Part shown: positions 1 to 59,688 of the stretch, one piece after another | Layout: each line of letters begins with the position of its first letter | How positions within the stretch are numbered: the first letter of the stretch is position 1 | IMG/VR virus record: IMGVR_UViG_3300036399_001256 | Coordinates: 1 to 59,688 of that record | Reading direction: 5' to 3' (one strand) | Origin: a virus | Length of the DNA stretch: 59,688 bases | Notes under the pieces: model-generated | Told to the model about the DNA's origin: nothing | What the model saw: only the letters and a program-made list of their open reading frames with translations | The model's database searches: none | Program-made: the position numbers and the translations under genes

Positions 1-45
1 CTCAAGAACCTCTGGGAGGGGACAACCGGACTTACACTACCATGA
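1..45 (+). CDS. 3' end of the tail gene 58758-59606 (partial copy)
   Basis: Reads LKNLWEGTTGLTLP then TGA in frame 1, identical to the last 14 codons and stop of the gene at 58758-59606. It appears here only because the contig ends overlap by 127 bp. It is not a separate gene. Confidence 0.9.
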   Translation, partial: LKNLWEGTTGLTLP

Positions 46-127
46 TCGGATTCATCGTCACTCCAGAACAAGCACAGACGGTCAACGCCGCCGTTGCAGA
101 CGCCCAAACGTCGCGTGGGCTTCCCGT
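1..127. repeat. Terminal direct repeat, left copy (circular overlap)
   Basis: These 127 bases are identical to the last 127 bases of the window (59562-59688). A gene runs through the junction without a break in either copy: the last 14 codons and stop of the tail gene ending at 59606 are found again at 1-45. The simplest reading is a circular contig whose ends were not trimmed. 127 is a common assembler k-mer size, so this is probably not a biological terminal repeat. Confidence 0.95.
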
Positions 128-341
128 GTTTTGGATTCCCGGCAGCTTCCCAATTCTGCGTGGTGAGCACGCCGGGAAATGCTTTGTGCCGGGAGACGCC
201 ACGATGTTCGACACCCCGCTACGCGGTGATCCGCCAATGACCCCAAAGGATTTTCCCGAGTTCTTACAACTCATTTCCGCTCTCGGGGGCATGGACGAAA
301 GAGTTGATATTTCGGCCGAAGATATAATCCCCGAATCATGA
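42..341 (+). CDS. Hypothetical protein (99 aa), tail/lysis border
   Basis: The 99-residue product has no domain I recognise. It opens with MIGFIVTPEQAQTVNAA, which suggests a short strand and helix, and has no signal peptide or membrane segment. The start ATG overlaps the stop of the upstream tail gene (ATGA), implying translational coupling. It lies between the last tail gene and the lysis genes, so it could be a tail-fibre accessory or chaperone, but that rests on position only. The first 86 bases recur at 59603-59688 because of the circular overlap. Confidence 0.75.
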   Translation: MIGFIVTPEQAQTVNAAVADAQTSRGLPVFWIPGSFPILRGEHAGKCFVPGDATMFDTPLRGDPPMTPKDFPEFLQLISALGGMDERVDISAEDIIPES

Positions 342-378
342 CCTCCAAAGAATCCACCTTCCGACTCTGCATCTAACC

Positions 379-975
379 ATGACCGTCATCGTCCCCATCC
401 AAGGCTTCACCGAGACGCTTGCGGAACCGAGCGGCACGGAGGACCTGCATCGCGATGTCCTTCGCAGATTTTCCTCAAAAAACGTGCAGGTTCTCACGCC
501 TATGCCGTGGAATGTGGACACCGATGGACTGTGCGCCTATCTCCGCAGGAATCACATCACGCAGGCCATCGTCGTTGCCTATTCGTGGGGCGCTGGATTC
601 GCAGCCCAACGATTCGCTAAGGCATGTCGCCAGATGGGAATCGACATCCCCGTGATGTGTTTGTGCGACCCGGTCTATCGGCCGCTTTGGATTCCCGCAT
701 GGATGGGGCCGTCACCCTTTGCCGTCCGCGCGATGATCCCCGGATCCGCCAAGATCGAAATCCCAGCATCGGTCCGCCGGGTGGTGTGGGTCCGTCAGCA
801 CCTCAGTTTTCCCCGCGGTCATAACCTCGTCGCCGCCAGCCCCCGGACCATCATCGAAGCGCCCCGCGTGCTTCCATTTTCTCACACCGTCATCGACGAG
901 GTTCCCGAGTGGCACAACCTCGTTAGATCCACTATCACCGAAACACTCGCCGAAAACAATGCAGCAGTGGACTGA
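379..975 (+). CDS. Alpha/beta-hydrolase-like protein in lysis cassette
   Basis: 198 aa. A beta strand leading into AYSWGAG (Ser69) has the shape of a nucleophile elbow, although the first position is Ala rather than Gly. Asp97 in CLCDPVY and His169 or His179 near the C-terminus are candidates for the rest of a triad. No signal peptide is visible. It overlaps the next gene, a membrane-anchored cupin, by 17 bp, and the M15 endolysin follows, so a role in lysis (ester or lipid cleavage in the envelope) is possible. The fold is inferred from motif order only; an inactive hydrolase-like protein is an alternative. Confidence 0.6.
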   Translation: MTVIVPIQGFTETLAEPSGTEDLHRDVLRRFSSKNVQVLTPMPWNVDTDGLCAYLRRNHITQAIVVAYSWGAGFAAQRFAKACRQMGIDIPVMCLCDPVYRPLWIPAWMGPSPFAVRAMIPGSAKIEIPASVRRVVWVRQHLSFPRGHNLVAASPRTIIEAPRVLPFSHTVIDEVPEWHNLVRSTITETLAENNAAVD

Positions 976-1576
976 ATTTTTTGTTGGGTTCGCCGCCCTT
1001 TTAACTGCCGTCGGAACAGTCCTTGCGATTGTCCGGAAATGGATCAGCGCAGCGAAGCAAGACATGCAGGTCGATCTTCACACCATCCTCGCTTCCCATG
1101 GATCGCGCATCTTGCGGCAAATTGATGGAGTCGATCCGACCACCTACGTTGTATTGGACTTCGATCAGGGCAACGGCCGCAAAGCCCTCGCCCTCCCCAT
1201 CATGTATGAGCACGCCGTTGAACCCATCACCGGCCTGTTTCTAACGCTTGAGGGGCGCTTTGAGGATCGCACGGAATACCAGATGTCATCCCGAATGCAT
1301 CCGGTGCCAGTGATGATTCCATTCCACGCTCACTCCGGCAATGAATCCATCGTCGTCGTGAAGGGGTCGGTGAGAGACGTTCAGACCGGGGTGATTTATC
1401 GCGAGGGCGAAACGTGGTCGATTGAGCCAGGTAAGCGGCACTCCGCCGAACTCCACCGCGCCCTCTGCATCGCGACCATGCGCCCGGCTCTTCCCAACGG
1501 GGTGCAGCGTCCCGTTGACGTGACTGACATTTCGTCTGTTTACGATCAGCCAATACTTGCCTCAGAACTGCCATGA
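959..1576 (+). CDS. Membrane-anchored cupin protein, possible holin-type lysis protein
   Basis: 205 aa. Residues about 7-26 (FFVGFAALLTAVGTVLAIVR) form one strong transmembrane helix followed by a basic stretch, as in single-span holins or pinholins. Residues about 110-175 look like a cupin barrel: FHAHSGNESIVVVKG, then GETWSIEPGKRHSAEL, with His residues placed as metal ligands. It starts inside the hydrolase-like gene and overlaps the endolysin gene by ATGA (1573-1576), the usual place for a holin. A cupin on a holin-like anchor is unusual. The cupin could sense a ligand or bind a carbohydrate, or the protein may be an envelope protein unrelated to lysis. Confidence 0.65.
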   Translation: MQQWTEFFVGFAALLTAVGTVLAIVRKWISAAKQDMQVDLHTILASHGSRILRQIDGVDPTTYVVLDFDQGNGRKALALPIMYEHAVEPITGLFLTLEGRFEDRTEYQMSSRMHPVPVMIPFHAHSGNESIVVVKGSVRDVQTGVIYREGETWSIEPGKRHSAELHRALCIATMRPALPNGVQRPVDVTDISSVYDQPILASELP

Positions 1577-2133
1577 ACCAGCAACAGATCATCAAAATGC
1601 AACGCCGTGTTGGAGTAACTCCAGACGGATTCTGGGGGCCGAAATCCATCGCCGCATGCCAGCGCCACCTTCGATCTCTCATGCCCAAGCCAAACCCATG
1701 GCCGAAGACGGATCAGAAATCGCTGACGGCATTCTATGGGCCTCCCGGGGATTCGCGGCTTGTGAGCATTCAAGTGGCAGGTCTGGGAATCTTTTACGAT
1801 GGGAAGCCCGTGAAAATCATCCGGGTCAACAAGGCCTGCGCTGAATCACTTCGCCGGGTTCTTTCCGCTATCGCCGATTCTCCAGATCGCGAGGTTCTCC
1901 GCACGTTCGCCGGCGTGTTCAACAATCGCCCCATGCGTGGCGGCTCTCTGCCGTCTCTCCACGCCCGCGGCGCTGCCATTGATCTTGATCCGGGCAAGAA
2001 TGGCAATCTCACCTCGTGGCCGGCGAAAGCCACAATGCCGCTCAGCGTGATGGAGGCTTTCGCCCGCGAGGGCTGGCTTGCGGCCGGGGCGTTTTGGGGG
2101 CGGGACGCGATGCACTTTCAGGCGACGGCTTGA
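1573..2133 (+). CDS. Endolysin, peptidase M15 (D-Ala-D-Ala carboxypeptidase/L,D-endopeptidase type)
   Basis: 186 aa. It begins with a partial peptidoglycan-binding repeat (QQQIIKMQRRVGVTPDGFWGPKS, described here in part: QRRVGVTPDGFWGPKS, residues 10-25). The catalytic M15 domain follows. The zinc ligands are visible as His130, Asp137 (LHARGAAIDLD) and His181 (MHFQ), the VanY/M15 arrangement. It cuts stem-peptide bonds in peptidoglycan at lysis. No signal peptide is seen, so it needs the upstream membrane protein for release. The start overlaps the preceding stop (ATGA). Its last 92 bases overlap the 3' end of the opposite-strand HTH gene ending at 2042. Confidence 0.88.
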   Translation: MNQQQIIKMQRRVGVTPDGFWGPKSIAACQRHLRSLMPKPNPWPKTDQKSLTAFYGPPGDSRLVSIQVAGLGIFYDGKPVKIIRVNKACAESLRRVLSAIADSPDREVLRTFAGVFNNRPMRGGSLPSLHARGAAIDLDPGKNGNLTSWPAKATMPLSVMEAFAREGWLAAGAFWGRDAMHFQATA

Positions 2134-2509
2134 ATCGATCCACCATCTGACCGAATCGCCGAACATCCTCTTCGCTCAAGCCCTTGAGCGCCTTTCGGCA
2201 CTGCCTCAACACGGCGGCGGTTTCCGCGTCCAGATTCTTCCTCCCGGCGTCATTGGGGCGTGCCTCCGCTCGCTCTTCCCGTTCCTTCCACCAAAGCACC
2301 CTGCACGCCTCGTATTGCTCCATGCCAGGCTGAATCCCGCAACCGATCGACAGCACCAAATGGACAGTTTCCCATCGCACCGATCGCTTCCCCTGTTCAA
2401 TCTTCAAAACGGTGGTGTCGTTGATGTCGCACTTGGTGCCGATGTCCATCAGGGTAAGGGATTTTTTCTGGCGGATCTCCGCAAAAGTGCTGGCAAGGGT
2501 GGCTTTCAT
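2042..2509 (-). CDS. Xre/Cro-type HTH DNA-binding protein
   Basis: 155 aa. Residues about 5-60 form a helix-turn-helix of the Xre type: FAEIRQKKSLTLMDIGTKC, then NDTTVLKIEQGKRSVRWETV. A Lys/Arg/Pro-rich disordered tail follows (KPSPESASRPAPKTPRPQ). It is the last gene of the leftward early operon, about 35 bp after the primase stop, with a variant of the TGACGNAACGT motif in the gap. Its final 92 bp run opposite the end of the endolysin gene. A late-gene regulator is a reasonable guess from position, because transcription from here faces the lysis module. Confidence 0.8.
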   Translation of the reverse strand: MKATLASTFAEIRQKKSLTLMDIGTKCDINDTTVLKIEQGKRSVRWETVHLVLSIGCGIQPGMEQYEACRVLWWKEREERAEARPNDAGRKNLDAETAAVLRQCRKALKGLSEEDVRRFGQMVDRFKPSPESASRPAPKTPRPQASPRGRKPPSR

Positions 2510-2534
2510 GACACCGGCACTGGAGCATGGCGGT

Positions 2535-2547
2535 GCACGTTACGTCA
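2535..2547 (-). promoter_or_regulatory. Junction motif, variant TGACGTAACGTGC
   Basis: On the minus strand, TTGACGTAACGTGC supplies the TGA stop of the primase gene (2545-2547) and lies 26 bp before the start of the HTH gene at 2509. It differs from the consensus TGACGNAACGTSA only at the last position. Confidence 0.5.
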
Positions 2548-4671
2548 AGGTTTCTTCCGGTAGAAATCATCCGCGCCCTTCACGATTACCCGTTGGACGA
2601 TCATCGACCCGACCCGCTGCTTGGCCGCGTGAGCACTCATTCCGCCCGCCTCCATCACGCATTTGACGACGTCTTGATAGGTCGCGCAACCGGGGATCGC
2701 CGCCAGTAGGGTGTCGTCGTTCGCCGGGATTGGTGAGGATTTCCGGCCATTTCCACGCTCGGGTTTCTCATCCGCCACCGGCGGCGGAACTTGGAACCAA
2801 AGTTGTCCCTCGGAGTCGATCCCGTGCCGGATGTAGATGTCCGCCGACCGCTGGCCGTTGTGCTGCATTCTCAGCCCCACCCGCGCCCCGCGCTTGGTGG
2901 TGAGTAGTCGATAGATGCCCTTCTCTGACGTGCTCATGAGGACCATCGCCGCCCGCGCCCAGTTGATCATGTCGGAGCTTCCAAGGCCGTTGTAGCTGTA
3001 ATCCGAATCGCTCCAATTCGCCGGCGTCTTCGTTTCCCGCGAGGGCTTGCCGGTGTGGTGAACGAGAATCGCAATCGCTCCGGTGCGGGAGAGCATGGGG
3101 CCCATGCCATTCCGGAAAAAGCTGGATGAGACTTTTTGGAGGCTGATGTCGTCGCCGACGTAGGAGAGAATCGGGTCAACGACGACGAGGTCGGCTTTCG
3201 TCTCGCGGATGAGTTCCTCCAGCCATCGAACGAACCGCTCGCCCGTAAGGTCGCTGCAATCGCGGAACATGAGGTTCTTGCCGACGGTGCGAACACCATC
3301 GTCGCCAAGCGCATGCCGGATGTGGTGATTTCCCAACACACCCTTGAGCATCTCCGCGAGGTCGCCCTTGTCGTTCTCGGCCTGCACGACGAGCGTTCGC
3401 ATGGGCTTCCGAAACGTCAGCCCGTGCCACTCAACCCCCGCCGCCGCGTGAATCGCCATCCCCATCGTCAGCGTCGATTTTCCGATGCCGGAGGGTCCAA
3501 TCAGAAACATGGCGCTGCCCTTTGCCAGAAACCGCCGCTCCCAGCCGATGAGGGCGTTTGGGTCGTTGTCGGTGTCCACGTCCATGAGGGTGCGGGCATT
3601 GTAAACCCCGTCGAGAATTGGATTCTTTGCCTTCTCGATCACCGCCGAAAACACCGCATGTTGGTCGGGTGATTCCTCGCGGATCCAGTCGTTCGCATCC
3701 TTGTATTTGGCGGGCGTGGCGAAGACGGTAAATTCTGAAATCTTGTGGCGGGACTTCTGGATTTTCTCAAGCCACTCCTCGGCCGGCGTGCGACCGGTGA
3801 CCTTGGAGGCTTTTTCGCGGGGGTCGTTTTGAGGGCACGCGATGAGGTGCGGGACCGCCATGGATGAGATGTCGGTATTGGAGGTCGCGCCGCGAGTGAT
3901 GTAGGCGGCGTAGATTCCGGCGTTCTCAGGGAGGTGAGCGCCAAGGCGATCCAGCACCGAGAACGCATCCCACTGCGACTCGAAGGCGAGCGTATGACTG
4001 GCGTGGATGGGGTTGCCGATGACGAGCGGCCCGGAGTCGGTGTGACCGCCAGGGTGATAGGCCCATCCCTTTTCGAGCCGGTAGTGGATGCGGGTGACCT
4101 TGCCGTCCTTGGAATGGACAGGAAGTGCATACTTTCCCTTGAACATCCCGATCATCTCTTGGGCGTGGAGCCAGTCCACAAACTCCCGCGAGAAGCCCCG
4201 CCACTCGACAAGTCCCTGTGCGGCCGCATCGTCGAAAGCGAGCAGACACGATTTCCAATCGACCCCAGATCGAAGCGGGGGAGGTGGTGGGGGCGCGTCA
4301 TCGCTCGGTGGGAAGTCCGGCGGTTCCTCGGCGATGTAGTTGGTGAGTGAGAGCGACCGCGGCGCGGGCGGTTCAGGCGGGGCGATGTTCAGATACTCGG
4401 ATGCCTTCTGGATCGTCTCCTGAAAGGTGATCCCACGAACCTCCTGCCAGAGCTTGAGGAGTCGGCCCTTTTCACCGGTGGCGCGGTCGTGCCACACCCC
4501 GGCTTTGTCACCGACGAGTTGCACGCCCATGGAGCTTCCGGGAGCGCCGTGGAGTCCTCCACAAACCCACTCGCCTCCCCGTGATTTCCCCCCCGGCAAA
4601 AGCATTCGGCAGATTTCTTCCGCTCTCGCGGCAAGCATCATCTGCAATTCATTCAATTCATCGTCTGGCAT
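2545..4671 (-). CDS. DNA primase-helicase (Toprim-like plus RepA/AAA_25-type helicase)
   Basis: 708 aa. The N-terminal part (residues 20-95, with GDKAGVWHDRATGEKG) matches the zinc-free N-terminus of phage primases. Residues about 225-240 (FESQWDAFSVLDRLG; Glu231, Asp235) look like a Toprim core. A Pro-rich linker (130-ish) separates the first two parts. Residues about 365-600 are a RecA-fold helicase: Walker A GPSGIGKST (392-400), Walker B LVVVDPI (Asp499), and a LVHHTGK motif. The C-terminus looks like a small winged helix. It would prime and unwind at the phage replication fork. It is transcribed leftward after a 41-bp gap from the gene at 4713-5087. Confidence 0.88.
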   Translation of the reverse strand: MPDDELNELQMMLAARAEEICRMLLPGGKSRGGEWVCGGLHGAPGSSMGVQLVGDKAGVWHDRATGEKGRLLKLWQEVRGITFQETIQKASEYLNIAPPEPPAPRSLSLTNYIAEEPPDFPPSDDAPPPPPPLRSGVDWKSCLLAFDDAAAQGLVEWRGFSREFVDWLHAQEMIGMFKGKYALPVHSKDGKVTRIHYRLEKGWAYHPGGHTDSGPLVIGNPIHASHTLAFESQWDAFSVLDRLGAHLPENAGIYAAYITRGATSNTDISSMAVPHLIACPQNDPREKASKVTGRTPAEEWLEKIQKSRHKISEFTVFATPAKYKDANDWIREESPDQHAVFSAVIEKAKNPILDGVYNARTLMDVDTDNDPNALIGWERRFLAKGSAMFLIGPSGIGKSTLTMGMAIHAAAGVEWHGLTFRKPMRTLVVQAENDKGDLAEMLKGVLGNHHIRHALGDDGVRTVGKNLMFRDCSDLTGERFVRWLEELIRETKADLVVVDPILSYVGDDISLQKVSSSFFRNGMGPMLSRTGAIAILVHHTGKPSRETKTPANWSDSDYSYNGLGSSDMINWARAAMVLMSTSEKGIYRLLTTKRGARVGLRMQHNGQRSADIYIRHGIDSEGQLWFQVPPPVADEKPERGNGRKSSPIPANDDTLLAAIPGCATYQDVVKCVMEAGGMSAHAAKQRVGSMIVQRVIVKGADDFYRKKP

Positions 4672-4712
4672 TGGTGTTTAAGGTTTGGAATAAAGCCGCG
4701 TGCGCGGTTGAA

Positions 4713-5087
4713 TCAGTGGTTCGACAAGGCATCACGCGCTATCCGCTTGATCTCATCGAAGCTGTCTTGAAGGATTCCAGTTGCCGCGTAGAACTCGATT
4801 TTCTCCATAGCCTCCCGCAGCTTTTCCGTTTCGCACGCGATCTTGAAGCACAGTCGCACGGCTACGTCTGACGCTTGCTCAGATGCGAAGACCTCACCGC
4901 TCGGCCTTGGATTCCAGCACATCGAGGCTCTTCCGATGGCCTCAAAGACTGCGTGATACATCTCGCTTGAGATGCGGTGGTTCAGTGGCCGCTCTTTTAG
5001 TGGGAGAGCCATCGCTTCGTCGTGAGACATGATCGTTGCCGTGAAGCATTTCGATCCGTCTGGTAGTTGTGTCATTGGTGTTTCCAT
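4713..5087 (-). CDS. Hypothetical protein (124 aa)
   Basis: No family recognised. Mostly helical, with several Met and Cys residues, ending FDEIKRIARDALSNH. It is preceded by an attC-like element at 5095-5144 that separates it from the zinc-binding gene at 5132-5380. It follows that gene on the same strand and precedes the primase, so it is probably co-transcribed with replication genes. The start at 5087 gives METPMTQL; Met5 is an alternative. Confidence 0.7.
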   Translation of the reverse strand: METPMTQLPDGSKCFTATIMSHDEAMALPLKERPLNHRISSEMYHAVFEAIGRASMCWNPRPSGEVFASEQASDVAVRLCFKIACETEKLREAMEKIEFYAATGILQDSFDEIKRIARDALSNH

Positions 5088-5094
5088 AAGAATT

Positions 5095-5144
5095 GTCGAA
5101 CAAGGCGATGCACGAAATCGCCGGGATTGCTTTACTTGGAATCG
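5095..5144 (-). repeat. attC-like element, site C
   Basis: Read in the direction of transcription, the element follows the DSK-stop end of the gene at 5132-5380. It contains TCCCGGCG, a G/C-rich centre, and ends CGCCTTGTTCGAC. GTTCGAC is close to the integron R' box GTTRRRY. It is about 78% identical over some 53 bp to the element at 9437-9490 and shares its last boxes with that at 9063-9112. Family assignment is by eye. Confidence 0.45.
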
Positions 5145-5380
5145 CCGCCGTGCTCCGGCGATTCGTGATCTTGGGCGTTAGCCTGAGAAAAATACTCCTC
5201 GCAGCATTTCCCGCAGACGGGCATTGCATACGGATCGGGGCTGAGTGTTCCGCCCTCGCTGTCGGGGTCGAACAGTTCTCCGCACGGGCATTTCATCCTG
5301 CCGTCAGGTTGGATCATTTCATCGTATGCGGCCTCGGCACGCATCTCGCCTCTTTCGATTGGGTCTGGTATGTAGGTCAT
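5132..5380 (-). CDS. Small zinc-binding protein (82 aa)
   Basis: Contains KCPCGELFDPD and, 20 residues later, VCGKCCEEYF, which together make a treble-clef or ribbon-like zinc site. Such small proteins are common in phage early regions and have no fixed function. The ATG overlaps the stop of the small upstream ORF (ATGA at 5377-5380). The gene ends in DSK followed directly by an attC-like element. The gene at 9475-9840 ends the same way, so both ends may derive from the same cassette boundary. Confidence 0.72.
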   Translation of the reverse strand: MTYIPDPIERGEMRAEAAYDEMIQPDGRMKCPCGELFDPDSEGGTLSPDPYAMPVCGKCCEEYFSQANAQDHESPEHGGDSK

Positions 5381-5502
5381 AAAATTAAGAAGGCTAACAA
5401 GGGAGTCATGGCAACGGGAACTAGCCGTTCAAGTCGGTGGTGGATTCGGGCTTCTGCGCGGCTAGTTCCCGCGCCATACCCCCAGCGTTCATAATTCGTC
5501 AT
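5377..5502 (-). CDS. Possible very small protein (41 aa)
   Basis: MTNYERWGYGAGTSRAEARI and so on to AMTPLLAFLIL. The support is positional: its ATG overlaps the end of the gene at 5489-5686, and its TGA overlaps the ATG of the gene at 5132-5380. Most of its length is occupied by a 13-bp perfect inverted repeat (5415-5427 with 5459-5471), so the stretch may be a structured DNA or RNA element that happens to be open. It could equally be a fourth, longer attC-like site. Confidence 0.35.
   Translation of the reverse strand: MTNYERWGYGAGTSRAEARIHHRLERLVPVAMTPLLAFLIL
5415..5471. repeat. 13-bp perfect inverted repeat
   Basis: CGGGAACTAGCCG at 5415-5427 is the exact reverse complement of 5459-5471, with a 31-base spacer. 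It lies between two small early genes and next to GGCTAACAAGG (about 5392-5402), which resembles the end box of the attC-like elements nearby. Confidence 0.7.
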
Positions 5503-5686
5503 CATTTTCTTGATATGGAACAGCCCATGGATTCGGAGCGCCACGCCACCATCCGGGGCGATCTGGTCTCGCAAGCGAATGCCTCAATTCAATTCTGGTA
5601 ACGGCCTCCCGGTCGATCTCCTCGGGCGTCGGTGGGAGACGCAATCCGTCACGCGTGGTCGAGGTGTTATCCTGATCTGCTTGCAT
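5489..5686 (-). CDS. Hypothetical protein (65 aa)
   Basis: Reads MQADQDNTSTTRDGLRLPPT and continues with an Arg-rich, Trp-containing C-terminus (RPGWWRGAPNPW). No domain recognised. Its ATG directly abuts a junction motif (5686-5698), whose other end carries the stop codon of the VRR-NUC gene, so there is no room for a normal ribosome binding site. Confidence 0.65.
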   Translation of the reverse strand: MQADQDNTSTTRDGLRLPPTPEEIDREAVTRIELRHSLARPDRPGWWRGAPNPWAVPYQENDDEL

Positions 5687-5698
5687 GACGTTCCGTCA
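5686..5698 (-). promoter_or_regulatory. Junction motif, variant TGACGGAACGTCA
   Basis: A perfect 5-bp inverted repeat with a GAA spacer. On the minus strand its first three bases are the TGA stop of the VRR-NUC gene and its last base is the A of the next ATG. The whole 10-base gap between the two genes is motif. Confidence 0.6.
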
Positions 5699-6076
5699 GT
5701 GTTGTGGCTTTACTGCGTTTGGCGAGTCCCAAAGCCGATCCACCAAAGAAATCGCATCCTCGGTCGAGCGCACCACCCCGGCGATGCCGCCAGCGTTGGC
5801 CACAACTCCCAGAAACCGCTTCTGTCCATCGGTGGTCACCGCCTGATCCTTGACCTCGGCGGCGACGAACACGGCGATCTTCCGGCCGACGTCTTCGGGG
5901 CGAACGGTGTGACTGACCCAGCCGATGAGGTCGGAGGTGTCTTTTCCGAGTCCGGCTTTCACTTTGCGGGTGCCGTCGAGCGTGAGAAACAACCCGGTGT
6001 TGTTGCGGAGCCAGATCGCCCTCTCAGTGGCGGAAACCGCCAGTCGGATGTTGTTTTGGATGTTTGTCTCGCTCAT
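5696..6076 (-). CDS. VRR-NUC family nuclease
   Basis: 126 aa, the usual size of stand-alone phage VRR-NUC proteins. Visible: WLRNNTGLF near residues 23-31, GKDTSDLIGWV (the catalytic Asp region), and FVAAEVKD, the E-x-K of the PD-(D/E)XK fold. These nucleases cut structured or branched DNA. The ATG overlaps the stop of the DEAH helicase (ATGA at 6073-6076), so helicase and nuclease are made together. This pairing is common in phage replication regions. Confidence 0.85.
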   Translation of the reverse strand: MSETNIQNNIRLAVSATERAIWLRNNTGLFLTLDGTRKVKAGLGKDTSDLIGWVSHTVRPEDVGRKIAVFVAAEVKDQAVTTDGQKRFLGVVANAGGIAGVVRSTEDAISLVDRLWDSPNAVKPQH

Positions 6077-7452
6077 TTTATTTTGTGGGTGAATCGTCCT
6101 TTCCTAACATTCATTCGGACCCGCGCCCAGATTTCCGGCTTCGCGTATCCCCGTGAAATTCCAAGGCGGATGAAGTCCTCGACGGTCTTGCAATCTCGCT
6201 CCTCGATCTTCTTCCGTGCGGCGATGGCTTTGATTTCCTCAAGCTCGCCGGCGCGGATCTCCGCTCGCGATTTTGGCATGGCCGGATAGACCCATCCGCA
6301 GTAGGGGCAGGTTGGTGTCGGCTTGTGGGCGCGGTAGCACTCGGGGCACTCGCGAACCAGAATCTCACCCTCGCCCTTGTTCTTCGATTTCCGGCCGTCC
6401 AGCGTCCATTCGCGGGGGTCGTGGGCGAGTCCGTGCCGCTGGCAGTTGCCGACGTGGTCGAGGATGGTCGCATGGGTTTTGCCGTCGGCCTTGCGAAGCA
6501 CCCGCCCGACCTGCTGGAGAAACAAAATAAGACTCTCGGTGGGGCGCAGGAGTTGCGCCCCGGACACCACCGGAACATCCAGTCCCTCGCCGATCAGATC
6601 GCATGAGGTGATGATCTGCCACTTGCCCGTGCCAAGCCCCTCGATGCAGTCGTCACGCTCGGCGTCCTTCATCTTCCCGTCAACCGCCGCCGCCCGGTAT
6701 CCGGCCATCCGGTATTCGGCGGCAACGTCCTTCGCGTGCTGGACGGAAACGCAGAATGAGAGCATGGGTTGGCCATCGCAATACTTCTGGTAATGGCTGA
6801 CGGCGCATCCGGTGATGGTCGGTTTGTTCATCGCCGCCTCAAGCGCCGCCGTGTCGTAATCGCCGCGGATCTTCCGCACGCCCGTCATGTCGAGAGGGAC
6901 AGGCGGGGCGTAGTAGCGAGCCGGTGAGAGGTAGCCGTTTTCCGTAAGCCATCCAAGCGACGGACCCTCGATGAGTTCTTCGAACACATCACCCAGTCCG
7001 CGCCCGTCGAGGCGTTGAGGAGTGGCAGTGACGCCGATCACTCGCGCATCTGGGTAGGCATCGAGAACCTTGGTGTATTTGCTGGAAATCGCGTGGTGCG
7101 CTTCGTCGATGATGATGAGGTCGGGCGGAGGGATTTTTCCGACACGGCTCGGCAGGGAATCGATACTGCACACTTGGACCATGCAATCGGCATCCATGGG
7201 TTCGCCGGATCGGATGACGCCATGATAAACGCCGAATTGCGCGAGTGTCGCCCCGGCCTGCCGGGTGAGTTCCTTCCGGTGAGCGATGATCCAAACTCGA
7301 TTTCCCAGCGCCACCGCATTGCTCGCGATGTAGCTGAAAATCACCGTCTTCCCGCCACCAGTGGGCAGAACGATCACCACGCGCTTCCGCTTCCGCCGGA
7401 AAGCATCCCGCGTCCGGTTGGCAAGATCGTCCTGGTAGTCCCGCAGTTTCAT
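6073..7452 (-). CDS. SF2 DEAD/DEAH-box helicase
   Basis: 459 aa from the ATG at 7452. Motif Q region RDYQ; Walker A TGGGKT (31-36); IIAHRKEL (motif Ia); DEAH at 116-119; VTATPQR (motif III); and the C-terminal QQVGRVLRKADGK (motif VI). Residues about 370-395 add a zinc ribbon (CPECYRAHKPTPTCPYCG). It is probably an ATP-dependent DNA unwinding or remodelling enzyme for replication or recombination. The start was chosen because it overlaps the preceding TGA (ATGA); an upstream extension reads through that gene in another frame. Confidence 0.88.
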   Translation of the reverse strand: MKLRDYQDDLANRTRDAFRRKRKRVVIVLPTGGGKTVIFSYIASNAVALGNRVWIIAHRKELTRQAGATLAQFGVYHGVIRSGEPMDADCMVQVCSIDSLPSRVGKIPPPDLIIIDEAHHAISSKYTKVLDAYPDARVIGVTATPQRLDGRGLGDVFEELIEGPSLGWLTENGYLSPARYYAPPVPLDMTGVRKIRGDYDTAALEAAMNKPTITGCAVSHYQKYCDGQPMLSFCVSVQHAKDVAAEYRMAGYRAAAVDGKMKDAERDDCIEGLGTGKWQIITSCDLIGEGLDVPVVSGAQLLRPTESLILFLQQVGRVLRKADGKTHATILDHVGNCQRHGLAHDPREWTLDGRKSKNKGEGEILVRECPECYRAHKPTPTCPYCGWVYPAMPKSRAEIRAGELEEIKAIAARKKIEERDCKTVEDFIRLGISRGYAKPEIWARVRMNVRKGRFTHKIK

Positions 7453-7613
7453 CTCAGCTTTTGGGTGAGGTGCCAGTTTCCGCAAATGTCGCACTGGTAG
7501 GTGAAGAGGCGTGGAACACTGGCGTCTTTGGATCGGCGGTTGATGATGACGCGCATCGCAGTTTGCTCGGATGGGTAGTCGCACTTCCTCGCGCATGCTT
7601 CCGCCCTTCGCAT
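7449..7613 (-). CDS. Zinc-ribbon small protein (54 aa)
   Basis: From the ATG at 7613: MRRAEACARKCDYPSEQTAM and so on, ending YQCDICGNWHLTQKLR. The C-x2-C-G-x-W-H-L-T end is typical of small phage proteins of unknown role. The stop overlaps the helicase start by ATGA. The frame stays open further upstream through the junction motif (LTKRE), but the preceding gene ends inside that motif, so the short form is more likely. Confidence 0.65.
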   Translation of the reverse strand: MRRAEACARKCDYPSEQTAMRVIINRRSKDASVPRLFTYQCDICGNWHLTQKLR

Positions 7614-7632
7614 GTAGAGCACGTGTTCAACT

Positions 7633-7645
7633 TCACGTTTCGTCA
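7633..7645 (-). promoter_or_regulatory. Junction motif TGACGAAACGTGA
   Basis: Exact 9-base core. The TGA at its head is the stop of the gene at 7643-7918, and the next start (7613) is about 20 bp further on. In the open frame that crosses it, the motif would encode L-T-K-R-E. Confidence 0.65.
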
Positions 7646-7918
7646 GTTTGAAGTGCTGATCGCGCGGCTCTTGGGTGTGATTCCAGCTTTTGAAAATCGC
7701 CGATTCAAAGTTTTCAACAGCCTTGGATCTTGCTTCGGTGAGAGGTTGAGCATGGTTAGGAATCCGATGATCTCCTTGAGGTCGGTGATGGTGACCTTCT
7801 GGCGGAGGATTTCCTTTCGGAGTTTTGCGGTGGTGGCGAGGTGGCATTTCCGGTCTTTCTCTCGGGTTTCGCGGGATTTGGTGAGTCGTTTTTGGAGGGC
7901 GGTGATGGATAGGCGCAT
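7643..7918 (-). CDS. Hypothetical basic coiled-coil protein (91 aa)
   Basis: Starts MRLSITALQKRLTKSRETRE, followed by a Lys/Arg-rich, probably coiled-coil helix to about residue 60. No recognised domain. The stop codon lies in a junction motif copy. It sits 19 bp after the end of the gene at 7938-8375, in a run of small minus-strand genes. The high positive charge suggests nucleic-acid contact, which is only an inference. Confidence 0.6.
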   Translation of the reverse strand: MRLSITALQKRLTKSRETREKDRKCHLATTAKLRKEILRQKVTITDLKEIIGFLTMLNLSPKQDPRLLKTLNRRFSKAGITPKSRAISTSN

Positions 7919-7937
7919 TTTCTAGCAGAAAATTATG

Positions 7938-8375
7938 TTAACTGGGGTCCGGTGAATAAGCGTTCGGCAGACTAATTTTCTTCTCCCACCGACTCAGCGC
8001 GTGAGCGATGGCAATCATCTTGCTTGCCGCCGTTGCGGGAGACAGATCCTCAGTTTCCAGCGCACGGAAGGATGCACTGGTTCCGCACTGCCACTTCTCG
8101 CAGAGTGCGGCATGAGTCGAGAACTCAGGCGTTTTGACCTCCACCCCAAGCGATATGTGGACGGATCGCCCAGCATAGAATTTGAGGATTTCCATCAGGT
8201 CTTCGATGCCTTCAATATCGAATCCCGCCGCCGCGTCGTCTTCGTCGGCGTAGTATGATTCTCGGATTCTCTCATCGAGCTTCGGGTTGTCTCTCGCCTC
8301 CATTGGCCAGACTTCGCCGCTGTTTGACGAGTGGACGTTGAGTGAGAATTTTACAGTGGCTTGTTTGTGGTTCAT
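7938..8375 (-). CDS. Hypothetical protein (145 aa)
   Basis: No family recognised. The N-terminal half looks like a beta-rich domain (ATVKFSLNVHSSNSGEVW). The middle carries an acidic helix (YYADEDDAAAGFDIEGIEDL) and the C-terminus a helix with IAHALSRWEKK. The ATG overlaps the stop of the Lar-like gene (8372-8375, ATGA), so the two are coupled. Confidence 0.7.
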   Translation of the reverse strand: MNHKQATVKFSLNVHSSNSGEVWPMEARDNPKLDERIRESYYADEDDAAAGFDIEGIEDLMEILKFYAGRSVHISLGVEVKTPEFSTHAALCEKWQCGTSASFRALETEDLSPATAASKMIAIAHALSRWEKKISLPNAYSPDPS

Positions 8376-8800
8376 GCGTTTGGGGTATCTAGGAATTTGA
8401 GGATGTCAGCGGCAGTTCCGCCCTTGGTGATGATTTCTCGGATGGTGTCGAAGTCCTGTCGTAGCAGTGCCACTTTGAGGGCTTCGATGTTGGCTTCGTT
8501 CTCGCACTTGGCGCGGAGGTCGCGGAGGCGTTCATTTTCGCGCACCAGCGTATTCACGGCAGCTTTCGCACCCTCCATGGCGAACAGATCGCTTCGCAGG
8601 TTCCATTTCCGCGCAGCTTCTTCTGCGGTGTGGCCATCCGGCCCGTAGGTGCGGCACTCTGGATTCGTGCATTCCACGGCAGCTTTCACGCCCGCCTTGA
8701 TTTCGATGTCGCTATGCACCAGTTCGGGAGCCCCTCCACAAAACGGGCAGCCGAACAAGGCATCGCTGCCAACCGGCATTTGCTTTTCAGTTTCACTCAT
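8372..8800 (-). CDS. Lar-like restriction-alleviation zinc protein with coiled-coil tail
   Basis: 142 aa. Residues 15-67 match the Lar family: CPFCGGAPEL, VECTNPECRTYG and HTAEEAARKWN, a four-cysteine zinc fold. In lambdoid phages and Rac, Lar relieves type I restriction by changing EcoKI modification behaviour. Many phage Lar homologues are annotated by this domain alone. The remaining 75 residues form a charged helix (LVRENERLRDLRAKCENEAN) that ordinary Lar proteins lack. It may protect incoming phage DNA; the function is inferred from family only. Confidence 0.72.
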   Translation of the reverse strand: MSETEKQMPVGSDALFGCPFCGGAPELVHSDIEIKAGVKAAVECTNPECRTYGPDGHTAEEAARKWNLRSDLFAMEGAKAAVNTLVRENERLRDLRAKCENEANIEALKVALLRQDFDTIREIITKGGTAADILKFLDTPNA

Positions 8801-8851
8801 GGTCGTTTTATTTGCTGCCGGTGGCAGGATTTGTTTCGTTCTCCCGAAATG

Positions 8852-9031
8852 TCATTGACCCTCCGGCCATTTCACTGCGTCCATTTTCCCAGTGAACACC
8901 GCCCACGCTTCCCGGAGCTTTTCGCGGAGCGAGCGGCAGGTGTGATTGATCGGACGGGCAGGAACCCATTTGCCGTTGATTTCCGCCTTCGTGCTGGCGG
9001 CGGCTTCGAGGATGTCTTTGAGGTGATACAT
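8852..9031 (-). CDS. Small conserved phage protein (59 aa)
   Basis: Found by translating the minus strand: it starts MYHLKDILEAAASTKAEING, continues KWVPARPINHTCRSLREKLR, and ends AVKWPEGQ at TGA 8852-8854. Proteins with this N-terminus and a W-P-E-G-Q end occur in many temperate phages without a known role. It lies between an attC-like element (9063-9112, upstream) and the Lar-like gene. No Shine-Dalgarno is seen before the ATG. Confidence 0.75.
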   Translation of the reverse strand: MYHLKDILEAAASTKAEINGKWVPARPINHTCRSLREKLREAWAVFTGKMDAVKWPEGQ

Positions 9032-9062
9032 TGTTTTTCGTGTTATTGGAGATTCAAAAAAA

Positions 9063-9112
9063 GGGAGAACAAGGCGTGCGAGCTAACCGCCGGGACGCGC
9101 CTTGTTGAATTC
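9063..9112 (-). repeat. attC-like element, site A
   Basis: A 9-bp perfect inverted repeat, AACAAGGCG at 9068-9076 with CGCCTTGTT at 9098-9106. In the transcription direction it begins ATTCAAC, which fits the integron R'' box RYYYAAC, and ends GTTCTCC in the R' position. The centre CCCGGCGGTTAG is shared with the element at 9437-9490. It is intergenic, downstream of the gene at 9187-9405. Confidence 0.5.
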
Positions 9113-9186
9113 AAGCTACCCATTCGGCGGTAGCTCCACATCGACGTTCGGCAGAGAAGGGATCAGACCTTCCCCGCCTTGGTTGG

Positions 9187-9405
9187 TTACTCGGCGTGCG
9201 CGAATTGCTGGCCCGCACGTTCAAGCCGCTTTCCGAGGATTTGGACGTATTCGCTCATCACCCGTTGCTGGGAGTAGAGCAGGTCCTTGTCTTCGCGTGG
9301 CAGCTTCGGGAATGCCGGATCGGCCATGAACGTATTGAGTTTGTTCAGGCGTCCAGCGGTTTCTTGCGTCTCAGTGAGGAGACGGGCTCTTTGTTCTTCG
9401 TTCAT
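9187..9405 (-). CDS. Small helical phage protein (72 aa)
   Basis: MNEEQRARLLTETQETAGRL, then NKLNTFM and a second helix DKDLLYSQQRVMSEYVQILG KRLERAG (two helices, residues 1-27 and 41-68). This two-helix layout, with the pattern L-x-x-Q-x-x-x-M-x-x-Y-x-x-I-L, recurs in small phage early proteins of unknown role. It lies between two attC-like elements (9437-9490 before it, 9063-9112 after it), as a one-gene cassette would. Confidence 0.7.
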   Translation of the reverse strand: MNEEQRARLLTETQETAGRLNKLNTFMADPAFPKLPREDKDLLYSQQRVMSEYVQILGKRLERAGQQFAHAE

Positions 9406-9436
9406 ATTTCGTTGGTGTTTCCGGCATCAACCCCCA

Positions 9437-9490
9437 GCCGAACAAGGCGTGGGTGGTCAACCGCCGGGAAAGTTTTATTTGGAATCGGGG
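9437..9490 (-). repeat. attC-like element, site B
   Basis: In the transcription direction it overlaps the last codons of the gene at 9475-9840 (DSK-stop), then TCCCGGCGGTTG, a GC-rich centre, and CGCCTTGTTCGGC, where GTTCGGC resembles GTTRRRY. It is closely similar to 5095-5144, including the gene end it overlaps. Confidence 0.5.
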
Positions 9491-9840
9491 TCTTGGGGCG
9501 GCGGTGCCACCACTTTGACGTTGTGTGGAATTGGAGGAATCGGCATCCACCCTTTGAGATCGCGGTTGTCTTCCGTCTCGAACTCCCACCAGCAATCGTG
9601 GACTTCCGTGCTGGTCACGGTTTCCGCACTCGCGTTGTAAGTGGCAACTGCCCAGGTGCAGCTCATCCGCGACCATGCAGCAGGGACTAGCCACGGCCAT
9701 CCGAAGTCGGCGAGGATCATTGTGCCGTCGTGCGGAGCTGTCTCCGCGTCCAACAAAGACACACAACAAGGCGGCGCAGATCGACCCCCACTAGCTTTCT
9801 TGTTTGCGGGACGTTTTGGCTTCGATGGTGTTTTTTTCAT
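9475..9840 (-). CDS. DUF551-like small phage protein (121 aa)
   Basis: After a basic N-terminus (MKKTPSKPKRPANKK), the core APHDGTMILADFGWPWLVPA and the later W-x-x-A and WWEFETED segments follow the pattern of DUF551-type phage proteins (W-x-P-x-x-E-x-A-P-x-D-G-T-x-I-L). The function of that family is unknown. The N-terminal 25 residues are not part of the domain, and a GTG at VSLLDAE would give the usual domain start. The gene ends in DSK at the edge of an attC-like element. Confidence 0.65.
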   Translation of the reverse strand: MKKTPSKPKRPANKKASGGRSAPPCCVSLLDAETAPHDGTMILADFGWPWLVPAAWSRMSCTWAVATYNASAETVTSTEVHDCWWEFETEDNRDLKGWMPIPPIPHNVKVVAPPPQDPDSK

Positions 9841-9850
9841 ATGCGGAGAT

Positions 9851-10252
9851 TTAGGGCTTTGGGGCCGTTGGGGTCGTCTGGCCTTGGACGTTCTCCGAAA
9901 GAAATGCGCGGGCGGTGTCGCCCATGAATTTCCAATCCTCGTAGGTGTCGCAGCCGTCGATGTATCGTTCTTCGATGACCATCAGCACAGCAATGGCCGC
10001 ATCCCGTTCGCGCTCCATCTTTTTCGAGTGGTCAGACATTGCGTAAGCGTATGCCGAGATCGGGACCCGTGAATCATGCATGCCGTCTGGTGTGCGTGAT
10101 ACAGCGTCCCACGCTTCGTTGCTCTCCGGCGTCGAAGACGAAGAACAAGCCGCCGCATCCGATGGGAATAAGCTTTCCAGTTGCTTGCCGCAATAGTGGC
10201 AGGCCGTTTCGGACGATTTGAACGTCACTTTGCAGGTAGGGCATGTTTTCAT
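9851..10252 (-). CDS. Zinc-ribbon protein (133 aa)
   Basis: The N-terminus MKTCPTCKVTFKSSETACHY followed by CGKQ is a four-cysteine zinc ribbon (residues 4-23). A Ser/Glu-rich linker and a helical part with RERDAAIAVLMVIEERYIDG follow. It is probably a small nucleic-acid or protein adaptor. It lies downstream of the PD-(D/E)XK exonuclease in the early operon, 10 bp before the next gene. Confidence 0.68.
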   Translation of the reverse strand: MKTCPTCKVTFKSSETACHYCGKQLESLFPSDAAACSSSSTPESNEAWDAVSRTPDGMHDSRVPISAYAYAMSDHSKKMERERDAAIAVLMVIEERYIDGCDTYEDWKFMGDTARAFLSENVQGQTTPTAPKP

Positions 10253-10289
10253 TTAGTTTTTCATTGGCTCCCACGGGAGCGTTTAGACG

Positions 10290-11093
10290 TTATGGGGATG
10301 ACTCAATCCAATAACCTTTGTCGTATTTCCAGAGCGTGAAGCACGCCATGAACGCGGCGAGCGCCTGCTCGTAATTGTCCCAAATCTTCGGCTGGATCGG
10401 TCCCGGCGCGTCGCTTGGGATGAGTAGAGAAACCAGCAGGGGCCGTTCCTCTTCCGGCTCGGTGATGCACTCGGCGTAGGCGGCGAGCTGCATCGCCCAT
10501 TCCAGATAGAACACGCCATTGCGCTTCCCTTTCAGTCGTTGGGACTTCGCATCGACGATTGCCCGCCGTGCTCGTCCTTCGTGGTTGATCATGGCGTAGA
10601 TGTCGAGCCTCCCAGCGTATCCCTTACTGCTCACGCATGACTGTTCGGCGGAAATCACCTCGATCACGTTGTCCCGATACCACTGCTCGTATCCGGCGAC
10701 GTATTGCAGGATCTCGCTGGTGCCGGAGAACACCTTGTTGACGTTGTAGTGCTCGATCTGCTCATGCAGGAGCGTGCCCCACTCGGCGGCTTTGCGGGTC
10801 TCCTCCTCGGATGCTTCGGCGATGCGGGAGGCGAACATTTCGTCAGTCTCGCCACCCATGCGCTCCAGTTGGATAGCGGCCAAGATCGCCTTGTCGAGTT
10901 TCCACACGTCGAGCGCGGGCTTGGCCTTCATGCCAAGGATGTTCGTCACCGATGGCACCAGGTTCATTTTCTTAGCGTCGGTGACCGTGGTGGGTCGTGG
11001 GAGTCCCGTGGTTTTCCCCATGACGGTATGGCAGGGGTCGCCGTTGCGGTGATACCAATGAGAGTCACGCTCGCGTCGTTTGATGAGGGCCAT
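10290..11093 (-). CDS. PD-(D/E)XK exonuclease (phage recombination type)
   Basis: 267 aa from the ATG at 11093. The catalytic core is clear: AEWGTLLHEQIE (helix with His/Glu), GYAGRLDIYA (Asp), and RRAIVDAKSQ (D-x-K), then QLAAYAE (motif QxxxY). This is the RecB/lambda-exonuclease-like fold used to resect DNA ends for annealing. With the RecA-like ATPase (15902-16858), the SSB-like protein and the SbcC-like ATPase it forms a recombination set. It follows the gene at 11099-11704 by 5 bp. Confidence 0.8.
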   Translation of the reverse strand: MALIKRRERDSHWYHRNGDPCHTVMGKTTGLPRPTTVTDAKKMNLVPSVTNILGMKAKPALDVWKLDKAILAAIQLERMGGETDEMFASRIAEASEEETRKAAEWGTLLHEQIEHYNVNKVFSGTSEILQYVAGYEQWYRDNVIEVISAEQSCVSSKGYAGRLDIYAMINHEGRARRAIVDAKSQRLKGKRNGVFYLEWAMQLAAYAECITEPEEERPLLVSLLIPSDAPGPIQPKIWDNYEQALAAFMACFTLWKYDKGYWIESSP

Positions 11094-11098
11094 GATCG

Positions 11099-11704
11099 TT
11101 AGAGGCTGGAGATGTGAAGGACGACGCAAGTAGCGAAGAGTTCTTTGCCATCAAGCATTTCAAATGTGGCGTGCGGGATGTCGCCCATGTCAAATTCGTG
11201 GCCGTTCTCACCGAATTTGGCGCGGATGGTTTTCGCGGCCTTGCGGCGCACGCCCCATGCAACGATGTCGTCGGCTTCGTCGCTGTCGCGGATTTCATCT
11301 ACGGATGGAAGGATGCCGTTGGCGTCGATGATGATTTCACCGTGTCCTGAGTCATCACGCCATGCACCGTAGAACTCGGTGAGGTCGTCGGATGCTCCGG
11401 CGATGATGAGGAATCCTTTCTCCTTGGCATCTGAGATGTGTCTTTCGATTTCGTCGTCGTATTCGATTCCGTCGAGTTCCTCCGCAAATTTCTTGCAGGC
11501 CATCAAATGATCGACGACGGGAAGCTCCTCCGCCTCGGCGACCCACTCACGCCCCAGAATGATGCCAGTTTCGAGCGGGACAAGATCCTCGGGGAATTTG
11601 TCGCCAAGGAAGGATTTCAAGATTTCCGGGTTGTCGGCCATGATGAGGACGTTGTTGCCGGAGTGGGAGATTGGGATGGAGCATCCGATGATTTGTTGTT
11701 GCAT
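11099..11704 (-). CDS. Hypothetical protein (201 aa)
   Basis: Starts MQQQIIGCSIPISHSGNNVL and is acidic overall (LDGIEYDDEIERH; GDIPHATFEMLDGK). No recognised domain. It lies between the SbcC-like ATPase and the exonuclease and is probably co-transcribed, so a role in recombination or in controlling the nuclease is possible. An upstream in-frame ATG at 11743 would add 13 residues across a GC-rich hairpin, so I prefer 11704. Confidence 0.7.
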   Translation of the reverse strand: MQQQIIGCSIPISHSGNNVLIMADNPEILKSFLGDKFPEDLVPLETGIILGREWVAEAEELPVVDHLMACKKFAEELDGIEYDDEIERHISDAKEKGFLIIAGASDDLTEFYGAWRDDSGHGEIIIDANGILPSVDEIRDSDEADDIVAWGVRRKAAKTIRAKFGENGHEFDMGDIPHATFEMLDGKELFATCVVLHISSL

Positions 11705-11785
11705 GGGGGTAATAGGTTGCGCCCAGAAAGCCCGCTGGCGCACGGGGCACCAGCAGGCGGGGCTGATTCGGGAGTTCCAATTGGA

Positions 11786-13063
11786 TCACTCGACGGGCTT
11801 CCCATCGACGAACGCGATGGAGCCATCCACGATATGCAATCCGACTTGGCCTGGTGCTTCTTGGAATTTCTCGATCCAAAGTTGATAGCCACGCTCGGCG
11901 GCGAGGTCCGACATGAGTTTGAGGTTCGCGGAGTTCATCAGCGCACCCTCGCGGATAAGGATGATCTTCAACTGTGGATTCTGGCTCATCGCCACCAGCG
12001 TCGAGATGCGGATTTGCTCGGCGGTGCTGAGTTGATCGAAGAGGACGCCCGACATGAGAACGCCGTCGTCGGTGAGTTCGAGTCCTGGGATTGGCAGGGA
12101 GCACGATTTCACCGCCTCGGCCTTGCGCTCGTCGATCTCCTGAATCCGGCGCGTGAGGGTGGCGTATTCAGTGCGGAGGTCGTCGGCTTTCTTTTCGGCG
12201 GCGATGTAGGCGACGCGCTCGCGCACCTTCCGGTTGTTCGCTTCGACGTTGTCGATGGCGTCATTCGCCGATTGGATGTCCTCGGCGGTGGGGAGAATGA
12301 TTTCCGCAAGAAACTCCTCGGCGTGCTTCTTCTCGGTTTCACGCTCGATCACCAATTCCTTGGCAGTGGCAAGCGCCGCCTCCAATCGCGCCACTTCCTG
12401 CAATGCGGATGCGTGGTTGGCGGTGGCCGTTTCAACGTGCAGTTTGCATTGGGAATACTTGCTGACAAGCCCCTCCATCTCCCTCAGTTTCGCGATCAAC
12501 TCCGTCGCCGACGTCTCCTCGGCCGGCGCGTCCTCGGCGGGCTTGGGAAGTTGGGTGAGGGCGGCGGCGGCTTCCTTCCCGGTGCGGCCGACGTTGGTGC
12601 GGTCGTCAAAGAACTTTTGGCGCTCGGCGTCGAGTTCGGCAAAGTCGAGTCCCGCCGCAGACTTCAACGCATCGACCTGTTGCTTGGGTTTGAGGCGGGT
12701 GAACTCCAGCGGATCGAAGGCGTAGTTTCCAAGCAGGCCGTTGAGAAACGTCTGGGCCTTGGGGACTTCCTTGCCGTCGGCGTCGAGCAGGGTGAGGTAG
12801 CTACCTTTCTTCGTGAGGCGGCGCTCCAGCGTGTATTCGACTTTCTCGCCGCCGATGGTGAGCCGCACGGATCCTGACTGGCGACCGTGGCGGATCGGAT
12901 CATCCATGCCGGTGTTCGTGAGGGCGAGGAGGATGGCATCCAGCACGGAGGATTTCCCTTGGGCGTTATCGCCGGTGAGGATGATGGGCTGGCCGGTGGC
13001 GGGATCGATTTCGATCGCTTCGATTCGCTTGAGGTCGGTGACCTTGAGTTCTAGGATTTGCAT
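11786..13063 (-). CDS. SbcC/RecF-like AAA ATPase with coiled coil
   Basis: 425 aa from the ATG at 13063. Walker A GDNAQGKSS (31-39) after LELKVTDLKRIEAIEID, the typical N-terminus of RecF/SbcC/SMC ATPases. A long coiled coil runs from about 200 to 330 (HVETATANHASALQEVARLE is part). The C-terminal head has LFDQLSTAEQIRIST (signature-like) and LKIILIREG (Walker B region). It is shorter than SbcC but similar to phage-encoded versions. It probably acts with a nuclease in DNA-end processing. The longer frame to 13147 crosses a hairpin leader (13099-13134). Confidence 0.82.
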   Translation of the reverse strand: MQILELKVTDLKRIEAIEIDPATGQPIILTGDNAQGKSSVLDAILLALTNTGMDDPIRHGRQSGSVRLTIGGEKVEYTLERRLTKKGSYLTLLDADGKEVPKAQTFLNGLLGNYAFDPLEFTRLKPKQQVDALKSAAGLDFAELDAERQKFFDDRTNVGRTGKEAAAALTQLPKPAEDAPAEETSATELIAKLREMEGLVSKYSQCKLHVETATANHASALQEVARLEAALATAKELVIERETEKKHAEEFLAEIILPTAEDIQSANDAIDNVEANNRKVRERVAYIAAEKKADDLRTEYATLTRRIQEIDERKAEAVKSCSLPIPGLELTDDGVLMSGVLFDQLSTAEQIRISTLVAMSQNPQLKIILIREGALMNSANLKLMSDLAAERGYQLWIEKFQEAPGQVGLHIVDGSIAFVDGKPVE

Positions 13064-13098
13064 GACTGTGGTGGTATTGGTTGGTTGGAGAATTGCCA

Positions 13099-13134
13099 GG
13101 AGCGGCATGATTGCTGGCTGGGCGGTGCCGCTCC
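13099..13134. repeat. Intergenic hairpin before the SbcC-like gene
   Basis: GGAGCGGCA (13099-13107) pairs with TGCCGCTCC (13126-13134). It lies in the 87-bp gap between the exonuclease stop and the SbcC-like start and would form in the mRNA. A similar GGAGCGG hairpin sits before the exonuclease gene (13746-13801). Confidence 0.6.
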
Positions 13135-13150
13135 CGGTCGGGGACAAAAA

Positions 13151-13717
13151 TCAGATGAGGTTGTTTTTGATGAGATGTTGGTGAACGCGAGCGCAGGCGA
13201 GAACGTCGGCAAGCGCATCGTGCGCCCCGTCGAAGCCCTCTCCAAAAAAGTGCTCATGCGCTTCGATGAGCTTCGGCCATTTGTATTTGCCGTAGTTTCC
13301 GGGCAGTTTGCAGAGGTTGGTCGTCGCCTTCATCGTGCAATACCTTGGCATATCCATCAGGCGGTTGGGCTGGCCAAGGCGCTCGATTTCGTAGGCGATG
13401 AATTTGATGTCGAACTCATCGTTGTGGGCGACGGCCTGCTCCGAGATTTTGCAGAGATGCGAAAACATCAGCATGGCAACCTGGATGGGGATGCCGTGGG
13501 CCGTGGCTTTCTCGGTGGTGATTCCGTGAACGGCGGCAGCACCTTCGCCGACCTCCCATCCCTCCGGCTTGATGATGACGGAGAATCCGGCGATCTTCCC
13601 CGCTTCGTCGTCGATGACGGCGGCAGCGAGTTGGACGATGTGCGGACAGTCCGCGAGTGGCGTTCCTGCTTTCGCGGGAAACCCGGTGGTTTCGGTATCG
13701 TAGTAGAGGCGCTTCAT
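13151..13717 (-). CDS. DnaQ-like 3'-5' exonuclease (DEDD)
   Basis: 188 aa. Exo I is YYDTETTG (Asp7, Glu9), Exo II AHNDEFDIKF, and Exo III HDALADV near the C-terminus, with the His of the DEDDh type. Phage proteins of this size act as stand-alone exonucleases in replication or recombination, not as polymerase subunits, and no polymerase gene is seen here. Preceded by a hairpin-containing leader; followed by the SbcC-like ATPase. Confidence 0.85.
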   Translation of the reverse strand: MKRLYYDTETTGFPAKAGTPLADCPHIVQLAAAVIDDEAGKIAGFSVIIKPEGWEVGEGAAAVHGITTEKATAHGIPIQVAMLMFSHLCKISEQAVAHNDEFDIKFIAYEIERLGQPNRLMDMPRYCTMKATTNLCKLPGNYGKYKWPKLIEAHEHFFGEGFDGAHDALADVLACARVHQHLIKNNLI

Positions 13718-13745
13718 GGGCGTGGTTCGGACTTTTGTATGGGGT

Positions 13746-13801
13746 GCGGAGCGGTGTTTTCACCCGTCCCGGGGTGTGGTTCCCAACCCGCACCGCTCCG
13801 C
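13746..13801. repeat. Intergenic 11-bp hairpin before the exonuclease gene
   Basis: GCGGAGCGGTG (13746-13756) is the perfect reverse complement of 13791-13801. It occupies most of the 98-bp gap between the genes at 13816-14145 and 13151-13717. The T run just beyond 13801 is on the plus strand, so for leftward transcripts it is not a standard terminator. It may be an mRNA 5' stabilising or processing hairpin. Confidence 0.6.
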
Positions 13802-13815
13802 GTTTTTGCTGGGAG

Positions 13816-14145
13816 TTACTTGAGGTGGCGACAGGTTTTCGGCATGGATGCACGGTGGCGCTTTTCCAGTTTGGCTTGGGCAGCACAAAGTTTCCACCGT
13901 TCGGAGTTGGAGATGCGCGGGAGTCGCTTTTTGCTCAGTTGCTTTTCGAGGCGTGGCTCGGTCCGTGTCCGTGGGATATTGATCTTGGGATCGGGTGAGC
14001 GAAACAGACCAAGAACAACAACCCGCTTGATGCCTTGGTTGTCGATCCAGTGAGGAATCGCAAATGCCATCCGTTGAGTAATCAGCATTTCACCGTAGCT
14101 GAATTTCGCGCCGTAGTTTTGATGAAGGGGCTTGAGGATTTTCAT
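13816..14145 (-). CDS. Hypothetical basic protein (109 aa)
   Basis: MKILKPLHQNYGAKFSYGEM and so on; the second half is rich in Arg and Lys (RTRTEPRLEKQLSKKRLPRI). No domain recognised. It lies 12 bp after the SSB-like gene and before the DnaQ-like exonuclease. The charge suggests DNA binding, but that is only an inference. Confidence 0.6.
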   Translation of the reverse strand: MKILKPLHQNYGAKFSYGEMLITQRMAFAIPHWIDNQGIKRVVVLGLFRSPDPKINIPRTRTEPRLEKQLSKKRLPRISNSERWKLCAAQAKLEKRHRASMPKTCRHLK

Positions 14146-14157
14146 GATGGGCGCGAG

Positions 14158-14682
14158 TTAGAATGGAGGGATATCGTCATCATCATCAACGGCTGGAGCC
14201 GCAGATGGTGGCGGTGGAGCGGATCGCGCCGGGGGCGGCGATGCCGGAGCGGGGGCGGCACCTGTGCCTTTCTTGTAGATCCAGCGATCAACCTCGTTCC
14301 GCATGTAGTCTTTCCCCTGCACGGGTTTCTGAACGAGGGTGGCGCGGCCCTTGCGGTTGAGAAGCCACTTGATGAAGTTGATGTCGGTCCAGTCGATGCG
14401 TCGCCCAACGGGAAGCGCATCAGCGCCAACGCATTTGATATACTGGTCGATCTTCCACTTCATGTTTGCGGCGAAGACAATGTTCTCGTAAACCTGAGTC
14501 GTCGCCCCATCCGATTCCCGCGTGAATTCGAGTTTCAGCGGGATGTATGGATTCTTGCCAGGGTTGCGAACCACGGCGTTGATTTCGATGTGGGTGAATG
14601 GATATTCGCCCTTTTCGAAAACAACGAACTGGCGCTCGACGGGATCTTCGACGGTGTAATTGGTGAGGAGGTCTTCGGACAT
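14158..14682 (-). CDS. SSB-like protein (DUF669 family)
   Basis: 174 aa starting MSEDLLTNYTVED. The central part (PFTHIEINAVVRN, then YENIVFAANMKWKIDQYIK) matches the phage DUF669 family, found next to annealing ATPases and thought to act like single-strand binding proteins. The C-terminus is a Pro/Ala linker followed by VDDDDDIPPF, which copies the acidic tip of bacterial SSB (D-D-D-I-P-F) that recruits partner enzymes. It lies 4 bp after the DUF2303 gene. The frame extends far upstream, but that part is the shadow of the DUF2303 gene. Confidence 0.8.
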   Translation of the reverse strand: MSEDLLTNYTVEDPVERQFVVFEKGEYPFTHIEINAVVRNPGKNPYIPLKLEFTRESDGATTQVYENIVFAANMKWKIDQYIKCVGADALPVGRRIDWTDINFIKWLLNRKGRATLVQKPVQGKDYMRNEVDRWIYKKGTGAAPAPASPPPARSAPPPPSAAPAVDDDDDIPPF

Positions 14683-14686
14683 GGGA

Positions 14687-15502
14687 TTAGAATTTGAGGA
14701 TTTTGCCAGCGACGATGTCGCGGGGGGATTTTTCGATGGAGCCGATGTAAACCGGCACGTTTTCAAGATTCGCTTCGAGGGCGGTGATGAGGTTGTCGAA
14801 CGCCTTGTCTTCGACTTTCTCGGAGTGGAGGATCTTCGTCTCGAACGTGAGACGCCCATCGTTGATCCGATAGCGAAGCAGCACCGTGAGTTCAAACGTG
14901 GTTTGATCTTCCGATCCTCGGAACACCGGGATGTGGATGACGAGTTGGGATGGCACTTTCGTTTCACCGCCCGCACCAGCCTTCGCTTCGGTGGTTTCTT
15001 CCCATGCAATCTGCCGGTCGCCGTTGGCGAGGCTTTGCACCGATTTGAACACCGTGTTGCGCTTGCCTTGGAGGCTGGTTGCGATGGTGAGAACGTCCGC
15101 AGCGGCTGGCGACTTGATGTTTTCCAGATGCTCCTCGATGAACTCAATAAATGAGGTTTGAGAGAGGGGTTTCTGGTCGATGCCCATCCAGTCGCGCCAT
15201 TCCCTCGTGTGGCGGAGTTGATAGGTGGCGGAGTGGTCGCCCCATTGAGCATCGAACGGATCAGCGGCGTGCCAGTTCATTACCGTTTGGATGCGGCGTT
15301 TATCGGGGTCGGCAAAAACCACCGCACTTTCGTTGTGCTGGTTCAAATAATCGGTTAGAGCACCGATGGTATCGAGTTTGAGCGTGGCGTATTTGCGCCC
15401 GGGCGAGTCGGCGTCAAAATCATCCGGGATCATGGAGTGACCCGATGGGATGACACACTTCTTGGTTGGTAGCCGCAGAGCGGCGAGGATTTCCGGAATC
15501 AT
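14687..15502 (-). CDS. DUF2303 family protein
   Basis: 271 aa. It contains ALTDYLNQHNE, VVFADPDKRR, MNWHAADPFDAQWGDHSATY and FIEFIEEHLENI, the conserved order of DUF2303 (YfdQ-like) proteins encoded with recombination genes in phages and prophages. The biochemical role is unknown. It lies between a 121-aa hypothetical protein and the SSB-like gene in the leftward operon, consistent with a part in single-strand annealing recombination. Confidence 0.82.
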   Translation of the reverse strand: MIPEILAALRLPTKKCVIPSGHSMIPDDFDADSPGRKYATLKLDTIGALTDYLNQHNESAVVFADPDKRRIQTVMNWHAADPFDAQWGDHSATYQLRHTREWRDWMGIDQKPLSQTSFIEFIEEHLENIKSPAAADVLTIATSLQGKRNTVFKSVQSLANGDRQIAWEETTEAKAGAGGETKVPSQLVIHIPVFRGSEDQTTFELTVLLRYRINDGRLTFETKILHSEKVEDKAFDNLITALEANLENVPVYIGSIEKSPRDIVAGKILKF

Positions 15503-15532
15503 GGTATTGGTTGTGAGATTGGGGTTGGGAGA

Positions 15533-15898
15533 TTATTCGCCGACGGCGGGTTTGTTCACGGCCTTGGGCTCACCAAACGGGAGTTTCATTTGCCGGGGGT
15601 TGTCCTTCACCAGATGCCCGTCTTCGGTGACGAAGAACATATTGGGCGCGGTGTCGGGATAGAGCGGAGTCGTGGAGACTTTACCGGAAACCTCGACTTG
15701 GCCGGCGTCGCGGCCGCGGGGCTTCACTTCGATGGTGAGGGTGAGCTTCCCGGTTTTGCCGGTTTGCTCGACATCTTTGACGAGCCTGGTCATGGCTTCG
15801 CTCGCCTGATCGGCAAGGTCACCTTGTGAAATCGCGTTCAGGGCGTACGCGAACGCATTGGAGGGCATTTCTGCTTCTTTTTCTTCTTCGGCTAACAT
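15533..15898 (-). CDS. Hypothetical protein of the recombination cluster (121 aa)
   Basis: N-terminal acidic stretch (MLAEEEKEAEMPSNAFAYAL), then a beta-rich part (KLTLTIEVKPRGRDAGQVEV) and the end GHLVKDNPRQMKLPFGEP. This pattern recurs in small proteins placed between Sak4-type ATPases and DUF2303 genes in phages; their function is unknown. Met11 is an alternative start. It follows the ATPase gene by 3 bp. Confidence 0.7.
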   Translation of the reverse strand: MLAEEEKEAEMPSNAFAYALNAISQGDLADQASEAMTRLVKDVEQTGKTGKLTLTIEVKPRGRDAGQVEVSGKVSTTPLYPDTAPNMFFVTEDGHLVKDNPRQMKLPFGEPKAVNKPAVGE

Positions 15899-15901
15899 GG
15901 C

Positions 15902-16858
15902 TTATTCGGTTGGGGATTCGTCTGTGGGGGTGGCTTTGAAGGCGGCGATGGCTTCGAGGAAACCATCCTTGCGGGTGAGGATCTGCTTGCGCTTCGCGGC
16001 AAGCAGATCGCGGAGAGTTTGGCCAGGGCGGAGCCATTCGATGGAGACGAGGTAGTCGATGGCATCTTGTTGGATGTCGCCAAACAGCTTCTCAATTTCG
16101 TCCTCCGTGGGAGCGGCGACGGGATTGAACTTCGCGGCTTCGGCGGCGAACGCATCCCACGAAAGATCCATCTCGAAAGGCAGCGGGATTCGGCGCTTGG
16201 CGAGGAATGCAGGACGCTCTTCGGTGTAAAGGACGCGCACACCCTCACCGCGAGCCTTGGCTTTGCGGGCGTTTTTCTCTTTGAGGAGATCCACCTTGTA
16301 TCCGGCAAAGAACATATGATCGACAGCCTCATGAAAGAGCAGCGCCGCCTTATCATTCATCTTGAGCGAAAAGCGGTCGTATCGCTCGCCTTGGAAAATA
16401 TCATCCACGGTTTTCATTTGGGCGTGACCCAAACAGATGACGTTCATGGTCGAGCGCAGGCGCTTGAGGGTTGACCAGAATTCCACCCACTCCTCGCATG
16501 CGATGACATATCCCTTGCCGAAACCGCCGCCGACTTCCTCGATGGATTTGGCGTTGTTCTCTTTGCAGACGTGAGCCCAAACCAGCGGTTCAAGGCCGTT
16601 GATGGTGTCGATCACCAGTGATTTGAAGTCATGCTTCTCAAACATGAGTTCGTTGATGGCCTGCTTCACTTCGGCCCATGTTTTCGGGGTCGGGAAGCTG
16701 GCAACGTCGAGACTTCCAACGCCGTCGTCGGTGCCGAGGAAGATCGGATTTGGAGCGGCTGCACCGAACGTGGATTTACCAACACCACCGGGACCGTAGA
16801 GACCGAGAAAATGAGGGCGAAGCTGGGGACCTTTGTGGACTTTAGAGAGTAGTGACAT
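15902..16858 (-). CDS. RecA-fold recombination ATPase (Sak4-like, AAA_24)
   Basis: 318 aa. Walker A YGPGGVGKST (21-30) near the N-terminus; Walker B SLVIDTINGLE (about 79-89); then GHAQMKTV and a KMNDKAALLFHEAVD segment typical of phage nucleotide-binding proteins related to Sak4. These anneal or exchange single strands together with an SSB, and an SSB-like gene is close by. The C-terminal 60 residues are helical and charged. It is the first recombination gene of the leftward operon. Confidence 0.83.
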   Translation of the reverse strand: MSLLSKVHKGPQLRPHFLGLYGPGGVGKSTFGAAAPNPIFLGTDDGVGSLDVASFPTPKTWAEVKQAINELMFEKHDFKSLVIDTINGLEPLVWAHVCKENNAKSIEEVGGGFGKGYVIACEEWVEFWSTLKRLRSTMNVICLGHAQMKTVDDIFQGERYDRFSLKMNDKAALLFHEAVDHMFFAGYKVDLLKEKNARKAKARGEGVRVLYTEERPAFLAKRRIPLPFEMDLSWDAFAAEAAKFNPVAAPTEDEIEKLFGDIQQDAIDYLVSIEWLRPGQTLRDLLAAKRKQILTRKDGFLEAIAAFKATPTDESPTE

Positions 16859-16859
16859 A

Positions 16860-17105
16860 TCAGTGGAATTCGTAGGTTTCTTCCTTCATCGCCAGCGTGC
16901 TCAGGCGTGCGGTTTCCTTGGCCGCATGGATCAGCAGGAGGATGAAGGTGATAAGGGAGACAACGCATCCACCGAGCGACAAGGTGTCTTGGTTCTTGAA
17001 TGCGGCGATGGAGAAGCCTCCGGCGGAGACTGCGAGGAAAAGCCAGATGAGGCTTTGCCAGAGTTTGGCGCGTGACTGCGCCCATAGGATTTCTGAACGT
17101 TTCAT
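16860..17105 (-). CDS. Small two-span membrane protein (81 aa)
   Basis: Two hydrophobic segments: LWQSLIWLFLAVSAGGFSIA (about 16-35) and LSLGGCVVSLITFILLLIHA (about 43-62), with a short charged C-terminus (KETARLSTLAMKEE). It lies immediately after the HTH gene and 1 bp before the ATPase start, early in the operon. It may be a superinfection-exclusion or signalling protein; the function is unknown. Confidence 0.65.
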   Translation of the reverse strand: MKRSEILWAQSRAKLWQSLIWLFLAVSAGGFSIAAFKNQDTLSLGGCVVSLITFILLLIHAAKETARLSTLAMKEETYEFH

Positions 17106-17112
17106 GATGTTG

Positions 17113-17436
17113 TTAGGATTTCTTCACCGCGCCTCTACGGGTCGATTTTAAAGACACAGCAAGGCATTGTTTTTCGCGGTCGCCACCCGCGCGCTTGAGG
17201 GCGATGAAGTCTTTCAGGTCGCTCAGCCGGTAGCGAATGACGGTCGGTGAGAACACGACCTTGGGAACACCGATGGAATCGAGCGTCTTGATGTTGCAGT
17301 CGATCAGTCCGGCGGCTTGCGATGGGCTGACCAATTCCAGATCATCGCCATACTCGGCGATAAGAGCACGGACAGCGTCGGCGCGGATCGAGTCGATGAG
17401 GGCTTGGCGCTCCTCGCTGGTCAGAATCAGGTCCAT
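17113..17436 (-). CDS. HTH protein, excisionase/MerR-like (107 aa)
   Basis: Residues about 36-80 (ELVSPSQAAGLIDCNIKTLD, then SIGVPKVVFSPTVIRYRLSD) form the winged HTH seen in excisionase and MerR-like (HTH_17) proteins; the RYRLSDL wing is typical. The C-terminus is basic (KSTRRGAVKKS). Encoded second in the leftward operon beside the lysogeny switch, it fits a role as excisionase or early regulator working with the integrase at 18461. Confidence 0.75.
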   Translation of the reverse strand: MDLILTSEERQALIDSIRADAVRALIAEYGDDLELVSPSQAAGLIDCNIKTLDSIGVPKVVFSPTVIRYRLSDLKDFIALKRAGGDREKQCLAVSLKSTRRGAVKKS

Positions 17437-17438
17437 GC

Positions 17439-17645
17439 TCAGTGTGCGGGCTCAAGTTTGGGGCCGGAGAATTTCGCTTCGCCGCTCTTGAGGCGCTCGA
17501 TGCCGTCGAGAAGGAGGACTCGGGCGAGGTTGGATTCAGTGGTTCCGTTGTCGCGGGCGAGCTTTCCGAGTTCGCTCTTGGCGGGTCCGATGGGGACATT
17601 TACGCGACCCTCGGCGTTTTTGGCTGGTCGTTTCGGCTTGGGCAT
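17439..17645 (-). CDS. Ribbon-helix-helix-type small DNA-binding protein (68 aa)
   Basis: Basic tail MPKPKRPAKNAEGR, then VNVPIGPAKSELGKLARDNG (beta strand and helix) and a second helix SNLARVLLLDGIERLK, which is the Arc/CopG ribbon-helix-helix arrangement. It is the first gene of the leftward operon, divergent from the Xre repressor, and the 52 bp between the two starts hold palindromic operators. It is therefore a good candidate for the Cro-like partner of the switch. Confidence 0.7.
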   Translation of the reverse strand: MPKPKRPAKNAEGRVNVPIGPAKSELGKLARDNGTTESNLARVLLLDGIERLKSGEAKFSGPKLEPAH

Positions 17646-17656
17646 GGCGGGAAACT

Positions 17657-17674
17657 GTTTCCAAATTTGGAAAC
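17657..17674. promoter_or_regulatory. Palindromic operator O1
   Basis: GTTTCCAAATTTGGAAAC is a perfect 18-bp palindrome. It lies between the divergent starts of the ribbon-helix-helix gene (17645) and the Xre repressor (17698 or 17725). A second, imperfect copy begins 31 bp away, about three helical turns. Confidence 0.8.
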
Positions 17675-17687
17675 TGCCAAGGAAAAA

Positions 17688-17705
17688 GTTTCCAAAAATG
17701 GAAAA
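17688..17705. promoter_or_regulatory. Operator O2 (imperfect copy)
   Basis: GTTTCCAAAAATGGAAAA matches O1 at most positions. It overlaps the first possible ATG of the repressor gene (17698), which favours the second ATG at 17725. A further half-like site, CCATTGGAAAT, lies at about 17716-17726. Confidence 0.65.
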
Positions 17706-17724
17706 TGAATGTTACCCATTGGAA

Positions 17725-18180
17725 ATGAATACCTACCCAGTCACGGAATCCATGCGCCAGATCACTTTGCAGGCGATGCGCCAACGGAAAATGAACAAGA
17801 CCGACCTCGCCACCGCCATTGAACTTGGCAAGGCATGGGTGACAAAGTTTTTGGATGGTTCGATGAAGACGATGAGGGAGCGAACGATGTTTGATTTGCA
17901 GGATCTACTAGGAATCCAGTATTTCACTATTGAAAAGGCAGTTGGCGACCGTTCGCCCCTTGCAAACAAGCTCGCAGCCGCGATTGACTCCGATCCTCAG
18001 TTCGCGAAACTCACCACCGCATTGCATGAGGTTCTGCTAGAAGCACGCGCTACTTACACCCCTCGTTTCGTGCCAACAAAGGAGATGTCGGCGCTGGGAA
18101 AAAAGATCATCGCCATCGCCTCAGAGAATCCAGAAAAACCCGGCAAGGTCGCCCGCCTGGTTCTTGAATTACTGGCATGA
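17725..18180 (+). CDS. Xre-family repressor (lysogeny switch)
   Basis: 151 aa from the ATG at 17725 (160 aa if 17698 is used). MRQITLQAMRQRKMNKTDLA, then TAIELGKAWVTKFLDGSMKT is an HTH in which the recognition helix carries KAWVTKFLDG. The C-terminal part (SPLANKLAAAIDSDPQF and after) is helical and probably serves for dimerisation. There is no sign of a LexA-type peptidase domain, so prophage induction would not be by RecA-driven self-cleavage. It is divergent from the early operon across operators O1 and O2. Confidence 0.78.
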   Translation: MNTYPVTESMRQITLQAMRQRKMNKTDLATAIELGKAWVTKFLDGSMKTMRERTMFDLQDLLGIQYFTIEKAVGDRSPLANKLAAAIDSDPQFAKLTTALHEVLLEARATYTPRFVPTKEMSALGKKIIAIASENPEKPGKVARLVLELLA

Positions 18181-18254
18181 TCGCAGACTGATCACAACGG
18201 CAATGATCGCCACCACCACCAGATTTCACGCCACCCAATCCCCGCTGAATCGTC

Positions 18255-18446
18255 TCACTCGTAAACCCTTCCCCTGTTGTCGAATGAGTAGTCCCGATCA
18301 TCCTCCACCGGCTCAGTTTTCTCGATCACTTCCGGCGGGGCGTCCAGCCATGCCACCACCGCCGACACCAGCCCCCACACACCGACGATTCCAAGCGCGG
18401 CGAAAAACGCCGCGATGACCATCTGTCGCCGGAAACTGATCCCCAT
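18255..18446 (-). CDS. Small single-span membrane protein (63 aa)
   Basis: MGISFRRQMVIAAFFAALGI continuing VGVWGLVSAVVAWL gives one long hydrophobic helix after a basic N-terminus, followed by an acidic tail (EKTEPVEDDRDYSFD). It lies between the repressor and integrase genes on the opposite strand, its start 14 bp from the integrase start. Such lysogeny-region membrane proteins often act in superinfection exclusion; here that is only a guess. An upstream ATG at 18482 would overlap the integrase gene. Confidence 0.6.
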   Translation of the reverse strand: MGISFRRQMVIAAFFAALGIVGVWGLVSAVVAWLDAPPEVIEKTEPVEDDRDYSFDNRGRVYE

Positions 18447-18460
18447 ACCGCTACTCCACC

Positions 18461-19681
18461 ATGCCCCGCCCTGCCCCGTCAACCACCACCGTGCGCGTCC
18501 GCTCGGTGTCGTTGAGCATCTACCCGCTCGCCGCCCGCCCCGGGTATTTCCAGTTTCAGTATCGCGACCTCGACGGGAAGACGAAGAAAATCACCCGCTC
18601 CAACCTCCCAGCGGCGAAGCAGGCGGCGAGTGATGTCGCCATCCGCATCCACAACGGGGCGGTCAGCATCGAGGATCTCACGCCCGACCAACTCCGCATC
18701 GTGCGGCGGCTCCTGGACGTCGATCCATCGCTGGCGGAGGTGGATGAGTTTCTCGCGTGGCGGCACCGTGCGCGGCCGGTGACGCCGACGGCGGATGTGA
18801 TCGCCGGATTCCTCGACGCAAAGCGCACAAGCGCCGGGAGGTCGCCACACAACCTCCGCACGCTGGAGCGCCACCTTGGGATTCTGGATGGGCTGGGGAA
18901 TCGCCCGCTATCCTCCCTCGTCGTCGGCGACATTGCCGCGCTCCTCGCCGGGAAATCACCGCGGACTCGCCGGAACACCCGGGCGTCGTGGGTGACGCTG
19001 TGGCGGTGGGCCCGTCGCAACGGGCATCTCCCGGATGATTCGACGATGACGGCACCGGAGCGCATCGAGCGCCCGTCGATAGATCGACCGATCCCCACCA
19101 CCTACGAGCCGGAGGAGTTGCGGGCCCTACTCCGCGAGGTTTCGCCGAAATACCTGCCATGGCTCGCACTGGCCGCGTTTGCGGGGATTCGCACGGAAGA
19201 GGTGTGCCCGGACCGGCACGGCACCAAATCGCCGTTGGATTGGGCGGATTTTCATTGGGACCGGAAGTTGATCATCATCCGGCCGGAAACCGCGAAGATG
19301 AAGCATCGGCGGGTCGTGCCGATTCTGCCGGCGCTCGAAGCATGGTTGTCACCGTTGCGGCAGGACTCCGGACCGGTCGGCCCCACGCTTCCCCCGCACC
19401 AGCCCGCCGCCGGGGGGCGGGAGTCTGAGACGACGCGACTCGGGGGATTCATCGGGGGGTGGAAGCGAAACGCTCTCCGGCACTCGTTCATTTCCTACCG
19501 GGCGGCGCTGGTGGGGCTGGCGCAGACGGCGATGGAGGCGGGGAACTCGGAGAGTGAATCGAGGAAAAGCTACAACGACGCCAAGGGGGCGGACGTGGCG
19601 GGGGAGTGGTTTGGGGTGTTTCCGCAAAGTTTCCGCGATTCTTCACCGCCTCGCGATCCGCCTCCATCCGTGGAACACTGA
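18461..19681 (+). CDS. Tyrosine-type integrase
   Basis: 406 aa. The N-terminal arm-binding part contains YFQFQYRDLDGKTKKITRS; a core-binding SAM-like domain runs from about 105 to 200. The catalytic domain shows FAGIRTEEV (Arg I), ETAKMKHRRVVPI (Lys), NALRHSFISYR (box II) and SRKSYNDA (probable catalytic Tyr). Box II has Asn where the first His of H-x-L-R-H is usual. I know this variant from Verrucomicrobia/Planctomycetes integrases. It inserts the phage at a tRNA gene: the attP core lies 60 bp past its stop, and its own 3' end carries one arm-site copy. Confidence 0.9.
   Translation: MPRPAPSTTTVRVRSVSLSIYPLAARPGYFQFQYRDLDGKTKKITRSNLPAAKQAASDVAIRIHNGAVSIEDLTPDQLRIVRRLLDVDPSLAEVDEFLAWRHRARPVTPTADVIAGFLDAKRTSAGRSPHNLRTLERHLGILDGLGNRPLSSLVVGDIAALLAGKSPRTRRNTRASWVTLWRWARRNGHLPDDSTMTAPERIERPSIDRPIPTTYEPEELRALLREVSPKYLPWLALAAFAGIRTEEVCPDRHGTKSPLDWADFHWDRKLIIIRPETAKMKHRRVVPILPALEAWLSPLRQDSGPVGPTLPPHQPAAGGRESETTRLGGFIGGWKRNALRHSFISYRAALVGLAQTAMEAGNSESESRKSYNDAKGADVAGEWFGVFPQSFRDSSPPRDPPPSVEH
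19616..19639. repeat. Integrase arm-type site, P-arm copy
   Basis: GTGTTTCCGCAAAGTTTCCG, then CGAT: a 24-bp direct repeat of 19788-19811 with only the C/T differences at two positions. It contains GTTTCCG twice. It lies inside the last codons of the integrase gene, on one side of the attP core. Confidence 0.65.
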
Positions 19682-19786
19682 AAACCCTCGTTTTCAAGGA
19701 TTTCGGGTCGCAACGCCCCGCCATGATCCGCCCGATTCATGGTTCGAATCCCTCCCTGTCCGCTGTTGGTTGTAGGTGTTCCACGG
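19668..19786. repeat. 11-bp inverted repeat around the attP core
   Basis: CCGTGGAACAC (19668-19678) is the perfect reverse complement of GTGTTCCACGG (19776-19786). The pair encloses the tRNA-like attP core (19741-19764) and lies within the two arm-type sites. It is probably a binding site for an accessory factor or for Int. Confidence 0.65.
19741..19764. other. attP core (tRNA 3'-end identity segment)
   Basis: Begins GGTTCGAATCCC and continues TCCCTGTCCGCT. This reads as the T-loop, the 3' half of the T-stem and the 3' acceptor strand of a serine-type tRNA (5' GGACAGG would pair with CCTGTCC). No other part of a tRNA is present, which is the usual sign of an attP that restores a host tRNA gene on integration. 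It lies just after the integrase gene and between two arm-type repeats. Confidence 0.8.
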
Positions 19787-19787
19787 C

Positions 19788-19811
19788 GTGTTTCCGTAAA
19801 GTTTCCGTGAT
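19788..19811. repeat. Integrase arm-type site, P'-arm copy
   Basis: GTGTTTCCGTAAAGTTTCCG, then TGAT: direct repeat of 19616-19639. It ends at the stop of the leftward gene 19811-20071. Confidence 0.65.
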
Positions 19812-20071
19812 CAAGAGGCAATACCCACGTTCGGCGGAAGAATGGCATTCAGGACGGCGCGGACAGTTCGGATTTCCTGCGCGGTGAGTTCGCCGCAGCG
19901 GAGTCGCAGACCCTCGTCGGACTGTGAACGCCAGTCGATAACTCTGCGTTGGGTCTGCATGGACTCAGCCATCAAAGCCTCTCGGCAGTCGCAAGCGAAG
20001 TGGTGCGCCACGCAACGCCGAACAAAGCGGTCGAGGTCAACGGGCGGGGCGGTGTGTGTCGGAGTTTCCAT
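19811..20071 (-). CDS. Small hypothetical protein with Cys/His cluster (86 aa)
   Basis: METPTHTAPPVDLDRFVRRC followed by VAHHFACDCREAL gives a C-x3-HH-x2-C-x-C cluster that could hold a metal. The end, EIRTVRAVLNAILPPNV, is helical. No family name known to me. It is the last gene of the leftward block that begins at 23189 and ends exactly at the attP arm site. An ATG at 20125 would add 18 residues. Confidence 0.62.
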   Translation of the reverse strand: METPTHTAPPVDLDRFVRRCVAHHFACDCREALMAESMQTQRRVIDWRSQSDEGLRLRCGELTAQEIRTVRAVLNAILPPNVGIAS

Positions 20072-20075
20072 GTAG

Positions 20076-20435
20076 TTAGAGAGTTTTGGGAGGTAGCGGA
20101 GTGGCGTTGTCCGCCCGTGCCTCACCTATTGCGTTCGGTGGAGATAATTTAAGACCGCACCAAGGGCAGAATCCCATGGGTGGGAGGTCGCATCCGACTT
20201 TCCACGATCCATTCCATTCGCGGATCAATGCGCCATAACCTTCATTATCTGTGCAGGGTTGTTTCGCGTCGCGGAATGGGAGGCATTCGCAGCTTGGTTG
20301 TTTTTCAAGCCATCGCCCGCAGACGGATCGGTATTGGTTGCCATGCCATCCTTTTCGGTCATTCAGATACTTTATCAGGCTTGGTGCGCTCATATCTGAT
20401 GCTTTTTGCTTATTTGATGCTTTTAGGTCATTCAT
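20076..20435 (-). CDS. Zinc-ribbon phage protein (119 aa)
   Basis: C-terminal FCPWCGLKLSP with an upstream CxCxxxxxDAKQPC region (PSCECLPFRDAKQPC) gives two Cys pairs for a zinc site. GWHGNQYRSVCGRWLEKQ precedes it. Small phage proteins with a final C-P-x-C-G-x-x-L are common and of unknown role. The start overlaps the previous gene end (20432-20435, ATGA). Confidence 0.65.
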   Translation of the reverse strand: MNDLKASNKQKASDMSAPSLIKYLNDRKGWHGNQYRSVCGRWLEKQPSCECLPFRDAKQPCTDNEGYGALIREWNGSWKVGCDLPPMGFCPWCGLKLSPPNAIGEARADNATPLPPKTL

Positions 20436-20674
20436 ACTCTACTCGATTTAGGGTGTCTTCCTGTTTTCCATTCTTCGCGCCCGACGATTCGATGATCGTG
20501 GACGCGGTGTTGATATTCTCCGCACTTGATACACACCTCTTCGCTTGGTGATCCAAATCCGTTTATTGCGGTTATTGACCAGTCGTGACGGCATTCGCGC
20601 AACCACCGAACAATAGCCTGCATGGAACGCCGAGGAAGCGTTCTGGCAGGGCGTAGTTTTAGGGCGGCGTCCAT
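20432..20674 (-). CDS. Small Cys/His protein (80 aa)
   Basis: Contains RECRHDWSITAING and EEVCIKCGEYQHRVHDH, i.e. C-x-H then C-x2-C-G, a probable zinc knuckle of the kind seen in very small phage proteins (C-x-H-x-W core). The start at 20674 lies 4 bp after the preceding stop; Met18 (20623) is an alternative giving 63 aa. Confidence 0.6.
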   Translation of the reverse strand: MDAALKLRPARTLPRRSMQAIVRWLRECRHDWSITAINGFGSPSEEVCIKCGEYQHRVHDHRIVGREEWKTGRHPKSSRV

Positions 20675-20678
20675 GAGG

Positions 20679-21272
20679 CTAGGCGTTCAAATCCTCCCAC
20701 TCCTCAAACGGCACGAGCACCCCAGCCCGCACCATGATCCCCATCGCCTCAATCTCCTCACGGGAAAGCCCGCTGCGCTCCTCGGCGTTGATCAGCGTCA
20801 TGCAGTCGCCGGAATCAGCTTCCCACCAGTCGGGGCAGGCTGGAACGTCGTCAGTGGGGATGGATTGGGGGGCAGAAACCCACCCGGGCAACCCGACAAG
20901 CAGCGGTCCGTTGCCAGGGCCACCCTCGGGCAGCAGCGCCAGCCCAGCGGCTTCGAGGTCGGCGGTGGTGTGCTTCGAGGCTTTGACTGCATACTTCGCA
21001 CCCATCGCATTCGGCACTTTAGATTTTGGCCACGGCGTCCACCACGCTGGAGCCTTGTGCGGATCCAGTGTGAGCGGCTGGCGCTTTTTCTCGCGCTTCT
21101 TGGCTCGGTCGTAAATGCCGATGCGGCCGGTGGCGATTTCCTGAATAAGAATGCGCCACGATGGTTCGCCGGCGGTGATGCCGTGGCGCGAGACGCATTC
21201 GTAAAACGCGGACTGCTCTTGTAAGTAGGCGAGTTGGCTATCAGAGAGGCGGATGGAGTGGTTTCGGCTCAT
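20679..21272 (-). CDS. Hypothetical protein (197 aa)
   Basis: Starts MSRNHSIRLSDSQLAYLQEQ, which looks like a short DNA-binding-type strand and helix. A Lys/Arg-rich patch follows (YDRAKKREKKRQPLTL), and the C-terminus is acidic (GLSREEIEAMGIMVRAGVLV). No family recognised. The start was chosen for its ATGA overlap with the gene at 21269-21565; the frame extends upstream only as a shadow. Confidence 0.65.
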   Translation of the reverse strand: MSRNHSIRLSDSQLAYLQEQSAFYECVSRHGITAGEPSWRILIQEIATGRIGIYDRAKKREKKRQPLTLDPHKAPAWWTPWPKSKVPNAMGAKYAVKASKHTTADLEAAGLALLPEGGPGNGPLLVGLPGWVSAPQSIPTDDVPACPDWWEADSGDCMTLINAEERSGLSREEIEAMGIMVRAGVLVPFEEWEDLNA

Positions 21273-21565
21273 AGGGTGAGGGTGGCGGTGGTTTCGTGAT
21301 AGGCCTTTTCGGTGGTTTCCTCGACCTCGCGGAAGCGATGCGGCGAGAATCCACATTCGCCCCACTCGGGCTTGTGTGGGGCCGGTGGGTTGACGAGTTC
21401 GACGAGCAGCACCGCGCACGTTTCATCGCCTCTCCATCCCTGTGCCGGGATGATGTCGCGAACGGTGTATGCGTCGCCCTTCCGGGGCAGCGCCTTCATG
21501 TAGCTCGTGACCGCCGGCGGGAAGCGGTCATCGACGCAGACGACGGTTTTTCCTGGTTCAAACAT
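21269..21565 (-). CDS. Conserved small phage protein (98 aa)
   Basis: MFEPGKTVVCVDDRFPPAVT is followed by ALPRKGDAYTVRDIIPAQGW, CAVLLVELVNP and GFSPHRFREVE. This order (a small beta barrel ending in F-x-x-x-R-F-R) is frequent in temperate phage early regions and has no known function. The start overlaps the preceding small gene by 8 bp; its stop overlaps the next ATG. Confidence 0.72.
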   Translation of the reverse strand: MFEPGKTVVCVDDRFPPAVTSYMKALPRKGDAYTVRDIIPAQGWRGDETCAVLLVELVNPPAPHKPEWGECGFSPHRFREVEETTEKAYHETTATLTL

Positions 21566-21761
21566 AGTGGATGATGAGTTTGCGGACTTTGGGGCGGTTT
21601 TTCAGGAGGCGTTCAGCCGCGGCTCTCGCTCGCTGAGGAAGCGTCGGGACTTGGCAGGCGAGCACCTCCCGGCAGTCGATCGGGAGCGGCATGCGCCGGT
21701 GAAAGCGGTCGGTCCAGTCGCTCGCGGCAATGGCTCCATAACGGTGGATTCGGGTGTTCAT
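21558..21761 (-). CDS. Small hypothetical protein (67 aa)
   Basis: MNTRIHRYGAIAASDWTDRF and so on, with an Arg-rich helix (PQRARAAAERLLKNRPK). No family recognised. The ATG at 21761 lies only 2 bp after a junction motif (21764-21776), so there is no room for a standard ribosome-binding site. An in-frame GTG at 21767 lies within the motif. Confidence 0.6.
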   Translation of the reverse strand: MNTRIHRYGAIAASDWTDRFHRRMPLPIDCREVLACQVPTLPQRARAAAERLLKNRPKVRKLIIHYV

Positions 21762-21763
21762 GT

Positions 21764-21776
21764 TCACGTTTCGTCA
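21764..21776 (-). promoter_or_regulatory. Junction motif TGACGAAACGTGA
   Basis: Exact core. Its TGA (21774-21776) is the stop of the GTG-started gene at 21774-21953, and the next ATG (21761) follows 2 bp after the motif end. Confidence 0.7.
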
Positions 21777-21953
21777 GTGTTTGGATATGCGGAGAATTTC
21801 CAGCACGCATTCAACCCAGTGCTCTTGCGCTGGCGCGTTGATGCGCTCTTTCAGGTAGATCATCCACCCGGTCAGTCGGTGCTGTTGTTGCTCCTCCAGC
21901 GAATCGGCGGGGATGAGTTCGAGGATGCGGAGGAGGTCGGGGGTGGTGATCAC
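21774..21953 (-). CDS. Small hypothetical protein with GTG start (59 aa)
   Basis: Translated directly: MITTPDLLRILELIPADSLE, then a Gln-rich turn and LTGWMIYLKERINAPAQEHW, ending VLEILRISKH. Two amphipathic helices; no family recognised. The GTG at 21953 overlaps the TGA of the upstream gene (GTGA), and its own TGA falls in the junction motif. The clean fit between neighbours is the main support. Confidence 0.65.
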   Translation of the reverse strand: MITTPDLLRILELIPADSLEEQQQHRLTGWMIYLKERINAPAQEHWVECVLEILRISKH

Positions 21954-22570
21954 TCGGCCCTCCCTTCTAGGGTGGCGAGGGCCTTGGCGTTGCTGGCCCG
22001 AATTTCCTCAACCGACTCGCCGTTGAGAACGCGGCTCAGGATGTCGGTGATGTATTGGCTACTGGTTCCAGCAAAGTAGAATGCAGTTTGGTCGATGGCA
22101 TATCTGAATCGCTCGCAATCACTCGCCAGCGCGTCCCGTTGATTCATCGCCTCGGCAAGCTCGCGTTCAAGCTGCTCGTGAGAGTCCAAAACCTGTCCGA
22201 CCGGGATGTCGTCGGCATTGCACGCCTCGTGGCAATAATCGCGCATTGCATCCGTCCTCGGCGTCGGAATTTCACCCACCGTGGCAGTGCCGGCGGCGGG
22301 AATTGACTCACGTTTCGTCAACGCATCGGCAAGCTGGCGGGGCGTGAGTCCGGTTTCGTGGGTGACGTTGAAAGCCTCAATGATGAAGCGAGCGTTGGCG
22401 TGTTGCTCCGCGTTGAAATCTTCAACGGGTGCGTCGTCTTGCGGGAGTTTGCAGATCAGCGTGTGCCCTACCTTGATGCGGATGTCGAGGTATGGCTCAC
22501 AGTCGCCTTGATTGTCGAGACGGGCTTCGCCTTGGCTGATCCGTTGCGCGAGTGGTGGGGTGGTGCTCAT
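21950..22570 (-). CDS. Ead/Ea22-like phage protein, possibly fused (206 aa)
   Basis: N-terminal half: LAQRISQGEARLDNQGDCEP to FIIEAFNVTHETGLTPRQLA. The second half begins with GEIPTPRTDAMRDYC and a long helix (LERELAEAMNQRDALASDCE), the typical T-P-R-T-D opening of Ead/Ea22-like proteins. Between the halves lies an in-frame junction motif read as ALTKRESIP. The usual start of the second domain just after the motif suggests two genes joined at it. The start overlaps the preceding stop (ATGA). Confidence 0.65.
   Translation of the reverse strand: MSTTPPLAQRISQGEARLDNQGDCEPYLDIRIKVGHTLICKLPQDDAPVEDFNAEQHANARFIIEAFNVTHETGLTPRQLADALTKRESIPAAGTATVGEIPTPRTDAMRDYCHEACNADDIPVGQVLDSHEQLERELAEAMNQRDALASDCERFRYAIDQTAFYFAGTSSQYITDILSRVLNGESVEEIRASNAKALATLEGRAE
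22308..22320 (-). promoter_or_regulatory. Junction motif TGACGAAACGTGA inside a CDS
   Basis: Exact core within the gene at 21950-22570, read through as L-T-K-R-E at the border between two apparent domains. The flanks TTGAC and GTCAA add a wider inverted repeat. Confidence 0.6.
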
Positions 22571-22758
22571 GGGGTGGGTGGGGTGGGGGCTCCATGTGAT
22601 TTGAGAATCTGGCGCGACTGGTCGATCAGCCGCGTCTTAGTTGCCAGATCGACGGACTCGCCGCATGCCCATTTCGGGCGATCTCCAAGGAGCCATTCAA
22701 GGCGCTCTGTGTGCGCTTCGATTTCCTCGGCTTTTGTTGGTGGGGGCATGGCGCTCAT
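22567..22758 (-). CDS. Small hypothetical protein (63 aa)
   Basis: MSAMPPPTKAEEIEAHTERL and EWLLGDRPKWACGESVDLAT form two helices around a W-A-C-G turn. No family recognised. The start at 22758 overlaps the stop of the DUF551 gene (ATGA), and the stop overlaps the next ATG at 22570, so it sits tightly inside a coupled gene string. Confidence 0.65.
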   Translation of the reverse strand: MSAMPPPTKAEEIEAHTERLEWLLGDRPKWACGESVDLATKTRLIDQSRQILKSHGAPTPPTP

Positions 22759-23189
22759 TGTCCTTCCTCCGTGTTCGGTGCATTGATCTGCTGGCACCAG
22801 TGCGTCACTCCGAGCAGCACCCGTTCAGCACGGGCGTGTCCGGCCAGTATCCATCCTGAGTCACCGCGTTTTTCGAGCACCTCGGAGCAGTGGTAGGCCA
22901 GCGTGGCATCATCCAGCGATTCCACCCATACAAGGACGGTGATTTCATCATCGGGCATCTTTTCGGTCACCGGGGTCCAGTGGCCAATCACTACTGCGGG
23001 CGCACGTTTCGTCAGTTCGACGGCGGGCTTCTGGAGGAGTTCGAGGCACGCATTCGCGTCGGACTTGGCGGCTTTTTTGGCGTTGCTCAGGCCAGCGCGG
23101 AACTCCACGGAATCCTTGTAGATGACCCATCTCCAAATTCTCGGGTTTGCAGAATAGCGGCTGACGGTGGTGGTGTATTCGGGTTGCAT
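22755..23189 (-). CDS. DUF551 domain protein with N-terminal extension (144 aa)
   Basis: Residues about 68-138 are a clear DUF551 domain: HWTPVTEKMPDDEITVLVWV, SGWILAG and VTHWCQQI. DUF551 proteins are usually just this domain. Here about 60 extra residues precede it (RIWRWVIYKDSVEFRAGLSN and AKKAAKSDANACLELLQ). A junction motif copy (23002-23014), read as ELTKRAP, lies exactly at the border. This is the first gene of the leftward accessory block; its promoter must lie in 23190-23260. Confidence 0.75.
   Translation of the reverse strand: MQPEYTTTVSRYSANPRIWRWVIYKDSVEFRAGLSNAKKAAKSDANACLELLQKPAVELTKRAPAVVIGHWTPVTEKMPDDEITVLVWVESLDDATLAYHCSEVLEKRGDSGWILAGHARAERVLLGVTHWCQQINAPNTEEGQ
23002..23014 (-). 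promoter_or_regulatory. Junction motif TGACGAAACGTGC inside a CDS
   Basis: Exact core within the gene at 22755-23189, translated L-T-K-R-A at the boundary between an N-terminal extension and the DUF551 domain. Confidence 0.6.
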
Positions 23190-23213
23190 GACGCCCGACT
23201 TCTCGCCGAAAAC

Positions 23214-23226
23214 TGACGCAACGTCA
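23214..23226 (+). promoter_or_regulatory. Junction motif variant TGACGCAACGTCA
   Basis: Perfect 5-bp inverted repeat with a CAA spacer, 25 bp outside the start of the DUF551 gene. By its NAA spacer it points rightward, unlike the nearby gene. Confidence 0.55.
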
Positions 23227-23235
23227 ATAAAAATC

Positions 23236-23255
23236 CGTAGTCCCTATGGACTACG
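23236..23255. repeat. Inverted repeat IR-1 (CGTAGTCC / GGACTACG)
   Basis: Perfect 8-bp arms with a 4-base centre. The core GTAGTCC returns in IR-2 35 bp further on, giving four copies in alternating orientation: a possible regulator or initiator binding array. Confidence 0.75.
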
Positions 23256-23270
23256 TTTTGAAGGCGTTTT

Positions 23271-23302
23271 TGTAGTCCCTTTGTATGTCCAGTGGGACTA
23301 CA
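23271..23302. repeat. Inverted repeat IR-2 (TGTAGTCCC / GGGACTACA)
   Basis: Perfect 9-bp arms with a 14-base centre, sharing GTAGTCC with IR-1. Confidence 0.75.
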
Positions 23303-23367
23303 CTCGAATTTTTGTAACTCATTGATTCTCTTTCTCTCGCTCCCCCCTTACGCGCACCCACACCCCT

Positions 23368-23433
23368 TTGCACCCCTACGCCCCGCCCCCCACTCTCTTC
23401 AAGAGAGGTGGGGGGCGGGGCTTTAGGGTGCAA
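23368..23433. repeat. Long GC-rich hairpin
   Basis: TTGCACCC (23368-23375) pairs with GGGTGCAA (23426-23433). Inside it, GCCCCGCCCCCCAC (23380-23393) pairs with 23408-23421 (one bulged G), and CTCTC/GAGAG closes a 5-base loop. It is far stronger than any terminator in the window and has no T-run after it on either strand. The adjacent genes are transcribed away from it. Confidence 0.75.
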
Positions 23434-23540
23434 GGTGAGGGTGGGGGGTGGGTGTGTGTGTACGTAGGAAATAAAAAATGAATGGATGCAGATCGTGATC
23501 GAATTGCAAAATCCGCGTGCGGTTGTTTTGCGCGGAATTT

Positions 23541-23612
23541 GGGTTGTGCGGGGCGTTTGGGGGTCGGGATGGGTGTGGGTGAGGGACGGGGTAGGGTCGG
23601 GGCAGGAAGGGG
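23541..23612 (+). other. G-run cluster (potential G-quadruplexes)
   Basis: Eleven runs of three or more G in 72 bases on the plus strand, with spacers of 2-6 bases, enough for several alternative G-quadruplexes. They lie between the long hairpin and the probable small terminase gene. Confidence 0.7.
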
Positions 23613-23665
23613 CGCTTCCGTGCGAAAGACGGAAGGGCAAACGGTCGTTTGAAAAATTCGGGGGT

Positions 23666-23678
23666 TGACGGGACGTGA
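23666..23678 (+). promoter_or_regulatory. Junction motif variant TGACGGGACGTGA
   Basis: TTGACG at 23665 could serve as a -35 box for the gene at 23730, but no good -10 hexamer is seen at the right distance. It is one mismatch from the motif consensus in the spacer. Confidence 0.4.
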
Positions 23679-23729
23679 GGGGGAGGTTACCCCTCAATCA
23701 CATCCGGCGAAGTCCGTGCGTGCGAACAA

Positions 23730-24194
23730 ATGACCCAACCCCCAACCCCAACCCAGCAGGCGATCATGACCGGCGACGGGATTGAGATCGAGGATAAGCG
23801 CGGTGCCGTTCGTCGGCTCTCTGGCGACCGGCTGCGCCTCATGTCCGCCGATACCCTCGCTGCAATCGCCAACAAGTTCGGCGGCGAGACGATGGCTCAG
23901 ATGCTCTACGAGCTTTGCGGAGCCAAGTGCATCACCAAGGGCGGGCATGAGATCGCCGACAACCGGACCCGGCTCGCCGCTCTCACGCTGGCCATGGCCT
24001 ACCTCGTCGGCAGGCCGGTGGAGCGGTCGGAGGTGGTCACAGTCAACCTGGATGCTGACGCGACCTCCGGCTTGGCGGAGCGCCTGAAAAACTCCCCGGC
24101 CTTACGCGAGACGTTCCGGAGGATTTTGGATGCGGCGGAGGAGGGGGCACCGAGCCCGCCGCCATTGGAGGCTAAAACTGTATCAAAAGAATAA
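23730..24194 (+). CDS. Probable terminase small subunit
   Basis: 154 aa. A helical core with RLSGDRLRLMSADTLAAIAN (possible HTH), NRTRLAALTLAMAYLVGRPV, and the end LAERLKNSPALRETFRRILD is the pattern I associate with small terminase subunits of some temperate phages. It would recognise the packaging site and present DNA to the large subunit at 26676. It is first in the rightward transcript after the non-coding hairpin region, followed by a terminator. The assignment rests on pattern, not on a database match; another DNA-binding protein is possible. Confidence 0.55.
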   Translation: MTQPPTPTQQAIMTGDGIEIEDKRGAVRRLSGDRLRLMSADTLAAIANKFGGETMAQMLYELCGAKCITKGGHEIADNRTRLAALTLAMAYLVGRPVERSEVVTVNLDADATSGLAERLKNSPALRETFRRILDAAEEGAPSPPPLEAKTVSKE

Positions 24195-24257
24195 TCGTAT
24201 CAAATCAATCATCCAACCCTTGTTTTTCAGGGGTTTTTTGATGTGGAAACTGTATCA
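24175..24257. repeat. Direct repeat AAACTGTATCA flanking a terminator
   Basis: AAACTGTATCA occurs at 24175-24185 and 24247-24257, with a related CGTATCA at 24196-24202. The copies lie on either side of the terminator at 24213-24240, just ahead of the serine recombinase region. They could be recombinase subsites. Confidence 0.5.
24213..24240 (+). terminator. Rho-independent terminator
   Basis: AACCCTTG and CAGGGGTT form an 8-bp stem (one G-U pair) around a T-rich loop, followed by TTTTTT. It lies 19 bp after the stop of the gene at 23730-24194 and would end or reduce transcription before the serine recombinase. Confidence 0.7.
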
Positions 24258-24324
24258 CGAAAAAGAAGTGATTATTTTGTTGCGGCTAGGGGCCTGAAAT
24301 GCAATTTGTTTCCCGTCGCCAATC

Positions 24325-24624
24325 ATGGACACCATTATTCAAAGCTCAGAAATCAACCCGGACGGCACCAGCCACGTCTATGCCAGCGCTGGCAAGATCT
24401 CCGCCTATGTCGGCCAATACAAAGGCCGCCACGTCACGGTCTCTTGCCTCAACGCATCCAATCGGGCATGGCGTGGCATGGGCCGGACATTCCACGGCAA
24501 GGATGCCTTCGACCAGGCACTCGCCGCCTACAAGTCAGCCGAGATGAAGGCCATCATCGCCGCCGCCCGCGAGCATATCGCCCCGCGGCCAGAGAACGTC
24601 ATTCTCTTTCCCTTGTCAGCTTGA
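24325..24624 (+). CDS. Hypothetical protein (99 aa)
   Basis: MDTIIQSSEINPDGTSHVYA and so on: a beta-rich first half (GKISAYVGQYKGRHVTVSCL), then a helix (DAFDQALAAYKSAEMKAIIA AAREH). No family recognised. It is 11 bp upstream of the serine recombinase gene and on the same strand, after the terminator, so the two probably share a promoter in 24241-24324. Confidence 0.65.
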   Translation: MDTIIQSSEINPDGTSHVYASAGKISAYVGQYKGRHVTVSCLNASNRAWRGMGRTFHGKDAFDQALAAYKSAEMKAIIAAAREHIAPRPENVILFPLSA

Positions 24625-24635
24625 GCACCCCCAAA

Positions 24636-25265
24636 ATGAACACCCCCGTCGCCATTCTCGCCCGCGTCTCGACTCTCAAACAGGAATCAGACCGCCAAGT
24701 TCACGAACTCCAGGAGCACGCCACCGCCTGCGGCTGGAAGGTCGTTGAGATCGTTCGCCAGAAACTCAGCGGGGCGTCGAAAGAGCGCCCCGACGTGGAC
24801 CGCGTCATGACACTCGCCGAGACCGGAAAGATTCGGAAAGTCCTCGTCCACGAAATCTCCCGGCTGGGTCGCCGGCCTGCGCTCATTCATGCCGTGGTGG
24901 AGCGACTCACCGAGCTTGGCGTCTCGCTCTACTGGCACTCCCAGCGGATCGAAACCTTGCTTCCTGACGGCAGGCGCAACCCCGCCGCCGGGATCATGCT
25001 GGCGCTCATGTCCGAACTGGCCATGTCCGAGCGCGAAACGCTGATCGAGCGCATCAACTCGGGCATTGCAGCGGCGAAGCGTAAGGGCGTGACATTGGGG
25101 CGGCCAAAGGGTTCAACCACCGATCCCGGCGAAATGATGGCCAAGCACGCTGACATCGTGCGGCACCTCCGCGCTGGTCGCTCCATCCGCCACACCGCCA
25201 AGATCACAGGCAAGGCTGGAGGGACCGTAATGGCGGTCAAGCGTGCGATGGCTCACGGAACGTAA
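24636..25265 (+). CDS. Serine recombinase (resolvase/invertase type)
   Basis: 209 aa. The N-terminal catalytic domain begins AILARVSTLKQ, with Ser12 as nucleophile and Arg10. EISRLGRRPALI and LALMSELAMSERETLIERIN follow (E helix). The C-terminal HTH follows GVTLGRPKGST. The length and single HTH fit resolvases or invertases rather than large serine integrases. The phage already has a tyrosine integrase, so this enzyme may resolve multimers or invert a segment. It is probably co-transcribed with the small gene before it. Confidence 0.88.
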   Translation: MNTPVAILARVSTLKQESDRQVHELQEHATACGWKVVEIVRQKLSGASKERPDVDRVMTLAETGKIRKVLVHEISRLGRRPALIHAVVERLTELGVSLYWHSQRIETLLPDGRRNPAAGIMLALMSELAMSERETLIERINSGIAAAKRKGVTLGRPKGSTTDPGEMMAKHADIVRHLRAGRSIRHTAKITGKAGGTVMAVKRAMAHGT

Positions 25266-25320
25266 ACTTTCCCCTTGCCATTTGTCGCCCGCCCTCGTAG
25301 TCAATCCCCCGCAACACAGC

Positions 25321-25395
25321 GTCGATTTAGCTCAAGGGTAGAGCACTTGCCAAGAGGGCTTGTGGTAGTCAGTTCGAGTCTGACAATCGGCTCCA
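25321..25395 (+). tRNA. tRNA-like RNA with aberrant anticodon arm
   Basis: 75 bases with canonical spacing. The acceptor is GTCGATT/AATCGGC (one G-U), then U8-A9; the D-arm is GCTC/GAGC with GGG in the loop; the T-arm is GTCAG-TTCGAGT-CTGAC; then discriminator T and an encoded CCA (25393-25395). The 17 bases where the anticodon arm belongs (25346-25362) make a stem with two T-T mismatches and a loop lacking T33, so no anticodon can be assigned. It may be a decayed tRNA or a tRNA mimic. Confidence 0.5.
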
Positions 25396-25414
25396 TTTTC
25401 AGCCATGTGCCGAT

Positions 25415-25515
25415 GCGGCTAAGCCATGGGACAAACCAGCCGCTCCAATTTCAGCCGTATCCAATCGGCATCAAACCTTGGGCAATCCGGTTCAATTCCG
25501 GCTAGTCGTTTATTG
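25415..25515 (+). other. tRNA-like fragments
   Basis: GCGGCT at about 25413 pairs with AGCCGC just before TCCA (about 25438-25447), giving a 33-base acceptor-like hairpin with a CCA-type end. Further on, CCGGTTCAATTCCGG (about 25484-25498) is a perfect T-arm with no matching acceptor or D-arm. These could be remnants of a tRNA array. Confidence 0.3.
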
Positions 25516-25674
25516 GTAAGACGCCCTCCGTTGACCCCGTCGCCCTCTATGCGGAATTGCTAACCGCCGAAACTGAGGATAAAGCGGCGGGCGATGCGCC
25601 AATTTTGCCACACCGGGAAGCCCCGGAAACAGTCACCACATTCCAGCCTCCGTCAGACGTGGGCCGCGACGATA

Positions 25675-25740
25675 GGTAGCTCAAGCGGGAGAGCACCGGC
25701 GACAACCGGCAGTGCGGGATTCGAGAGTCCGCCCAACAAT
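25675..25740 (+). other. Degenerate tRNA-like sequence
   Basis: TAGCTCAAGCGGGAGAGCAC is an excellent D-arm region. It is followed by a CCGG/CCGG hairpin in the anticodon position and a T-arm with extra bases (GCGGGATTCGAGAGTCCGC). No acceptor pairing was found, so this is probably a decayed tRNA. Confidence 0.3.
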
Positions 25741-25924
25741 AGCGAGAGCGACCTGCTACGGCGGTTGGAGTGTGGTGACACAAACTTTTGAGCGGCGGCG
25801 TGGAAGGACACACTGAAAAGAGCCTAAGAAGACGCGAAATCACCAGATAGTGCCTCGGCCCGTGGCGACTTAGCGGGCGAACTTCACCAGCCGGAATCAA
25901 GCCCGGCCCGCTCAAACCCTTTTC

Positions 25925-25953
25925 TTGACGGAACGTCAGCACCATGATATTCG
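25925..25953 (+). promoter_or_regulatory. Promoter with junction-motif -35 (TTGACG-N17-TATTCG)
   Basis: TTGACG (25925-25930) is the head of the motif variant TGACGGAACGTCA (25926-25938). TATTCG (25948-25953) follows at 17 bp, and the ATG of the virion gene lies at 25963. The same layout with TATTAG occurs before the gene at 30245. Transcription would start within a few bases of the start codon. Confidence 0.6.
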
Positions 25954-25962
25954 CCGTTCGCC

Positions 25963-26595
25963 ATGATCGACCTCATCCCTGACATCGGAGCCGACGCTCC
26001 TCCCTCCGCCGGTTACCTCCGCCTCGTCAACGATGCTGGAGTTCTCCGCGCCCTCGACGCCAACGGCCGCAAGTTCCGCCTGCGTCCTGAGCCTGGCACT
26101 CCGGTTCACGCTGCCACCGCCGCCGGCGTCCTCACCCTCGCTGGCAACGCCGTCGCCGCTGAAACTGTGGTGATCGGCGACAAGACCTACACTTGGCGGG
26201 CGTCCGTCGGTGCCACCGCCAACGAAGTCCTCGTCGGTGCCTCCGCCTCCGCCTCCATCGACAACCTCATCGCCGCGATCAACGGTGCAGCCGGATCGGG
26301 CACGACCTACGGCTCCGCGACCGTCGCTCACACCCAAGTCACTGCCGCGGCTGGAGCCGGTGACACCATGGACCTTTCCGCCAAGGCAATCGGCATCTCC
26401 GGCAACTCCATCCAGACCACCGAGACGATGACCAACGGTTCTTTCGGTGCTGTAACTCTCGCCGGGGGTGTCAACGCCACCGAAGGCAGCGCAGGCGATC
26501 AGATGTATGACGCCTCCTACCTCTACGTCGCCAACGCCGACGTCGCCATCACCTCGACCGCTGGCTGGGAGCGCATCTCCACCACCGCGTTCTAA
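25963..26595 (+). CDS. Virion-associated protein with tail-fibre-type repeat domain (210 aa)
   Basis: Residues about 55-165 (AAETVVIGDKTYTWRASVGA, ANEVLVGASASASIDNLIAA, TTYGSATVAHTQVTAAAGAG) are a beta-rich module repeated in many phage structural and tail proteins. The end TAGWERISTTAF and the first 40 residues (GYLRLVNDAGVLRALDANGR) look like an adhesive or decoration protein. It has its own promoter, 80 bp before the large terminase. A related topology occurs in the tail protein at 57518-58465. Confidence 0.65.
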   Translation: MIDLIPDIGADAPPSAGYLRLVNDAGVLRALDANGRKFRLRPEPGTPVHAATAAGVLTLAGNAVAAETVVIGDKTYTWRASVGATANEVLVGASASASIDNLIAAINGAAGSGTTYGSATVAHTQVTAAAGAGDTMDLSAKAIGISGNSIQTTETMTNGSFGAVTLAGGVNATEGSAGDQMYDASYLYVANADVAITSTAGWERISTTAF

Positions 26596-26675
26596 CCAAC
26601 TTCCCGCCGTGCGCCCTGAGTTGGGGGCTTGCATGACACCAAACGCTAATTCCCGGCGCACGGCGGATTTCTTTC

Positions 26676-28457
26676 ATGATAGACGACCGGATCATCCGCG
26701 AAGCGATCCAGTGGGACACCGCCGGATGGTTCGAGGGATTCGGCAAGATCGAGCGGAAGAACGGCGACCTCGTCTCGCCCCGAGCTAACGTCTATCAGCT
26801 ACGCATCAGCGACATCATCCGCTGGTGCCATGAGAACGGCAGGCCATGCCGCCTCGTTTGCCTCAAGCCTCGCCAGAAGGGTTCCTCGACGTTCTCCGTC
26901 GCCGCCATGTATCGCCGCCTACTCGCCAAGCGCGGGCGTGGCCTGATTGCCGGCGGTGCTCACTTCCAAGGGCAGAACCTGTTCAAGATCCTCAACACCT
27001 ACGCGAAGAACGACGAACTCGACCCGAAAACGTGCAAGGTGATGGACACCGAGGCGCGGTTCAATAACGGCTCGACCATCGAGCGCATCACCCTCGCCAA
27101 CCCGAACGCCGGCCGATCCGGAACGTATCAGTCCCTCATCATCACCGAGGTCGCATACCTCGCCGAAGAGGGCGTCGCCAACGCCACCAACGTCCTCAAC
27201 GGCCTGCTGAAGTGCGTTCCATACGAGGCTGACACCGTTATCATCCAGGAGTCCACTGCCAAGGGCGCACAGGGGGATTTCTTCGAGACGTGGGAGGCAG
27301 GGATTTCCTTCGATGACCTCAAGGCCGGGAAGAATGGCTACGTGCAGGTGTTCGCCGCATGGTTCGAGTTCGATGATTCACGCATGGACCCGGAGTCCGA
27401 GGGCATCTCCTCCGACAACGACCTCACCGCCGAGGAGCGCGACCTCGCCGACCGTCACAACCTCGACCACTCGCAGATTGCATGGATGCGCTGGGCCATT
27501 CGTGAGGAGTGTAAGGGAGACTTCGATCGGTTTAGCCAAGACTACCCGTTCGACCCCGAGACGGCGTTCCTCAAGTCCGGCCGTGGGGCGTTTGATGCGA
27601 AGGGGCTGGCCTATCAGGAAGAACTTGTCCCGCTCCGGCCGCGCGAGTTCGGATACCTCGACTACAACCCGCGCGCCGACCGTGTCGCATGGGTGCCGTG
27701 CGCGGAGGCGCAGGCCCGGTGTGTCCGCTGGGAGACACCGCGCGTCGGGTGCCGCTACCTGATTTCCGTCGACCAAATGACCGGCGAGGATCAGACCGGT
27801 GGCGAGGATCCAGACAGCCACGCCGTGTTCGTGATTCGTGATGGATACCTCGACCGCGGGCGATGGATCGAGCCCGCCGTTGTCATGCGGAACATGCTGG
27901 TGCCCGGGAAGAAAGAAGGAAGTCTCTGCTGCTGGTGGGCCATCGATGTCCTTGAGGAAGTCGTCTGGCGAATGGCGCGATACTGGCAGGCCATCATCGT
28001 GCCCGAGATGAACATGGATCGAGGGCTGGTCGAACTGCTCAAGCAGCGCATCGATGTCGCCATCTACGAGCGCGAGATGTTCAACCGTCGGGAGAACGTC
28101 CTCACCAAAGCCCTCGGATGGATGACCGACAAGACCACCCGCCCGATGATGCTGGATAATTTCTACATGCACGTTCGGGAGGCTGGCCGTGGACAAACGA
28201 AGAAGGGCGTGGAGGTGCGGTGCCCGTGGGCGATCAAGCAGATGAAGAATTTCGTGGTCAAGAAGAGCGGGCGGGCGGAAGCGAGCGCCGGCCAACACGA
28301 CGATGACGTGCTCTCGCTGGCGATCGGTTGGCAGAACCTCGACATGGCAACGCCGTGGAATGAGATCGAGCGCGGCGAGTGGATTCCCCGTGATTTGCGG
28401 GGGGGGCATGGGGTGATGCAGATGGAGGCGCGGCGGTCTGTTTCGCAATGGGGTTGA
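26676..28457 (+). CDS. terL: Terminase large subunit
   Basis: 593 aa. The ATPase domain has the Walker-A-like CLKPRQKGSST (62-72) and Walker B SLIITEVAYL with Glu near 157. The C-terminal RNase-H-like nuclease shows ISVDQMTGE (Asp about 366) and QHDDDVLSLAIG (Asp542-544). It translocates DNA into the procapsid and cuts concatemers. The stop TGA is part of a junction motif, and the next gene starts 10 bp earlier in another frame. No Shine-Dalgarno precedes the ATG. Confidence 0.92.
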   Translation: MIDDRIIREAIQWDTAGWFEGFGKIERKNGDLVSPRANVYQLRISDIIRWCHENGRPCRLVCLKPRQKGSSTFSVAAMYRRLLAKRGRGLIAGGAHFQGQNLFKILNTYAKNDELDPKTCKVMDTEARFNNGSTIERITLANPNAGRSGTYQSLIITEVAYLAEEGVANATNVLNGLLKCVPYEADTVIIQESTAKGAQGDFFETWEAGISFDDLKAGKNGYVQVFAAWFEFDDSRMDPESEGISSDNDLTAEERDLADRHNLDHSQIAWMRWAIREECKGDFDRFSQDYPFDPETAFLKSGRGAFDAKGLAYQEELVPLRPREFGYLDYNPRADRVAWVPCAEAQARCVRWETPRVGCRYLISVDQMTGEDQTGGEDPDSHAVFVIRDGYLDRGRWIEPAVVMRNMLVPGKKEGSLCCWWAIDVLEEVVWRMARYWQAIIVPEMNMDRGLVELLKQRIDVAIYEREMFNRRENVLTKALGWMTDKTTRPMMLDNFYMHVREAGRGQTKKGVEVRCPWAIKQMKNFVVKKSGRAEASAGQHDDDVLSLAIGWQNLDMATPWNEIERGEWIPRDLRGGHGVMQMEARRSVSQWG

Positions 28458-29047
28458 CGAAACGTGAGCGGAGTGATTGGGTTTCTGCCGTCATGCAAGA
28501 AGTCGCCCCTGTTGACAGTGAGTCCGTGCTCCAAAGAATGGAGTTGTTATATCTGCGATCAAGGCGCAATGGATTTGATCCGACTGAGTTTACTGTGAGT
28601 CCGAGCATTGCCCATTTTTTTCAGGATGATCCTGTTGGTGCTTTGCGTCCCTACCGCAGTATCAAAGTTTCTGTTGGTCGATTGCAAATCGAGCCCGTGA
28701 TTTTGATTTCGCATGATAATCGGAATGTTCCGCCGTCATCAGGCGATGAGGTGGATGAGCGATACGAAGGATCGAAAAGCACTTTTGAATCAATTGAAAT
28801 GATGAGCGATGCGGTCGCTCTCAAATCACCCACCGCTCTAGCCGAGCAAATCGGCGGCACCCACTACAAGGATCTCGCCATCCAGCCCGCCGAGTATTGC
28901 CAGCGCAACGGCCTGTCCTACTGCGAGTCGAACGTCGTGAAGTATGTGACCCGCCACAAGAAGAAGGGCGGGCTGGAGGACATCAAGAAGGCGATTCACA
29001 ACCTGCGACTGGTGGCGCACTTCGAGTATGGGGAAGAGTTGCCATGA
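28448..29047 (+). CDS. Fusion protein: unknown N-terminus plus DUF3310 (199 aa)
   Basis: Residues about 130-199 are a clear DUF3310 (SaV-like) domain: QIGGTHYKDLAIQPAEYCQR, then VVKYVTRHKKKGGLEDIKKA. This is a phage family of unknown exact role, linked to nucleotide metabolism. The first 125 residues match nothing known to me and are clearly richer in A/T than the DNA around them. The ORF opens MGLTKRERSDW, reading straight through the junction motif at 28455. Translation could instead begin at Met16 (28493) or at MMSDAVAL just before the DUF3310 part. Confidence 0.7.
   Translation: MGLTKRERSDWVSAVMQEVAPVDSESVLQRMELLYLRSRRNGFDPTEFTVSPSIAHFFQDDPVGALRPYRSIKVSVGRLQIEPVILISHDNRNVPPSSGDEVDERYEGSKSTFESIEMMSDAVALKSPTALAEQIGGTHYKDLAIQPAEYCQRNGLSYCESNVVKYVTRHKKKGGLEDIKKAIHNLRLVAHFEYGEELP
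28455..28467 (+). promoter_or_regulatory. Junction motif TGACGAAACGTGA
   Basis: Exact core. Its TGA is the stop codon of the large terminase gene, and it also encodes L-T-K-R-E at the start of the next frame. Confidence 0.65.
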
Positions 29048-29075
29048 GTGAGTTAACGGCTAACGGACTGATTTT

Positions 29076-29708
29076 ATGAGAAACGTGAACTGCCCCAAAG
29101 CTAAAGTCTTTGTCCGCTGCGATGCGTTCGGCGGGCCTGCCGACCGATTTGAAACCGCGTGGCTTGTTTCCGTTAGAACAATGCGGAATCGCCCCTTGTG
29201 CTTCCAGGTGTGGGTGGAGAAATACGCGGCCTGCTTCGATAAGGTGCCTCCGCACTGCCTCTACTGGTATGAGCCGGAGGATGGCGCGGTTCCGTTGCCG
29301 CTCCACAAAGTCCAAATGTGGGAGTGCCTGTCGGGTTCCATTGAGGTCTGGCGCAAGGATCAGCTCAACGATGTTCCGGTGCTGGTCAACCTCGGAAAAG
29401 GAATGAAACCCATCGGTGGACACTACTGGTTCACGATTGACTTCATTCCAGAGGGGCAGGCTCAAGGGATCATGGACGTTGGGGATTCTGAGTTGTTAGA
29501 AGAACACAAGGAGGGCAACGTGATCCGGCTGGAGAATGGCCAGATTGCGATCTATCCAAACAACCGGATCAAGTGGCTTCCGGTGTCGCTTACCAAAAAG
29601 GACGCCGCTGTAACCATTCCGAATTGGGACGCAGCAACCAACGCCCAGTGGGATGAATGGTGGTCGGATTCGGACGAGCTTCTTGGTGATGCAAAATGGT
29701 CGTATTGA
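29076..29708 (+). CDS. Hypothetical protein (210 aa)
   Basis: MRNVNCPKAKVFVRCDAFGG and so on, rich in Trp and Pro (VWVEKYAACFDKVPPHCLYW; NAQWDEWWSDSDELLGDAKW). A central segment, GHYWFTIDFIPEG and GNVIRLENGQIAIYPNNRIK, looks beta-rich. No family recognised. It lies 28 bp after the DUF3310 fusion, within a group of small genes inserted between terminase and portal. Confidence 0.65.
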   Translation: MRNVNCPKAKVFVRCDAFGGPADRFETAWLVSVRTMRNRPLCFQVWVEKYAACFDKVPPHCLYWYEPEDGAVPLPLHKVQMWECLSGSIEVWRKDQLNDVPVLVNLGKGMKPIGGHYWFTIDFIPEGQAQGIMDVGDSELLEEHKEGNVIRLENGQIAIYPNNRIKWLPVSLTKKDAAVTIPNWDAATNAQWDEWWSDSDELLGDAKWSY

Positions 29709-29720
29709 TTTTTCCAAAAC

Positions 29721-29900
29721 ATGAAACCCCACCCACCCTACTTTACCCCCGCCGCCAAAGCACACCTTGTTGACCCAAAGCTGGAGGTGACCGTTCTCCC
29801 GACGCTGATGGACTGTGTTCTTGAGGCGATCAAGGTCCGTGGGTGGATACTGAACCCGAACCCGTTCGAGGGGCTCGTTGAGCTTCCGGCGTTTCAATGA
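29721..29900 (+). CDS. Small hypothetical protein (59 aa)
   Basis: Translated directly: MKPHPPYFTPAAKAHLVDPK, then LEVTVLPTLMDCVLEAIKVR and GWILNPNPFEGLVELPAFQ. No family recognised. It fits tightly between neighbours on the same strand (12 bp after the previous stop, 7 bp before the next start) and has no internal stop over 180 bases. Confidence 0.6.
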   Translation: MKPHPPYFTPAAKAHLVDPKLEVTVLPTLMDCVLEAIKVRGWILNPNPFEGLVELPAFQ

Positions 29901-29907
29901 TTTCACC

Positions 29908-30213
29908 ATGAGCCAAGAACCCCACCACATGCTCCGCCGTCGCGGTCGATTCATGATTCCTGAGAGCGTCGTGAAGCGCGATTCCGAATCCGCCAGACTC
30001 ATCCTCGCCGAATGCGTCGTTGTTTCGTGTGAGTTTTCCTTTAAGCACCGAGCGTTCATGATTGAGGCGACCAGCCATCACTTCGAAAATATCGAGGACG
30101 CGTGTGAACCCGTCGATTATTGCCCTCAGCTTTTGACGGTGAACGTCGGCACCGACGAGGAGCCGAAATACGAGAAGAGGTTTGATCAGTTCGTCCGAAT
30201 CCCTCAACCTTGA
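29908..30213 (+). CDS. Hypothetical protein (101 aa)
   Basis: MSQEPHHMLRRRGRFMIPES and so on, ending QLLTVNVGTDEEPKYEKRFD QFVRIPQP. It contains two Cys (ECVVVSCEF) and looks mainly beta. No family recognised. The TGA stop at 30211-30213 is the head of a junction motif that also forms the promoter of the next gene. The frame is open upstream of 29908 but without an ATG that avoids the preceding gene. Confidence 0.62.
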   Translation: MSQEPHHMLRRRGRFMIPESVVKRDSESARLILAECVVVSCEFSFKHRAFMIEATSHHFENIEDACEPVDYCPQLLTVNVGTDEEPKYEKRFDQFVRIPQP

Positions 30214-30238
30214 CGAAACGTCAGCTTTCCCGTATTAG
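30210..30238 (+). promoter_or_regulatory. Promoter with junction-motif -35 (TTGACG-N17-TATTAG)
   Basis: TTGACG (30210-30215) lies within TTGACGAAACGTCAG, the exact motif. TATTAG (30233-30238) follows at the ideal 17-bp spacing. The ATG of the next gene (30245) is 6 bp beyond the -10 box, so the transcript would begin at or within a base or two of the start codon. It probably drives the genes for the disordered protein, the giant protein and the portal. Confidence 0.65.
30211..30223 (+). promoter_or_regulatory. Junction motif TGACGAAACGTCA (perfect palindrome)
   Basis: Exact core with perfect 5-bp arms. It supplies the TGA stop of the gene at 29908-30213. Confidence 0.7.
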
Positions 30239-30244
30239 CAACGC

Positions 30245-31336
30245 ATGGCTGAGACGATCATTCCCGAAGGGCGCGGCAGGGCAGAAGCGATGCGGACATT
30301 TCTGGCTACCGGAGGGGAGCGTGTTTCCCGTGGTGGTTCTCGCTACCCGGGGTATCGCTACACCCAGGGGGCGCTCAAGGGCATGACCCAAGAGCAGGCC
30401 GAAGCGGAGTTTGAGAATCGGTGGGCTGGCGCATCCGGCGCGATCAAGGACAAGTATGCGCGGCAGGCATCGCCCGAGGGTGTGCTGTCGCCGTCTGAGA
30501 TGAAGCGATATCAGGGGCCGAAACCCGCCCTCCCCAAGCCTCCCGCCAGTTCTGTCAGAACGGCCGACGGACTGGCTTTTCGTGATGGTGCTGGAATTGT
30601 TTTGCCTCCTGCCGCCCCCCGGCCAGCACCGAAGCCAATGGATATTTCCAATGAACCCGGTGTCAGCGGAATGGTTCAAGGGCCGCCCACTCCAGCCGTG
30701 AGCGCCGAGATAGCCAAGCGGTCAACGGTCGTCGGGCCACCCGCCACCACCGCGCCCACGGGCTACGCTGGTCCCACCGCCCCGCGCATCAACCGCCTGA
30801 CCGGTCTGCCGTTCGGCTACCAACCTGGCGACAAACTCCCTGACGGCGCATCCCCGGCGATGCAATCAGCCGCCGCCGGATCCGCTCGCAACATGGAAGC
30901 CGCCGACCAAGCGCCCCGTGCCACTGACGCCGAAGCCGCCGCCGTCACCCGGATGATGGAGCGCGACGGTGCCATCCCCACCAAGCCCGGACCAACCTAC
31001 GCCGGTCCCCGCCCATCCAAACCGATGGGCACCGTTCGGAAGGATGGCTACAAGCCACGCTCCGATGCCGAGGACCGCCAGCGCGAGCAGGAATCAGCCA
31101 CTGCCCGCGAAACCGGCACGATGGGCACTTACTTCACGAAGCAGGGTCAGCCTGAAATGGCCAAGGCGTTCAAGGACCGAGTCACTCCAGAGCAGCAGAA
31201 GAGCATGTCTGAGTTTACTGGTTCCGCCCCCCGCGCAATGCGGGTGCTCACTCCTGAACAATTCGCCGCTGAATCTTCACCGCCTGCCGCCCCCGCCGCC
31301 CCCCGCACCGGATTTGCCCTCGCCCGCCGCCGCTGA
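30245..31336 (+). CDS. Pro/Ala-rich, largely disordered protein, probably virion-associated (363 aa)
   Basis: An ordered N-terminus (residues 1-70, SRYPGYRYTQGALKGMTQEQ) is followed by long Pro/Ala-rich stretches (PKPALPKPPASS, LPPAAPRPAPKP) and a charged helix near the end (DAEDRQREQESATARETGT). No enzyme domain is seen. It lies 11 bp before the giant polyvalent gene and follows a strong promoter. It may be packaged with that protein or act as its chaperone; both are inferences from position. Confidence 0.65.
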   Translation: MAETIIPEGRGRAEAMRTFLATGGERVSRGGSRYPGYRYTQGALKGMTQEQAEAEFENRWAGASGAIKDKYARQASPEGVLSPSEMKRYQGPKPALPKPPASSVRTADGLAFRDGAGIVLPPAAPRPAPKPMDISNEPGVSGMVQGPPTPAVSAEIAKRSTVVGPPATTAPTGYAGPTAPRINRLTGLPFGYQPGDKLPDGASPAMQSAAAGSARNMEAADQAPRATDAEAAAVTRMMERDGAIPTKPGPTYAGPRPSKPMGTVRKDGYKPRSDAEDRQREQESATARETGTMGTYFTKQGQPEMAKAFKDRVTPEQQKSMSEFTGSAPRAMRVLTPEQFAAESSPPAAPAAPRTGFALARRR

Positions 31337-31347
31337 CCCTCACCACC

Positions 31348-34300
31348 ATGGAATCCCCCTTTCGACCAAAGCCCGAAGCCGCATCCCCAAAAGGTGAAGC
31401 AGTCGCCGAGGGTGTCACCCCGAGCACCCAAAGCGGCATTTTCTCAGCAAAACTTGGCACGCCGACGTGGCGGAAATTCGTCGCCAACCAGGCGTTCGCC
31501 GAGTCCAACCGTGGTGCGATCGCTGCCGAGAACGAATACACCGACCGCATCGCCCGCGAGAACACCGCCGCCCGCCGCGCCCCCGCCGCCGACCCGGTCG
31601 AATCGTTGGAGGAGAAATTCGGTGGCGACAACGGCAGGCTGTTCCGCAAGATCGGGAAGAACGTCGAAACGCTCGACCCGGAACAATTTGCCGATGACCC
31701 CAAGGTCGGCCCCTACGCCCGCAAAACCCTGTTTGATCGGGAACGGCGCAAGGCGCTCAAGGACGCCGAGGATTTGGATTTCAGGTTGCGCGATCCGTCA
31801 TTGCGCGTGAATCAGCTCTCACCGAAGGAGCGTGCCGACGCCGAGACGGAGTTGGGCATGATCGGTGACTCTCCAGACTATGCGGAGCAAGCCGCGGCGC
31901 TGCGTGAGCGCATCCGCAAGGATGATGAGGTGCGGAAAATGGAGCAGGAGGCGTTCAACGCCAAAGGCCGCGCCCGCGAATTTGAATCCGCTGACCCGGA
32001 TCAATGGTGGCAGTCGAAGCGGAGCCAACCATCCGCCGCCGTGCCGGATGCCCGCGCCATGCAGCAAGCCGCCGACGTGGCCGACGACTCCGCAGCGCGT
32101 GAGATGCGGGAGATTGAATCGCGACTCGCCAATGGTGTGACCGGGACCGAACTCGACACAGCCAAAGCCCGCATGGCCGAACTTGCGGACGCCCGGAAAC
32201 AGATCGCCGACGCCCGCCGCGCCGGTGATGAGCAGGTTGCCAGCGTGCAGGCGCGGGCAAAGCAACAAGTGACTCGCCAATCGGAAGCAGCGGTTCGGGC
32301 AAAAATCGCAACTCAAGGCGGAGTTGATTTGTCCGGAGTGAAGCCAGGCATGGCTGAGGCAGTAAAAACCGGACTCAACAACATGACAGGCGGCGACGCC
32401 GCGTATCGCGCCAACAGGTTGATTGCAGCGGATGGCGGCAGGGTGAACGCCCGGAAAAACCTTCAGACTCGCCTTGAGAATGCTCAAAACCGCAGCCCGA
32501 ATCTCGGTGGAAGCATCAAGGATGGCGGCAAGGATATTAACGACCGAGATCGCCAATATGAGATTTCCAACCTTCGCGAAACCCTCAAGGCACTTGATAC
32601 CCAAGAAAAGGCATTCAAGGAATCTGGGATTACCGATCCAGCTGAAATGGACCGCATTCTTGCGGACGCTTCCAAGGAAAACGAGTGGACGGAAAACGAC
32701 AGCGACAACATCCGGCAGCTTTCGACCGGCGAAATCGCCATCAATCCGGCCCGTGTTTTCGGCCAGAGAGACGCAATAATTGCAGCAATCAACGCTTCGA
32801 GCAGCAGCAAGGAAGACAAGGAAAGTGCCGTCGCCCGCTTGGATGCGATGCGCGAAAGCATGGCGGATAAAATCGCCAACGACACTTACTATGCCGACAG
32901 CGGTTTCGCGAAATTCGAGCAGGCAAAAGCAGCCGCCGGAGTGACTGATAAACTGCAAATTCTGGACGAATGGAGCGCCAGTCAGAAGGATCGGAACTGG
33001 GTTTTCAAAGCCGGTGACGCCATCAAGACCGGCTTGGCAACTGGGACAATCGGGGTTTATAAAACCGTCGTCGGCGGGGTCGCTGGCGGAGCTGCACTGG
33101 TTGGCGCTGAAGGCGTGGCGAAGGAGATGGGTGGTGAGCAGCAATTTCTTGCGGATGCGATTTCCAACATTGGAGAGGCGGGAAAACAGCGGGGTTTAAC
33201 TGGTGGCTACGGTCTAACTTCTGAGCTTTCTCAGACCGTTACCCAAATGGCTCCAATGCTGATCGGTGGTCAAGTGGCGGCTGGCTTGAAAGGTATCTCC
33301 CGAACCGTTGTTGGCGGCATGTCGGTTTATGGATGGGCGGCAGCTCAGGGTTATGAATCGAAACTCGCCGATGCGGTTTCGTATGCTGAGGCAGAAAAAG
33401 GCAGCAAGCTCACCCGCAATGAAATTGCCGCAGTGCTTGGTGACGGCACCGTGCAAACCGCTGCATTTCTCAACGGCGCACAAACAGCGATTCTGGCAAA
33501 AATCCTTGGAGGTGGCGCGGAGCGGGCGGCACTTGGCGGCAAAAACGTGCTTGGCAAGCAGGTTTCGTCAATGACCGTGAAGGATTTCGTGAAGGGTGGG
33601 GGACTTGCAGCCGCGAAAGACGGCACGCTTCGCAAAGAGCTTGGTGCAATGGCGAAGACGATTTTCTTGGATGCCACTGATGAGGCTATTGAGGAATTCA
33701 CCAACCAGATGCTTGATGGGATCATTAGCGTCGCAGTTCTGGGTGAGGACATGAAGTTTGGCGACCTGCTTTATGAATCAGCCTATGCAGGCGGGCTTGG
33801 GGCGCTTGTGGGGGGGGCGCTTCCTCAATTTCGAAAATCAAATCGCCCTGCCGCGCCCAACTCTCCCGGCTCGCAACCAAAAGTTCAAGAGTTGGTAGCC
33901 ACAGCTCTCACTGCCGAAGACCCCGACGCCCCACCACCCACCGAGGACGAAGTCCGCGCCGCCGAATCCATCACCCCGGAGAACTCCGGTGCTGCCGACA
34001 TCGCCGATGGTGTGTTGATTGAGCGCGAGCTTGCGGAGGTCGTCGCCGCCGAAGAATCCGCGCTGGCCGACGCCGAACAGGCGGTGGTCGATGCTCAGGC
34101 GACCGGCGACAAGACCCTCATCAGCGCCGCCGAGGGGGCGCTTGAGAAAATTCAAACCACCGGCCCCGCCGCTCCCCGTGTCCGCGCCGTGCTGAAAATC
34201 GCCGGTGGCCAAGCACTCTCCGACCTCGCCGACGCCGAAGCGCGGTCGCTGGGGTTCACCACCGAAGGCAAGCCACTCCCCGCCACCGACCTGAAAGCCG

Positions 34301-37300
34301 TGGGGCTCACCAAGCCACTCGTCCGCGCCGGTGCCGATGGCTCCGCCGTGCTGCTGGATGAGGCGCTGTCGATGGTCGAGAAGATTTCCCCCCGCGCCCG
34401 TGGCCGGGTGAAGCTCACCGAGGCGGAAGCGTTTGCGAAGTCGAAGGAACGCGCCGAAGCAGCGAATCAAGAGTGGGATGTCGAGTTGGCCGATGGCGGC
34501 ACCGTCCGCGTCCGCGCCGCCGACGAAACCGCCGCCGAAGAAGAAGCCGCCGCGACCGCGACCGGCCGCATCGTTCAAGGGACCGCCCGCAAAACCAATG
34601 AGCCGAACACACCGCAAAACGAATCACTTGCACCGGTGCCATTGCCATCGATGCCAGAAGGGGCGACGGGGACCAAGGGTGCTCAGCCTACTGGCGGCAA
34701 TGCTGCTGGAGTTGGGACTTCCCAAACGCGCCCCAAAGGTGAAGTGAGCGCCATCGATGCCGCCCGCAAGCGCATCACCAAAATCAAAAAATCTCCGGCA
34801 CTCCGCGACCTCATCGCCGACGTGTCCTCGCCGGAAGCCCGCGCCGCCACCACGGAAGCCGGGATCGTCATCAACCCCGAGCGCATCGTGAACGAAGCGA
34901 TGGCCGGCGGCATGAAGCCCACCCAAGCCGCCGAATACTTCGCCCGCGTGCTCGATGAGGAAGTCCGCCACCTTGCCCACCTCCAATCCGCCCGGAAACT
35001 GTGGGAGGAAGCTGGATCGCCGGGAGTGCTGGAGGAATGGCGTGCCGCTCACTACGGGGCGATCTGGAATGAGGATTTCGTCGGCACCGGCAAAGACAAA
35101 ATCATCCGCGATCTCTACGCCAGGGACGCCACCAAGCAAAAAGACCTGAAAAAATTCGACTCTCTGCCCGATTGGCAAAAGGCCATGGAGGGCATCCGCA
35201 TGATGTCCCAGGGCGACAAGGTAACTGAGCAGGCGAAGCTGTGGCTCAACATCAGCGAGAAGCTCCGCAGCGCACTGCAAGCCGCCCTCGATGCCCTCAA
35301 GTCGCTCATCGCCGACATCGATTCTCTCCCGTCCCTCAAAGCCGAAATCACCAACCTTGAAAATGCCCTCCGAGAAATCACCAGCACTCCGAATTCAGGA
35401 AATCGTCCAGCGAAGCCGCCTCAAGGCAAAACGGGTGATGGAACTCGCCCAAAGCCCGGAAAGCCCAGTGCTGAAACTCCGAACGATGGCCGGACTGAAT
35501 CAGGAGCAGGCGGAGGAACTGGTGTCGCTGTTGGCGACCGGGTCGAGTTCGACCGCAAAGGCGAGCGGCTGACCGGCGTCGTGGATTTGATCCGCGGTGA
35601 CGTGCTCCGGGTGAAGCTGGATGCGCCGGACTCCGAGAACGTGCCTACGCGCATGGTCCGCGCCGATGTCGTGACGGTGCTGGCGGGCGCGAAGGAAATG
35701 AAGGGCGAGAAGATCGACAAGGAATGGGTCGCATTCTCCCCTGAAAGCGGAAGCCTTGGCATTCCTCGCGATATGATGCCCCAGATCAAATCCGAGAATC
35801 GCGGGGCGATGGTGAATTTCCTGAACGCCCGCGGCGTTGCCCATGCCGCCGACGAAGTGCCCGCCGCATCACTCAAGCCGACCCAGCTCGAATACTCCCC
35901 CGCCAAAGTTGCCAAGGCCAAGGCGTTTGAGGGCGGAAATCGCTCCATTCTGATTTCCTCCGATGGCCACATCGTTGACGGTCATCATCAGTGGATGGCC
36001 GCGCTGGAGAAGGGCGAGAACATCGCCGTGATCCGACTGAACGCACCGATCCGCGACCTGTTGCCCATGGTGCTGGAAATGCCGAGCACGGAGACGGCGG
36101 GGGGCGCGAATGAAAGCAAACCGCCGAAAGCTTCAAATCCAGTGCCTGAAATTAAAGGCGAAGAGATCGAGTTTGTCGTTCAGCCTTTGCGCCCCGGTGC
36201 TCCAAGCGAAACAATCAAAATCCCGGCGAAGCCTCAAACTATCGGGCGCGGATCACTGGTTTCATGGACGGATCAAAACGGCACGGAACGCCAAGGGCGG
36301 GTTGAATATGTCGTCGAGCGCGGAGACATCATCCCCGGCGTAGTCACCAAGCCGACCAAGTTCTATTCAGTCAATTCCAATGGTGCGAGCTTTGACGTGT
36401 CGGAAGAAAACGAGACGTTGCGGAGGATCGAAAAGCTGGATGAGCAAGCTGCTGCTCCAACCGTCAAGGAATCCTTGACAGTTCAACTCTCCGAAGCCGA
36501 CCAAGCCGCGCTCGACCTGATGTCGGACATCATCCCCGGCCTTCAAACCGCACCGCTCCCCGGAGCCGACAACTACAAGCAGGCTCTTCCCCCCGGGAAA
36601 ATCGCAGGGTTGATTTCGGTTGCTCAGAAATACATCACCGAGGGAATCAATACTCCCGAGGCATTTGCAGAACGATTCAGCAAACTGGCTGGTGGCCAAC
36701 TCATGCCATTTACCCAAGCGTTCTGGGGTGCGTTCGTCATCGTTGATCCAACGGTGAACGCCTCGCCGGATTGGGCTGGGATTTACGGTCGTCTTGACAA
36801 TTCTGGCGCGAAAGAGGAGGGTGCCACCGATGACAACGCGCCTCAATCCAGCCTTGGTGGTCAAAGTTCGCAAGCAGGTGATCGCGTGGAACCGGGAACT
36901 CAGGGATCCGTGGATTCCATCACCGGCGGCACTCTCAATCGCCCAAACGATCAAGGGCAGCAGTCCGACGATGGCAACGCTTCTGACCAAAGCGGAGATT
37001 CTGGAGCCGTGGGCGGAAATGCTTCACGACCAGGTTCTGCTTCTGATGAAGCGGGAGGTGGATCAGGGCCGGGAAGCCGGGGAGGCACTCAACCGGGCAA
37101 TGCTGGAACTGGTTCCGGCAACGCCGGAGACGGAAGCGGAGTGGCTGGAAGCGAACAGCCTACCCACTCGCCCGGAAGAACTGGCTACCGCCTGACCGAC
37201 CCTGAAACGATTCTTGGATCAAAGGGTCCGAAAGATCGGTTTGCCCGCAACCGCAAGGCACTCGAAACCTACGACAAGGTCTTTTCCGAAGGGCGGGATC

Positions 37301-40300
37301 CGACTTCCGAAGAGCTCGACGCACTTGCCGCCTACATTGGCTGGGGAAGCTTCGGCCAAGAACTTTTCCAAGGCTCATGGGATCGACCAAACCCCAAGAA
37401 CGAATGGGAGAAAGAAAGTGAGTGGCTTCGCGATCACTTAGGTAAAGAGGGATGGGAAAGCATCCGTGATTCGATCATCAACGCCCACTACACGGACCCG
37501 CCGCACGTAAAAGCCCTTTGGGATATTGTGCAGCACCTCGGATTCCAAGGCGGACGGACACTTGAACCATCTATGGGGATTGGCAATTTCTTCGGACTGA
37601 TGCCCGACATCATTCGCTCCAAGAGCTCGCTCACCGGAATCGAATTGGATCGGGTTGTCGGAGGAATGGCGAAAATGCTCTACCCTGACGCGAACATTCG
37701 GATCATGGGTTACGAGAAGAGCGCCACGGCGGACAATTTCTACGACCTCATCATCGGTAACTGGCCTTTTGCTAAAGACGGCCCCAGCGATCCGCGCTAC
37801 AACCACCTTGGCCTTTCCCTGCATGATTACTTCTTCGTCAAGGCGCTCGACCAAGTGCGCCCTGGCGGATTGGTCATTGGGATCACATCGTCCGGAACGA
37901 TGGACAAAAAAGGCCAGGTTGCCCGGCGGCAAATGGCCAAGCGGGCAGAGTTGGTAGGAGCATTCCGATTCCCTACGGGCGCGTTCAAAGGCTACGCCGG
38001 AACGTCCGTCGTCACCGATGTCCTTGTTCTCAAAAAGCGCGCTGAGCAGTTATCGGACGCGGCGGAAGAGGATTGGATCGGTACCGAGCGCATCGGCGAG
38101 GAAGGAAGGTCTTTCAACGCGAATCTCTACTGGCGAAACAACCCGGACCATGTTCTCGGAGAAATGAAGTTCGGTAGTGGTACGACGTTCGGCCGCGCCG
38201 GGATGATCGTGAACCGCCCCGACAACTACGAGGCATTGCTTTCGGGTATCACATCTAAACTGCCCGCCGACATCTACTCGGACACACGCCCCGTGGCAGA
38301 GCGAAAGGTTTTCCAGAATCGCCAAGACGGGATGGCGCAAAACAGCGTCGTGTTTGAAAAAGGCGATGAAGTAAACCCGGAGGGATTCTACATCGTCCGC
38401 GGTGAGCAATTGCAACCACTCGGAAACCTCTTCCGGTGGGAACTGAAGGACGATGCTAAGACCGCCAAACGGGCGGAGGAACTTAAAAGCCTGTTGGAAA
38501 TCAGGGAACAGGTCCGCGCTTTGCTTGATTCCCAGCGGAACAATTCGACCGATGCGGAAAGCCTGCGGGCGGATGCGCTGAAGAGCTATCAGGCTTTTGC
38601 CAAAAAGCATGGCGGCATCGGCAATTCATTCATGATCACCGCGCTCGACAAGGCTGGTGATCCGATGGCGCTGACGCTGCGGAACCTGGAGCGGAAAGAA
38701 GGCAAGAAATACGTCCCGCGCGACATCCTCCTGAAAGACATCATGCGCCGTCAGGTGGTTGATGCGAAGGGCAACATCGAAGATGCTTACGCACTCCAGC
38801 GTAACGAAAGCACCGCCCTCGACCTTGAGCGCATCGCTGAAATGTCGGGATCTACCACGCAGGAAGTCACCGACCGACTTCTTGAGTTGAATCAGATCTA
38901 CATGACACCATCCGGGGTGTGGGAAGTCGGCGAGGAATATCTTGGCGGAAATGTCCGCCGGAAACTACGCGAGGCGAAGGATGCGAAAGAGCAGGGATTC
39001 GAGATGGATCGCAACATTGCGGCGCTCGAAAACATCCAGCCTGCCGACGTCGCCTATTTTGAGATCGAAGTTCAAATGGGTGCTTCGTGGATCGCGCGGG
39101 AGGACTATCTTGGATACGTTTCCCACTTGTTGGGGGCAGACCCGGCAAACGCGGAACAGAATTTCACCCTCGTCAAAGGATCATCGGGATGGAACTTTAA
39201 GGTCAACAATTCAGTGCTTGGCCGGAGCACCAACGCCCAAGAAAAATGGGGCGTTTCGCAACTGCCGTTCGCTAAGATTTTTCAAGCCGCAATGAACGGC
39301 ACGCAGGTCAAGGTATGGTATCCAAAAGATCAGGATGGTCGGGTAGAGCTTAACGAGGACGCGACCAAAATCGCCAACGGCAAGATCGATTCCATCCGTG
39401 AAGAACTTGCCGAGTGGCTCTGGTCCGATCCCGAGCGCACCGGGCGACTCTCCAACGACTACAACGAGGTGATGAACTCGGAAGTCACGCCGAAGCGTGA
39501 TGGTAGCCACCTGCGGCTTGAAGGACTCACTTTGTCACTTGGGAAGAGCGAATTCGATTTCCGGGAGCACCAGAAAAACGCGGTGTGGCGATTCATTATG
39601 GACGGCAAGGGCGTCGGCGCGCACGAAGTCGGCACTGGCAAGACTTTTACCATGGCGGGTCTTGCCGTCGAAGGTCGGCGACTTGGAAAATTCCGCAAAA
39701 CCCTGATCTTCGCCCACAACGCCAATTCCCAAGCGGTTTATGAGGAATTCCAGATGGCTTACCCAAACGGGAAATTCCTCTATATCAACAATCTCAGCCC
39801 GGAAAACCGTGACGCTTCCCTCCGGCAAATCGCATTGGATGAATGGGATGCCGTGATCGTTCCGCATTCGCTGGTTGATCGCTTCTCGCTCTCCGAGGCA
39901 AGTCTGATGGAGGTGGCGAACAAGCAGATCATTGCGCTTGAAAACGAAATCGCCGAAGCCCTCAACGACATTGGCTATGAAGGCGAACTTGACTTGGATG
40001 ACTCGAAGGCAGTCGCCCAGGCGCTAAAATACGTCAAGGACTCCTACACAGCGAAGGAGCTGGTCAAGCAGCGCCTGAAAATCGTCAAGCGGATCAAAGA
40101 CAAGGCCGCGAAGTCACAGGCCGACGGCGCGATTCTTTTCGAGGAATTGGGGGTCGATAACATCATTGTCGATGAAGCTCACGTCTTCAAAAAGATCAAC
40201 CTTGCCACCCGCAAGGACATCAAGGGGCTGAACAAGGTGGAAAGCGGCATCGGCTGGCAGATGGGCGCTCTTACCGACTACGTGAAGAGCCGCAACGGCG

Positions 40301-43300
40301 GAAAAGGGGTGTATCTCTTCACCGGCACCCCGCTGACTAACAACCTCAATGAAGCGTTCAACATGATGCGCTTCGTGATGGATGAGGAGATGGCTGACAC
40401 CGGCATCGACAACTTCGATGACTGGTTCAACTCGTTCGCTGCGGCGGTTTCTGATGTCGAGCTTACCACTGGCGGCACGCATGAGCCGGTGACGCGCCTC
40501 CTGTCCTTCGTCAACGTGCCCGAACTCGCTCGTCTGGCCGGACGCTACTTCGACGTAGTTCTCGCGAAAGACATGCCGGAGTTTAAGGATCGGACATCCC
40601 CGGACGGCATGACAGAGGATCCGGTCGGACGGCCATTTCGCTCCATCAAAACGGTGATTTCCGAAATGAGCCCGCAGCAACGGGTGCACAAAGAGGAGAT
40701 TCGCCAACAATACATCGCCTATCAGGCGCTCGACGGCAAAGGCAAGCGGTTGGCGATGCAGTTGGGGCAGCCAACCCCAATCACGATGGAGGGCAAAGGG
40801 ACCGCTTCCGCATTGGATTACCGCTTAGTCGATCCAGATGCCCCTGATTACTCCGGCAGCAAGGTCAATATGATGATCGGCAACGCGGTGACTCACTTCA
40901 ACGAGCACCCTGAATCCACGCAAATGATTTTCATGGAGCGCGGATTCAACGACTACACCGACCGGATGGACGCGATTCGCGGCCCGGGCGGAATGCCGAT
41001 CTATGACGATGACGGACAGATGCGCCGCCAGAAGGTGCGCCACCGTCAATTCAACCTCGCGCGGGACATCGTTGAAAAACTGATAGCGCAGGGAGTCGCC
41101 CCGGAGGAGATCGCCATCCTTTCCAATATGAGTCTCGACACGATCGAGTCTCGACCAAATGACCCGCTCCGCAAGGTGCTCCGTGTTTCCGCCAAGTTGA
41201 CCAAGGCTGAAATCGCCTCGCTCGCCAACGAGGGCAAGGTCCGCTTCATGATCGGCGGCACCGAAACGATGGGAACCGGCGTCAACGCGCAACGGAACCT
41301 TCGCGCCATGCACCACCTCGATGCACCGTGGACGCCGGGTGCGCTCGAACAACGAAACGGTCGCGGATGGCGACAAGGTAACCGATGGAACACGGTCAAC
41401 GAATACCGATACTTCGCCGAGGGATCGCACGACGGCCGGCGCTGGCAAGTGCTGTTGAATAAGGTCCGCTTCATCTATCGGTTTACCCAGATGCTTTTGA
41501 ATGCCGGTGGGGAAAGCAATCTCCGAGTTCTCAGCGGTGATGGCGCGGACATGAGTGAAGGTGGATCGAGCGTTGCTGATTTCGAGCAATCGTTCTCAGC
41601 GGCCGCCGGTGACCCTCGCCTGCTTCTCAAGGCAAAGCTCACCGCAGACGTTGATAAACTGGAGCGTCGTCGGGACACACATTTCAGATCGATCGAGAAG
41701 GCCCGCCAATCCATCGCGGAGATTAAGCGGGAAAAAACATCTGAAGGTGCTCGACTTGAAAAAGCCGGAAAAGTTTCCGATTTCTTCAAAGAGACGTTTT
41801 CCAAACCATTCGAGTTTGAGCTACTTGGCAAAACCTATACCGAGCGGAAAAAGGTTGAAGAAGCGATGGCGGCGTTGCCAGTGATGTCAAAGACCGACGA
41901 CAAGCGGGTTATTGGCAAATACAACGGCATTGATTTGTTTGTCGAATGGCACCCGCTTAGAAGTGCTCCCGAGTGGTCAATTCGGACAACCCTCGCCGAT
42001 GGACGGGTTCACGAAATCGGACTTGGATCGCAAAGCCTTGCGTCACTGGAAGGCACGATGCGCGGGTTCATGCGGAACGTCTCAAACAGCATTGAGCGAT
42101 TCGGTGAATACGACAAGTCGATTGCCTCGCTTTCTGAAATGCTCGACAAGCCATTCACTCGCCAACCCGAGCTGGATGGTAAGCGCAAGTCGCTACAAAT
42201 GATCCAATCGGAACTGGCGCAATCACCTTTCCCAGCGCCTTCTTGGTTGCGGAATGGTGCCCCGGCGGGATCGCTGGTCTATGTCAATGGCGAGGCCCGC
42301 GACGTTGGTGCTCATCGATGGGACAAAACGGGATATTGGCTCTTACTCGAATCCGAAGCCGGGTTGGTGCCCATTGATTACCGCAAGGTCAAAGACGAAG
42401 CTGGGAACGCCTTGTTTGAAGAGCGCCCGTTCGAGTCTCCGCCAGATGCCAAGGAGCTTACCGAAGACGAGATTCGCGGTGCTCTTGGTGGGGAGTTTTT
42501 CCTGGCCAACCCGGACGACACTTCCGCCAGCGGTGATGGCTGGCAAGTTTCCGGGCTTTTCGGCGACATCGGAACTTGGCGGATTTACAACTCCGACGGT
42601 GACATTCTCGGACAGGGAGATACTGCCGTTGAAGCGTATCAAGACTATCAAGTAAGAGGGACGACTGAAAAAAATGGCCTTGTCGATAGCCCCCCCATGG
42701 AAGGGTGGTTGTTTAATTCCCCTCGCTACCGCAAAATCGAAGGTCGATTGATTGCTCTTCGCCGACTGCTTCCAAAGGCCGAGTCAAAACTGGAGCGATT
42801 AGAGGACATGAACATTCAGCGCATGTCTGACGAAGAGGAGGTCGCCCATGAGAAGAGCCTTTTCAACGCTCGCCAACTGGTTAAGTCCATCGGCCAGCAG
42901 ATTGCGAAGTTTGAGCGCGAGAAAATGGAGGACGCCAAGGCTGGCGACCCTCAGTCCCTCCGCACCTCCCCCCTCCCACGCCTCCGCACCGACTCCCCAG
43001 AGTGGAAGGCGATGAGCAAAGCGGAGCGGAGGGCGTATCTGGAAGCGCGCAGTGCTCCGGAATCCAGTGGACAACGTCGCCAAGGCAATGCAGAATCCGA
43101 GTATGAAATCGACGCCAACACCGGCATCAGGTCAATCAAAGCCAATGGTATTCGCGAATGGAATGAAGTTGCTGGCAATCTCGCCCGCCAAGCGGCAGGA
43201 CTTCTCGAAGGCAAAAGACCCGTGGGTTCGGAAAATGGCGTCCCAGGGCCAGTCACGGAAAGTCTGAAGCAAAAACTTGCGTCGATCCTTGAGCACGACC

Positions 43301-46300
43301 ACGGGGCGGAATCTCTTGTCAGGATCGTGCGCGGAGACGCTGTTTATCGGTTCTTTCCGGTTGAGGAATCAGGCATCCGCCCGCTTGTGCTTCAGTGGCG
43401 CGCCGCTCCCAGGGGGTTGATCCTGTCCAATGCAGCAAAAGGCAATGCAGCCACCATTGCTGAAAGAGCGATGATTGCCAACACCCTGCCAGGCTTTCGT
43501 CCTGAAGAAATCATTGCCTTCTCCAGCGAGGCAGTCGTCACAAGATCGCCAGAAATGCCAGATGAGGCGGGTGAAGCGGAGATTGACCGATGGCTTGGCG
43601 AGCACGGTTATCCATTTGCTGTTTTCGGAGAACGAATGGCGATTCTTGTCAGTGTTGATGGCCAAAAATGGCTCGTCGATGACCTACATGAGGAAAATTT
43701 CCGCATTGCTGATGACGGCAAGGTTTACGTGACAGACTTCACTGCCGCTCGCGTCACGGATGCTGATGCGTCGAGGATTTTTGCCGAGCAAACCCTTCTG
43801 GATGCTGATGATGCTTTGCTTGCTGGTGACCTCCCACCCGCCCAAGAAACCGCCGCCAACATCGAATCCCTCCGCATCGACGCCAACAAGCGCATTCCGC
43901 GCCCATTGGTCGATGAGGCACGCGCCCAACAGGAAGCATTCGGCAGCGGGGCGGTGGGCGTGCCGCGTCTCGCCAACCCCGGCGACTCCCGCCGGTCGCG
44001 TGATGAGCAGGATATTGTTGATTCCGTTTACACGCACCGCGCCCAAGTTCGCGAAGATCGGTCGGTGATCGCCGAAGCTCGCCGCCGTCTTGAGGAAGAT
44101 CCCGCCGGGGTGGAAGAGAAGGTTCTACAGTCAGCATTTGGTGGGATGATTTCCATTGATGATGCGGACAGGGTCGCTGCCCGCATGCTCATCAACCAAC
44201 GCGCCAAAGAGGCCGGTGATGACCTTGCCAAGCATGAGGAAAACATGGCGCTTCGCATGGCCTATCGTCTGATGGGCGCGGAAATTGCCCGCATGCTCCG
44301 GATTGGTCGCGACCTCTATCAGACGCCCGAGGAGCGCCACCGGGAAATGATCGCCGACGCGATCTATGCCCCAACCCTCAAGGTCGAGAAGAAAGCCCGC
44401 GAAACCGATTGGTCGCCCGAGCGCCGCCGCGAGTTCATCCGCATGGAGAGCAAGAAGCGCATCGCGAAGATCGACGCCGCCATGAAGAAAATGGGAGTGA
44501 CGATTGATGAGGTGCTTTCGGGTGAGGCGTATCTATCACTCTCGCAAGACACCATCCTGAAAAACGCCCTCAAGCAGCGCAGCGCCGAGGAGCAGCAGGT
44601 GATCAAAATGCACCAGCGGAACACCCCGCTCGCTCGCATCAAAAAGGTGACCGGCGTGAGCGAGGCGAGGATTCAGGAGATCGTCGCCAAGATGTATGAC
44701 GAGATGCTGGAGCAGGCCCGCGAGAAAGTCCGCGCCGGTCTGACCCTCGAAAACTACCGCGACACCCTCAAAGGGTTGGAGGCTGGCGGACTCCCCGGCG
44801 AACTCACTCCCGAGCAGGAGGCGGAGGCCCGCCGCATCGTGGAAATTGGATTCGGGTTGAAGCGTGAGGTCGCCACGAAGGCAACGAAGCGGTGGAAGAA
44901 AGAAGCCGAGGAAAAGCCGGAAGACGAGGATGCCCGCATGCAAGCCACCGCCGAGAAGTGGATTGAGAAATTCGCCACTTCCCAGAGCGATACCTTGGCA
45001 TGGAAACCGAAGGCCAAGAAAAACATCAACGCCATGACGGCGCTGGTGAAGCTTCACCTTCGCAAGAGTGTCCCGGATTTCAAAGAGCGTGCCATTGAAC
45101 TCGGTGCCACTGAGGAGCAGGCGGATATTCTGGACAAGGAGATCGTCGAGGAGCGCCGCCGCGTCGCCGCCGTCAAAGCCGCCCGCAAGAAGAAGGTCGA
45201 TCCACTCACCGCCGACTGGTCCCGCCCCATCTTCACCGATGGGCTGGAGTCCTACACGTTCAACACGAAGGACCGCGCGGAGATCATGGCGCGGGTCGGG
45301 GCGATTCGTGGCATTGCGGCCGCAACCGGGAAGATCAGCACGCTCACCGGCAAGAAGCGTGATGAGGCGCTCAAACTCCTCGAAGAACTCAATGGGGTGC
45401 TCGCCAAATACGGCACCAACGCGAACGACATCTTCAAATCCGGCACGCCGGCCGATGACTACCGGTTCAACATCCAGGACCGCTACCACGTCGCCGCCGT
45501 CGCCCGCGCCATCAGCGCCATCGATGCGGACATCGTGGATAAGGGAGTTGAGTTGATCTACTCGAACATCCTGAGCGGTCTTCAAACGATGATCGTGAAC
45601 GCCACGGCCATCGTTCCCGCCGTTTACGAAACCACCGTCGCCCGCGGTTTCGAGTCTGCCGTCAACGCGCTGTTCCGTGATCCCATGGCGGCGTCACTCG
45701 GTGAGTCGAAATACATCCTCCGCGCCGTCGGACCAATCATCGCCCGTGCGTGGACCAATTCGGTGGCGACGTGGGGCAGTGAGCTTCCCATGTTCGATGA
45801 AGACTTCCTTGGAAAACCCGCCGACCTGAGCAAATTGTTCGACGGCACCGCCCCGCGCATCGGGTCGATTGGGGGACGCCGTGGGCGTCTGATCCGCATC
45901 CCCACCCGCCTCCTCCTCGCCACCGACGAGTTCAATCGCACCGCGCTGGCGTCGCTGGAGGTTGGTGCGATGGCCTATCGCACCGCGAGGGCTGCGGGGC
46001 TAAAACCCGGCACCAAGGAGTTTGATCGCTTCCTTCGCATCGAGGTCAACACCCCCGGCTCCTACTCATCGAAGCTCGCCGCGCAGAAAGCATCCCGGAT
46101 GATCTTCACCAATCCGCTGCCGGGGCAGAAAGACCCCGTCACCGGCAAGAAAGTCCCCGTCGAAGGACTTGGCGACGTCGTCGGCTTTGCAGCATCCAAG
46201 ATCAATGAGATCCTCACCGCCGACGTTGACAGCATCTTCGCCAAGGCATCTTTGGCACTCGTTCGCGTGCTGTTCCTTCCATTCCAGCGGACCCCGCTCA

Positions 46301-47427
46301 ACATCCTCCGCAAAGGCGCTCGCTACACGCTGAACCCTATCAGCATGATCGACATCACGCTTCTGTTTGCTCAGAACAATTTGAAAATGGATGGTGGGCG
46401 GTTGCGCTGGTCATGGAATGGCGACAATCGAAATGCCGAGATCATCGAGCGCGTTTCCCAACAACTCCAAGGCGGTCTTCTCATGCTGATGCTGGCTGCC
46501 GCCGCCGTGGGCGAGGGTGACGACGATGACCTCGACAAGCCGTTTCTCATCACCGGCTCGCAACCCTACAACCCCCGCAAGCGCGGACTGATGGATGCTC
46601 GCGCACGGTCAGGAGTTGGTCCCTATCGGATTTCCTTCCGCCTTGGCGGGCAAGAGCGATTTGGATTCAACTATGGCCGCATCGAGCCACTTGGCACCAC
46701 ACTGGGAATCACCATCGACTCCCTCCGCATGATGCGGAATCGCAAGCCGGATGACAGCCTGTTCCTTTCGTTGCTTGGTGGCATCGTCGCGCAGACGCAG
46801 GAGAAAACTTACCTTCAAGGACTCTCGGATATGGTGCGCCTTGGCATCGACGCCGTGGGCGACGAGGAGTTCCAGGGCAACAAGCAGATTGCCCGCTTCG
46901 CCGCCGGTCGCATGGCCATGCTCATGCCGAACATCATCCGCCAGCCGGTGCGCGAGGCTGACCCGAATTTCCGGGAGCGTGCCGACGACTTCATGACGGA
47001 GTTCATGTATCAGGTGGTTCCCGCTGGCCAGAAGCCACCAAAGCGCGACCTCTATGGTGAGGCCGTTGAGAAAACCGGCACCATGGTTGGCCGCATGGTG
47101 GATTTCACCGACGCCGGCACCAGCACCGTTTCGCCCATCGATGAGGCACTCCTTCGCTTCGCCGCCTCCAATCCATCCGAGCAGTGGTTCCCGTCGGTGA
47201 TCACAAGCTCGACCTACACCGACCGCGCCACCGGGGAGCAGGTCAGCATGACCGCCGCTCAACTGGATCGTTTCCGCGAAATGACTGGACAGCGTGTCGC
47301 GGCACTGACGAAACGTGCAGCCATCAACACGAAGAATCCCACTCAGAAAGACATCGAAACCATCAAGGCCATCGTGAGCAAAGCACGCGCCGACGCCAAG
47401 AAACTCATCGCCATCAAACCAAACTGA
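31348..47427 (+). CDS. Giant phage polyvalent protein: ParB-like, adenine methyltransferase, SNF2-type helicase, kinase-like and C-terminal region (5,359 aa)
   Basis: 27% of the genome in one intact frame. Order: helical N-terminus (1-550); Gly-rich hydrophobic segments (about 555-830); ParB/sulfiredoxin-like part with DGHIVDGHHQW (about 1535-1550); Gly/Ser linker (about 1835-1945); N6-adenine methyltransferase with LEPSMGIGNFFG (2072) and N-x-P-F motif GNWPF (about 2136-2140); SNF2 helicase with GTGKT (about 2762-2766), DEAH (2942-2945) and QRNGRGWR (3335-3342). A kinase-like module follows (DLHEEN 4112-4117, VTDF 4128-4131), then a long C-terminal region (about 4410-5359). Proteins of this class are thought to be injected with phage DNA and to modify or protect it. 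No Shine-Dalgarno precedes the start. Confidence 0.88.
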   Translation: MESPFRPKPEAASPKGEAVAEGVTPSTQSGIFSAKLGTPTWRKFVANQAFAESNRGAIAAENEYTDRIARENTAARRAPAADPVESLEEKFGGDNGRLFRKIGKNVETLDPEQFADDPKVGPYARKTLFDRERRKALKDAEDLDFRLRDPSLRVNQLSPKERADAETELGMIGDSPDYAEQAAALRERIRKDDEVRKMEQEAFNAKGRAREFESADPDQWWQSKRSQPSAAVPDARAMQQAADVADDSAAREMREIESRLANGVTGTELDTAKARMAELADARKQIADARRAGDEQVASVQARAKQQVTRQSEAAVRAKIATQGGVDLSGVKPGMAEAVKTGLNNMTGGDAAYRANRLIAADGGRVNARKNLQTRLENAQNRSPNLGGSIKDGGKDINDRDRQYEISNLRETLKALDTQEKAFKESGITDPAEMDRILADASKENEWTENDSDNIRQLSTGEIAINPARVFGQRDAIIAAINASSSSKEDKESAVARLDAMRESMADKIANDTYYADSGFAKFEQAKAAAGVTDKLQILDEWSASQKDRNWVFKAGDAIKTGLATGTIGVYKTVVGGVAGGAALVGAEGVAKEMGGEQQFLADAISNIGEAGKQRGLTGGYGLTSELSQTVTQMAPMLIGGQVAAGLKGISRTVVGGMSVYGWAAAQGYESKLADAVSYAEAEKGSKLTRNEIAAVLGDGTVQTAAFLNGAQTAILAKILGGGAERAALGGKNVLGKQVSSMTVKDFVKGGGLAAAKDGTLRKELGAMAKTIFLDATDEAIEEFTNQMLDGIISVAVLGEDMKFGDLLYESAYAGGLGALVGGALPQFRKSNRPAAPNSPGSQPKVQELVATALTAEDPDAPPPTEDEVRAAESITPENSGAADIADGVLIERELAEVVAAEESALADAEQAVVDAQATGDKTLISAAEGALEKIQTTGPAAPRVRAVLKIAGGQALSDLADAEARSLGFTTEGKPLPATDLKAVGLTKPLVRAGADGSAVLLDEALSMVEKISPRARGRVKLTEAEAFAKSKERAEAANQEWDVELADGGTVRVRAADETAAEEEAAATATGRIVQGTARKTNEPNTPQNESLAPVPLPSMPEGATGTKGAQPTGGNAAGVGTSQTRPKGEVSAIDAARKRITKIKKSPALRDLIADVSSPEARAATTEAGIVINPERIVNEAMAGGMKPTQAAEYFARVLDEEVRHLAHLQSARKLWEEAGSPGVLEEWRAAHYGAIWNEDFVGTGKDKIIRDLYARDATKQKDLKKFDSLPDWQKAMEGIRMMSQGDKVTEQAKLWLNISEKLRSALQAALDALKSLIADIDSLPSLKAEITNLENALREITSTPNSGNRPAKPPQGKTGDGTRPKPGKPSAETPNDGRTESGAGGGTGVAVGDRVEFDRKGERLTGVVDLIRGDVLRVKLDAPDSENVPTRMVRADVVTVLAGAKEMKGEKIDKEWVAFSPESGSLGIPRDMMPQIKSENRGAMVNFLNARGVAHAADEVPAASLKPTQLEYSPAKVAKAKAFEGGNRSILISSDGHIVDGHHQWMAALEKGENIAVIRLNAPIRDLLPMVLEMPSTETAGGANESKPPKASNPVPEIKGEEIEFVVQPLRPGAPSETIKIPAKPQTIGRGSLVSWTDQNGTERQGRVEYVVERGDIIPGVVTKPTKFYSVNSNGASFDVSEENETLRRIEKLDEQAAAPTVKESLTVQLSEADQAALDLMSDIIPGLQTAPLPGADNYKQALPPGKIAGLISVAQKYITEGINTPEAFAERFSKLAGGQLMPFTQAFWGAFVIVDPTVNASPDWAGIYGRLDNSGAKEEGATDDNAPQSSLGGQSSQAGDRVEPGTQGSVDSITGGTLNRPNDQGQQSDDGNASDQSGDSGAVGGNASRPGSASDEAGGGSGPGSRGGTQPGNAGTGSGNAGDGSGVAGSEQPTHSPGRTGYRLTDPETILGSKGPKDRFARNRKALETYDKVFSEGRDPTSEELDALAAYIGWGSFGQELFQGSWDRPNPKNEWEKESEWLRDHLGKEGWESIRDSIINAHYTDPPHVKALWDIVQHLGFQGGRTLEPSMGIGNFFGLMPDIIRSKSSLTGIELDRVVGGMAKMLYPDANIRIMGYEKSATADNFYDLIIGNWPFAKDGPSDPRYNHLGLSLHDYFFVKALDQVRPGGLVIGITSSGTMDKKGQVARRQMAKRAELVGAFRFPTGAFKGYAGTSVVTDVLVLKKRAEQLSDAAEEDWIGTERIGEEGRSFNANLYWRNNPDHVLGEMKFGSGTTFGRAGMIVNRPDNYEALLSGITSKLPADIYSDTRPVAERKVFQNRQDGMAQNSVVFEKGDEVNPEGFYIVRGEQLQPLGNLFRWELKDDAKTAKRAEELKSLLEIREQVRALLDSQRNNSTDAESLRADALKSYQAFAKKHGGIGNSFMITALDKAGDPMALTLRNLERKEGKKYVPRDILLKDIMRRQVVDAKGNIEDAYALQRNESTALDLERIAEMSGSTTQEVTDRLLELNQIYMTPSGVWEVGEEYLGGNVRRKLREAKDAKEQGFEMDRNIAALENIQPADVAYFEIEVQMGASWIAREDYLGYVSHLLGADPANAEQNFTLVKGSSGWNFKVNNSVLGRSTNAQEKWGVSQLPFAKIFQAAMNGTQVKVWYPKDQDGRVELNEDATKIANGKIDSIREELAEWLWSDPERTGRLSNDYNEVMNSEVTPKRDGSHLRLEGLTLSLGKSEFDFREHQKNAVWRFIMDGKGVGAHEVGTGKTFTMAGLAVEGRRLGKFRKTLIFAHNANSQAVYEEFQMAYPNGKFLYINNLSPENRDASLRQIALDEWDAVIVPHSLVDRFSLSEASLMEVANKQIIALENEIAEALNDIGYEGELDLDDSKAVAQALKYVKDSYTAKELVKQRLKIVKRIKDKAAKSQADGAILFEELGVDNIIVDEAHVFKKINLATRKDIKGLNKVESGIGWQMGALTDYVKSRNGGKGVYLFTGTPLTNNLNEAFNMMRFVMDEEMADTGIDNFDDWFNSFAAAVSDVELTTGGTHEPVTRLLSFVNVPELARLAGRYFDVVLAKDMPEFKDRTSPDGMTEDPVGRPFRSIKTVISEMSPQQRVHKEEIRQQYIAYQALDGKGKRLAMQLGQPTPITMEGKGTASALDYRLVDPDAPDYSGSKVNMMIGNAVTHFNEHPESTQMIFMERGFNDYTDRMDAIRGPGGMPIYDDDGQMRRQKVRHRQFNLARDIVEKLIAQGVAPEEIAILSNMSLDTIESRPNDPLRKVLRVSAKLTKAEIASLANEGKVRFMIGGTETMGTGVNAQRNLRAMHHLDAPWTPGALEQRNGRGWRQGNRWNTVNEYRYFAEGSHDGRRWQVLLNKVRFIYRFTQMLLNAGGESNLRVLSGDGADMSEGGSSVADFEQSFSAAAGDPRLLLKAKLTADVDKLERRRDTHFRSIEKARQSIAEIKREKTSEGARLEKAGKVSDFFKETFSKPFEFELLGKTYTERKKVEEAMAALPVMSKTDDKRVIGKYNGIDLFVEWHPLRSAPEWSIRTTLADGRVHEIGLGSQSLASLEGTMRGFMRNVSNSIERFGEYDKSIASLSEMLDKPFTRQPELDGKRKSLQMIQSELAQSPFPAPSWLRNGAPAGSLVYVNGEARDVGAHRWDKTGYWLLLESEAGLVPIDYRKVKDEAGNALFEERPFESPPDAKELTEDEIRGALGGEFFLANPDDTSASGDGWQVSGLFGDIGTWRIYNSDGDILGQGDTAVEAYQDYQVRGTTEKNGLVDSPPMEGWLFNSPRYRKIEGRLIALRRLLPKAESKLERLEDMNIQRMSDEEEVAHEKSLFNARQLVKSIGQQIAKFEREKMEDAKAGDPQSLRTSPLPRLRTDSPEWKAMSKAERRAYLEARSAPESSGQRRQGNAESEYEIDANTGIRSIKANGIREWNEVAGNLARQAAGLLEGKRPVGSENGVPGPVTESLKQKLASILEHDHGAESLVRIVRGDAVYRFFPVEESGIRPLVLQWRAAPRGLILSNAAKGNAATIAERAMIANTLPGFRPEEIIAFSSEAVVTRSPEMPDEAGEAEIDRWLGEHGYPFAVFGERMAILVSVDGQKWLVDDLHEENFRIADDGKVYVTDFTAARVTDADASRIFAEQTLLDADDALLAGDLPPAQETAANIESLRIDANKRIPRPLVDEARAQQEAFGSGAVGVPRLANPGDSRRSRDEQDIVDSVYTHRAQVREDRSVIAEARRRLEEDPAGVEEKVLQSAFGGMISIDDADRVAARMLINQRAKEAGDDLAKHEENMALRMAYRLMGAEIARMLRIGRDLYQTPEERHREMIADAIYAPTLKVEKKARETDWSPERRREFIRMESKKRIAKIDAAMKKMGVTIDEVLSGEAYLSLSQDTILKNALKQRSAEEQQVIKMHQRNTPLARIKKVTGVSEARIQEIVAKMYDEMLEQAREKVRAGLTLENYRDTLKGLEAGGLPGELTPEQEAEARRIVEIGFGLKREVATKATKRWKKEAEEKPEDEDARMQATAEKWIEKFATSQSDTLAWKPKAKKNINAMTALVKLHLRKSVPDFKERAIELGATEEQADILDKEIVEERRRVAAVKAARKKKVDPLTADWSRPIFTDGLESYTFNTKDRAEIMARVGAIRGIAAATGKISTLTGKKRDEALKLLEELNGVLAKYGTNANDIFKSGTPADDYRFNIQDRYHVAAVARAISAIDADIVDKGVELIYSNILSGLQTMIVNATAIVPAVYETTVARGFESAVNALFRDPMAASLGESKYILRAVGPIIARAWTNSVATWGSELPMFDEDFLGKPADLSKLFDGTAPRIGSIGGRRGRLIRIPTRLLLATDEFNRTALASLEVGAMAYRTARAAGLKPGTKEFDRFLRIEVNTPGSYSSKLAAQKASRMIFTNPLPGQKDPVTGKKVPVEGLGDVVGFAASKINEILTADVDSIFAKASLALVRVLFLPFQRTPLNILRKGARYTLNPISMIDITLLFAQNNLKMDGGRLRWSWNGDNRNAEIIERVSQQLQGGLLMLMLAAAAVGEGDDDDLDKPFLITGSQPYNPRKRGLMDARARSGVGPYRISFRLGGQERFGFNYGRIEPLGTTLGITIDSLRMMRNRKPDDSLFLSLLGGIVAQTQEKTYLQGLSDMVRLGIDAVGDEEFQGNKQIARFAAGRMAMLMPNIIRQPVREADPNFRERADDFMTEFMYQVVPAGQKPPKRDLYGEAVEKTGTMVGRMVDFTDAGTSTVSPIDEALLRFAASNPSEQWFPSVITSSTYTDRATGEQVSMTAAQLDRFREMTGQRVAALTKRAAINTKNPTQKDIETIKAIVSKARADAKKLIAIKPN
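47306..47318 (+). promoter_or_regulatory. Junction motif TGACGAAACGTGC near the end of the giant CDS
   Basis: Exact core in frame as L-T-K-R-A, 115 bp before the portal start. It could act on the downstream portal gene or be chance within coding sequence. Confidence 0.4.
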
Positions 47428-47432
47428 TCCCC

Positions 47433-49631
47433 ATGGAAGACCAAGTCGAACGAATCACAGCGCCGCAAGATGGGGAAATCATCCCCAGCGATGACGGACT
47501 CAGCCCGCGCATGCCATTCCCAACCTCCTATCGCCTCACTCGCGAACAGGAGGATGAGTTGGTCACGCATGCCATGAAGCGGCTGGAAGAGCTTGAGGCG
47601 GAAACTGGACGAAACGTCACCGCCAACGGTGAATGGTGGCGGCAGGATGGAACCACCCAACTTGACCCCGCCGAAATGGAAGGCATTCGCAAGCACGGGC
47701 GGACGTGGATGGGCAAGCGCCACCTCTACGACCTGATGGCGCAGAACGACGTCGAGCACCGCAGTTCGCTGCTTGGCGGAATCTTCGCGCATTCAAACCT
47801 CGTCGTACCGATCGCTCGCCGCATTTGCCGCCAGATGATCGCCCGCGCCGTGAATTACTTCTTTGGCACCGATCCATGGTTCGCCGTCTATCCGGTGGGG
47901 GAGATGGACAAGATCCGCGCCGAAAAGGCCGACAAGTATCTCCGGTGGAAAACCGATGGCTCGAAACTCAAAGGCACCAACGAACTCGCCGTTCAACGTT
48001 CCTTCGAGATCGGTGAGGCGGTGGTGAAATCGACCTGGCGCGAAAAAAGCCAGATCTTCAAGACCAAGGCCACGGTGCTGATCGGAAACGACGGCAACCC
48101 GATCTTAGGGCAGGACGGGGATTTTATCACCGAGCGCGACCTGTGGGTGCAGTCGATGGTTGAGGATCCAGACACCGGCGAGCCGGTCCTCGGTCCGATT
48201 GTCCTCAAGCGCGACAACGCCACCCCGGAGCCGGAGGTGAAAAACTGGCAGGAGCGTGACATCACCCGCCGCCTCGTTCACTACCGCGGCACCGAGTCGA
48301 ACGTCATCCACTACACCGATTTCCTGTGCCCGCTCGAAGCTGAGAACGTGCAGGACGCCGATTGCGTCGTTCATCTCTATGATCAACCGCTGATGGGGCT
48401 GGCAGATGAGTGGGCGAAGTCCATCCCGCCGGACGCCAGCGCCGAAGTCCGACAGGACATGACCCGCCGGTCGATCAACCTACTTCGCGAACTGGATGCG
48501 TCCCCCGGCGAGTTCCGGTCAGGCCAAAACAGCAATGCTGTGGATTCTGATTTGGAGCAGGCGAATCTATTGAATCAGCAGTCCGCCCCGCAAGTTGAGA
48601 TCGCTGAGTTCTACCTTCGATATGACTGCGATGGCGACGGCATCCTTGAGGAAATCATGCTGGTGCTGGATCGCAACACCCGCACGCCAATTTACTACGA
48701 CTACGTTGCCAACGTGACCCCCGACGGATTGCGGCCGTTCTCAGTGATCCGGTGCAACCGGGTGCCTAACCGGTGGTATGGATTCGGTGCGATGGAGATG
48801 TTTGAATCCTCGCAGCAGATCGTTGACCTGTTGGTGAACCGCTGGAATTTCGGCAACTCCCGCGCAGCGAGGATTGATTTCTGGAGTCCCCACAACACCC
48901 TCGAAGGGCGGAACAACTCGAACCTCGAAGTGAATTGGGGCGGCACCTACACCCCCGGCCCCGGCAAAAAGGCGGCGGACTGTTTGGAGTCGGTCTATCT
49001 GGAAAACAACACCGGCCCGATGCTCCGCGAGCTCACCGAGTTCTTCATGCAGCTCATGATGAATGAGAGCGGTGTGTCGAATGCGAATGATGGCAACGTC
49101 GCCGGACTCGACACTACCAAGCTCGCCACTGGAATCCGCAACATCGAGAAATCCGGGCAGGAGTTATTCTCGCTCCATATCGGTCACCTCGAACCCGGCA
49201 TCGCCAGCACGCTCAAGCGCGAGGTGGATTTGATCATGGTCCGGCTGGATGAGGGCGAAGTGTATCGCTACTTCGAGGAAGGGGAGGGCGGTGAGGGCGC
49301 GGCTGGATTTATGGCGATTGATCCCGCCGAGATTATGAACATCGAAGTCGACACCCGCATCCTGCTCACTCGCTACCGTGGCGAGCAGATGCTCGAAAGC
49401 TCTATCCGTGGGGTGGAGTTGGTGGAGAAATTCTATGGCATGTTCCCCGAGGTGCAGCAGCGCACCGCGCCGATGTTCCAGGACATGCTGAACGCCCTCC
49501 AGATCAACAACGCCCGGAGCATCATTCAGCCCATGGCAATGCTGCCCGTCGGGCCCGGTGGTATGCCAAACGCCCAGCAGACCGCGCAAGCCGCCGCTGG
49601 AAAACCAAGAACCTCACCACCTAACATCTGA
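47433..49631 (+). CDS. Portal protein
   Basis: 732 aa from the ATG at 47433, a length near that of P22-type portals. The core region NLVVPIARRICRQMIARAVN YFFG leads into the clip/stem domains, and VIRCNRVPNRWYGFGAMEMF with QQIVDLLVNRWNF is the conserved wing/stem part of long portals. The C-terminus ends in an Ala/Gln-rich tail. It forms the dodecameric DNA channel at the capsid vertex. The stop overlaps the next ATG (TGATGA). The longer frame upstream is a shadow of the giant gene. Confidence 0.85.
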   Translation: MEDQVERITAPQDGEIIPSDDGLSPRMPFPTSYRLTREQEDELVTHAMKRLEELEAETGRNVTANGEWWRQDGTTQLDPAEMEGIRKHGRTWMGKRHLYDLMAQNDVEHRSSLLGGIFAHSNLVVPIARRICRQMIARAVNYFFGTDPWFAVYPVGEMDKIRAEKADKYLRWKTDGSKLKGTNELAVQRSFEIGEAVVKSTWREKSQIFKTKATVLIGNDGNPILGQDGDFITERDLWVQSMVEDPDTGEPVLGPIVLKRDNATPEPEVKNWQERDITRRLVHYRGTESNVIHYTDFLCPLEAENVQDADCVVHLYDQPLMGLADEWAKSIPPDASAEVRQDMTRRSINLLRELDASPGEFRSGQNSNAVDSDLEQANLLNQQSAPQVEIAEFYLRYDCDGDGILEEIMLVLDRNTRTPIYYDYVANVTPDGLRPFSVIRCNRVPNRWYGFGAMEMFESSQQIVDLLVNRWNFGNSRAARIDFWSPHNTLEGRNNSNLEVNWGGTYTPGPGKKAADCLESVYLENNTGPMLRELTEFFMQLMMNESGVSNANDGNVAGLDTTKLATGIRNIEKSGQELFSLHIGHLEPGIASTLKREVDLIMVRLDEGEVYRYFEEGEGGEGAAGFMAIDPAEIMNIEVDTRILLTRYRGEQMLESSIRGVELVEKFYGMFPEVQQRTAPMFQDMLNALQINNARSIIQPMAMLPVGPGGMPNAQQTAQAAAGKPRTSPPNI
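47607..47619 (+). promoter_or_regulatory. Junction motif variant GGACGAAACGTCA in the portal CDS
   Basis: Exact 9-base core, but the first position is G and the reading frame differs from the L-T-K-R copies (here T-G-R-N-V-T). It lies 174 bp inside the portal gene. Confidence 0.35.
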
Positions 49632-49933
49632 TGACCGAGCAGCAACGCCAAGCCGGAGAAAACGCCACCCAGATCCTCGACGATCTGAATTTTCTGTTAG
49701 GTCGCGAGGAGTTTCAGCGGTTCTGGGATCGCCTGAGAAATCAGGCGGATGCGATGGCCGATGACGTTCTCCACAACGACGCCATCAGCAAGGACCAGCG
49801 CGAGGAAATCCGGCAGAAGCGCCTTGGCTTGTTAGAAGCATTGAAAGCCCCCAAGGAGGACATGGATTCCGCCGCCGCGCTCCTGAAAGGCATGAACGCG
49901 GACCCGGATGAGATTCGGAGGAAGCGGAATTAG
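49631..49933 (+). CDS. Small helical protein after the portal (100 aa)
   Basis: MTEQQRQAGENATQILDDLN, then FLLGREEFQRFWDRLRNQAD and a second charged helix. Position after the portal and before the scaffold suggests a head-assembly role, without domain support. Its stop overlaps the end of the opposite-strand gene at 49930 by 4 bp. The start overlaps the portal stop. Confidence 0.7.
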   Translation: MTEQQRQAGENATQILDDLNFLLGREEFQRFWDRLRNQADAMADDVLHNDAISKDQREEIRQKRLGLLEALKAPKEDMDSAAALLKGMNADPDEIRRKRN

Positions 49934-51084
49934 ACGTTGTCGATCATCACCATGTGAGCGTTGCCCGGAGTTGCTTCCGTGCCATCAACTGTGGTCCCGC
50001 TGAATGATACATCGGTGAGGCGACCAGCCTCAAAGGTCGCGGTTATGTTTTCAGATGATCCGACGGCTGGAGTGTAGGTCCATTGGAGAGTCCCCCACCA
50101 ACCACCACCAATATCATCCAGCGACACGGTATAAGTCCGGTTCCCCTCTCCTGATCGCTCAACGAGAATCGGTGAGACGCCTTTCACCACTGGCAAAATC
50201 ACATCACGGTTGGGTGGCTCCTCTGCGTCAACGGTTCCATCCGTGCTCAGTCCATCCCTGAAATTGATGTCTTCATTCTCCTCTGGCTCTGATGCGTCTG
50301 ATTCACGGAATCGGACTTTCAGCACTTTCTTGTTTCCCTGATAGGTGAGGTCGTTTTCGTTTGCGGCGAGCGTCAATTCCCCAGCAGCGACAAACCCCTT
50401 CAATTCGAACACGCCGTCGTCCCTCAATTTTTTTGTGATTTCATCACCGCCAACTGTCTCGAACGTCGGAAGCACCGGGTAGTAGTCGATGTCCTGCCCG
50501 GGCACGCACCCATCGAAGATCATTCTCGTTCCGTCAAAGATCCCAAGGCGGATGTAGTGAGTCCCCGGTTCACCCGTGGAATCCTTCCCGAATTTCGGGT
50601 GGTAGTGCTCAGACTTCTGGTCAGCCGCAGCAACGACCAATTCGACGGCGTTTGCCTTTGGATCATCCTTCACGCCGATGGCCCCGCTGATGAGAGAGCG
50701 GATCTTCACGTAAATGGCCTGACCCGCACCAATCGCAAAACTCCGCAGTTCGGTGGTGCCTTCCTTGTAGAGATTCTTGGGTAGGTGAGGAATCACCGAG
50801 TCGGCGTTTCGATCAACCGCACGCTCCCACACATGCCCGCGAGTCACCCGCACCGACCCCGCGCCATCTGCGATGGAAAGAATGGGCATGAATGGGCGCT
50901 CGGAGCTTGGCCCCGCCCCCTCTCGCATCGCCATCACCAACAGTTGTTGATTGCCCTCACCCACCACCGGCACTTCAACCCGCATCAGTTGATACCTCGA
51001 AAGTTCCATCTCCAATGCTGCCACTCGTTGCAACACGGCGTTGATGTCGTCGCCCATTCCCGGATTGATTGGTGATCCTTCCAT
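49930..51084 (-). CDS. Opposite-strand virion-type protein (384 aa)
   Basis: N-terminal heptad-like helix (DDINAVLQRVAALEMELSRY), suited to a trimer. Beta-rich parts follow (GAGQAIYVKIRSLISGAIGV; EHYHPKFGKDSTGEPGTHYI). The end, GGGWWGTLQWTYTPAVGSSE and AGRLTDVSFSGTT, is of the kind I associate with phage structural and fibre-like proteins. It is the only minus-strand gene in the structural module, inserted between portal and scaffold, and would need its own promoter in 51085-51140. A head fibre, spike or lysogenic-conversion gene are all possible. Confidence 0.7.
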   Translation of the reverse strand: MEGSPINPGMGDDINAVLQRVAALEMELSRYQLMRVEVPVVGEGNQQLLVMAMREGAGPSSERPFMPILSIADGAGSVRVTRGHVWERAVDRNADSVIPHLPKNLYKEGTTELRSFAIGAGQAIYVKIRSLISGAIGVKDDPKANAVELVVAAADQKSEHYHPKFGKDSTGEPGTHYIRLGIFDGTRMIFDGCVPGQDIDYYPVLPTFETVGGDEITKKLRDDGVFELKGFVAAGELTLAANENDLTYQGNKKVLKVRFRESDASEPEENEDINFRDGLSTDGTVDAEEPPNRDVILPVVKGVSPILVERSGEGNRTYTVSLDDIGGGWWGTLQWTYTPAVGSSENITATFEAGRLTDVSFSGTTVDGTEATPGNAHMVMIDNV

Positions 51085-51106
51085 GCGCGTGATTGTAATT
51101 GGAACT

Positions 51107-51119
51107 TGACGAAACGTAA
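51107..51119 (+). promoter_or_regulatory. Junction motif TGACGAAACGTAA
   Basis: Exact core between the divergent starts of the opposite-strand gene (51084) and the scaffold gene (51141). Outer bases CTT/AAG extend the palindrome with one mismatch. TTGACG at 51106 could be a -35 box, but no -10 is seen at 17 bp. Confidence 0.55.
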
Positions 51120-51140
51120 AGATTAAGAGAAGCGTAACCC

Positions 51141-52145
51141 ATGCCCAACGACGATCAGGCGCGAGCCGATGCCGAAGATGCTACCATGGTCGAAGATCCA
51201 TTGGATGCTTCGAACGCCGCTGACGAAGCGACGAACGCATACAACGAATACAACGCCGAAATTGACAACCTGCTCGATGAAGAGCCGGAATCTGAAACCA
51301 TCGAAGAGCAAGGCGACACGCCTGCCGAAGAGGTCGAAGAAGTCGAATCGGAAGAGGAATCCGTTGAGGAGCAAGAAATTTCCGAGCAAGAAGAAGAGGA
51401 AGAACCTGAACCCGAAGCCAACGCCAAGCCCGGCCGATTCCGTATCCGTACGGATGACCCCGTTGAGGCGGAAGCCCTAGAGCTAAGGAAGCGCCACCCT
51501 GATTGGAGTCTCGAAACCTGCTTGGCCAAAGCCAAGAATGTTTTAGGAGTCGAAGAAGGCGCAACGCCAGCCAAGGCCGAAGAAGCACCGGAGGAAACGG
51601 TCCAGTCCATCAACGATCAGATCAAAGCCCTGACCGCACAGAAACGCGAGAAATTCGCGGATATGGAGTTCGAGGCCGCTGGTGACCTTGATGAGCAGAT
51701 CGAAGAGTTGCGCGAGAAGCGCGAGTCTCTCCGGATCGCCGAAGTTCAGAAATCCGCCCAGCAACAACAGGAGGAATCATCCCGCTACGAGCAGGAACTC
51801 GCCAAGTCCGAAAGGCTTGCAGTTACCTACTACCCTGACACGACCGACGCAAATTCGGCCATGGTCAAGGAAATGAGCGCGATTGATGCCCGAATGAAGG
51901 CGCTTGGTGATCCCCTCTATGACAGCCCGGATAAGCCTTTCATCCTCGCCAAGCAGGCAGCGCAAAAACTCGGCATTCCCATGACCGATCCAAAGCAGAA
52001 ACCTGCCAATGGCAAAAGCGTTCGTCCAGTCCAACCCGCGCCGGGAAACCGTCGCACATCAGCCCCCGCGCCTTCCGCGCGGCTTGATGCGGATCTGGAT
52101 AACATCCAATCGCTTGAGGATTACGAAGCCTTTGTCGGCGGGTAA
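51141..52145 (+). CDS. Capsid scaffolding protein
   Basis: 334 aa, very acidic in the first 100 residues (EEVEEVESEEESVEEQEISE) with no enzyme motif. A long coiled coil follows (about 150-225, QKREKFADMEFEAAGDLDEQ and on), then a basic, Pro-rich C-terminus (NGKSVRPVQPAPGNRRTSAP) and a small helical end (LEDYEAFVGG). This is the composition of phage scaffolds, and it lies directly before the major capsid gene. It would guide coat assembly and leave the procapsid. Confidence 0.8.
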   Translation: MPNDDQARADAEDATMVEDPLDASNAADEATNAYNEYNAEIDNLLDEEPESETIEEQGDTPAEEVEEVESEEESVEEQEISEQEEEEEPEPEANAKPGRFRIRTDDPVEAEALELRKRHPDWSLETCLAKAKNVLGVEEGATPAKAEEAPEETVQSINDQIKALTAQKREKFADMEFEAAGDLDEQIEELREKRESLRIAEVQKSAQQQQEESSRYEQELAKSERLAVTYYPDTTDANSAMVKEMSAIDARMKALGDPLYDSPDKPFILAKQAAQKLGIPMTDPKQKPANGKSVRPVQPAPGNRRTSAPAPSARLDADLDNIQSLEDYEAFVGG

Positions 52146-52191
52146 TTCACGGCACGCATTAGGTCGTTAGGAAAGAAGCGGTGGTCCACAC

Positions 52192-52208
52192 CTGCACGAA
52201 ACGTGCAG
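52192..52208 (+). promoter_or_regulatory. Perfect 7-bp hairpin motif in the capsid leader
   Basis: CTGCACG-AAA-CGTGCAG: exact 9-base core with the outer arms changed on both sides so that pairing is kept. It lies in the 93-bp gap between scaffold and capsid genes, 30 bp before the capsid ATG (52239). Symmetric change of both arms suggests that the inverted repeat itself matters. Confidence 0.65.
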
Positions 52209-52238
52209 ATCGCCACAACCTCTAATTCCTAACAAACC

Positions 52239-53702
52239 ATGCCACTCGACGTAACCTCTCCCAATACGGGAACCTCGCTCGCCGCCCTCGCTCCGGACGC
52301 AGTCCGCAAGCTGTGGAACAAAGGCGTTCTCATCGCCGAACAGAATGAGGACTTCTTCCAACAAATGGAGTCGTCTTCTGATCGCTCGATCATCTGGTCC
52401 AAATCCGACCTCGCCAAAGGACAAGGACACACCATCGAATTCACCAACATGAGCGGCTTCTACAAGAAGCCCAAAGTCGGTGAAGCCCTCTTTGAAGGCC
52501 CGAACGACTTCGAGAAAGTCAAAATCGGCACCTTCAAGCTCAAGGTGGACTTCATGCGGAACGCAGTCCGTACCTCCGAACGCATGGAGGAAGTCATGGG
52601 CATGCGCGGTGAAATCCGCAGCAAGTTCAACGTCGAACTCGGCAAATGGCTCGGTCGCTACAAGACCGAACAGATGTTCGCCTTGTTCCAGCTCAAGCTG
52701 AACGACGAGAACGTGCTCTACGCCAACGGCAAGACCCTCAACACCCTTTCCAGCGCCGACACGCTCGTCTGGGATGAGGTCGTCACCGCCGGCCAAGCCA
52801 TGAAGCCCCTCGGAGGTCTTCCCGCGAACGTCGCCGGAAGCAAAGCCGGGATGCAAATCTGGTCGCAGTCCGTCGTCGCTACCGAAGCTGCCTTGTTCTC
52901 CCTCAAGCTCGATCCTGACTACAAGCAGGTGCTCCGTGAGGGTGATGTTCGCGGCAAGGGCAACACCATTTTCCGTGGTGGCTATCCTTCCATCGACGGT
53001 CACACCATCGTTCCCTTCAACCCCATCGACCATGACGGCACCGGCCCCCAAGGCTCGTTCCTCAATCCGAAGGCGTTCTTGGGCGTGGCGATCACTGCCG
53101 GAACCGCTGCCATCGAAGTCAAGGGCGGCGGAACCTCCGCCGAAGCTGACGAAGCGGACTTCTTCCGCTACTTCCCCGGCGCTCCCTACGAATTCTTCGA
53201 CACCGGTGTTCTCACCCCAGCGTCGGAAACCCGCTACTTCCTCATCTACAACCTCACGGGTGCGGATGCTGGCAAGGTCGGGATGTATTCGTACACCACC
53301 GGCAACGATGGCGACAGCATCACCATCGTCAACCGCCTCGGCTCCGCTGCTTCCGTCGCTCGCGTCACCACCCTTGGCGATGTGACCTGGAACACCGGCG
53401 TTTGGGCTGGCAAGCACACCGACGCTCACCCCGAAGGCTCGCTGATCATCCCCTGCAACAGCAAGGGAGTGCCCATCGGCGACACCCTCGTTCTTGGCCG
53501 CTGCGCTGCCCTCCGTGGATACGGAAAATGGCGCGGTCATCGCTCGCAAGAGACCCACAACGGCGGGTTCATCACGGACAAATACATCACCTCGGTGTTT
53601 GGCCAGTCGATCCGCGAGGACCGCAAGGGTCGCCACCCGGCGGTGATCCGTCTTCGCCACGCCGTCAGCTACCCCGGCATCAACCTGCCCACGGTCGCCT
53701 GA
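52239..53702 (+). CDS. Major capsid protein (N4-gp56/DUF4043-like)
   Basis: 487 aa. Early residues SSSDRSIIWSKSDLAKGQGH, then TIEFTNMSGF and RTSERMEEVMGMRGEIRSKF, fit the DUF4043/N4-gp56 type of coat protein. The middle has FLNPKAFLGVAITAGT; the end has HNGGFITDKYITSVFGQSIR. It follows the scaffold and is followed by a strong terminator, as expected for the most abundant virion protein. Upstream lies the perfect hairpin motif (52192-52208). No Shine-Dalgarno is seen. Confidence 0.82.
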   Translation: MPLDVTSPNTGTSLAALAPDAVRKLWNKGVLIAEQNEDFFQQMESSSDRSIIWSKSDLAKGQGHTIEFTNMSGFYKKPKVGEALFEGPNDFEKVKIGTFKLKVDFMRNAVRTSERMEEVMGMRGEIRSKFNVELGKWLGRYKTEQMFALFQLKLNDENVLYANGKTLNTLSSADTLVWDEVVTAGQAMKPLGGLPANVAGSKAGMQIWSQSVVATEAALFSLKLDPDYKQVLREGDVRGKGNTIFRGGYPSIDGHTIVPFNPIDHDGTGPQGSFLNPKAFLGVAITAGTAAIEVKGGGTSAEADEADFFRYFPGAPYEFFDTGVLTPASETRYFLIYNLTGADAGKVGMYSYTTGNDGDSITIVNRLGSAASVARVTTLGDVTWNTGVWAGKHTDAHPEGSLIIPCNSKGVPIGDTLVLGRCAALRGYGKWRGHRSQETHNGGFITDKYITSVFGQSIREDRKGRHPAVIRLRHAVSYPGINLPTVA

Positions 53703-53708
53703 TCCATC

Positions 53709-53745
53709 GCGGGGAGTCCTTCACGGGACTCCCCGCCTTCCCTTT
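53709..53745 (+). terminator. Strong terminator after the capsid gene
   Basis: GCGGGGAGTCC (53709-53719) pairs perfectly with GGACTCCCCGC (53726-53736) around a 6-base loop, followed by CTTCCCTTTT. It starts 7 bp after the capsid stop. Confidence 0.75.
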
Positions 53746-53765
53746 TCCTCTCAATCGCTCGCATC

Positions 53766-54275
53766 ATGAAATTCATCCTCTTTGTCGTCGTCTCCGGTCG
53801 CGGAACGTGTCCGCGCCTGCCTGATTTCTCCTACAATGAAGAACTCCAACTGTGGGTCTATCAGGGCCGCACTCTGACCGCTGATGAGTTCAATGAGGCG
53901 AGCACCCGCGTGTTTCACGCCAACTACCGGAACAAGAGCTTCACCATTCGCCCGAAGGTGATCCTCGACGTAGCCGCATCGGAACCCACCGTCGACGAGA
54001 CCGACGAAAAACAGGAACCAGCCACTACTGAGGAGCCCAAAGCCCCAGAAGAAACCACTGAAAACCAAGTGGAATCCACCGACACTGAAACCGTCGAAAC
54101 TACCGTCGACGAGTCAGCCCCCGCCTTCATCCTCGCTGGCGACAACATCATGCTCGATGGCGAGCGCGTTGGTGGCGTCTTCCCTCCCGGCCCACACCTC
54201 CGCGTCGCACGCGGCCGCACCGACCTCCGCCCCGCCCTTGAGGCGTGGTTCACCCAAACCTTTCCGACCCCATGA
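53766..54275 (+). CDS. Hypothetical virion-region protein with acidic Thr/Glu linker (169 aa)
   Basis: MKFILFVVVSGRGTCPRLPD, then a folded N-terminal part (EELQLWVYQGRTLTADEFNE) up to about residue 70. An acidic Thr/Glu/Pro linker (TEEPKAPEETTENQVESTDT) follows, and a C-terminal part with ILAGDNIMLDGERVGGVF. No family recognised. It lies first after the capsid terminator; the stop overlaps the next start (ATGA at 54272). Confidence 0.68.
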   Translation: MKFILFVVVSGRGTCPRLPDFSYNEELQLWVYQGRTLTADEFNEASTRVFHANYRNKSFTIRPKVILDVAASEPTVDETDEKQEPATTEEPKAPEETTENQVESTDTETVETTVDESAPAFILAGDNIMLDGERVGGVFPPGPHLRVARGRTDLRPALEAWFTQTFPTP

Positions 54276-55078
54276 GTGCTCTCTCCGATTACCTCGAAAA
54301 CGAGTTGCTGGATCACCTCCTGCGAAACTCTGCCTACTCTCGACCGGCCACGATCTACCTTGCTCTCTTCACGGCTAATCCTGGCGAATCTGGCAACACC
54401 GGGGAGGTGAGCGGCGGGAGTTACGCCCGTGCTACCATTACCAACAACAACACCAATTTCCCGCAGGTTGCCGCCACCGGCACCCCGACGAAATCCAACG
54501 GTGCAATCATTTCGTTCCCCACGGCATCCGCTGATTGGGGAACGGTCACCCATTGGGCGATCTACGACGACGATGGTTCTCCATCGGGCAACATGCTGGT
54601 GCATGGCTCGCTGGGAACTCCACGTTTCGTCAAGTCGGGTGATACCCCCAAGGTCGCCGCTGGCATCCTTTCGTTCACGTTCTCGAATGCGACGAGCGGC
54701 GGGATCACGGAATACACCAGCCGAAAACTCCTCGACCATGTTTTCGGTGGGCCCAGCTACACCCCTCCCGCCACCGTCTATATCGCCCTTGCCACTGGCC
54801 TATCAGGAGAAACCCTGACCGAGTGGGGTGACACCGATTACTCCCGCCAAGCGGCCGCATTCGATGCCGCGTCCGGCGGAGTCTCGGTGAGTTCCGATTT
54901 GGAGACGTTCGCATCATCCGTCGATGGGCCCGCCGCCACCATCACCCATTTCGGACTCTATGACGATGGAGCCGCCGGGAATCTCCTGATCGTCGGTCCC
55001 GTCTCGACGTCCCGAACCTGCATCATCGGCGACACCGTCACGTTCCCCGACAGCGCCTTCGTCGCAACCCTCCAATAA
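54272..55078 (+). CDS. Tail/virion protein with internal duplication (268 aa)
   Basis: Two copies of one domain. The first (about 1-135) has LSDYLENELLDHLLRNSAYS, then RPATIYLALFTANPGESGN and HWAIYDDDGSPSGNMLVHGS. The second (about 140-268) has ITEYTSRKLLDHVFGGPSYT, PPATVYIALATGL and HFGLYDDGAAGNLLIVGP. This domain is common in phage tail or decoration proteins of unknown detail. A reverse copy of the junction motif lies in the gene (54620-54632). The start was set by ATGA overlap; the upstream extension is a shadow. Confidence 0.72.
   Translation: MSALSDYLENELLDHLLRNSAYSRPATIYLALFTANPGESGNTGEVSGGSYARATITNNNTNFPQVAATGTPTKSNGAIISFPTASADWGTVTHWAIYDDDGSPSGNMLVHGSLGTPRFVKSGDTPKVAAGILSFTFSNATSGGITEYTSRKLLDHVFGGPSYTPPATVYIALATGLSGETLTEWGDTDYSRQAAAFDAASGGVSVSSDLETFASSVDGPAATITHFGLYDDGAAGNLLIVGPVSTSRTCIIGDTVTFPDSAFVATLQ
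54620..54632 (-). promoter_or_regulatory. Junction motif TGACGAAACGTGG, antisense inside a CDS
   Basis: Exact 9-base core on the strand opposite to the surrounding gene (54272-55078). It is the only core copy that points against local transcription. Confidence 0.35.
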
Positions 55079-55081
55079 GCC

Positions 55082-56062
55082 ATGGCCACCCGCGCATTTG
55101 CCGCTACCCCCGTTTCCTCGCTGGTCGCAAGCATTGAACTTGCGGTCGGTGGAGCAGTGGCGTTTTCATGCGCTCCGGTTTCCTCGCTGGCCGCAGCGTG
55201 CGACATCTACGGGTCAACGCAGGCGCTCGCGTGCGCCCCGGTCACGTCGCTCAACGCTGAATGCTCGCTGTTCAGTTCCAGCGTGAATTTCGGATGCACT
55301 CCGGTTTCCTCGCTCCGCGCATGCTGTGACCTCACTGGCACCAGCGACATGCGCGGGATGTCTCTTTGCGACCTCGTCTCGGACCTCATCATGATGTGGG
55401 GAATTGATCGCCGGAGTTCAGCCCCTCACTACGTCATCACCCGCGCCCTCACCGACATCAACTTCGCTCTCCAGACGATGTGGAACCGTGCGGAGGAGCG
55501 GACGTATTGGACGGAATCCACGCTCACGCTGACGATTCCCGCCACGACCTCATCGCTGGCGCTCACCGATTCCATCCAGAACGTCAACGGTCCATGTCGG
55601 CTTGCATCCGACAAACGGAATCTGACCCCCACCGGCACCCTCGCCGAACTGGAATCCTTCATCGACACCTACCTCGACGGCTTCACCTCCGACGTGCCGA
55701 TTGCCTACCACATCGAGCGCGGGAGGCAAGACGCCACCGACCCTGCCCGCTGCGTCCTCCATGTCGCCCCGGCACCAGTCGCCGAAACCAACCTCCTCCT
55801 CGAAGTCACGCTTGAGGCACCGCGCTACGTCCTCGGCGACCTTGCAACCTGCCCGCTACTCCCCATCCCTCACCGATACGTCGAATCCCTCCTGCTGCCC
55901 ATTGCACGCATGCGGGCGTCGTCGTTCTATCTGTTCTCGCAACCTGATCGCCTGCCCCAGATCGAGGCTGAGTTCATGGAGGCATCCCGCGCCCTTGGGC
56001 TTGCGGATCCTCTCCCCGGAAACTCTGGCGACCAACGCCAGCGGAGAGGGGGTGAAGCATGA
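55082..56062 (+). CDS. Neck/tail adaptor-like protein with four Cys-rich N-terminal repeats (326 aa)
   Basis: Residues about 8-92 are four tandem units of about 21 residues starting [C/A]-[A/T]-P-V-[S/T]-S-L (for example CAPVSSLAAACDIYG and CTPVSSLRACCDLTG). The rest (MWGIDRRSSAPHYVITRALT DINFALQTMW and on) is a helical/beta adaptor-type protein as found between portal and tail in short-tailed phages. The C-terminus is basic. The stop overlaps the next start (ATGA). The role is inferred from position. Confidence 0.68.
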   Translation: MATRAFAATPVSSLVASIELAVGGAVAFSCAPVSSLAAACDIYGSTQALACAPVTSLNAECSLFSSSVNFGCTPVSSLRACCDLTGTSDMRGMSLCDLVSDLIMMWGIDRRSSAPHYVITRALTDINFALQTMWNRAEERTYWTESTLTLTIPATTSSLALTDSIQNVNGPCRLASDKRNLTPTGTLAELESFIDTYLDGFTSDVPIAYHIERGRQDATDPARCVLHVAPAPVAETNLLLEVTLEAPRYVLGDLATCPLLPIPHRYVESLLLPIARMRASSFYLFSQPDRLPQIEAEFMEASRALGLADPLPGNSGDQRQRRGGEA

Positions 56063-56928
56063 AGGCTACCGCCCTCGCCAATCGTTTGGTTCGTTCGCTT
56101 AAGGTGAAATCTCTCCAGGAACTCACCGCCGACGGGTGGCAGGAGATTCAGGACGCCGTCAATGCGGCGTTGCAATCCATGCACGCCGTCGCTCCTCCTC
56201 ACTCGAAAATCACAGTGGCGTCGATGGTTCTTCCCGCGCCGGTCACCATCTCCATCGGCGTCACGAATGGGTCGAATGAGATCACCGGTCACACGTTCGC
56301 TGTCTCTGATTTCTTCAAAACCATTCGTCTCGCTGGTGAGTCGATCGACAACCAGGTCATCGGCGAATCTTCGTTGTTGCATCCATGGACCGGCACCACC
56401 GGCACCGTGTCGGCGGTTCTCTACGGTGACGCCGTCGCCATCCCTGACGCTTACGAGGAAATCATTTCCGATCCGCTGGTGCTGGAAACCAACAACGACC
56501 TCACCCAAGGACGCCCCACAAGCTACTGGTCGTCGCAGCGCCGGAAAATCGGCACTCCGGAATTTTGGTGGATCGAGGAGAACGCCCGCAACGCGAATCC
56601 GGCCGGCGGTCCCGCGGTGCTCCGCATCGACACCCTGCCGCCGAAAATACTCCGCCTCCAAATGAGCGCATCGCTGGCACCGGCCCGCATCAGCTTCATG
56701 GATTTCATGGATGCCTCGAAGGTGATTCCGATTCGTGATGAGCACATTGAGGCATATTTGATTCCAGTCGCCCTCGGCAACCTCACCACCTCCGACCTGT
56801 GGAGGGACAAGGAAACCGCCGCCAAGGTCGCCTCCAAAGCAGAAACCGCCGAAGCGAAATACGCCGCGCTCGTCCCGCAAACTCTCGGCACCCCCAACAA
56901 CCACGTCCGCACCCGCCCGGGATTCTAA
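56059..56928 (+). CDS. Structural neck/tail protein (289 aa)
   Basis: A helical N-terminus (MKATALANRLVRSLKVKSLQ) is followed by beta-rich parts (VTISIGVTNGSNEITGHTFA; TGTVSAVLYGDAVAIPDAYE EII) and WWIEENARNANPAGGPA. No named family known to me, but size and placement (directly coupled to the adaptor-like protein) fit a tail-hub or tail-completion protein of a short-tailed phage. Confidence 0.65.
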   Translation: MKATALANRLVRSLKVKSLQELTADGWQEIQDAVNAALQSMHAVAPPHSKITVASMVLPAPVTISIGVTNGSNEITGHTFAVSDFFKTIRLAGESIDNQVIGESSLLHPWTGTTGTVSAVLYGDAVAIPDAYEEIISDPLVLETNNDLTQGRPTSYWSSQRRKIGTPEFWWIEENARNANPAGGPAVLRIDTLPPKILRLQMSASLAPARISFMDFMDASKVIPIRDEHIEAYLIPVALGNLTTSDLWRDKETAAKVASKAETAEAKYAALVPQTLGTPNNHVRTRPGF

Positions 56929-56930
56929 CC

Positions 56931-57269
56931 ATGGCCGAAGTCATCACCATCGAAGAGATTCCAGATTTCATCGCCCGCACGGTTGATGGAATCGCCAGCG
57001 GCGTGGCCGCACTCCGCGCCAAGGGGATCATGGCGGAGATGCCGTCGGAAGTGGCCGTTCAAGCCGTTGTCATCACCAAATGGCAAGAGCTTGAAATCAA
57101 AGGCGGCGAAGTCAGTGAGTCCACTGAGAAGCAGGGCGGCACCACGAAAGAGAAACAAGGGTCGTCATCCAACGAGACATCTACCCGCGAAGAGCGCACA
57201 ACCCGCGACAACGAGAACGCGCACGATCAGCAGGACACCACCAACTTCGAATCCACATCCACCCTCTGA
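56931..57269 (+). CDS. Small hypothetical protein with charged disordered tail (112 aa)
   Basis: A folded first half (MAEVITIEEIPDFIARTVDG and AVVITKWQELEI), then a low-complexity tail rich in Ser, Thr, Glu and Lys (EKQGGTTKEKQGSSSNETST). No family recognised. It lies in the tail module, 2 bp after the previous stop. The upstream extension of the frame overlaps the previous gene and is not used. Confidence 0.65.
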   Translation: MAEVITIEEIPDFIARTVDGIASGVAALRAKGIMAEMPSEVAVQAVVITKWQELEIKGGEVSESTEKQGGTTKEKQGSSSNETSTREERTTRDNENAHDQQDTTNFESTSTL

Positions 57270-57272
57270 GCC

Positions 57273-57524
57273 ATGCCGACGACATCATCCACCACCAAAG
57301 GCACGCGGAAATACAAGCAGATCATGGCGGACGTGGGCACGTCGAAAGGCACCACCACGGGTAGGCAGTCTGGCGTTCAAGAATCCGAAAGCCTGCGCGA
57401 TCTAACGTCCACCTCCGCCCGTCGATCCTCATCCTCCACGTTCGCGAACATCGGCTGCGCCGTGACGTTCACCATTCCCATCAAATCCCCAATCCCGCCC
57501 GCAAGAGGCTCCTGCCCATGCTGA
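57273..57524 (+). CDS. Small Ser/Thr-rich protein (83 aa)
   Basis: MPTTSSTTKGTRKYKQIMAD and so on, with TSTSARRSSSSTFANIG and a short Pro-rich end. No family recognised and largely disordered. It overlaps the next gene by 7 bp and lies 3 bp after the preceding one, which supports translation. Confidence 0.55.
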   Translation: MPTTSSTTKGTRKYKQIMADVGTSKGTTTGRQSGVQESESLRDLTSTSARRSSSSTFANIGCAVTFTIPIKSPIPPARGSCPC

Positions 57525-58465
57525 ACCGCATCACACAACTGCTCTCCGTTTTTGTCTCCGGACTGCGCTGCACGACCGGCGCGTCACTCCTCGGTCGCAT
57601 CACGTCCGGTGCTGGTCCTGCTCAGGAGATTCCGTTGGGGAGCGGACTGGCGTTCAGTGCCGGGGCGCTCACCGTCACCGGAAAAGCCGCATCCTCGCAC
57701 ACCCATCCTTATACGGAGGTCACGGGGTTGATGCTAGAGGGGACGCCGACGGAGGGGTCCGTTGCATGGGTGACGCTGAACCCCGTTGGAGTGGACAACA
57801 CGATCATCTTGGAGGCTGTCGAAGTTGGCACGGCGGGCAACAGCTTGACTGCGGCCATCGCCATTGACGCCACCACCAACCGCTACGCGCTCACCGTCGT
57901 CAAGACAGGGAACGCCATCACGATCACCAGTGGGGACAGGTATCGAATGATCGTCTCGGGAACGCTATCACCTAACTTGGCAGGAACGCTCGGACCCTCA
58001 TACACCTATGCAGGGTTGGCAGGGGGCAAGCCATCCTACGCCAGCAGCGGTGCTCCGACTCGCCAGATTTACTGGACCATCGCAACGGGCAAGTGGACTT
58101 TGGCGAACCTGTTGGAAATCGGCAATCGCTGGGAGTCTTCCGAAAATGTCGATACGCCGGACCAAGTAATGACGTGGACCGCCGTTGGCTCTGCAACAGG
58201 AACCCCTACCATCACGGCTGCGGCAGCTTCGGCGCTTCAAGCCTACGATCTGGTCAACTCGGAACTCTCCGGTGAGGTGGTGGCAACCCTCCTTCCCGCA
58301 GATGTTTATGGGCCAATCGCAGCCGTGGCCGCTACCTCCTTCACCGGGGGTACTGGACCAACCGCCGCCACGTCACTCTTCATGATCGACTCAGACTATC
58401 TCTACTCATGGACCGGTAGCGCCGCGTCCCCCACTTGGAAGAAATCCGAACGCGCATCCCTATGA
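57518..58465 (+). CDS. Tail fibre-type protein (315 aa)
   Basis: The opening LLSVFVSGLRCTTGASLLGR, GSGLAFSAGALTVTGKAASS and HTHPYTEVTGLML is the shaft-like pattern of phage fibres. A beta-rich domain follows (NTIILEAVEVGTAGNSLTAA), topologically like that of the protein at 25963-26595, and the end YLYSWTGSAASPTWKKSERA is a small adhesive-type repeat. It probably belongs to the host-recognition apparatus. The stop overlaps the next ATG (58462-58465). Confidence 0.7.
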   Translation: MLNRITQLLSVFVSGLRCTTGASLLGRITSGAGPAQEIPLGSGLAFSAGALTVTGKAASSHTHPYTEVTGLMLEGTPTEGSVAWVTLNPVGVDNTIILEAVEVGTAGNSLTAAIAIDATTNRYALTVVKTGNAITITSGDRYRMIVSGTLSPNLAGTLGPSYTYAGLAGGKPSYASSGAPTRQIYWTIATGKWTLANLLEIGNRWESSENVDTPDQVMTWTAVGSATGTPTITAAAASALQAYDLVNSELSGEVVATLLPADVYGPIAAVAATSFTGGTGPTAATSLFMIDSDYLYSWTGSAASPTWKKSERASL

Positions 58466-58761
58466 CACCAAAAGCATTCTCATCCATCATCACCGCCGAC
58501 GGGGAATATGTTTTCCCGGCGCTCTCGAAAGACACCAAAGAAGCCACTCTGGAAATCTCCGGTGGGTTTGGCAGTGGCACCGTGCAGCCTGGATACTCTG
58601 ATCCCGCTGGCGATTTTGTGCCGCTCCGAAATCAGGACGGTGACGCCCTCGAAATCACCGCCGCCGGGTCGTTCATCTTCGACCGCATCCCATACTCCCG
58701 CCAGCTTGCGATCAAGCTCACTGGCGCAACCGCCGCAACCATCACCGTCGTCGCTTCATGA
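58462..58761 (+). CDS. Small beta-rich tail protein (99 aa)
   Basis: MTPKAFSSIITADGEYVFPA, then LSKDTKEATLEISGGFGSGT and ITAAGSFIFDRIPYSRQLAI form a compact beta sandwich of the kind found as fibre-associated or decoration proteins. It is coupled by ATGA overlaps to both neighbours. Function inferred from position only. Confidence 0.65.
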   Translation: MTPKAFSSIITADGEYVFPALSKDTKEATLEISGGFGSGTVQPGYSDPAGDFVPLRNQDGDALEITAAGSFIFDRIPYSRQLAIKLTGATAATITVVAS

Positions 58762-59606
58762 GGCCGTTTGGGAGAGTTTTGGGGCGTCCGATTGGGCGAC
58801 AACTCGGCACCATGTCGGGGGTGTTTGGTGGGTTGGACCCAGACGCCGCCGCCTACATCGCCGCCGTAGTGGATGCTGGCGGGGTGGTTAGCGGGGGGCA
58901 GAAGTCGGCAATCAACACCTTCTACAAGACTGGGAAATCTGACGGCTGGTATTCCTCGCTGAAGCGTTTGTATCTGCCGATCTGGGGAGTTGCTGCACCC
59001 AACGCCATCGACATGATTGCGAGGGGAAGCGGGACGTTCATCGGCACGGTTACTCACGGGGCTGGATTTGTAAGCAGTCCGACATCCACTGGTTACATGG
59101 ACACCAACGTCGGACTTACGACTTTGGGGCTATCTCTAAGCAGCTACCACTTTGCAGGGCTTTACAAAACATCGTCAATAAAACCCAACTCCTATTTGTT
59201 TGGGTCTCAATCAGGCAGCAACGTCAACCGGATGTTTATATCTGGGACTGCATACCATGCAGATTTAGCTAGTCCGTCGCAAGGCAGGGCAACTGGAACC
59301 GTGGCTCATGGAGACAGACTTGGCATCTTTACTTTTGGCGGTGCGGCATCGGCGCGTTTTCTTAAAAGACGCAAAAGCAGCGGAGTCACTACGCTTGGCA
59401 CTTCGACAACAACAATTACAGCGCAGCCAAACAACGTCAACGTCGCGTTTCTAGCCAACAATGTTTCGGGAAGTGTAACTGGTTTCTGCGGAGAAGAGAT
59501 CGGCGCATTCAGCATCGGCCTTGAACTTACGAACGCGCAAGATACCGCATATTCACTCGCCCTCAAGAACCTCTGGGAGGGGACAACCGGACTTACACTA
59601 CCATGA
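58758..59606 (+). CDS. Lectin-like tail protein (282 aa)
   Basis: A short N-terminal anchor (MRPFGRVLGRPIGRQLGT) is followed by AAYIAAVVDAGGVVSGGQKS AINTFYKTGK. A beta-sandwich region (about 100-280: SSYHFAGLYKTSSIKPNSYL, FGSQSGSNVNRMFI, LGIFTFGGAA) resembles the concanavalin-type domains of phage receptor-binding proteins. The final helix contains LTNAQDTAYSLALKNLWEGT. It is the last tail gene; its end is repeated at 1-45 because of the contig overlap. Confidence 0.7.
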   Translation: MRPFGRVLGRPIGRQLGTMSGVFGGLDPDAAAYIAAVVDAGGVVSGGQKSAINTFYKTGKSDGWYSSLKRLYLPIWGVAAPNAIDMIARGSGTFIGTVTHGAGFVSSPTSTGYMDTNVGLTTLGLSLSSYHFAGLYKTSSIKPNSYLFGSQSGSNVNRMFISGTAYHADLASPSQGRATGTVAHGDRLGIFTFGGAASARFLKRRKSSGVTTLGTSTTTITAQPNNVNVAFLANNVSGSVTGFCGEEIGAFSIGLELTNAQDTAYSLALKNLWEGTTGLTLP

Positions 59607-59688
59607 TCGGATTCATCGTCACTCCAGAACAAGCACAGACGGTCAACGCCGCCGTTGCAGACGCCCAAACGTCGCGTGGGCTTCCCGT
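59562..59688. repeat. Terminal direct repeat, right copy (circular overlap)
   Basis: Exact copy of positions 1-127. Joining the two ends gives a circle of 59,561 bp in which the tail gene 58758-59606 leads into the gene starting at 59603 (equal to 42) with an ATGA overlap, as at many other junctions in this genome. Confidence 0.95.
59603..59688 (+). CDS. 5' part of the gene at 42-341 (partial copy)
   Basis: Starts MIGFIVTPEQ and continues identically to the gene at 42-341 until the window ends. It is a duplicate produced by the circular overlap. Confidence 0.9.
   Translation, partial: MIGFIVTPEQAQTVNAAVADAQTSRGLP

Follow-up and report, generated by a model that had tools for sequence, protein, structure and literature searches.

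What could a phage gain from a single protein that takes up more than a quarter of its genome, and where would such a protein act? This question is raised by one gene in IMG/VR record IMGVR_UViG_3300036399_001256, whose entire 59,688 nt (hereafter, the window) were analyzed. The record carries a 127-bp direct terminal repeat, which leaves a unit genome of 59,561 bp.

A giant reading frame adjoining the portal gene

The gene is a single open frame with zero internal stops and occupies 27.0% of the unit genome, just as an earlier note on this DNA, made from the letters alone, had described it. Scans of IMG/VR with a profile of the protein's C-terminus recovered about a dozen distinct, uncultivated relatives, which are denoted here by G numbers. 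Measured from stop to stop, their open frames span 4,505 (G001), 7,213 (G003), 5,502 (G006), 4,891 (G007), 4,829 (G014), 4,864 (G015), 5,988 (G016), 6,304 (G017), and 4,334 (G019) codons, and only 1,492 in G018. Judged by these sequences, the giant frame is not due to chance, since related frames of 4,334-7,213 codons occur in other contigs and substitutions are strongly skewed to silent sites. The protein encoded by G003 (7,210 aa in a single frame, positions 7902-29531 of a 38-kb contig) exceeds the 5,007-aa gp27 of Erwinia phage Pavtok, which a 2021 paper (PMC8402733) ranked as the longest phage protein known at the time, and larger ones may since have been described.

The gene adjoins the portal and capsid genes in a late structural cluster (Table 1), and its location near virion genes is kept in the relatives. 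Where the sequence suffices, these display the same order as the window, i.e., the giant gene followed by the portal gene, the capsid gene, and their neighbors; in G018, the most distant relative, the portal gene precedes the giant gene. The earlier note had placed the gene between terminase and portal. This is accurate on the portal side, where the ATG (47433) begins 5 bases past the giant-gene stop, but three ORFs intervene on the terminase side. An ORF in that interval (29076-29708) matches the PHROG "ferredoxin" family (1.6e-33), an odd companion in a late cluster.

Near DNA matches to the window were absent from the phage records, and tblastn of its portal protein against those records also returned none. 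The C-terminal part of the giant protein was found in none of 84,980 cellular genomes, and thus no host or prophage was identified.

Table 1. Features of the giant gene and its neighbors (positions refer to the window, residues to the giant protein)
Feature	Position	Strand	Evidence
Terminase gene 5' of giant gene	26676..28457	+	PHROG 2e-9; TerL also 5' of giant gene in G001 and G003
Giant gene, 5,359 codons	31348..47427	+	One open frame
N-terminal carrier segment, residues 1-340	31348..32367	+	26-39% identity in relatives; N-terminal alignment
Gly/Ala-rich, weakly hydrophobic segment, residues 430-840	32635..33867	+	44-49% identity in G014/G016/G017; other Gly/Ala-rich stretches instead in several relatives
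Conserved carrier domain, residues 1103-1449, DEE(V/I/L)xH motif	34654..35694	+	47-52% identity to G001; in most relatives
ParB-like domain, residues 1447-1606, DGHHQW	35686..36165	+	60% identity to Pseudomonas phage USP_18, 53% to BcepIL02, 54-56% to G016/G017; absent from G001
Small domain right before cargo, residues 1709-1830	36472..36837	+	Matches in G001, G003, G006, G007, G015, G016, G017
Cargo: DarB-type adenine methylase and SNF2 translocase, residues 1831-3700	36838..42447	+	PHROG DarB-like E=0; homologous to P1 DarB; 78% identical in G016, 60% in G006
Window-specific segment, residues ~3900-4166	43045..43845	+	No match in relatives or phage records
Carrier helical domain, residues 4167-4510, HTH-like stretch	43846..44877	+	61% identity to G001; weak HTH matches in G018 counterpart
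Carrier C-terminal domain, residues 4613-5357; ~4709-5350 internal virion protein D-like	45184..47418	+	hhalign Prob 99.9, E 1.2e-31, 547 columns; AF2; Foldseek BFVD
Portal gene directly 3' of giant gene	47433..49631	+	PHROG portal 4e-17; synteny
Major capsid protein gene	52239..53702	+	PHROG 1e-12; synteny

A carrier with an enzymatic middle of the DarB type

On our best reading, the giant protein consists of a carrier, which comprises the N-terminal segment, residues ~830-1449, residues ~1709-1830, and the C-terminal ~1,200 residues, and of a cargo inserted in its middle. The first ~60 residues are conserved in most relatives and, by analogy with the N-terminus of P1 DarB, are a candidate capsid-targeting region or packaging signal. 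The small domain before the cargo is retained in the seven relatives of Table 1 irrespective of the cargo type that follows it. The DEE(V/I/L)xH motif resembles HExxH, with Glu replacing the first His in most relatives, and might mark a degenerate or altered metallopeptidase. A kinase identity considered for part of the window-specific segment (DDLHEENF...VTDF) was unsupported, as neither Kinase-PolyVal nor the phage records gave a match.

A membrane role had been suggested for the Gly-rich residues 555-830. Hydropathy alone does not support it, as this stretch is only weakly hydrophobic, with one 21-residue window reaching 1.3 on the Kyte-Doolittle scale, and the enclosing segment is itself replaced in several relatives.

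All of the catalytic motifs of the DarB family that had been noticed earlier are present and intact, i.e., GNWPF at residue 2137 in the methylase and VGTGKT, DEAH (IIVDEAH at 2939), and QRNGRGWR (3335) in the helicase. PHROG searches assigned residues ~1848-3259 to DarB-like antirestriction proteins (E=0) and DNA methyltransferases (2e-135). The homology to P1 DarB spans methylase and helicase, with a profile E of 2e-94 and 31% BLAST identity over the methylase. The domain at residues 1447-1605, also noticed earlier as ParB-like, matches large uncharacterized phage families in PHROG, with the ParB family itself a weak match (0.017). Searches for LPD38, Kinase-PolyVal, and ddrB-ParB gave no match in the window, with positive controls that were empty or weak; ART-PolyVal and LPD3 domains were found in relatives. 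The protein thus joins at least two biochemically unrelated domains (ParB-like, methylase, SNF2 motor, and internal-virion-type) in one polypeptide, which bears out its earlier description as a polyvalent protein. In this respect, it resembles the late-gene polypeptides with several unrelated activities surveyed by Iyer et al. in 2017 (PMC5512222), and the methylase-helicase dyad, its Strawberry notch variant, and ART-PolyVal domains described there all occur in the relatives.

The DarB-like giants of short-tailed phages (the Bcep22 group) are already a known kind, and we therefore asked if the window protein is just another of them, with an architecture like that of BcepIL02, Pavtok, or SopranoGao. 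The methylase-SNF2 region matches 114 phage records, including Burkholderia phages BcepIL02, DC1, and JC1, Erwinia phage Pavtok, Klebsiella phage SopranoGao, and Pseudomonas phage USP_18 (40%), and the ParB-like domain matches many of the same records plus the F116 group. The giants of these phages (BcepIL02 gp70, JC1 gp69, Pavtok gp27, SopranoGao gp6, and that of USP_18) share with ours the homologous engine (28-39% identity), a late gene, and a similar length in genomes of similar size, and those of USP_18, BcepIL02, and Pavtok also share the ParB-like domain. However, their termini are different. A transglycosylase is reported or annotated in several of them, whereas SLT was unmatched anywhere in the window genome (control genomes were positive) and Pfam gave no match in residues 1-1700. 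SopranoGao has a PLxRFG/tail-700 domain (673 bits), for which NCBIfam gave no match in the window. Outside the cargo and the ParB-like domain, BLAST detected no similarity between the window protein and those of USP_18, Pavtok, BcepIL02, and SopranoGao, so that the termini are not detectably related. Moreover, their gene closes the late operon and is followed by the lysis genes, whereas the window gene directly precedes the portal gene and encodes an internal-virion-protein-D-like carrier. Membership in the Bcep22 type is thus largely refuted, and we consider it improbable.

P1 DarB has a homologous adenine methylase and SNF2 motor but differs in its setting. It stands alone as a 2,255-aa protein of a long-tailed phage and is packaged with helper proteins via an N-terminal signal (PMC9024508), whereas the window version is fused inside a far larger carrier.

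The C-terminus resembles internal virion proteins of marine phages

A tblastn search matched residues 5068-5339 to "internal virion protein D" of Roseobacter phage CRP-804 (E 9e-5), a domain whose relatives include internal virion protein D of HTVC011P, ProddE, Syn5 gp45, and P-SSP7 gp16. A profile of the window clade aligned by hhalign with these marine internal virion proteins over residues ~4709-5350 (Table 1), whereas in control comparisons the same profile gave E values of 0.29 against T7 gp16 and 0.06 against the tail-700 set; since these are single-pair E-values, the contrast with the controls weighs more than the absolute figure. The proposal that the C-terminus is a diverged PLxRFG/tail-700 domain consequently finds no support.

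An AlphaFold2 (AF2) model of the C-terminal domain built from 21 sequences reached a pLDDT of 73.7 and a pTM of 0.69 (an earlier model from four sequences was poor, with a pLDDT of 46.7). Foldseek against BFVD matched this model along most of its length to predicted viral structures, including predicted models of internal virion proteins from Pelagibacter phage Eyrgjafa and Synechococcus phages S-CBP2 and S-CBP3. Other BFVD matches were proteins annotated as ART-PolyVal, LPD3, or MuF-C, and the carrier domain seems to be common to internal virion proteins and many polyvalent proteins. Foldseek and VIA-align of the model gave no convincing PDB match, and in PDB sequence searches neither the C-terminus and its profile nor two cargos without a recognized domain gave anything useful; no solved relative of the carrier domain emerged by either route.

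Profile and model comparisons together indicate homology between the C-terminal ~640 residues and the internal virion protein D of marine T7-like phages, which strongly supports the suggestion of the earlier note that the protein may double as an internal ejection protein. Two findings count against an ejection reading. Neither T7 gp16 itself nor any solved structure shows a detectable match, and the carrier gene is upstream of the portal gene, whereas in CRP-804 the portal and tail tube genes precede the gene for the internal virion protein. The marine proteins share the homologous C-terminal ~550-640 residues and a matching predicted fold, yet they stand alone at about 1,200-1,400 aa, have no DarB cargo, and are encoded among core/tail genes. 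Because of its length and its position upstream of the portal gene, we describe the giant protein as working like internal virion protein D and not as a member of that family.

Cargo exchange on a conserved carrier

The relatives carry various cargos. DarB-type cargo occurs as two alleles, namely, allele A in the window, G016 (78% identical to the window), and G006 (60%), and allele B in G003 and G017 (70% to each other and ~27-37% to allele A). G001 instead has a methylase and a Strawberry-notch helicase (PF13872, 9e-101; PF13871, 3e-79), of which G007 has a divergent version, and G015 has another SF2 helicase followed by a methylase. In addition, G006 bears an extra methyltransferase, and G003 has a ParB-like domain after the dyad, a zeta toxin, and two ADP-ribosyltransferase domains. 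The cargo regions of G014 and G019 comprise >2,000 residues without a recognized domain and are possible new payloads. The frame of G018 holds the carrier C-terminus, LPD3, and part of an ART-PolyVal match, with no methylase-helicase cargo, and is possibly near a minimal carrier. Since G018 has a comparable C-terminal domain without this cargo, the enzymatic part is not needed for whatever the carrier does, which counts against our best reading.

When the carrier C-termini were arranged in a tree, these cargo types fell at scattered positions, with 8 changes compared with a mean of 7.4 in shuffled data. The cargos of the window and G016 are 78% identical, whereas their carriers are ~37-39% identical. 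The reverse situation is seen between G016 and G017. At the DNA level, their giant genes are 98.8% identical over codons 1-1418 and 99.5% identical from codon 4031 on, and their loci are 99.7% identical over 14.9 kb (the rest of the giant gene and the capsid genes), whereas only 138 bp of codons 1719-4030 of G016 align with G017 (at 78%). The right-hand crossover of this exchange falls in a linker, GGLE(T/A)ADLYDLP. Judging from these alignments, cargo is exchanged between phages while the carrier stays. This near-isogenic pair, differing almost only in cargo, represents a natural experiment on that point.

An assembly chimera of co-occurring phages could give the same appearance, as all of these sequences are metagenome contigs and allele B on the G016/G017 carrier is known from a single contig (G017). 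G017 is, however, open and in frame across 6,304 codons, and different metagenomes yielded three or four contigs of the G016 form, three of which were compared at 99.98% identity. Furthermore, the scatter of cargos across the whole carrier tree is independent of G017. We consequently regard a chimera as highly improbable.

Both parts of the protein are, by their substitution patterns, under purifying selection. Nei-Gojobori estimates for cargo A between the window and G016 were a dN of 0.16 and a dS of about 1.8 (saturated), and those for the two carrier halves between G016 and G017 were dN/dS of 0.0037/0.045 and 0.0013/0.0148 (i.e., ratios of 0.08-0.09).

Linkers between modules

Between modules, a motif consisting of a hydrophobic residue, x, and A(G/A)P(L/I) is repeated, with 10 copies in G003 (shuffles predict 0.45), three in G001, and one or two in other relatives. 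The copies in G003 read AGPL or AGPI and lie within residues 2096-6388, and those in G001 read AAPLP. This AxPL-type linker may be where a protease cuts or where recombination joins modules. In the former case, the protein would be a polyprotein whose carrier and enzymes are separated by cleavage at the assembly stage or following entry. The repetition of the linker, the position of the G016/G017 crossover in a similar one, and the zincin-like peptidase processing proposed for polyvalent proteins (PMC5512222) agree with such cleavage. Nonetheless, the window protein has 0 copies of the motif as defined, no protease was identified (the conserved DEExxH stretch is without the first His of a zincin), and the repeats could equally be recombination joints; cleavage is therefore doubtful in our view. 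Just as tentative is a more general proposal, in which a conserved internal-virion-type polypeptide would serve as a delivery carrier, with enzymes plugged in mid-protein at standard AxPLP-like linkers, freed by cleavage after entry, and traded between phages as in-frame cassettes.

Probable role of the giant protein

We consider it likely that the giant protein is a virion-carried ejection protein, in which a conserved carrier holds a swappable, mid-inserted cargo and delivers a methylase-translocase that protects incoming DNA. We infer its presence in virions, ejection into the host, and modification or covering of DNA, as well as an antirestriction role, from DarB (PMC9024508; PMC5512222) and from the homology to internal virion proteins. 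The shielding of DNA invoked by the earlier note would fit the DarB homology.

More specifically, the carrier would most likely position the protein inside the capsid, at the internal core or near the portal, and aid its entry into the host, either together with the DNA or before it. Inside the host, the DarB-type methylase and SNF2 motor would travel along the entering DNA and methylate or mask it against restriction, and the ParB-like domain may help to hold the DNA. Over evolutionary time, crossovers in linkers would swap the cargo between phages, with the carrier retained.

Alternatively, the enzymes may act only late in the producing cell (e.g., by methylating progeny DNA), the C-terminal domain being a mere portal anchor. 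The gene does lie in the late cluster and adjoin the portal gene, and a paper cited in PMC9144972 appears to link the P1 antirestriction system to capsid morphogenesis. Late action would nevertheless not require fusion to an ejection-type domain, and those DarB-like proteins that have been examined belong to the virion: P1 packages DarB as an antirestriction protein (PMC9024508), and JC1 gp69 was detected in virions by mass spectrometry (PMC9144972). We judge exclusively late action to be unlikely and favor delivery with the entering DNA.

Polyvalent giants, DarB cargo, and modularity are already known. Two elements are new as far as the literature searched extends, namely, that a DarB-like giant has a carrier of the internal virion protein D type and that near-isogenic relatives differ by the exchange of one dyad for another; both go beyond PMC5512222, a text that does not use the words "internal virion." Poorly understood polyvalent giants are thereby tied to a recognized class of internal virion proteins, which gives a concrete reason to suspect ejection. 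Direct questions follow, such as which host defenses each cargo beats and how proteins of several thousand residues pass through a short tail.

Alongside a giant protein without a detectable transglycosylase, the window carries a separate gene (1573-2133) that matches Peptidase_M15_4 (1.8e-7) and is a candidate endolysin gene.
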